Program-made: the position numbers and the translations under genes
Part shown: positions 1 through 20,868 of the stretch, in pieces
Numbering within the stretch: the stretch's first letter is position 1
How the letters are laid out: each line of letters opens with the position of its first letter
The notes under the pieces: model-generated
Databases searched by the model: none
What the model was told of the DNA's origin: nothing
What the model saw: only the letters and a program-made list of their open reading frames with translations
Assembly (NCBI GenBank): GCA_026770585.1
Contig: MU647476.1
Location: 61,231-82,098 of the forward strand
Length of the DNA: 20,868 bases
Reading direction: 5' to 3'
DNA from: Baffinella frigidus
Taxonomy: Eukaryota > Cryptophyceae > Cryptomonadales > Baffinellaceae

Positions 1-121
1 CCCCACACCCCAAACCCAAAACCCCACACCCCAAACCCCAAACCCAAAACCCCAAAACACAAAACCCAAACCCCAAACCCCAAACCAGGGAGGGGAGCAA
101 CCGCCCACCCGCCTACGCCGA
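1..121. repeat. C-rich telomere-like filler
   Basis: The first 90 bases are degenerate repeats of CCCCAAACCC-type units. They resemble worn telomeric DNA and are the same material that fills introns elsewhere in the window. A short non-repetitive stretch follows and runs into the exon at 122-179. No gene is seen in the repeat itself. Confidence 0.7.
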
Positions 122-179
122 CTACGAGTGCGGGAGCGGAAGCTGCTTGTGGTATGGATGCCCCTTCACCCCCTCGCCA
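122..179 (-). CDS. Gene C, probable terminal exon
   Basis: Read on the minus strand, an acceptor (cccatcAG at 181-180) is followed by one base and then the codons GEGVKGHPYHKQLPLPHS and a TAG stop at 124-122. The single leading base completes the two-base overhang left by the exon at 1399-1509, so the join keeps frame. It is 58 nt long. The product is not recognised. A second copy of the end of this exon, including the stop, lies at 293-322. That copy is 5' of this exon, so either one could be the functional terminus. The model rests on phase agreement and on the duplicated C-terminal codons; no transcript evidence is available. Confidence 0.45.
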
Positions 180-645
180 CTGATGGGATACCCGAAACCC
201 GAAACCATAAACCTGAAATCATAGACCCGAAACATGGAACCATAAACATGGAACACGGAACCCGAAACCCTGAACGCTAACCACAAAACCGACTACGAGT
301 GCGGGAGCGGGAGCTGCGTGTGGTCACCCCGAAACCCGAAACCCGAAACCCGAAACCTGGAACCCGAAACCCGAAACATGGAACCCGGAACCCGGAACCC
401 GAAATCATAAACCCGAAACCCGAAACCCGAAACCCGAAACCCGAAACCCGAAACCATAAACCCGGAACTCGAACCAATAAACCCGGAACCCGGAACCCGA
501 AACCATAAACCCGAAACCATAAACCCGGAACCCGGAACCCCAAACCCCAAACCCCAAACCCCAAACCCCAAACCCCAAACCATAAACCCGGAACCCGGAA
601 CCCGAAACCCGAAACCCGAAAACCAGGGCGCGGGATGGGCGCGAC
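180..645. repeat. CCCGAAACC-type telomere-like array
   Basis: This is a long array of degenerate CCCGAAACC, CCCGGAACC and CCCCAAACC units, broken only by the exon-end copy at 293-322. Both strands show long open frames rich in GFRVSGFGF-like or KPETRNP-like repeats. These come from the repeat and are not evidence of a gene. If gene C is real, this is intron between its last two exons. Confidence 0.8.
293..322 (-). repeat. Partial copy of gene C terminal exon
   Basis: On the minus strand this reads HTQLPLPHS and TAG, against HKQLPLPHS and TAG at 122-179. One Leu codon differs synonymously (ctc against ctt) and one codon changes Lys to Thr. The retained stop and frame suggest a duplicated exon end. 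Confidence 0.6.
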
Positions 646-690
646 GTGACGTGCAACGGCGGGGCGTGTAAGTGCGAGTAATTGAAGAAA

Positions 691-745
691 AACAGACACC
701 GACCAATGTCGGAGCACCCGTGTTCTTGTAGCCCAGATACCCCTC
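691..745. repeat. Dispersed repeat, copy 1 (see 20031-20190)
   Basis: The stretch AGACACCGACCAATGTCGG, then GAGCACCCG and TAGCCCAGATACCCCT, recurs at 20031-20062 and 20170-20185. There, about 100 bp of extra sequence separates the two halves. It contains a small hairpin (CCGAC/GTCGG). Confidence 0.6.
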
Positions 746-808
746 GTAACTTCATTTTCGCCCGGGCGGTTTCTGCTGCGATCCTCTGTCCATACAGCGG
801 GGGTGCAG

Positions 809-838
809 GCGGTTTCTCATGAGCGAGGTGCCCCTCTA
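809..838. mobile_element. MITE family A, right-end fragment
   Basis: This matches the right terminal inverted repeat of family A (GGCGGTTTCTCATGAGCGAG followed by GTGCCCCTCTA). It abuts the full copy at 837-961. Confidence 0.65.
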
Positions 839-961
839 CAGAGGAACCTCCCTCATAAGAAAGCGCCTCCACCTAGGACCCTACAGTAGGCCAATGCCTA
901 GCTAGGGCCCTATGGTGGTCCCTGGGGGGGGGCGGTTTCTTACGAGCGAGGTACCCCTGTA
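837..961. mobile_element. MITE family A copy (full length)
   Basis: A foldback element about 125 bp long. The ends are inverted repeats of consensus TACAGGGGTACCTCGCTCAT-AAGAAA, the left one slightly diverged here. The core has smaller palindromes around CCTAGGACC, TAGGGCCCTA and GGTCCTAGG. All intact copies begin and end in TA, as expected of a TA target-site duplication. The end CAGGGGTACCTCG resembles the CAGG.ATACCTCG ends of pogo/Tigger-type elements, so a non-autonomous Tc1/mariner-superfamily element is inferred. No transposase is present. Confidence 0.85.
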
Positions 962-1026
962 CATGTTCACGTAGCGGGGCGGCTCGAGGTTGGCTCTTCC
1001 TAGACTAGGTCCTCACAGAAGGCCCC

Positions 1027-1151
1027 TACAGGGGTACCTCGCTCATAAGAAACGCCCACCCCCCTAGGACCACCATAGGACCCTAGCTAGGCATAGTCCT
1101 ACTGTAGGGTCCTAGGGGGGGGCGGTTTCATGTGAGCGATGTACCCCTGTA
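1027..1151. mobile_element. MITE family A copy (full length)
   Basis: Both terminal inverted repeats and the palindromic core are present, bounded by TA. The right end is slightly diverged (TTTCATGTGAGCGATGTACC). Confidence 0.85.
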
Positions 1152-1170
1152 GGTCCTCACAGAAGGCCCC

Positions 1171-1250
1171 TACTCACGCCACGCGCGAGAGGGCCGGAAA
1201 CTGATAGTTTTATTCGTCCCCGCAGTTAAATGTGGTAGCACTCACGCCAC
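1171..1250 (-). repeat. Two copies of the gene C exon end plus donor
   Basis: On the minus strand, GTGGC|GTGAGT occurs at 1250-1239 and again at 1187-1171. It repeats the exon end and donor at 1403-1393. Both copies lie on the 3' side of the parent exon and keep the strong GTGAGT donor. No gene is seen in the rest of this interval. Confidence 0.5.
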
Positions 1251-1263
1251 TCGGTATGTATTG

Positions 1264-1383
1264 TACAGGGGTACCTCGCTCATAAGAAAACGCCCTCCCT
1301 AGGACCCCACAGTAGCCCTATGCCTAGGGCCCTATGGTGGTCCTATGAGGTGGGCGGTTTCTTATGAGCGAGGTACCCCTGTA
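1264..1383. mobile_element. MITE family A copy (full length)
   Basis: 120 bp, with near-consensus ends TACAGGGGTACCTCGCTCAT and ATGAGCGAGGTACCCCTGTA and the usual core. It lies immediately 3' (minus strand) of the gene C exon at 1399-1509. Confidence 0.88.
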
Positions 1384-1398
1384 AAGGGCCCTACTCAC

Positions 1399-1509
1399 GC
1401 CACCCGCGCGGGCGGCTCGTCGGCCGAGAAATCCCACGTGGGGTCCATGTAAAAGTAGTGGGTGCCTCCCGCGGGCGGGTCGAGGCAGTCTGGGCAGAGC
1501 TTGTCGCGC
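1399..1509 (-). CDS. Gene C, internal exon with a CPDC motif
   Basis: The minus strand shows acceptor ggcAG at 1511-1510, an exon of 111 nt, and donor GTGAGT from 1398. The reading frame gives RDKLCPDCLDPPAGGTHYFY then MDPTWDFSADEPPARV. The CxxC pair could bind metal or form a disulphide. One leading base completes a Gly codon with the two-base overhang of the exon at 1947-2146, and two trailing bases match the start of 122-179. The family is not recognised. The composition is unlike the surrounding repeats, which supports coding. Confidence 0.55.
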
Positions 1510-1713
1510 CTGCCGTACGGGGTTACGCTTCAGAGTAGGGTTTCGGGTGTCGGGTTTCGGGTTTGGGATTTACGGTTTAGGTGTTAGGGTTTAGGGTTTA
1601 GGGTTCAGAGTTCAGCGTTCTGGGTTCAGAGTGTACGGTTAAGGGTTCAGGGTTTTTGCTTCAGGGTTCAGGGTTCAGGGTTTTCGGTATAGGGTTTAGG
1701 GTTCAGGGTGTAC

Positions 1714-1762
1714 CCCCCCCGTCCCGAACGCACGACTTCTCGACGCGGGAGATCTCCCCAGT
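1714..1762 (-). repeat. 3'-edge copy of gene C exon 1947-2146
   Basis: On the minus strand it reads EISRVEKSC followed by a G-rich donor (gggggg|GTACAC). The parent exon reads EVSRVKQPC and ends gggg|GTCAAC. The match is about 40 bp long and keeps the frame and donor. It lies on the 3' side of the parent. Confidence 0.55.
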
Positions 1763-1827
1763 ACTCAGGGTTCAGGGTTTCGGGGGCAGGGTTCAGGTGT
1801 AGGGTTCACGGTTTGCGGTGCACGGAT

Positions 1828-1852
1828 TACAGGGGTACCTCGCTCATTAGGT
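1828..1852. mobile_element. MITE family A left-end fragment
   Basis: TACAGGGGTACCTCGCTCAT followed by unrelated sequence; no matching right end nearby. Confidence 0.6.
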
Positions 1853-1946
1853 GCGGGCATTCTGAAAACGGTCGGTCCCCGTTTCTTAAATGTAAGAAAA
1901 ATCTCTGTAGGGCTGAGGGTGCAGCGTTGAGGGTTTGAGGGTTGAC

Positions 1947-2146
1947 CCCCCCGTGCCGAACGCGGTGCACGGCTGCTTGACGCGGGAGACCTCCCCTTCG
2001 CCGTACGAGTAGAGCGGCTCGCCCATCAGGGGAACCTGCCACACCAGAGAGGAGACACCTTTGTCACTACCGACACGCCCGCCATGTCCGCACGGGGTTT
2101 TGCCGGGATTGCTTGGGGTGAAGGACACGAGGGTGGCCGTCCGGTC
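1947..2146 (-). CDS. Gene C, main exon
   Basis: On the minus strand an acceptor (gcgtAG at 2148-2147) precedes a 200-nt open exon ending at donor GTCAAC (from 1946). It encodes 66 residues plus two bases: DRTATLVSFTPSNPGKTPCG, then HGGRVGSDKGVSSLVWQVPL, then MGEPLYSYGEGEVSRVKQPC, then TAFGTG. It is Gly- and Ser-rich with two cysteines. The two trailing bases join in frame to 1399-1509, and the first base is phase 0 to the exon at 3261-3341. An alternative acceptor at 2037-2036 would shorten it by 111 nt in the same frame. The family is not recognised. HGGRVGS-type copies recur at 11267-11293 and 12323-12358. Confidence 0.55.
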
Positions 2147-2336
2147 CTACGCAGAGGACCTGTCGCCATAAAATACAATCAGATCAGGAAATCAAGAACA
2201 AACGTGCGAATAAAATGCATTGATGGCGAGCGCGTTTTTACTCACGCAGAGCTAGACTCTTGACCCCAGGGGTTTCTCTTTAGGTTCCAGGGTGCAGGGT
2301 GCAAGGTTCCGGGTTTAGGTAGAGGGTGGGGGGCAC
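2147..2336. other. Intron-like unique sequence
   Basis: AT-richer unique sequence with no recognised gene, followed by short GGGTT-type filler from about 2285. Confidence 0.5.
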
Positions 2337-2370
2337 CTCAGGACGGAGAGGCGGGCGAAGAGAATGAGAG
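2337..2370 (-). repeat. 3'-edge copy of exon 3261-3341, frameshifted
   Basis: The minus strand repeats CGCCTCTCCGTC and the GAG|GTGCC donor of the exon at 3261-3341. Four bases before the donor are missing, which breaks the reading frame. Confidence 0.55.
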
Positions 2371-2694
2371 AGAGCGAACCGAGACCCTCAGCCTCGAACA
2401 CTCAACCCCAAAAACTCAACCCCGAACACTCAATCAACCCCGCACCCTCAACCCCGAACCTTCAATCAACCCCGAACCTTAACCCCGAACCCTCAACCCC
2501 GAACCCTACACCGTCAAACCTAAACCCTCAAGAGTACCAGTCTGATTCGGTCTCACCAATTTGGTGAGGCGGGGCTATTTTCGCTCTAAAGTTGACGGGT
2601 TTGTACCACACAACCTGGAGGTCCACTTAAGAGTAGACAGTCAACCCAAGTGCGGCAGAGCTGGAGTTAAGGGTTTAGGGTTTAAGATGTTCGC
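2371..2694. repeat. CCCTCAACCC filler and a hairpin repeat
   Basis: Degenerate CAACCCCGAACCCT repeats run to about 2530. A hairpin, CTCACCA/TGGTGAG at 2552-2568, follows, then AAAGTTGACGGGTTTGTACC, which recurs at 16691-16710. The hairpin belongs to a dispersed family also seen at 15694 and 17484. Confidence 0.6.
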
Positions 2695-2850
2695 TTACCC
2701 TAACGAGCAACCCATAGAGGCAATGGAGTAAGGTGAGCGATATATACCCCCTGGAGACCGGTGTGTCCCCATGTCCCTGTTGGTCACGGGGTCATTCTGC
2801 ACGAATGGCTCAGCTGGCTCAGGCGAGATCATTATCTTCTCACAAGGCAC

Positions 2851-2889
2851 CTCGGGGTCGACGGAGAGGCGGGAGAAGAGCAGGATCAT
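2851..2889 (-). repeat. 3'-edge copy of exon 3261-3341
   Basis: On the minus strand this reads MILLFSRLSVDPE and then donor GTGCC, nearly identical to the end of the exon at 3261-3341 (LLLFSRLSVDPE|GTGCC). It is on the 3' side of the parent. It retains frame and donor, and has an ATG of its own, so use as an alternative exon cannot be excluded. Confidence 0.55.
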
Positions 2890-2894
2890 CCGAA

Positions 2895-3042
2895 AAGCTA
2901 ACGCCAGCGAGGTTCTTAGAGCCTACGGATTGCCTACGGTAGGAGCCCCCCTCTTATGATTTTTAAAGGCCTTTTTGTTTTCAACGTCGTAGGAGGAGGG
3001 GGGGTTCCTACCGTAGGCTAAAGGGTCCGCTGGCGTTAGCTT
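2895..3042. mobile_element. Foldback element with 15-bp perfect inverted ends
   Basis: AAGCTAACGCCAGCG at 2895-2909 is matched by its exact reverse complement at 3028-3042. Inner arms CCTACGGTAGGA and TCCTACCGTAGG lie inside. The element is 148 bp and has no coding capacity. Its inner motif is shared with the family at 13066 and 15460. Confidence 0.7.
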
Positions 3043-3260
3043 GTGGCATTAAGGAGCGAGAGAAAGCCGAGCCGCTCAACCCCGAACCCTCAACCCCTCA
3101 ACCCCAAACACTGAACCCAAAATAGTAACCCATGTCTAAGCCATAAACCCTAGCGAGCGAGGCTATAACCCCTGAACCCGAAGCCCGCACCCTTGAACCC
3201 TGAAGCCTGAGAATCGTAAAGGTTAACCCCTGGAGTCGAGAGTTAGGGTTTGGGGGGCAC
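3043..3260. repeat. CCCTCAACCC / CCTGAAGCC filler
   Basis: Degenerate telomere-like repeats with no gene seen. This is intron if gene C is correct. Confidence 0.65.
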
Positions 3261-3341
3261 CTCGGGGTCGACGGAGAGGCGGGAGAAGAGGAGGAGCGAG
3301 AGCATCTTAGAAGAACTTGTCCCAGAGCGACCACACGCCCT
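3261..3341 (-). CDS. Gene C, upstream exon (most 5' one supported)
   Basis: On the minus strand, acceptor cccggcAG (3343-3342) leads into 81 nt ending at donor GTGCCC. The phase-0 reading is RACGRSGTSSSKMLSL then LLFSRLSVDPE, and it joins in frame to the exon at 1947-2146. The run LSLLLFSRL is hydrophobic and could be part of a signal or membrane segment. Two 3'-edge copies with the same donor (2851-2889 and 2337-2370) show which boundary is real. Other frames of this exon are also open, so the exact protein is less sure than the boundary. Confidence 0.45.
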
Positions 3342-3497
3342 CTGCCGGGATCAGGGGATGGGCACAGGGGGCGTTAGGAGCGCAGGGGCGGGCAACAGAT
3401 CCATAAACACTGAACGCTAAACCCGAAAATCGAAACCCGAAACAGCCGGGGAGGAGCGAGGAGGAGTGAGCGGTGTAGAGGAATGAAGGCGCGATGT

Positions 3498-4022
3498 TCA
3501 CGCTGCAATCGGACCATCGGGGACGGGGACGGGAGCATTGGGAGGGCAGGGCGGGGCGGGGCCAAAAGCGAAGCCGGGGAGGAGCGAGGAGGGTTCGGGC
3601 TCCAGGGGGCAGTGGGAGCAACCGTGCTTGCCGAAAAACTTCTTGGCGGGCGGCTTCGTGACAGCCGGAGTCTTAGCGAGCTTCACCAGCTGCGGATTGC
3701 GGGGGGCGCACAGCTCAGTGGTGGAGGGACGGGGCGAGGCGTACACCCCTGGAGACTTCAGCTGCAGTTTGCTCTGCTCGTGCTTCTGGAACACTCCGCT
3801 GGGTAAAGTCCCAGCGGAGCGTTCCAGTGGGCTTCCAGCCCGCGGTTCAGCTCCTGCGAAACGGTATCGCCGAGGCTTGCTGAAGGCGCGGCGCGCTCGG
3901 ACCCCGCTTATCCGCAACTGGCCAACGACTCTACATTTTACTAGAATGACCACCACCGTGGCCCTGGGGGGGCGGGCCGGCGGCTGTTGCTCAAGAGCGC
4001 AGCCGCAGCTGCCACAGCCCAT
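3498..4022 (-). CDS. Cys-rich N-terminus open frame, divergent to SF-assemblin gene
   Basis: An uninterrupted 174-codon frame from ATG 4022-4020 to TGA 3500-3498. It starts MGCGSCGCALEQQPPARPP. Met-Gly-Cys with nearby cysteines is the usual context for N-myristoylation plus palmitoylation, so membrane attachment is possible. The middle is low-confidence. The second half (from KHEQSKLQLKSPGVYASPRP on) is Pro/Lys-rich with a CSHC motif. An acceptor-like ttccAG just before KHEQ (3787-3786) means the second half may instead be an exon. It may be the 5' part of gene C. High GC content makes chance openness a real risk. Confidence 0.35.
   Translation of the reverse strand: MGCGSCGCALEQQPPARPPRATVVVILVKCRVVGQLRISGVRARRAFSKPRRYRFAGAEPRAGSPLERSAGTLPSGVFQKHEQSKLQLKSPGVYASPRPSTTELCAPRNPQLVKLAKTPAVTKPPAKKFFGKHGCSHCPLEPEPSSLLPGFAFGPAPPCPPNAPVPVPDGPIAA
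3787..3824. repeat. Hairpin at an exon edge
   Basis: TGGAACACTCCGCTGGG and CCCAGCGGAGCGTTCCA are inverted repeats with one mismatch around a short spacer. The left arm contains the acceptor-like ttccAG of the minus-strand frame, so the exon edge itself is duplicated in inverted orientation. Confidence 0.7.
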
Positions 4023-4326
4023 CGCAGTGTCCCACACCGCAGACACATGCGGTGCGGGAGGCGGGGAGGGGAAGAGGGGCGCACCATCAACCAAGAAAAG
4101 GTGTGAAGTTATCCCGGGTGTATTCCAGGTCGTTCTTGGAGCCATTGGGTCGTTCTTGGAGCCGTTTTCTTCTAATAATTGACTTTTGAATAGGACCGTC
4201 CTTCTGTTGTCCCTTCAACATTGACTTTTGAATACCCCCCCTTTGAGGCTGGTTCAGGAGGTTTCTTGTTTTGTAAAATCGACGGCCAACGGCTTGGGGC
4301 GAGCGGCGCTCAGAAAGTTTGGAAAG
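4023..4326. promoter_or_regulatory. Possible bidirectional promoter region
   Basis: About 300 bp between two divergent starts (minus ATG at 4022, plus ATG at 4327). It holds two direct repeats: GGTCGTTCTTGGAGCC at 4129 and 4148, and ATTGACTTTTGAATA at 4178 and 4220. No TATA box is obvious. The promoter role is inferred from position only. Confidence 0.3.
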
Positions 4327-4638
4327 ATGGCTGACGAACAACCGTCGCGCAATTCCTCTGCGATGGGGAAGCCCCTGATGCCGCAGCGCATCGAGCCGCC
4401 CGAGTACATCGCGATCCAGGAGTCGCTCGCGCCCTTCTACGAGGACATTTCGGATGAACAGCGGGATCGCAGGAAGTTCGATGAGCAGCGCGTGGAGGAG
4501 GTCAACATCTACGCGGAGCGCATCGAGGAGAAGCTCAACGAGGAGATCCTGCAGCGGAAGGCGGCGGATGCGGCGCTCGACAAGCTCGCGGCGACGCGCC
4601 TTGACAACGTGCAGGAGGCGCTCGTTTTGCAGATGCAG
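4327..4638 (+). CDS. SF-assemblin-like exon 1
   Basis: ATG at 4327 is chosen because the codons after it (MADEQPSRNSSAMGKPLMPQ) begin a good protein. The in-frame ATG at 4228 would add 33 residues of repeat-like sequence. 104 codons end in ATGCAG|GTGCTG. The polar head (residues 1-40) is followed by heptad-rich helix from about residue 41. Phase 0. Confidence 0.78.
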
Positions 4639-7600
4639 GTGCTGCGCCAACCACGCCGTGACATGCACCAGCAGCCACAAAATCTGCCGCTGCCACGCGC
4701 TCCCCCCAGCTCAGCTCCCCGGGGGGTGGAGCCTCCCCAGCAGCGGCTCTGACCCCGTATCGGCGGGGACCTGCTGACCCAACCCCTCCCTCTCTGCAGA
4801 CCTCGTTTCGGGAGCTGAAAGCTGACATCGAGGCAGCCAAGGAGCGGTTGGGGGAGACGGAGGTGAAGCTGGAAGAGGTGCGCGCGCGTTCCCCGTACCA
4901 CTGTTGGCTGACTTGAGTTTGTCCTGGCGCGAACGAAGCATTCTTGGGTTGGTTTTCGCCATGTTCAAATATTGCTCGGTCGAGTCACCAGTCGTACGGG
5001 GGGGTACGGGGACTCTCTATCTCTGCGCGAGTCGATCTGGGCTCGCCATTAATGTAGTCTAGATGCTCGTTTTGTCTAAATGTACTCTATGGCGTGCCGA
5101 GATGGGACTAACGCAGCGCTAGACACTTACTTGAACTACTCGCTCCGACAGGGAGTCGGAGATTTTCCTTCAGAAACTAGGCTAACGGCCAATTCTTTAT
5201 GGATGGAGAGGATGTCAATTGAAATCTTCTGCTCGAATAACCCTCCTGGTTTGGGAGAGACCGATATCGACGCAACACGGGGTTCATTTAAAAGCCAGGA
5301 CCGGAAATCCGGTCTCAGCTTTTTCATTTTAAAAGTCCATTTCCCTTAGAATTCAGGTGAAAGTTTTTAAAATCCTTTAAAATTTAATCACGTCCTCGCT
5401 CGGGAGAGAAACGATGGGACTCAACAAAGAAACAGGCCGCGCTAGACCCTCAACCCTGAAACCCTGACACCCTGAAACCCTGAAACCCTGACACCCTGAA
5501 ACCCTGAAACCCTGAAACCCTAAACCCTTACCCCTGAAACCCTAAACCCTTACCCCTGAAACCCTACACACTAAACCCTGAAACACTAAACACTAAACCC
5601 TGAAACCCTCAACCCTAAACCCTGAAACCCTAAACCCTGAAACCTTGAAACCCTGAACCCTTTTCGCAGGTGCGGGAAAAGAACGAGCGGGAGCTGAAGG
5701 CGTGCAAACTGGAACTTGTCGAGCGCCTCGACCGCATCCAGGTCCACCAACCACCACAACCTTCACGGGCGGACCAACTCGACGATTTTCGACCATTTGT
5801 GCACGATTTTCGACCTTTTGTGCAAAGCACTTTTAAAACTCCCAAAACCTCACCTCTGTGGGTCTATGGGACTTTTAACATTGTATCGTTTTTGTCAGCG
5901 GGGTCGACTCGACCCCTCTGCAAGGGGGGGATGGCTCCAAGAATTCGTTGATTTGGTCTCACCGTGAGGGTCGGTTGAAGCAGTGACTGAACTCAATCTT
6001 CCCTGGATTTCCGGGGAAGATCGGTCACGTTACTGGCGCGAAAGGATCCGCAATTTGTACGGGAATCGTTTAGATGGGCCGCGTCACGAAGGCACCGGTG
6101 GCGTTGACGTGGCCAAGGCTGCGCTCTGCCTTTCTTTAAATGTCCGGTTTTACGCACGCGTTCAGTCTGTACCGCGAAAAACACGGCCGTGTCCACGACT
6201 GTACGAAGAAACTGACCGTATAGGGACGCGACCGGTTTAAACCAGGGCGTGCAAACTGGAACTTGACCAACAGGTCGCCTAGTTGAATGAGACTTGCATG
6301 CAAGGAATTTTAATGGGGAGGTTGACATTTAGTTAGGCCGCCTTATTGAACGAAAGTGCTGCTTAGTGGGACTGCGTGCAGTCGCAAGTTTAGGGTTCGG
6401 AACCCGAACCCCGAAACCACAATTGCAGTCTGGGATGCGCGTGGAATCGAAGAAGTGCACAGGAGGATTTTGAATGGCAATGTTTTTTTATTTAAAACAT
6501 TTCTGCTATGAAATTTCCTGCAGAGAACGATATTTACTAGTAATATCAAAGCAATGTGTAGTAATTTTTATTGAAATTCAATGTTTTACATCAAAACAGT
6601 TGATCTATGAGATTTTGGTGGGGGGGGCTCACATTTAATTAGGCCGCCTAATTGCATTAGAAATGAGGTGGCGGCGCTGATTGGTGGGCCTGAGGCTTTA
6701 ATTAATTTGTTCTCTGAAATAAAGGCTAACATTTGATCAGGGCGCCTATTCGGAACCCTGAAGCATAACCCGCGATTCCAGTCGGGGATGCGCGTGGAGT
6801 CCAAGACGCGCGTAGGAGGATTTTGATAGGGGGCTAACATTCAATTAGGCCGCCTAATTGAATTGAATTACGCCGCCTAATTGAATTGAATAACGCCGCC
6901 TAATTGAATTGAATTAGGCCCGCTAATTGAGTGAAGGCGCTGGTGGGCGGGGCTGCTTGAAGCAGAACCCACGATTGCAGTCGGGGATGCGCGTGGCATC
7001 GAAGATGCGGCCCGGAAATCTGGTCGAAATGTCGGTTCATAATATTTCTGGTGGGACTGAGTGCAGTCCAAGGCTAGGGTTCGGAACCCTGAACCCTTAC
7101 CCGCAATTGCAGTCGGGGATGCGTGTGGAGTCGAAGACGCGCATAGGAGGATTTTGATAAGAGGGCTAACATTTAATTAGGCGGCCTAATTAAAATCACT
7201 TAGGCGGCCTAATTAAATGTTAGCCACCCTCCCAAAATCCTCCTATGCACGTCTGTTTAGGGTTCGGAACCATGAACCCTTACCCGCAATTGCAGTCGGG
7301 GATGCTTGTGGAGTCAATTTGACCAGTTTGATTCGACCAGTTTGACCACGAATTTGACCGCTTTGGAGTTTGAACGGAAGACGCGGCGCCGTAACCTGGT
7401 CGAAATGCCGGTTAATTATTTCGGGTTCGGAACTCTGAAGCATAACTCACGATTGCAGTCGGGGATGCGCGTCGAGTCAATTTGACCAGTTCGATTTTGA
7501 CCAGTTTGGTTTTGACCAGTTTGACCCTGAACCACAACCCGCAATTGCAGTCGGGGATGCGTGTGGAGTCGAAGACGCGGCGCGACGAGGATGAGAAGAC

Positions 7601-9887
7601 CGCTAAGTTCATCAAGGTTGCTCGAAATCCTACACCCCACACCCTACACCCTACGCCCTGCACCCTGCACCCTACACCCGAAACCATAAACCGAAGATGA
7701 GAAGACCGCTAAGTTCATCAAGGTGCCCCCCCCCCAAACCCTAAACCCTAGGACCTAAACGCGACACCCGAAACCCGAAAACCGAGACCCGAAACCATGA
7801 ACCCGAAAACCGAAACCCGAAACCATGAACCCGAAAACCGAAAACCGAAGACCGGAAACCCCTGCACACGCATCCCCCCCCCCTGCATCCAGGATACCGG
7901 GAATTGGTACCCCCCCCCCCCAAATGCAAATCCGCCAAACTTAGACGAGGATGAGAAGACCGTTAAGTTCATCAAGGTGCTCCCCCACCAACCCTAAACC
8001 CTAGGACCCGCGAAACCCGCCAGCCGGGTTGACCGTGCTCGTGTGTAACCCCCGATATTTAAAGAAAGGCCGAGGGCAGCCTTGGCCACTTAAACGCGAC
8101 CGGTGCCTTCGGGAAGCAATGCATAAACACGTGTGGGCGGAGCTGGTGGTGCCCAAGGAGGCGGTCAACACTAAACCCTATCCACTCAACCAGAAACTAG
8201 AAACCAGAAACCAGAAACCAGGAACCAGAAACCCTGAACCCTACACCAGAAATCCTAAACCAGAAACCCTAAACCCATGTAGGCGGAGCTGGTGGTGCTC
8301 AAGGAGTTGACTGATCGTTTCAACACCAAAAGTGGCCGGATTTGTCCCGAAATCAACTTACGGAATCGCGCTGTTTTCGCGTGTAGGCGGAGCTGGTGGT
8401 GCTCAAGGAGGCGGTGAAGAAGGAGAAGCTGGTGCGTGAGGACGAGAACAAGCTCATCGTTCAGGTTGCGAGCCCCCCTATACCCTCAGGTTACGAATCT
8501 CACCTTTCTCCTTAGGTTGTGAGTCTCCCTCTACTTCGCAGGTTGCGAGCCTCACGTACTCGTTAGGTTGCGAGTCCCCGCGTACTCTCTAGGTTATGAG
8601 TCCCCGTACTTTCTTTAGGTTGCGGCAAACAGCCTCTCCCGGCGCCCCTGCTCAGACAGCCTCTGTGGGGGTGCATACATGGCAGCCATGTCGGTGCTGA
8701 CAACAGGATTTGAAAGAAAATGGATCCCTATGTGTTCATAGGAGTTGGAAGAAGATTAATTAGGGCCATCAGTAAATTTAATTGGGGCAGAATCCGGTTT
8801 GATAGGCATGGTTGCAGGGCAAGCTGGTACCGACAACGTTCGCTCTCTGCAGAGGTGAGAGGTGCTGGCGGGCATGGTGGAACTGACAGACGTCTCGCTG
8901 TGACTGCAGAGGTTAGAGGTGCTGGAGCACGAGGAGATCAAGGCGGGCGAGCGCGCCCAGCTCAAGATCTTCGAACAGGTCCTACCCCCCCCCCCCCATG
9001 TCGTTCGCGTCCTTCCTCTTCTGATTCTGGTTCTGATTCTCCCATATTGCTCTATAGCCATTGCTCTCGATCTTGAGCTGAGCGCGCCCAGCTCAAGATC
9101 TTCGAACAGGTTATCTCCTCCTTGGCTCACCTCGCGTCCTTCTTCTTCTTCTTATTCTTTTGTATTTAGCCATGGTCATCAGCGCGCCCAGATCAAGATC
9201 TGTGAGCAGGGTGTCTCCACCTTGGATGAGCGCGCATCCGTGTTCTTCTTCTTCTTTCTCTCGTGACGATCGCATCCTTCCTGTTTTTTTCTCGCTTCTT
9301 CGTATTCTTCTGATTTGCTCTCGAGCCTAGGAATGATGGATCGCATCCCAGATGCTCGATCGCATCCCAGATGCTGTAGCTCTTGAGAGAGAGGCCCAGC
9401 TCAAGATCTTCGAGTAGGTCCTGCCCCCCTTGAATATCGCATCCTTCTTTTCTTTCTTTCTCTCTCGTCTTCTGCTTGTTCTTCTTCTTCTTCTTCTTGT
9501 TCTGATTTGCTCTCGAGTCTAGAAATGATCGATCTCAGCCCAGCTCAAGACCTTCGAGCAGGTCCACCCCCCCCCCTTGACGATCTCAAACCCCAAACCC
9601 CAAACGCGCAGTTGTGGGTGTTGCCTCGCGCTGCCCGCGCCTAAACTATGAACCCTGCCCCCCAAAAAAAAACGTGAGCAGTTGCAGAAGTTGCGGCGGG
9701 TGCTGCAGCTCTCGTGTGTCCCTGCCGCGTTGTTTTTTTCGCGCGCAGAGACCCTTAAACGCCTAAACCCTAAACCCCAACCCCCAACCTCACACAGTTG
9801 CGGGAGTTGCGGCGCGTGTTGCAGCTGGAGAAGGAGGCGCGGCTCTCGGAGGAGGACAAGGTCAAGATCGTCTTGGAGGAGTACCAG
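4327..9887 (+). CDS. SF-assemblin / beta-giardin-like coiled-coil protein (gene span)
   Basis: Seven exons can be read: 4327-4638, 4800-4877, 5670-5741, 7551-7616, 8387-8464, 8910-8978 and 9798-9887. Every exon length is a multiple of three and every join is phase 0. They total 255 codons and the 3' end is missing into the N gap. The sum is charged, rich in Glu, Lys, Leu and Arg, and almost free of proline after residue 40. The order matches SF-assemblins: a short polar head, then the coiled-coil start (YEDISDEQRDRRKFDEQR, then EEKLNEEILQRKAADAAL), with an EDEK..KFIK or EEDK..IVLEEY type motif near the end. Known members run about 270-340 aa and build striated flagellar-root fibres. An extra exon between 5741 and 7551 cannot be excluded. 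Family assignment is by remembered pattern, not a search. Confidence 0.68.
4639..4799 (+). other. Intron 1
   Basis: 161 nt from GTGCTG to CCTCTCTGCAG, with a clear pyrimidine tract. It is the only compact intron of the gene and holds no repeats. Confidence 0.7.
4800..4877 (+). CDS. SF-assemblin-like exon 2
   Basis: 26 codons, TSFRELKADIEAAKERLGET then EVKLEE, all coiled-coil compatible, between TCTGCAG and GTGCGCGC. Phase 0 at both ends. Confidence 0.75.
4878..5669 (+). other. Intron 2 with CCCTGAAACCC array
   Basis: 792 nt. The first 560 bases are unique, with no gene recognised; they contain the near-palindrome GACCGGAAATCCGGTC at 5299-5314, repeated at 17226-17241. From about 5440 to 5660 the intron is an array of CCCTGAAACCCTAAACCC units, ending in the acceptor TTTTCGCAG. 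Confidence 0.65.
5670..5741 (+). CDS. SF-assemblin-like exon 3
   Basis: 24 codons, VREKNERELKACKLELVERL then DRIQ, with acceptor TTTTCGCAG and donor GTCCAC. Phase 0. A partial copy lies downstream at 6247-6273. Confidence 0.75.
5742..6246 (+). other. Intron 3, first part
   Basis: Unique sequence with no gene recognised. Several unrelated open frames exist but none resembles a protein. Confidence 0.5.
6247..6273 (+). repeat. 3'-edge copy of exon 3
   Basis: GCGTGCAAACTGGAACTTG is identical to 19 bases of exon 3. It is followed by ACCAACAG|GTCGCC, where exon 3 ends GCATCCAG|GTCCACC. So a fragment of the exon with its donor sits about 505 bp downstream of the parent. Confidence 0.65.
6320..7260. 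repeat. Repeat family B: AATTAGGCCGCCTAATT palindromes
   Basis: The palindromic motif TAATTAGGC(C)GCCTAATTA occurs singly near 6330 and 6640, four times in tandem at 6838-6925, and as an inverted pair at 7164-7225. The pair has perfect 19-bp arms (GGCTAACATTTAATTAGGC) and wider similarity, reaching about 7134-7257. A diverged copy lies at 15950-15985. This looks like a foldback element interleaved with the exon-edge copies. Confidence 0.65.
6429..7500 (+). repeat. Six 5'-edge copies of the exon at 7551
   Basis: The junction attgCAG|TCGGGGATGCGCGTGGAGTC recurs with exon starts at 6429, 6782, 6981, 7113, 7296 and 7459 before the full exon at 7551. Each copy carries the acceptor side and about 20-30 bases of exon (SGMRVESK), and none reaches the exon end. 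Most are preceded by GGTTCGGAACCC-type filler, so a longer unit was duplicated. Some keep pure codon matches and others change one or two residues. Confidence 0.8.
7316..7530 (+). repeat. TTTGACCAGTTTGA minisatellite
   Basis: Degenerate TTTGACCAGTTTGATT units in two clusters (7316-7370 and 7475-7528), flanking the last two exon-edge copies. Confidence 0.65.
7551..7616 (+). CDS. SF-assemblin-like exon 4
   Basis: 22 codons, SGMRVESKTRRDEDEKTAKF then IK, between attgCAG and GTTGCT. Phase 0. It resembles the conserved DEKF..F motif of the family. This is the only one of nine related copies that has both exon edges. That, with frame, is why it is chosen. Confidence 0.62.
7625..7860. repeat. CCCTACACC and CCCGAAAACC filler
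   Basis: Short telomere-like repeats between exon-edge copies; no gene seen. Confidence 0.6.
7697..7722 (+). repeat. 3'-edge copy 1 of exon 4
   Basis: ATGAGAAGACCGCTAAGTTC then ATCAAG|GTGCCC, identical to the exon end with its donor, and starting directly after an AG. Confidence 0.8.
7945..7976 (+). repeat. 3'-edge copy 2 of exon 4
   Basis: ACGAGGATGAGAAGACCGTT then AAGTTCATCAAG|GTGCTC. One substitution (Ala to Val) separates it from exon 4. It too begins right after an AG (ttAG) and retains the donor, so it could be spliced as a small exon. Confidence 0.8.
8137..8306 (+). repeat. Two 5'-edge copies of exon 5
   Basis: GCGGAGCTGGTGGTGCCCAA (8137) and GCGGAGCTGGTGGTGCTCAA (8283) repeat the start of the exon at 8387. 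The 8283 copy keeps the gtAG acceptor. CCAGAAACC-type filler lies between them. Confidence 0.8.
8387..8464 (+). CDS. SF-assemblin-like exon 5
   Basis: 26 codons, AELVVLKEAVKKEKLVREDE then NKLIVQ, between gtgtAG and GTTGCG. Phase 0. Strong heptad pattern. Confidence 0.72.
8463..8620 (+). repeat. Seven AG|GT junctions at 25-26 bp spacing
   Basis: After the true exon 5 donor (CAG|GTTGCGAG), a unit like AGGTTGCGAGTCCCCGTACT is repeated. The AG of each AG|GT falls at 8463, 8488, 8514, 8540, 8565, 8591 and 8617. Each repeat joins a pyrimidine-rich acceptor-like YAG directly to a donor-like GTTGCG or GTTATG, in effect a zero-length exon. The first is the real exon end. Confidence 0.85.
8621..8850 (+). 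other. Intron 5, unique part
   Basis: No repeats or gene recognised apart from the pyrimidine tract CTCTCTGCAG at its end. Confidence 0.5.
8851..8868 (+). repeat. 5'-edge copy of exon 6
   Basis: CTGCAG|AGGTGAGAGGTGCTGG repeats the start of exon 6 (CTGCAG|AGGTTAGAGGTGCTGG) with a TGA stop, about 60 bp upstream of it. Confidence 0.75.
8910..8978 (+). CDS. SF-assemblin-like exon 6
   Basis: 23 codons, RLEVLEHEEIKAGERAQLKI then FEQ, between gactgcAG and GTCCTA. Phase 0. Coiled-coil composition. Confidence 0.75.
9068..9103 (+). repeat. Hairpin made from an inverted exon-end copy
   Basis: CGATCTTGAGCTG sits just before the exon-end copy CAGCTCAAGATC, giving a 12-bp perfect stem around AGCGCGCC. 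Part of the exon is thus present in both orientations side by side. Confidence 0.7.
9082..9561 (+). repeat. Four 3'-edge copies of exon 6
   Basis: Copies of GCCCAGCTCAAGATCTTCGA then ACAG|GT end at 9109, 9209, 9417 and 9561. The copy ending 9209 has a shifted donor (CAGG|GTGTCT), the 9417 copy ends in TAG, and the 9561 copy changes Ile to Thr. The spacers are also related (CTTG..., CGC(G/A)TCCTTC, TTCTTCTTC, TTGCTCTCGAG), so units of about 100-210 bp were duplicated, each with the exon end and intron start. Confidence 0.85.
9682..9714 (+). repeat. 5'-edge copy of exon 7
   Basis: gagCAG|TTGCAGAAGTTGCGGCGG then GTGCTGCAGCTC reads LQKLRRVLQL, against LRELRRVLQL at 9798. Two of the codon changes (cgc/cgg, ttg/ctg) are synonymous. 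Confidence 0.8.
9798..9887 (+). CDS. SF-assemblin-like exon 7
   Basis: 30 codons, LRELRRVLQLEKEARLSEED then KVKIVLEEYQ, between cacacAG and GTTCGT. Phase 0. The EEDK.KIVLEEY part resembles the conserved C-terminal DEKF..FVLEE motif of SF-assemblins. Confidence 0.75.
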
Positions 9888-9899
9888 GTTCGTCCACAC

Positions 9900-10227
9900 C
9901 CCCCCCACACACACACTCGCTCTCTTCCCCCTACTCTCTCTCCCTCTCTCCTTCTCTGGCTCTCTCTCTCTGGCGCGCGCTCTCTCTCCCTCTGTCTCCC
10001 TCTCTCTCCCTCTCTCCCCCTCTCTCTCTCTCCCTCTCTCTCCCTCTCTCTCCATGTCTCTCTATCGATAGATAGAGAGACATCCTCCAAGAGCTCTTGG
10101 AGGAGGACAAGATCGTGCTCGAGGAATACCAGGTCCGTCCTCCCCACCCCCCACCACTCCCCCCTACTCTCTCTCCCTCTCGCTCTTTCTCTGTCTCTCC
10201 TTCCCTCCCTCTCTCTCTCTCTATCTG

Positions 10228-10287
<60 letters not shown>
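9900..10287 (+). repeat. CT-rich tract and (CT)n microsatellite
   Basis: Pyrimidine-rich CTCTCTCCCTCTCTCC repeats with a pure (CT)n run from about 10229 that enters the gap. The long Ser/Leu or Arg/Glu frames across it are repeat artefacts. Confidence 0.9.
10053..10132 (+). repeat. Hairpins and 3'-edge copy of exon 7
   Basis: TGTCTCTCTAT pairs with ATAGAGAGACA, and TCCTCCAAGAGCTCTTGGAG-GA (10083-10104) is a perfect 22-bp palindrome. From the palindrome starts an exon-end copy, LEEDKIVLEEYQ|GTCCGT, ending at 10132. Against exon 7 it lacks two codons in frame, and its remaining differences (gtc/gtg, ttg/ctc, gag/gaa) are all synonymous. Confidence 0.78.
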
Positions 10288-10841
10288 NNNNNNNNNNNNN
10301 NNNNNNNNNNNNNNNNNNNNNNNNNNNNNNNNNNNNNNNNNNNNNNNNNNNNNNNNNNNNNNNNNNNNNNNNNNNNNNNNNNNNNNNNNNNNNNNNNNNN
10401 NNNNNNNNNNNNNNNNNNNNNNNNNNNNNNNNNNNNNNNNNNNNNNNNNNNNNNNNNNNNNNNNNNNNNNNNNNNNNNNNNNNNNNNNNNNNNNNNNNNN
10501 NNNNNNNNNNNNNNNNNNNNNNNNNNNNNNNNNNNNNNNNNNNNNNNNNNNNNNNNNNNNNNNNNNNNNNNNNNNNNNNNNNNNNNNNNNNNNNNNNNNN
10601 NNNNNNNNNNNNNNNNNNNNNNNNNNNNNNNNNNNNNNNNNNNNNNNNNNNNNNNNNNNNNNNNNNNNNNNNNNNNNNNNNNNNNNNNNNNNNNNNNNNN
10701 NNNNNNNNNNNNNNNNNNNNNNNNNNNNNNNNNNNNNNNNNNNNNNNNNNNNNNNNNNNNNNNNNNNNNNNNNNNNNNNNNNNNNNNNNNNNNNNNNNNN
10801 NNNNNNNNNNNNNNNNNNNNNNNNNNNNNNNNNNNNNNNNN
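10288..10841. other. Assembly gap (N)
   Basis: 554 undetermined bases following the (CT)n run. The end of the SF-assemblin-like gene is probably here or beyond. Confidence 1.
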
Positions 10842-10892
10842 TCGCGCCCGAGCGATTCACACACGATCGTCAACAAGAGCGACTACGAGTGA
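10842..10892 (+). CDS. Possible 3' end of the SF-assemblin-like gene
   Basis: Immediately after the gap a frame reads SRPSDSHTIVNKSDYE and TGA. Because the gap breaks the sequence, the link to exon 7 is guesswork. The motif CGACTACGAGTG also occurs at 119-130 and 290-301. Confidence 0.2.
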   Translation, partial: SRPSDSHTIVNKSDYE

Positions 10893-11047
10893 TCTCCTCT
10901 CCGCTTGCCACCGCCGGCGGTCTTCCAAGGATAACCCTGCCAAAGCCGGCGAACAGCAGCGGGGTCCGGACTGCAAGGTCGAGCGATCTCCGGAGGGCCA
11001 GGCGGGCGCGCTTTTGTTCGCGTTCATCGCGTTCTTTGCGCTCCGCG
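10893..11047. other. Ambiguous coding-like sequence beside a MITE
   Basis: The minus strand reads YAERKERDEREQKRARLALR then RSLDLAV, highly charged and helix-like, ending exactly where the MITE at 11048 begins. No clear splice sites on both sides were found. Confidence 0.25.
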
Positions 11048-11168
11048 TACAGGGGTGCCTCGCTCACAAGAAACCGCCACCCCCCTAGGACCATCTTAGG
11101 GCCCTAGGCATGGTCCTACTGTAGGGTCCTGGGCGGGGGCGGTTTCTTATCAGCGAGGTACCCCTGTA
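11048..11168. mobile_element. MITE family A copy (full length)
   Basis: 121 bp, TA-bounded, both inverted ends and the TAGGGCCCTAGG core present. Confidence 0.88.
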
Positions 11169-11251
11169 TCGCTGGTGGGGTGCCGCGTAGGGGCCCCGCG
11201 GGGGGGCTACGCGGGGCTGGAGGGGTTATTAGGGCTAGTGGATTAACCCCG

Positions 11252-11268
11252 CCCGGTACCCCTGTACA
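11252..11268. mobile_element. MITE family A right-end remnant
   Basis: CCGGTACCCCTGTA only, directly followed by the exon-like copy at 11267. Confidence 0.5.
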
Positions 11269-11293
11269 TGGTGGTCGTGTTGGTAGTAATAAG
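11267..11293 (+). repeat. Diverged copy of gene C exon segment (HGGRVGSNK)
   Basis: Plus-strand codons read HGGRVGSNK, against HGGRVGSDK in the gene C exon at 1947-2146. Of nine codons one changes the residue (gac/aat) and four differ synonymously (ggc/ggt, ggg/ggt, gtc/gtt, aaa/aag). This is the mark of a once-coding paralogous fragment. Confidence 0.6.
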
Positions 11294-11495
11294 GCCTCCC
11301 AAGTTGGCCTCCTGTGCGGGTCGACAGCTGGGGCCCCACGTGCGGGTATCTTGGCTCTCAGGGCACTTGGGGACGCAAGGTTATGAGGACGCCAAAGTAG
11401 ATTCACTTAGGCCTCCGAAGTAGATTCACTTAAGAAACACAGAGCCGTGGCGCCCCGCGGGTTCAGGGTTTAGGGTTTAGGGTTTAGGGTGTAAC
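11294..11495. other. Sequence without a recognised gene
   Basis: GC-rich sequence, then a short GGGTTTAGGG run at 11466-11491 next to a donor on the minus strand. Confidence 0.45.
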
Positions 11496-11593
11496 CTGCA
11501 GGTCCAATAATGTCGCAAATCGTTGGTGGTGTAGCGGCCCTGCGTGTCTAATACAGTTTCTGTTCCAGACGCGTTGAGCGCGGCCGTTATTAT
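11496..11593 (-). CDS. Minus-strand exon candidate interrupted by a MITE
   Basis: Minus-strand frame TAALNASGTETVLDTQGRYT then TNDLRHYWTC ends at donor CTGCAG|GTTACACC, next to telomere-like intron filler. Its 5' side runs straight into the short MITE at 11594-11646. The frame stays open through the whole MITE into 17 bp beyond. The residue pattern looks like real protein, but the family is not recognised. Confidence 0.45.
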
Positions 11594-11646
11594 TACAGGG
11601 GTGTCTCGCTCAGGGGGCACTTTCTTATGAGCGAGGTACCCCTGTA
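11594..11646. mobile_element. MITE family A, internally deleted (53 bp)
   Basis: Only the two ends remain (TACAGGGGTGTCTCGCTCA and TTTCTTATGAGCGAGGTACC-CCTGTA), bounded by TA. It lies in frame with the exon candidate at 11496-11593. Confidence 0.8.
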
Positions 11647-11663
11647 CCACCACGGCCGCCATG

Positions 11664-11766
11664 TACAGGGTTACCTCGCTCATAGGGAGGCGCACCCACC
11701 TAAGAACCCACGGTAGGCCTGTCTAGGGCCCTGTGGCCGTCCTGGGGGGGGGGGGCTCCCTATGAG
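11664..11766. mobile_element. MITE family A, CATAGGGAG subfamily, right end cut
   Basis: The left end has CATAGGGAG where other copies have CATAAGAAA, and the right arm (CTCCCTATGAG) matches it. The right end stops at 11766. Paired change of both arms argues for a distinct subfamily. Confidence 0.7.
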
Positions 11767-11769
11767 CTC

Positions 11770-11810
11770 TACAGGGGTACCTCGCTCATAGGGAGCCACC
11801 CCCCCCTGTA
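11770..11810. mobile_element. MITE family A remnant (41 bp)
   Basis: TACAGGGGTACCTCGCTCAT, then AGGGAGCC, poly-C and CTGTA. Same subfamily as 11664-11766. Confidence 0.6.
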
Positions 11811-11833
11811 AAGCGAGGCGACAGGCTGTACAC

Positions 11834-12232
11834 GTACCAGACGCGATGGTTCGGTGAGGCTTCATTTGACGTGCAAGAGCTCAAGGGTGTCGAGAGAGAG
11901 AAAGGTGCGTGCGTTACGGATCGAAATCAGCAGACTGTACACGTGACAGATGGTTTGGTGTGTCTTTACTTGGCATGCAAGAGAGCTAGCGGGAGCCGAG
12001 AGACTGTACAGGGGTACCTCGCTCATAAGAAACTGCCCCCCCCCCCTGGGAAAACCACAGGGTCCTAGGCAAAGGCTTGCTGTAGGGTCCTCTGTAGGGT
12101 CCTAGGGGGGCGCAGTTTCTTACGAACGAGGTTACTAGACGTGCGAGAGAGCTAGAGGGAGCCGAGAGGTAACAGACGCGGTGGTTTGGTGTGTCTTGAC
12201 TTCACGAGCAGGAGAGCTAGAGGGAGCCGAGA
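11834..12232. repeat. Four ~60-bp direct repeats (GAGAGCTAGAGGGAGCCGAG)
   Basis: Units containing GATGGTTTGGTGTGTCTT and GCAAGAGAGCTAG.GGGAGCCG start near 11834, 11945, 12137 and 12170. The MITE at 12007-12134 sits between the second and third. Confidence 0.65.
12007..12134. mobile_element. MITE family A copy, right end eroded
   Basis: Perfect left end; the right arm ends TTTCTTACGAACGAGGTTA without CCCCTGTA. Confidence 0.75.
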
Positions 12233-12261
12233 GGTTCCCGCGTAGCCAGCTCGGCCGCGAC

Positions 12262-12286
12262 CTGCGACTTGAAGATGATGTCGTTC
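12262..12286 (-). CDS. Possible 25-nt mini-exon
   Basis: The minus strand reads ggtggcAG, then one base and NDIIFKSQ, then donor GTCGCGG. The frame stays open on both sides. Weak evidence; could be chance. Confidence 0.22.
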
Positions 12287-12322
12287 CTGCCACCCGAGAG
12301 ACCTTTGTGAGTTCCAACACGA

Positions 12323-12358
12323 CGAGAGACCTGTGTTACCGACACGGCTGCCATATCC
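12323..12358 (-). repeat. Diverged copy of gene C exon segment (GYGSRVGN)
   Basis: Minus-strand codons read GYGSRVGNTGLS, against GHGGRVGSDKGVS in gene C. Position and orientation are unrelated to gene C, so it is a dispersed fragment. Confidence 0.4.
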
Positions 12359-12440
12359 CTCAAGTGGCCAGGGGGTCGAATTCGACCCCCGAGAGGTCCT
12401 AGGCAGGTCCTAGGGCCCTACAGTAGGGCGTATGAGCCTA
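12351..12440. repeat. Dispersed ~90-bp repeat (second copy at 20065-20150)
   Basis: ATATCCCTCAAGTGG, then a CGAATTCG or AAATTT palindrome, then GGTCCTAGGCAGGTCCTAGG and CCCTAC.GTAGGGCGTATG. The 20 kb copy shows the same order. Confidence 0.7.
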
Positions 12441-12569
12441 CTAATACCAAACCGTGTTTGGTAACACGGTCCCCACACCCAGAACGATGTGAGCCTGCAA
12501 AGAGAGAGACTTTGATGAATAGCGTGTTGGTAGGTACACGGGGCTATCCCAAACAAAGAGTAATCCCTG

Positions 12570-12692
12570 TACAGGGGTACCTCGCTCACAAGAAAACGCC
12601 CCGCCCCTCTAGGACCACCGTAGGGCCCTAGGAATCGGCCTACTGTAGGGTCTTAGGGGGGGGCAGCTTCTTATGAGCGAGGTAACCCTGTA
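12570..12692. mobile_element. MITE family A copy (full length)
   Basis: 123 bp, TA-bounded, both ends and full core. Confidence 0.87.
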
Positions 12693-13065
12693 CCTACATC
12701 GCCAGGAGGATCCAGACCGGTAGTCCACTCGAGAATGCTAGAAGATCCTATCTATATGTGGGGTTGTAAATATTTGTACCAGGATAAGGTGTTCCAACCT
12801 CGCACCTGGTATATGTTTTACTAGCGTGACCAATAATCACCGAAAGTTACTACACAAATGCCCACTTTTAAAAGGAATGGGTTTTAAATAGGCCCCTCTA
12901 GCATTCTCGTGTGGGTGGTGCAGCTGGTGTCCTTTTCGGATCCGGGTACATTTTGGAGAGAAAAAAAGACCTCTAACTGAAATTCCGACAAATGACCTGG
13001 CGTGGACTACTAGTAAGACCCAATTATGTAGTAACTGGATCGCATTTTCGGATCGCATCAATCCT
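12693..13065. other. Intergenic or intronic sequence without a recognised gene
   Basis: Unique, AT-richer sequence. A 122-codon minus-strand frame (13205-12837) covers much of it but overlaps the repeat at 13066-13186 and has no recognisable motif. Confidence 0.4.
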
Positions 13066-13186
13066 CCCCACCCCCAACAGCGGATTTCGAAGGGATTACC
13101 GAATAACCCATACGCGATAAGGCATAGGACCCTGCGGTCGGTAATCCGTAGGGACATGGGGGGGTTCCCACGGATAAGGTAACGGA
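13066..13186 (-). repeat. Repeat family C (inverse copy at 15460-15580)
   Basis: In reverse orientation it begins CCGTTACCTTATCCGTGGGA, then poly-C, ATGTCCCTACGGATT and GGGTTATTC, ending GTCCGCTGT-like. The copy at 15460-15580 has the same order over about 120 bp. Confidence 0.7.
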
Positions 13187-13224
13187 AAGTCGGTGGATTG
13201 TCCACCGAAAATCCCTTCGCCGTG

Positions 13225-13277
13225 GTTTCGTGGTTTCGTGGTTCAGGGTTTAGGGTTGAGAGTTTAGGGTTGAGGGT
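13225..13277. repeat. Short GGGTTTAGGGTTGAG filler
   Basis: Telomere-like repeats; no gene. Confidence 0.6.
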
Positions 13278-13377
13278 TTAGGATGCAGACTTGCAGTGGT
13301 GGAGGGTGTGTTGTCGCAGCATGCCCGCGCCCTGTCCCGGCACGCTCGACACCCCCGCCTCCCGCAGGTTCCCCATC
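13278..13377 (-). CDS. Minus-strand terminal exon candidate
   Basis: After acceptor atggcAG (13379-13378), one base and then MGNLREAGVSSVPGQGAGML, RQHTLHHCKSAS and TAA. A copy of its start is at 13611-13640, where Leu changes ctg to tta (two silent changes) and Gly ggg to ggt. This favours the minus-strand frame over the plus one. The function is unknown. Confidence 0.4.
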
Positions 13378-13462
13378 CTGCCATTCGGTCAGCGTTTCAG
13401 CCATTTGGCATTTGGTTGGCGTTTTAGGTCGCGGGGTTTACTCCGGCGGAGCTTAGGGCTAC

Positions 13463-13584
13463 TACAAGAATACCTCGCTCATAAGAAAGTGCCTCCCCCT
13501 AGGACCCTACAGTAGGCCTATGCCTAGGGCCCTTCGGCGGTTCTAGGGGGGGGGGCGCTTTCTTATGAGCGAGGTACCGCTGTA
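13463..13584. mobile_element. MITE family A copy (full length)
   Basis: 122 bp with slightly changed tips (TACAAGAATACCTCGCTCAT and GAGGTACCGCTGTA). Confidence 0.85.
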
Positions 13585-13610
13585 GCTCTGCCTAGGCAAT
13601 CCGGGCTCCT

Positions 13611-13640
13611 CACACACCCGCCTCCCATAAGATGCTCATT
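13611..13640 (-). repeat. 5'-edge copy of exon 13278-13377
   Basis: Minus strand MSILWEAGV and TGA, against MGNLREAGVS. It is on the 5' side of the parent and matches the parent's start, as the polarity rule predicts. Confidence 0.5.
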
Positions 13641-13717
13641 CTACTCACGGTGTAACGTTGAGGGTGTAGGGGTTGGGGGCTACTGCCACGGGTTTCAGGG
13701 GTAAAAGGTCTCTTTAT

Positions 13718-13827
13718 GCGAAGTGTTGGTCTCTCAAAGTTCTCTTTCTGCAAAGTGCCGGTATTTGAAAGAGGTCTCTCGCTATCTCTATCGCTCTCTC
13801 TCTCTGCGCAGTGTTGGTATTTGAAAA

Positions 13828-13879
<52 letters not shown>

Positions 13880-13900
13880 ACTGTTGGTATTTGAAAAAGG
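13718..13900 (+). repeat. Four copies of a ~18-nt exon-like unit in CT repeats
   Basis: TGTTGGTATTTGAAAAAG|GT at 13812 and 13882, with diverged copies at 13724 and 13756, each preceded by a CT tract and CTGCRMAR and followed by GTCTCTC. One looks like a complete acceptor-exon-donor (CTGCGCAG|...|GTCTCT). A (CT)n microsatellite fills the spacers. Confidence 0.6.
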
Positions 13901-13919
13901 TCTTTCTCGGCAGGCCACG

Positions 13920-14060
13920 CTGCAAGGGTTCAAGGTTTCGGGGTTGGGGGTTGGGGTTAAAGGTTTAGGGTATAGGGTTTAGGGTTTAGAGTCTAGGGTC
14001 TAGGGTTTAGGGTCTAGGCTTTAGGGTCTAGGGTTTAGGGTTTGGTCTTTAGTGTTTAGG
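13920..14060. repeat. GGGTTTAGGGTCTAGGG array
   Basis: Degenerate TTTAGGG repeats in intron-like position; no gene. Confidence 0.8.
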
Positions 14061-14067
14061 GTTTAGA

Positions 14068-14222
14068 TACCGGATCATGGGCCACTTGGAAACGCTAAAC
14101 GCTACGCCCTAAACTCTAAACCCTGCACCCTAAACCCTTAACCCTAAATTAGGGGGTACTGGATCATGGGCCACTTGGAGGGGGGAAGCCCATTGACCGC
14201 CATGTTCTGGCAGAACATCCCT
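14068..14222 (+). repeat. Two 5'-edge copies of exon 14325-14409
   Basis: The far copy (14068) carries only YRIMGHLE. The near copy (14157-14222) carries YWIMGHLEGGSPLTAMFWQN and IP, with one in-frame codon inserted (ttc) and silent changes in Glu, Gly and Pro codons. Both carry the exon start. Confidence 0.8.
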
Positions 14223-14312
14223 TAAAATACATTTCAATGCGCTTTGTACCGGGGCGTTTGTACGGAGTCCCGCTCTAAATGTATTTAAGTCCCGCTCTAA
14301 ATGTATTTAAAT
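14222..14312. repeat. Repeat family D (inverse copy at 14700-14795)
   Basis: GCGCTTTGTACCGGGGCGTT, TGTACGGAGTCCCGCTCTAA and ATGTATTTAA recur in reverse orientation at 14700-14795. The exon at 14325 lies between the two. Confidence 0.7.
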
Positions 14313-14324
14313 TAAAGGGTGGAG

Positions 14325-14409
14325 GTACCGGATCATGGGCCACTTGGAAGACGGCAGCCCCTTGACCGCCATGTGGCAGAACATCCCCGGCATCACGTTC
14401 CTACCGCGG
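14325..14409 (+). CDS. Gene E exon, unknown family
   Basis: One base after ggAG, the frame reads YRIMGHLEDGSPLTAMWQNI then PGITFLPR and ends at donor GTGTGG. It is the only one of seven related copies that has both exon edges. Silent differences among copies at third codon positions, and an in-frame codon insertion in one, identify this strand and frame. The family is not recognised. Other exons of this gene were not found with confidence, so the gene is partial. Confidence 0.6.
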
Positions 14410-14610
14410 GTGTGGGGTTTAGGGTTAAGGGTTAAGGGTTGAGGAAGGTTGAGGGTTTGGTGTTGAGGAGGGTTGATGCTTTAGGGTTTAGGAGGGTTTA
14501 GGGTTTAGGGTTTAGGAGGGTTTAGGGTCTAGGGTTGAGGGTTTAGGAGGCTTGAGGGTTTAGGATTTAGGGTCCAGGATTTAGGGTTCAGGGTTTAGGG
14601 CTCAGGGATT
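14410..14610. repeat. GGGTTTAGGAGGGTTGAGG array
   Basis: Degenerate telomere-like intron filler; no gene. Confidence 0.8.
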
Positions 14611-14614
14611 AGAG

Positions 14615-14671
14615 GGCAGCCCCTTGACCGCCATGTGGCAGAACATCCCCGGCATCACGTTCCTACCGCGG
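14615..14671 (+). repeat. 3'-edge copy 1 of gene E exon
   Basis: GSPLTAMWQNIPGITFLPR with the same donor GTGTGG; identical to the parent from GGCAGCCCC onward. Confidence 0.85.
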
Positions 14672-14699
14672 GTGTGGAGTTGTGAGGTTGAGTGCTGAG

Positions 14700-14880
14700 C
14701 TTAAATACATTTAAAGCGGGACCCCGTACAAACGCTCCCCGTTAGATACATTTAGAGCCGGACGCCGTACAAACGCACCAGTACAAAGCGCATCGGGGTT
14801 AGGGTTTAGGGGTTAGGGGTGAGGGTTCAGGATTTAGGATTTGGGGTTGAGGGTTCAGGGAGTAGGGTCCAGGGATTAGA
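14700..14880. repeat. Repeat family D, inverted copy, then GGGTTTAGG filler
   Basis: Up to about 14795 the sequence is the reverse complement of the family D copy at 14222-14312. Telomere-like repeats follow. Confidence 0.65.
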
Positions 14881-14881
14881 G

Positions 14882-15130
14882 GGCAGGCTCTTGACCGCCA
14901 TGTGGCAGAAAATCCCCGGCATCACGTTCCTGGAAAGAGCGTTGAGGGTTTGGGGTTGAGGGTTGAGGGTTGAGGGCTGATGGTTGAGGGCTGATGGTTG
15001 AGGGTTTAGGGTTTAGGGTTTAGGGTTCGGGGTTTAGGGTTTGGGGTTTGGGGTTAACGGTATCACATTCCTTGAAATAGGGTTGAGTGCTCAGGGTTTG
15101 GGGTTTAGGGTGTCACATTCCTTGGAATTG
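14882..15130 (+). repeat. Three shorter 3'-edge copies of gene E exon
   Basis: 14882-14935 reads GRLLTAMWQKIPGITFLERA. 15059-15076 reads GITFLE and 15109-15130 reads GVTFLGI. Silent codon changes (ggc/ggt, acg/aca, ctg/ctt) predominate. Length falls with distance from the parent exon. GGGTTGAGGG filler separates the copies. Confidence 0.75.
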
Positions 15131-15459
15131 GGTGTAGGGTTCAGGGTCTAGGGTTGAGGGTGCAGGGTTCAGGGTTTAGGGCTCAGGGTTCAGGGCAGCA
15201 CAGTCGAAACTACGACGCCAGATTGCTCGAGGAAAACCGACGCCAGATCAACGCCAGATCTGGCGTCGTTGACTTAAGTATTCATGGGATTTCCCCTGAA
15301 AGATGTCAAAAGTGGATATTTCGAGCCCTCTGGCGTGGTAGATTGATGCCGAAAGCATGATGCGGAAATACTTCACAGTCAACCATCAAGACTATTGACA
15401 ATCGTCTGGCACCACACAGCGGGCTACGCAGGGAAAACATCTTCAGAATCAACTCATTT
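15131..15459. other. Unique sequence with a small palindrome
   Basis: Telomere-like filler to 15195, then unique sequence. AACGACGCCAGAT-type arms and the perfect palindrome ACGCCAGATCTGGCGT lie at 15251-15266. No gene recognised. Confidence 0.45.
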
Positions 15460-15580
15460 CCGGTTACCTTATCCGTAGGACCCCCCCCCCTATGTCCCTA
15501 CGGATTGCCTACCGTAGGATCGTAGGTCCTATCGTTTAAGGGTTATTCCAAATCCCTGGAAGTCCGCTGTGTGGGTGCGG
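15460..15580 (+). repeat. Repeat family C (see 13066-13186)
   Basis: CGGTTACCTTATCCGTAGGA, poly-C, TATGTCCCTACGGATT, CCTACCGTAGGA and GGGTTATTCCAAATCCC, the same order as the reverse copy at 13066-13186. Confidence 0.7.
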
Positions 15581-15693
15581 CAGGCAGAGCCAGCGAATTA
15601 TAGCTCTGCCTCTCTCGGGTTGACCAACTATTCTCAAGTTGACATGCTGTGTTTGCGGTAAAAATCCGGCAACTTTGGAGCGGGGAAGAGCCC

Positions 15694-15716
15694 GGGCTCA
15701 CCACATTGGTGAGCCC
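15694..15716. repeat. Hairpin repeat GGGCTCACCA/TGGTGAGCCC
   Basis: Perfect 10-bp arms around CAT, followed by ACTGAAGCAGAGCCAGG. Same family as 17484-17506 and 2552-2568. Confidence 0.75.
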
Positions 15717-15754
15717 ACATAGACTGAAGCAGAGCCAGGGGGGACTTTGATGCC

Positions 15755-15838
15755 TACAGGGGTGCCTCGCTCAGAAGAACATGCCACTCCCCTAGGGACT
15801 ACGGTAGGGCCCTAGGCATAGGCCTACTGGAGGGTCCT
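15755..15838. mobile_element. MITE family A, left two-thirds
   Basis: Left end and core (TAGGGCCCTAGGCATAGGCC) present; cut off after GGGTCCT. Its edge adjoins the exon-end copy at 15838-15893. Confidence 0.75.
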
Positions 15839-15893
15839 CAGTCTAGTGGAAAGCAACGGTTGGTCCCGGCGATTTCAACTTCAGCTCGGAAGA
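15838..15893 (-). repeat. 3'-edge copy of gene D last exon
   Basis: Minus strand RAEVEIAGTNRCFPLD and TGA, against NGAVKIAGTKRCGFTLE and TGA at 16258-16392. Val, Ala and Arg codons differ silently. Confidence 0.6.
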
Positions 15894-16028
15894 TAACTGA
15901 ATCAGTTCCTTTTCCATAGGAGGTTGAATAGGAGAATTTAGTTAGGGCATAGCAAACTTAATTAGGCGTCCTGATTTAATGAGAAACGGTACTTAGGGGA
16001 CTGATTCAGTTATCTTTCGAGATGAAAC
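15874..16028. mobile_element. Foldback element related to family B
   Basis: TTCAACTTCAGCTCGGAAGA and TAACTGAATCAGT are matched, with a few mismatches, in reverse at 15996-16028. Inside lies TTAATTAGGCGTCCTGATTT, a diverged family B core. Confidence 0.6.
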
Positions 16029-16108
16029 TTGAGCATAGTCTGACCGGCAAGTCAACCCGAGTGAGGCAGCGCTAGCGGTTCTCTCCCCCATGAACCAACA
16101 TGAAACAC

Positions 16109-16127
16109 ACACCGTTTGGTCCCCGCG
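16109..16127 (-). repeat. 3'-edge fragment of gene D last exon
   Basis: Minus strand AGTKRC (gcg ggg acc aaa cgg tgt), one silent change from the parent, located on its 3' side. Confidence 0.5.
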
Positions 16128-16257
16128 CTCATCTCACGCATCTCCAGGCTTGAGAGTAAAGAATAATTATCCACGCCAGGTCATAAGTTCCTTTTTCACA
16201 CACACTCGTTCGCGCTAAAAGTGTTTAGATGGCTTATCGCGGTACAGGTTTTTAAAT

Positions 16258-16392
16258 TCATTCAAGAGTGAAACCGCACCGTTTGGTCCCCGCGATTTTG
16301 ACGGCGCCGTTGTGGAGGTTGTGCTCCGGGACGTAGCAGCACGCGTAGTTGGGCGGCGAGACCCCCGCCCCCACCGCCGCCCCCACCAGCAT
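16258..16392 (-). CDS. Gene D, probable last exon
   Basis: Acceptor ggccgcAG (16394-16393) is followed by MLVGAAVGAGVSPPNYACCY, VPEHNLHNGAVKIAGTKRCG, FTLE and TGA. It has 44 codons plus stop and is phase 0 to the exon at 17697-17831. Features are a Gly/Ala/Val-rich start, a Cys-Cys pair and no low complexity. The family is not recognised. Two exon-end copies (16109 and 15838) lie on the 3' side and keep IAGT.RC in frame. Confidence 0.5.
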   Translation of the reverse strand: MLVGAAVGAGVSPPNYACCYVPEHNLHNGAVKIAGTKRCGFTLE

Positions 16393-16633
16393 CTGCGGCC
16401 ATGGAAAATAAGGGAAACGTTGTTCGTTCTGGCATATGGGGCCCCTCCACTCAGAACACTACGGGGCACGTCCCTGCCCGGAAATCCGGAGAGGGACGTG
16501 ACAAATTGCAGACTTATGGCGTGTTTACAAGGCAAGAATCCAGTAATTCATTTAAGCATGGTTCCTCGTGATGGGGCGATCCTAACAAAATAAAATAAAA
16601 TCATTACTGGAAAGGCCCTGAATTCAGATCTGG

Positions 16634-16710
16634 GAGACCTAGCTCTGTCTCGGTTAATCTGGGCTCCTCAGCTTCTCAGTTTTCACGCCAAAGTTGACGG
16701 GTTTGTACCA
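16634..16710 (-). repeat. Hairpin-repeat relative, inverse to 17495-17530
   Basis: Its reverse complement reads TGAGGAGCCCAGATTAACCG then AGACAGAGCTAGG, nearly the same as 17495-17530. It is followed on the plus strand by AAAGTTGACGGGTTTGTACC, shared with 2586-2605. Confidence 0.6.
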
Positions 16711-16832
16711 CAAAACAGGGAAATGAAGAAGAGCACGGCTCTGGCCTGGGGGCCCTTTTTGAAGTCGGAGGCAAGCCACATAGTGAATTTCGTGTCACGC
16801 GGGAAGCCTGCCGGCTGGGCTCGCTCCGCCCA

Positions 16833-16916
16833 AAAATCTCAACACCACCCCCAAACCCCCTGCGGCTGGCTTCGCCGAGCCAGCCGCAGGGGGTTTGGGG
16901 GTGGTGTTGAGATTTT
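16833..16916. repeat. Perfect 38-bp hairpin
   Basis: Arm 16833-16870 (AAAATCTCAACACCACCCCC through GCGGCTGGC) is exactly complementary to 16879-16916, with an 8-base loop TTCGCCGA. Confidence 0.9.
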
Positions 16917-17037
16917 CGGGCGTCGCCCTTAAAGTTTAGGCCTCCGGCGGCGATTCTTCGCCGAGCCAGCCGCAGGGGGTTTGGGGGTGGTGTTGAGATT
17001 TTCGGGCGTCGCCCTTAAAGTTTAGGCCTCCGGCGGC
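16870..17037. repeat. Perfect 82-bp direct repeat
   Basis: 16870-16951 and 16956-17037 are identical (both start CTTCGCCGAGCCAGCCGC and end CCTCCGGCGGC). Four bases (GATT) separate them. The right arm of the hairpin is therefore present twice. Confidence 0.9.
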
Positions 17038-17483
17038 CCCTGCGGGGGGCTTTTTTGTCGAAAAGGGTGGACGCGACAGCCTGTAGGACATGGTATCACG
17101 GAAATCTCCGTCTGCCCGTTATTTGTTCAAACGTTTGAACTTGGACGTGACCGTTCGAAAACGTCTGGTTCCGGTCAAGAAATGGATCACGACTCTCGTG
17201 GAAGGTCCTTTCCAACTCAGAAACGACCGGAAATCCGGTCGAGTGGACTTTTCTGGAACAAAACCAGGACGTGACCCGGTACAAAACCGGATGCGCGCGC
17301 GCCCGTGACACGAGGACACCAAGACACACTCCGAAATTCATATTCACGCATTTCGGTTACGTTTTGATGGACTTTTTAGGTACAAACTCAACGGCACGAT
17401 AGGGTTGGCCTGCGAAACCACAGAAATTTATGCTGACGCCCGTGCAGTTGCTTAAAAGGCCCTAAAGGGCCCCATCAACTTCC
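17038..17483. other. Unique sequence without a recognised gene
   Basis: Contains GACCGGAAATCCGGTC (17226-17241), shared with 5299-5314. Open frames here lack recognisable motifs. Confidence 0.4.
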
Positions 17484-17530
17484 GGGCTCCTCAAAATGAG
17501 GAGCCCAGATGAACTGAGACAGAGCTAGGA
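17484..17530. repeat. Hairpin repeat GGGCTCCTCA/TGAGGAGCCC
   Basis: Perfect 10-bp arms around AAA, then AGATGAACTGAGACAGAGCT. Same family as 15694. Confidence 0.75.
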
Positions 17531-17557
17531 GACACCCGGGACGGGGGGGCACCAGCA

Positions 17558-17677
17558 ATCAGAAGAGAACCAAATCGGGTTGGAGTTGAGCGATTTCCCC
17601 CCCCCGGACTGAACCCTCAGGGTTTAGTCCCGGTGAAATTTAATACAGGTGGCATATCCCGATTTGGTTCTCTTCTG
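17558..17677. repeat. Inverted repeat CAGAAGAGAACCAAATCGGG
   Basis: The 20-bp motif at 17561-17580 is repeated in reverse at about 17658-17677, with a loop of roughly 77 bp. It lies just 3' (minus strand) of the gene D exon at 17697-17831. Confidence 0.75.
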
Positions 17678-17696
17678 GTGGCTGGTGGGGGGGCAC

Positions 17697-17831
17697 CTGC
17701 GTCTGGAGCAGTCTTTGGGTTTGCTGCGCCGCCATCGACATCGGGGTGCCCGTCTTCTCGTCAACCCAGTCCTTGCCTGTCCAGACGATGTGCTTGTTGT
17801 ACACGTCGTCCTGCTCGAACGCGTAGAGATC
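17697..17831 (-). CDS. Gene D, exon 2
   Basis: Acceptor ctgccgcAG, then DLYAFEQDDVYNKHIVWTGK, DWVDEKTGTPMSMAAQQTQR and LLQTQ, then donor GTGCCC. 45 codons, phase 0 at both ends. This part would lie on the far side of the membrane from the N-terminus. The family is not recognised. Confidence 0.6.
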
Positions 17832-17952
17832 CTGCGGCAGGGTTCAGGGGGTTCAGGGTCCAGTGTTGCCGGGTTCGGGCTGCAGAGAGTTCACCGCCAG
17901 TCGCTCTGTGAGCTGCTGCCCGTTCTCCCCTGCTCACGTACGGAGGAACCCC

Positions 17953-18000
17953 CTCCCCCCCGCCGGTGAGACAGCTCCCCCTCCCCCCCGCCGGTGAGAC
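17953..18000. repeat. Tandem duplication CCCCCTCCCCCCCGCCGGTG
   Basis: Two copies of a 24-bp unit ending GGTGAGAC, separated by AGCT, within gene D intron 1. Confidence 0.75.
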
Positions 18001-18142
18001 CGCCCGTGCCCCAAGATGGTCCCACTGGCTCCTGCCCAATGGTCACGCTGCCTGCCTGCCACGTCGCTAACAGAAACCAGCATCCCGCTGTGGCGCAGTT
18101 CCGCAGTAGCCAAGACCAGACCGCACGCCTAAAAAATTCCAC

Positions 18143-18352
18143 CTGGTCCATCTGATGGTCGGCCTTGCCCAAGAAGGAGACCAGCACGCTGGCCACGCCC
18201 AGAACCGCCAGGATCATGAACGGCGCCGCCTTGCTCATCGATGAGGTCTTGGCCCGCGTCTGCTTCGCAGCCCCACCCTCCCCGGTTGGCCGCTGGTCAA
18301 TCGAGCCATATCCTGCTGGCGAAGCATCCGCGCTGCCGTCGTTCCCCCCCAT
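18143..18352 (-). CDS. Gene D, exon 1: single-pass membrane protein N-terminus
   Basis: ATG at 18352 and 70 codons to donor GTGGAA: MGGNDGSADASPAGYGSIDQ, RPTGEGGAAKQTRAKTSSMS, KAAPFMILAVLGVASVLVSF, LGKADHQMDQ. A 40-residue Gly/Ser/Ala-rich polar head is followed by one membrane helix (PFMILAVLGVASVLVSFLG, residues 44-62). Basic residues before the helix suggest the head is cytosolic. With 17697-17831 and 16258-16392 it would give a 159-residue protein. A TTG further upstream would extend it by 6 codons, but the ATG is preferred. Confidence 0.62.
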
Positions 18353-18387
18353 CAGAGCACCCCAAGCCAAAGCCCCCGCCGATGACC

Positions 18388-18580
18388 CCTCGAGAAGACG
18401 ACTTACAGGTCATGAGGCTCCAGGGCTTCGAAGGCCTCCAGCCATGGACGCTTCCTTAAAACACTTGTAATGGGGTGTCGTCCTTTTAAAATTGGCCTTT
18501 TACCGCAACTTTAGACGACGCAGCCACTTTCAACACTCCCCAAATGGACCACGATTTACAGGTCATGAGCCTCGGGCTCG
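18388..18580. repeat. Short direct repeat ACGAYTTACAGGTCATGAG
   Basis: ACGACTTACAGGTCATGAG at 18398 and ACGATTTACAGGTCATGAG at 18550, upstream of gene D. On the minus strand the first contains a GTAAGT donor-like site. Confidence 0.6.
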
Positions 18581-18736
18581 CAACTTCACTCAGATCGGCC
18601 ACTTTTGAGGACCCCCTCGGGGGTGCCAACCCGGCACCCCGTGGGGGTACTTGGGGCAGGCCCAGGGGGCAGGGGAGCGCCTGGCGGTCTTCTCTGTTGA
18701 CGCGAATGACACCCCCCGAAAAACTGCGAGATTTGC

Positions 18737-18804
18737 TCAAATTCGAGGACGACTTACGGCACTTTTGAGTTCAAATTCGAGGACGACGTTCGGCACTTTT
18801 GAGC
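18737..18804. repeat. Tandem ~34-bp repeat
   Basis: CTCAAATTCGAGGACGACTT-ACGGCACTTTTGAG is followed at once by TTCAAATTCGAGGACGACGT-TCGGCACTTTTGAG. A CCACTTTTGAGG remnant is at 18599. Confidence 0.75.
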
Positions 18805-19080
18805 CCCCCCTAAACCCTAAACACCAAACCCCTAACCCTAAACCCTAAACCCCAAACCCTAAACCCCAAACTCTAAACACTAAACCCAAACCCATAAACA
18901 AATACCCTTTATCCCTTACCCTACATCCTTAACCATTTACCCCAAACCCTAAACCCTAAACCGTCAACCACAGTTCATAAACTATAAACCAACAACCATC
19001 AACCATCAACCATCAACCATGAACCATCAACCATAAACCATAAACCATAAACCATAAACCATAAACCATAAACCATAAAT
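18805..19080. repeat. CCCTAAACCC and CCATAAACCATAAA array
   Basis: Telomere-like CCCTAAA variants grading into CCATCAACCATAAACC tandem units. Confidence 0.85.
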
Positions 19081-19289
19081 CCGAGCTCCACTCCGAAACT
19101 GATCTGGAAACAAGTATTGTTTTTTAACAATCTGGCCACGACAATTCCTCACAAAAGAACCAATTGTGCAGTAATTAAAGATTTGTAGTGTAGTAGTTAA
19201 AGAACCAATTAGGTAGCAAATTTCGTGAATAAAAGAAACGTACTCGTTTCCGCATGAAACCCCGTTTCCGCATGAAACCTTTAACTCCT
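19081..19289. other. Unique AT-rich sequence
   Basis: No gene seen. Two adjacent copies of CCCGTTTCCGCATGAAACC-type sequence occur near 19247-19280. Confidence 0.5.
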
Positions 19290-19435
19290 CAACCCTAAAC
19301 CATAAGAGCTCAACCCGAAACCCTGAAACCTGTATCCTGCATCCTAAACCCTAAACCCCAAACCCTAAACCTAAACCCCAAACCCTAGACCCTGAACCCT
19401 AAACCCCAAGCCCTGAACCCTAAACCCTGAACTCT
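19290..19435. repeat. CCCTAAACCCCAAACCC array
   Basis: Degenerate telomere-like repeats. Confidence 0.85.
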
Positions 19436-19640
19436 GTGGGTAGGGTAGGAGGTGGAGTTAGAATCCATCCGGAAAATGCTCGTATGAGCGGCCGGCACGG
19501 GGTACAGTAAGTGGCACAATGCGTAGCATGTGCTGCGCTGACGCTGGTTGTTTGGCAATAAATTATCAATCTCTCTGGGTAGGCTAACGAAAGACAAGGG
19601 GTTCCGTGGGACACGGTTCTCACACAGTTCAGAAACTCTA
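19436..19640. other. Unique island between telomere-like arrays
   Basis: About 200 bp of non-repetitive sequence with no recognised gene. Confidence 0.5.
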
Positions 19641-19805
19641 ATCCCGAAAACCCTAATCCCAAACCCCGAACCCCACATCCTGACCCCTAAATTCCAACCC
19701 CAAAACCTTCAACCCTAAACCCTAACCCCGAAACCCAAAACCCGAACCGCATATTCGTAACACCTGAACCCCAAACGAACCCCAAACCCTAAACCCTGAA
19801 CCCGT
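19641..19805. repeat. CCCTAAACCCCGAACCC array
   Basis: Degenerate telomere-like repeats; followed by TACCGTAGGATCCTACGG, a motif shared with repeat family C. Confidence 0.8.
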
Positions 19806-20030
19806 TCTACCGTAGGATCCTACGGAATGAATACCCGAAGCTCCCAGACCCGAAACAAGCCGTTTTGGGTTGCTGCCACCAGTCCTCGGAAGTGAACCAA
19901 ATCTCGGTCTATGATCGGAAACCAGAACTTAGGAACACAGATCGGATTGGGCCCCCCCGTCTTTTTTATTTTGTACCAGAGGGTTGACTAAATCTTGCGT
20001 TTATTCAACACTCTGGCACTTGTTTAAGAA

Positions 20031-20190
20031 AACAGACACCGGCCGATGTCGGAGCACCCGTTCTTATCCCTGAAGTGGTGAGGGGGTCAAATTTGACCTC
20101 CAACAGGTCCTAGGCAGGTCCTGGGGCCCTACGGTAGGGCGTATGCGCCTGCTCGCCACTTAAGGGGTATAGCCCAGATACCCCTGTACT
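20031..20190. repeat. Dispersed repeat, long copy (see 691-745 and 12351-12440)
   Basis: Combines AGACACCGGCCGATGTCGG, the 90-bp segment shared with 12351-12440, and AGCCCAGATACCCCTGTA. The copy at 691-745 has the outer parts without the middle. Confidence 0.65.
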
Positions 20191-20437
20191 GTTGTGTATT
20201 TCATTGTCGTAGTATCTGATCACCCCTGCATGCGCGCCGCCAGAGCCGCACACCGCTCTCTGGGGATACAACCCCGTTTAGGATGACTGGAGTGACTTCA
20301 TGTCATCCTGCACGCTGTTGTATCCCCTGACGCCCCTCCCCGTGCCACTCCCCATCACGCCTCAAAAGCAATTCCTTGGCGAGATGCAGACCCCCCATGT
20401 ACTGCTGCGTATTTCATTATCATAGTATCTGATCACC
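20186..20437. repeat. Direct repeat TGTACTG.TG.GTATTTCATT
   Basis: Copies at 20186-20224 and 20399-20437 share about 35 of 39 bases, ending AGTATCTGATCACC. Confidence 0.75.
20262..20327. repeat. Hairpin GGGGATACAAC/GTTGTATCCCC
   Basis: Perfect 11-bp outer arms with an inner AGGATGA/TCATCCT pair; a possible cruciform or small foldback element. Confidence 0.7.
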
Positions 20438-20478
20438 GTGAGGTCCTTCAGGTTCTTTTACCTCCCACCATTGCCGGA

Positions 20479-20526
20479 CACTGGAACTGCTTCTGCAAAA
20501 AGGCACTGGAACTGCTTCTGCAAAAT
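20479..20526. repeat. Tandem duplication CACTGGAACTGCTTCTGCAA
   Basis: The unit is repeated twice head to tail, about 25 bp apart. Confidence 0.8.
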
Positions 20527-20546
20527 GCTTCCTTTCGGATCACTTC

Positions 20547-20674
20547 AGACCTCGTTCATAAGAAACTGCCCCCCCGCTAGCTAGGACCACCATAGGGCCC
20601 TAGGCGTAGACCTACTGCAGGATCCTGTAGGGTCCTCTGGAGGTCCGGTTTCTCATGAGCGAGGTACCCCTGTA
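20547..20674. mobile_element. MITE family A copy, left tip lost
   Basis: Starts at ACCTCGTTCATAAGAAAC and ends ATGAGCGAGGTACCCCTGTA. The core is duplicated in part (CTGCAGGATCCTGTAGGGTC). Confidence 0.8.
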
Positions 20675-20704
20675 TCACCTCTGCATGCGAGCCTGACGCG
20701 CACC

Positions 20705-20782
20705 CAGCAGTAGGCCTATGCGTAGGGCCCTAGGGTGGTCCTATGGGGTTGGGCGCTTTCTTACGAGCGAGGTACCCCTGTA
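20705..20782. mobile_element. MITE family A, right two-thirds
   Basis: Core TAGGCCTATGCGTAGGGCCC and intact right end; left end missing. Confidence 0.75.
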
Positions 20783-20813
20783 CCGTTACACGCATTCACA
20801 CTATCATTGGTAG

Positions 20814-20840
20814 TGATGAAACCCCGTTCGGGTTTCATCA
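20814..20840. repeat. Hairpin TGATGAAACCC/GGGTTTCATCA
   Basis: Perfect 11-bp arms with loop CGTTC near the window end. CTGCATGCGCGCC follows, a motif also at 20226 and 20689. Confidence 0.75.
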
Positions 20841-20868
20841 GGCCCCCTGCATGCGCGCCTCCAGCGAT

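Follow-up and report, generated by a model that had tools for sequence, protein, structure and literature searches.

Partial exon copies in introns of the cryptophyte Baffinella frigidus follow a polarity rule consistent with repeated boundary-crossing tandem duplication

The window analysed here is a 20,868-nucleotide stretch of nuclear DNA from the cold-water cryptophyte alga Baffinella frigidus. Sixteen exons of three genes were placed in it using transcript-like or homologous proteins and the splice consensus, meaning that exon positions were fixed independently of any copies: by P0002 for gene A, P0033 for gene B, and P0029-P0032 for gene C. The joined plus-strand exons, used as a query, matched P0002 with 100% identity over the whole query, and also a hypothetical protein of the same alga, P0004. 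As P0002 is present in three contigs, the longest of only 1361 bases, it is probably transcript-like. Gene A, on the plus strand, belongs to the SF-assemblin/beta-giardin family (Pfam PF06705, E 4.4e-13), and tblastn found no relatives of P0002 among viral contigs. No match to the P0002 peptide VALQQGLK turned up in the window; a gap of 554 Ns (10288-10841), preceded by a CT run, is followed directly by IVNKSDYE and a stop codon. Gene B (minus strand, 3305-1395) matches P0033, an 82-residue transcript protein, while gene C, also on the minus strand (about 18340-12215), has relatives that include sequences named for Rhodomonas, and by eye its product looks like a membrane protein. No Rfam family matched the window at gathering scores.

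Exons of gene A, B and C and their partial copies (positions in the window; start and end refer to the exon edge retained)
Feature	Position	Strand	Remarks
A1, coding part	4327..4638	+	P0002 100%; no copies found
A2	4800..4878	+	no direct copies found
A3	5670..5741	+	
A3 copy, 3' side	6244..6279	+	exon bases 28-63 of 72, exon-internal; 28/36 identical
A4 start copies (6), with acceptor, 5' side	6396..7508	+	exon-start bases 6429, 6782, 6981, 7113, 7296, 7459
A4, live	7551..7616	+	
A4 end copies (2), with donor, 3' side	7692..8008	+	7692-7724, 7945-7982
A5 start copies (2), 5' side	8124..8306	+	8128-8168, 8274-8306
A5, live	8387..8464	+	
A5 donor-region tandem array	8457..8605	+	periods 26 and 51; almost wholly intronic; not counted as edge copies
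A6 start copy, 5' side	8817..8870	+	nearly contiguous tandem, distance 57, gap 1
A6, live	8910..8978	+	
A6 end copies (4), 3' side	9080..9573	+	9080-9111, 9181-9210, 9387-9427, 9530-9570
A7 start copies (2), 5' side	9605..9710	+	9605-9630 (weak), 9679-9710
A7, live	9798..9887	+	
A7 end copy, 3' side	10088..10220	+	includes about 84 intronic nt
B1, live, coding part	3261..3305	-	P0033
B1 end copies (2), 3' side	2327..2882	-	2846-2882, 2327-2364
B2, live	1947..2035	-	
B2 end copy, 3' side	1705..1731	-	
B3, last exon	1395..1509	-	no significant copies; end not used as splice edge
C3, live	16280..16392	-	P0029-P0032
C3 end copies (2), 3' side	15849..16138	-	16102-16138, 15849-15879
C4, live	14329..14400	-	
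C4 start copies, 5' side	14611..15162	-	14631-14672, 14898-14931
C4, two very short copies, 5' side	near 15078, 15130	-	by eye, below threshold
C4 end copies (2), 3' side	14061..14221	-	14152-14221, 14061-14094
C5, live	13291..13377	-	
C5 start copy, 5' side	13612-13644	-	weak, 24/33

Each exon was first aligned to its own flanks, and each splice edge was then queried against both flanks using a junction of 10 intron and 32 exon bases, with matches accepted if they exceeded the best of 100 dinucleotide shuffles per flank. This used 27 splice edges; the starts of A1, B1 and C1, and the ends of B3 and C6, were omitted as non-splice or undefined, and exon A8 because the N gap cuts it. Exon starts had 14 matches in 5' flanks (at 6 of 13 edges) and one in a 3' flank, while exon ends had 15 in 3' flanks (at 7 of 14 edges) and none in 5' flanks. 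The polarity proposed in the first-pass annotation, with acceptor-side copies 5' of an exon and donor-side copies 3' of it, is therefore real: 13 of the 27 edges have matches on the predicted side, which accounts for 29 of all 30 matches (Fisher 2e-7). The sole wrong-side match, at C4 (14200-14221), covers exon bases 14-32 only, and is therefore exon-internal. The two rows at the end of A7 (10088-10103 and 10104-10142) probably represent a single split copy, and by our own grouping there were perhaps around 16 independent events rather than 29, as copies within one array share breakpoints.

The extent of the phenomenon was overstated by the claim that nearly every exon is affected, as edge copies accompany 9 of the 16 exons, C5 only weakly. 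Of the 11 exons originally listed, nine have edge copies; the A3 copy contains neither edge, contradicting the statement that every 3'-side copy holds the exon end, and nothing significant was found at 1399. The exon listed at 14325 on the plus strand is actually C4 on the minus strand, which leaves the strand-symmetric rule intact, and the exon edges given as 16258 and 13278 are really at 16280 and 13291. Neither exon-against-flank alignment nor junction queries detected copies at A1, A2, C1 or C2. Two 3'-side matches of C6 were excluded from the counts because the end of this exon is undefined, and a 5'-side match of A7 is exon-internal (bases 37-82) and overlaps an A6 copy. Low-scoring inverted matches were found at A2, A6 and A7 when exons were aligned to their own flanks, with two rows in the reversed control. 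The possible exception noted at 293 could not be assigned to any exon; separately, 117-152 and 292-325 are near-identical stretches (gactacgagtgcgggagcgg) among heptamer repeats, which are perhaps exon copies of a gene at the left end of the window.

The copies are also ordered within introns. In the four introns containing both kinds (A4-A5, A6-A7, C3-C4 and C4-C5), all donor copies precede all acceptor copies without interleaving, for which the chance is 1 in 1620 by our own arithmetic on the junction-query rows only; the same order applies to five introns if the internal A3 copy and the two C4 copies found by eye are added (chance 1 in about 28,000). No second complete exon with both splice sites was found: exon ends had no match in the 5' flanks, and exon starts none in the 3' flanks other than the exon-internal one. 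The nearest to complete is 14161-14221, which lacks bases 1-13 of C4. Two 5' alignments of C4 nominally span exon bases 1-65 and 1-71 of 72, but the good part of each stops near base 50, the identity beyond being repeat-like, and there is no exon-end match there. In searches of the whole window, high-identity exon copies adjoined their own exon in direct orientation, and the remaining matches were weak similarities, some of them inverted (B1, A2, A3, C1). A single whole-genome DNA search, with the A4 exon against 382,457,362 bases, recovered its own place alone, missing the known partial A4 copies too.

This polarity is not a property of the surrounding sequence. Seventy pseudo-exons of 72 bases each were set in the same introns, with a threshold of the best of 40 shuffles plus 8, and yielded 10 start matches in 5' and 19 in 3' flanks, and 25 end matches on each side, without polarity (P 0.24). 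The ratio of right-side to wrong-side matches was 29:1 for real exons versus 35:44 for pseudo-exons (P 1.5e-7), hence the rule belongs to exons, rather than to repeats in this stretch. Under the same threshold, 38 of 120 unmasked random intron windows had direct and 41 had inverted matches, and therefore the introns are full of local repeats in both orientations; the corresponding counts for the 27 exon-edge windows were 13 and 2. Direct copies are thus not clearly enriched at exon edges over random intron windows, but the copies that edges do have are nearly all direct.

Other loci lean in the same direction, although they are few. A search of the alga's own genome with the Pfam chaperonin profile PF00118 gave 11 exon matches with flanks, providing 11 start and 9 end edges. 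Exon starts had six matches in 5' flanks, at five edges, and none in 3' flanks; exon ends had one match in 5' and two in 3' flanks. This sample alone gives P 0.083, and P 6e-9 when pooled with the window. Some rows were close to threshold, namely the start at locus L028 (78 against 75), a match at L031 that falls short of the exon start (59 against 57), and the contrary row (52 against 51). Three further loci, L037-L039, were picked by eye from kinesin and dynein tables as neighbouring matches overlapping in the profile; having been selected because they hold copies, they are an illustration, not a test. Each has a downstream copy without the exon start but with the exon end. At two loci the homology crosses the exon boundary, with 67/77 exon and 95/113 intron identities at L037, and 87/107 and 65/81 at L038; the exon part at L039 has 68/72. 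A further match, to the region of the exon start, lies upstream at L037.

The fate of the copies was assessed through their codons, by comparing 37 listed copies (30 from the window and 7 from chaperonin loci) with their exons across 358 codons. The 44 synonymous and 61 other differences correspond to a synonymous share of 0.42, close to the 0.38 expected for a free copy beside a constrained exon (2x253/(2x253+821); P 0.24), and distinct from expectations if both were neutral (0.236; P 2.6e-5) or both constrained (assumed 0.8; P 1e-17). Change at non-synonymous sites is about 7% (61/821, own arithmetic). Hence copies on average fit unconstrained fossils beside a constrained exon. However, the L026 copy and the first L035 copy have synonymous differences only (5:0 and 4:0), and the copies at L037-L039, having been picked with a profile HMM, have 26 synonymous and 15 other differences, a lean that is inseparable from the way they were picked. 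A minority of copies may therefore be under constraint.

These patterns are best explained by tandem duplication across exon-intron boundaries, combined with selective loss of second intact exons, an account we consider probable. Short stretches of about 50-500 bp, judging by the spacing of copies, would be repeatedly duplicated head to tail, by unequal exchange or replication slippage. A unit spanning an exon start would place an intron-acceptor-exon start before the intact exon, leaving an acceptor-side fossil 5' of it, and one spanning an exon end would leave a donor-side fossil 3' of it. Units that break the exon, or that make a second complete exon the spliceosome would include, would be purged by selection. 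The innermost edges would stay in use while fossils decay as intron, such that introns would grow inward from both ends. The first-pass annotation supposed the outermost intact edges to be those still used, but it is the innermost, contiguous with the intact exon, that are joined in P0002 and P0033.

Both the mechanism of duplication and the purging are inferred. Tandem duplication and local copy-paste were simulated around one 72-base exon, over 600 runs of four events, with unit lengths of our choosing. Tandem duplication with rejection of any second intact exon, or broken exon, placed 868 copies on the right side and 24 on the wrong side. When second exons were tolerated the counts were 1159:493, or about 30% on the wrong side (493/1652), and two versions of local copy-paste gave 572:425 and 856:766 (43-47%). 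Only the first of these four models yields so strict a rule. Furthermore, if unit length equals spacing, a mean fraction of 0.37 of duplications would include the whole exon (29 spacings), whereas no complete copy was found. The original proposal that tandem duplication gives exactly this rule is therefore correct as to side, but tandem duplication alone is insufficient, as neither whole-exon copies nor around 30% wrong-side copies are seen, and a loss of second exons is needed. The simplest reason for such loss would be that these exons would be spliced in.

The structure of the duplicated units agrees with this account in part. Copies lie in direct orientation beside their source exon, and at L037 and L038 the unit holds both exon and intron sequence, although the intron part is very short in several pairs. 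Units are near-contiguous 5' of A6 and, by reading, at L037; in most other pairs the blocks are separated by sequence that does not align. Homologous blocks frequently fail to fill the distance between copies, and in about half of exon-copy pairs (A4 3', A6 3', B1, A5, A7 5' and C4 3') intron homology beside the live exon continues for just 2-8 nt; 3 of 29 adjacent pairs have almost none (scores 0, 5 and 8). Under the strict scoring, for which 95% of random anchors scored at most 21 and the 99% point was 211, six of the 29 chosen pairs exceeded 211; a loose X-drop extension was dropped, as it over-extended into low-complexity intron. As blocks are shorter than the spacing, the account also requires subsequent insertions, indels or exchange limited to exons, with either fast intron turnover by indels and insertions, or exon-limited exchange that refreshes copies. 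One suspected case of exon-limited gene conversion, the copy at 9080-9109, which is identical to the live exon (30/30) and matches copy 9181 on its intron side, offers a single informative site.

Such short blocks would also be produced by break-repair templated insertion, similar to that of polymerase theta, in which nearby sequence is copied and pasted into introns; many blocks are only 30-80 nt long and are not contiguous with the next unit. Yet copy-paste produced wrong-side copies in simulations at a frequency far above the 1 in 30 found, would allow inverted matches, which occur at 2 of 27 exon-edge windows and in a few low-scoring rows, and does not fit the long homology, including intron, at L037 and L038, making it very improbable. 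We consider it likewise very improbable that selection instead maintains the copies as alternative or regulatory splice sites. Many do retain AG or GT, and some (L026, the first at L035, and L039) differ from their exon only synonymously. However, substitutions as a whole are distributed as in unconstrained copies, the 20 of 29 keeping AG or GT (with some anchors 1-2 bases off) do not exceed the approximately 86% that, by our own arithmetic, 7% drift per base would leave, and the transcript-like P0002 and P0033 use inner edges only. The suggestion that copying supplies alternative splice sites is therefore unproven. An assembly or haplotype artefact could be suspected in a contig carrying an N gap after a CT run, but it is hard to reconcile with the private substitutions in the copies and their presence on several other contigs, and is the least credible of these explanations.

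Boundary-crossing duplication itself has a precedent in the potato RdRp gene, in which an intron was gained by tandem duplication across an intron-exon boundary (Ma et al. 2016, PMC4974935). There too the 3' side of an intron and the 5' side of an exon were duplicated head to tail, and the upstream exon fragment became intronic, but a single event generated a new intron with a cryptic donor (PMC4974935). By contrast, in several Baffinella genes existing introns appear to have grown, repeatedly and from either edge. In the AGGT model of Rogers (1989), as cited in PMC4974935, exonic tandem duplication creates a new intron. Intronic sequence there likewise comes from tandem duplication, but the unit is exonic and the intron new, whereas no new intron is shown in Baffinella. 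Where exons are duplicated to become mutually exclusive, complete duplicated exons persist; tandem exon duplication is common to both, but no complete copy was found in the Baffinella genes. Introner elements are dispersed genome-wide and make whole introns. They are likewise repeated sequences carrying splice signals, whereas the Baffinella copies appear to be local, are partial, and contain one edge each. The terms Baffinella, crypto-, Guillardia and tandem do not occur in the main text of a paper on introner elements (PMC9860276). Nor did the open-access titles and abstract openings listed on this subject describe exon-edge fossils as a widespread property of introns, and none of the open-access papers searched combined cryptophyte, introns and Baffinella. 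Hence the geometry was already known from the potato gene, and its repeated occurrence in Baffinella is the new part.

Intron growth is usually ascribed to transposons and indels. The side on which the decaying copies lie points to exon-edge duplication as one way in which Baffinella frigidus introns grow. Measured by hand in seven introns that contain copies, the distance between an exon edge and its farthest copy amounts to 56-96% of intron length. The source of much intron DNA would then be directly readable, with each fossil datable, and the rule would reflect tandem duplication and selection acting together, its strict polarity serving as a straightforward indicator of selection against second exons. 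According to the genome paper, the assembly is 534.5 Mb, with 41.1% repeats, and 6.1 times the size of that of Guillardia theta (87.2 Mb), and the word intron does not occur in its main text (PMC9756366). Extended to the whole genome, a table of copies would allow the reason for intron expansion to be tested in a cryptophyte whose assembly is this large. A bolder reading, which seems unlikely, is that exon edges are growth zones at which live edges exchange with their own fossils, by unequal exchange or exon-limited conversion, such that introns lengthen at both ends, fossils are refreshed, a minority are constrained as alternative edges, and the process helped make the genome six times that of Guillardia.

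Several minor features accompany the copies. By reading, the P0004 model continues past the A5 donor and ends inside the donor array (8465-8515); this ending is likely a mis-annotation caused by the copies. At locus L002 (7199-7793, minus strand), the peptide ETSPVAKGVMAAMIDAATAFSTAE occurs at least two times within 600 bases of the same contig, perhaps representing another exon with copies. A perfect 86-base tandem duplication lies at 16870-17037, with an apparent inverted copy directly before it, by eye. Short palindromic elements with GGTACCTCGCTCATAAGAAA ends (813-1377, 11054-13578, 15761-15780 and 20649-20776) have 19 matches at up to three mismatches, against a mean of 0 expected, and look like a MITE family. 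Telomere-like degenerate heptamers (CCCNAAA) were counted in eight gene stretches (4327-10287, 1395-3305, 12215-18340, and five merged from L026-L036), and their C-rich strand lies on the coding strand 193 times versus 30, with the bias running in the same direction in each stretch; those at L037-L039 are too few to compare (2:0, 0:0 and 0:1). Outside the three genes, where no coding strand is known, the C-rich strand of the heptamers is the plus strand (37:0, 2:0 and 31:1).
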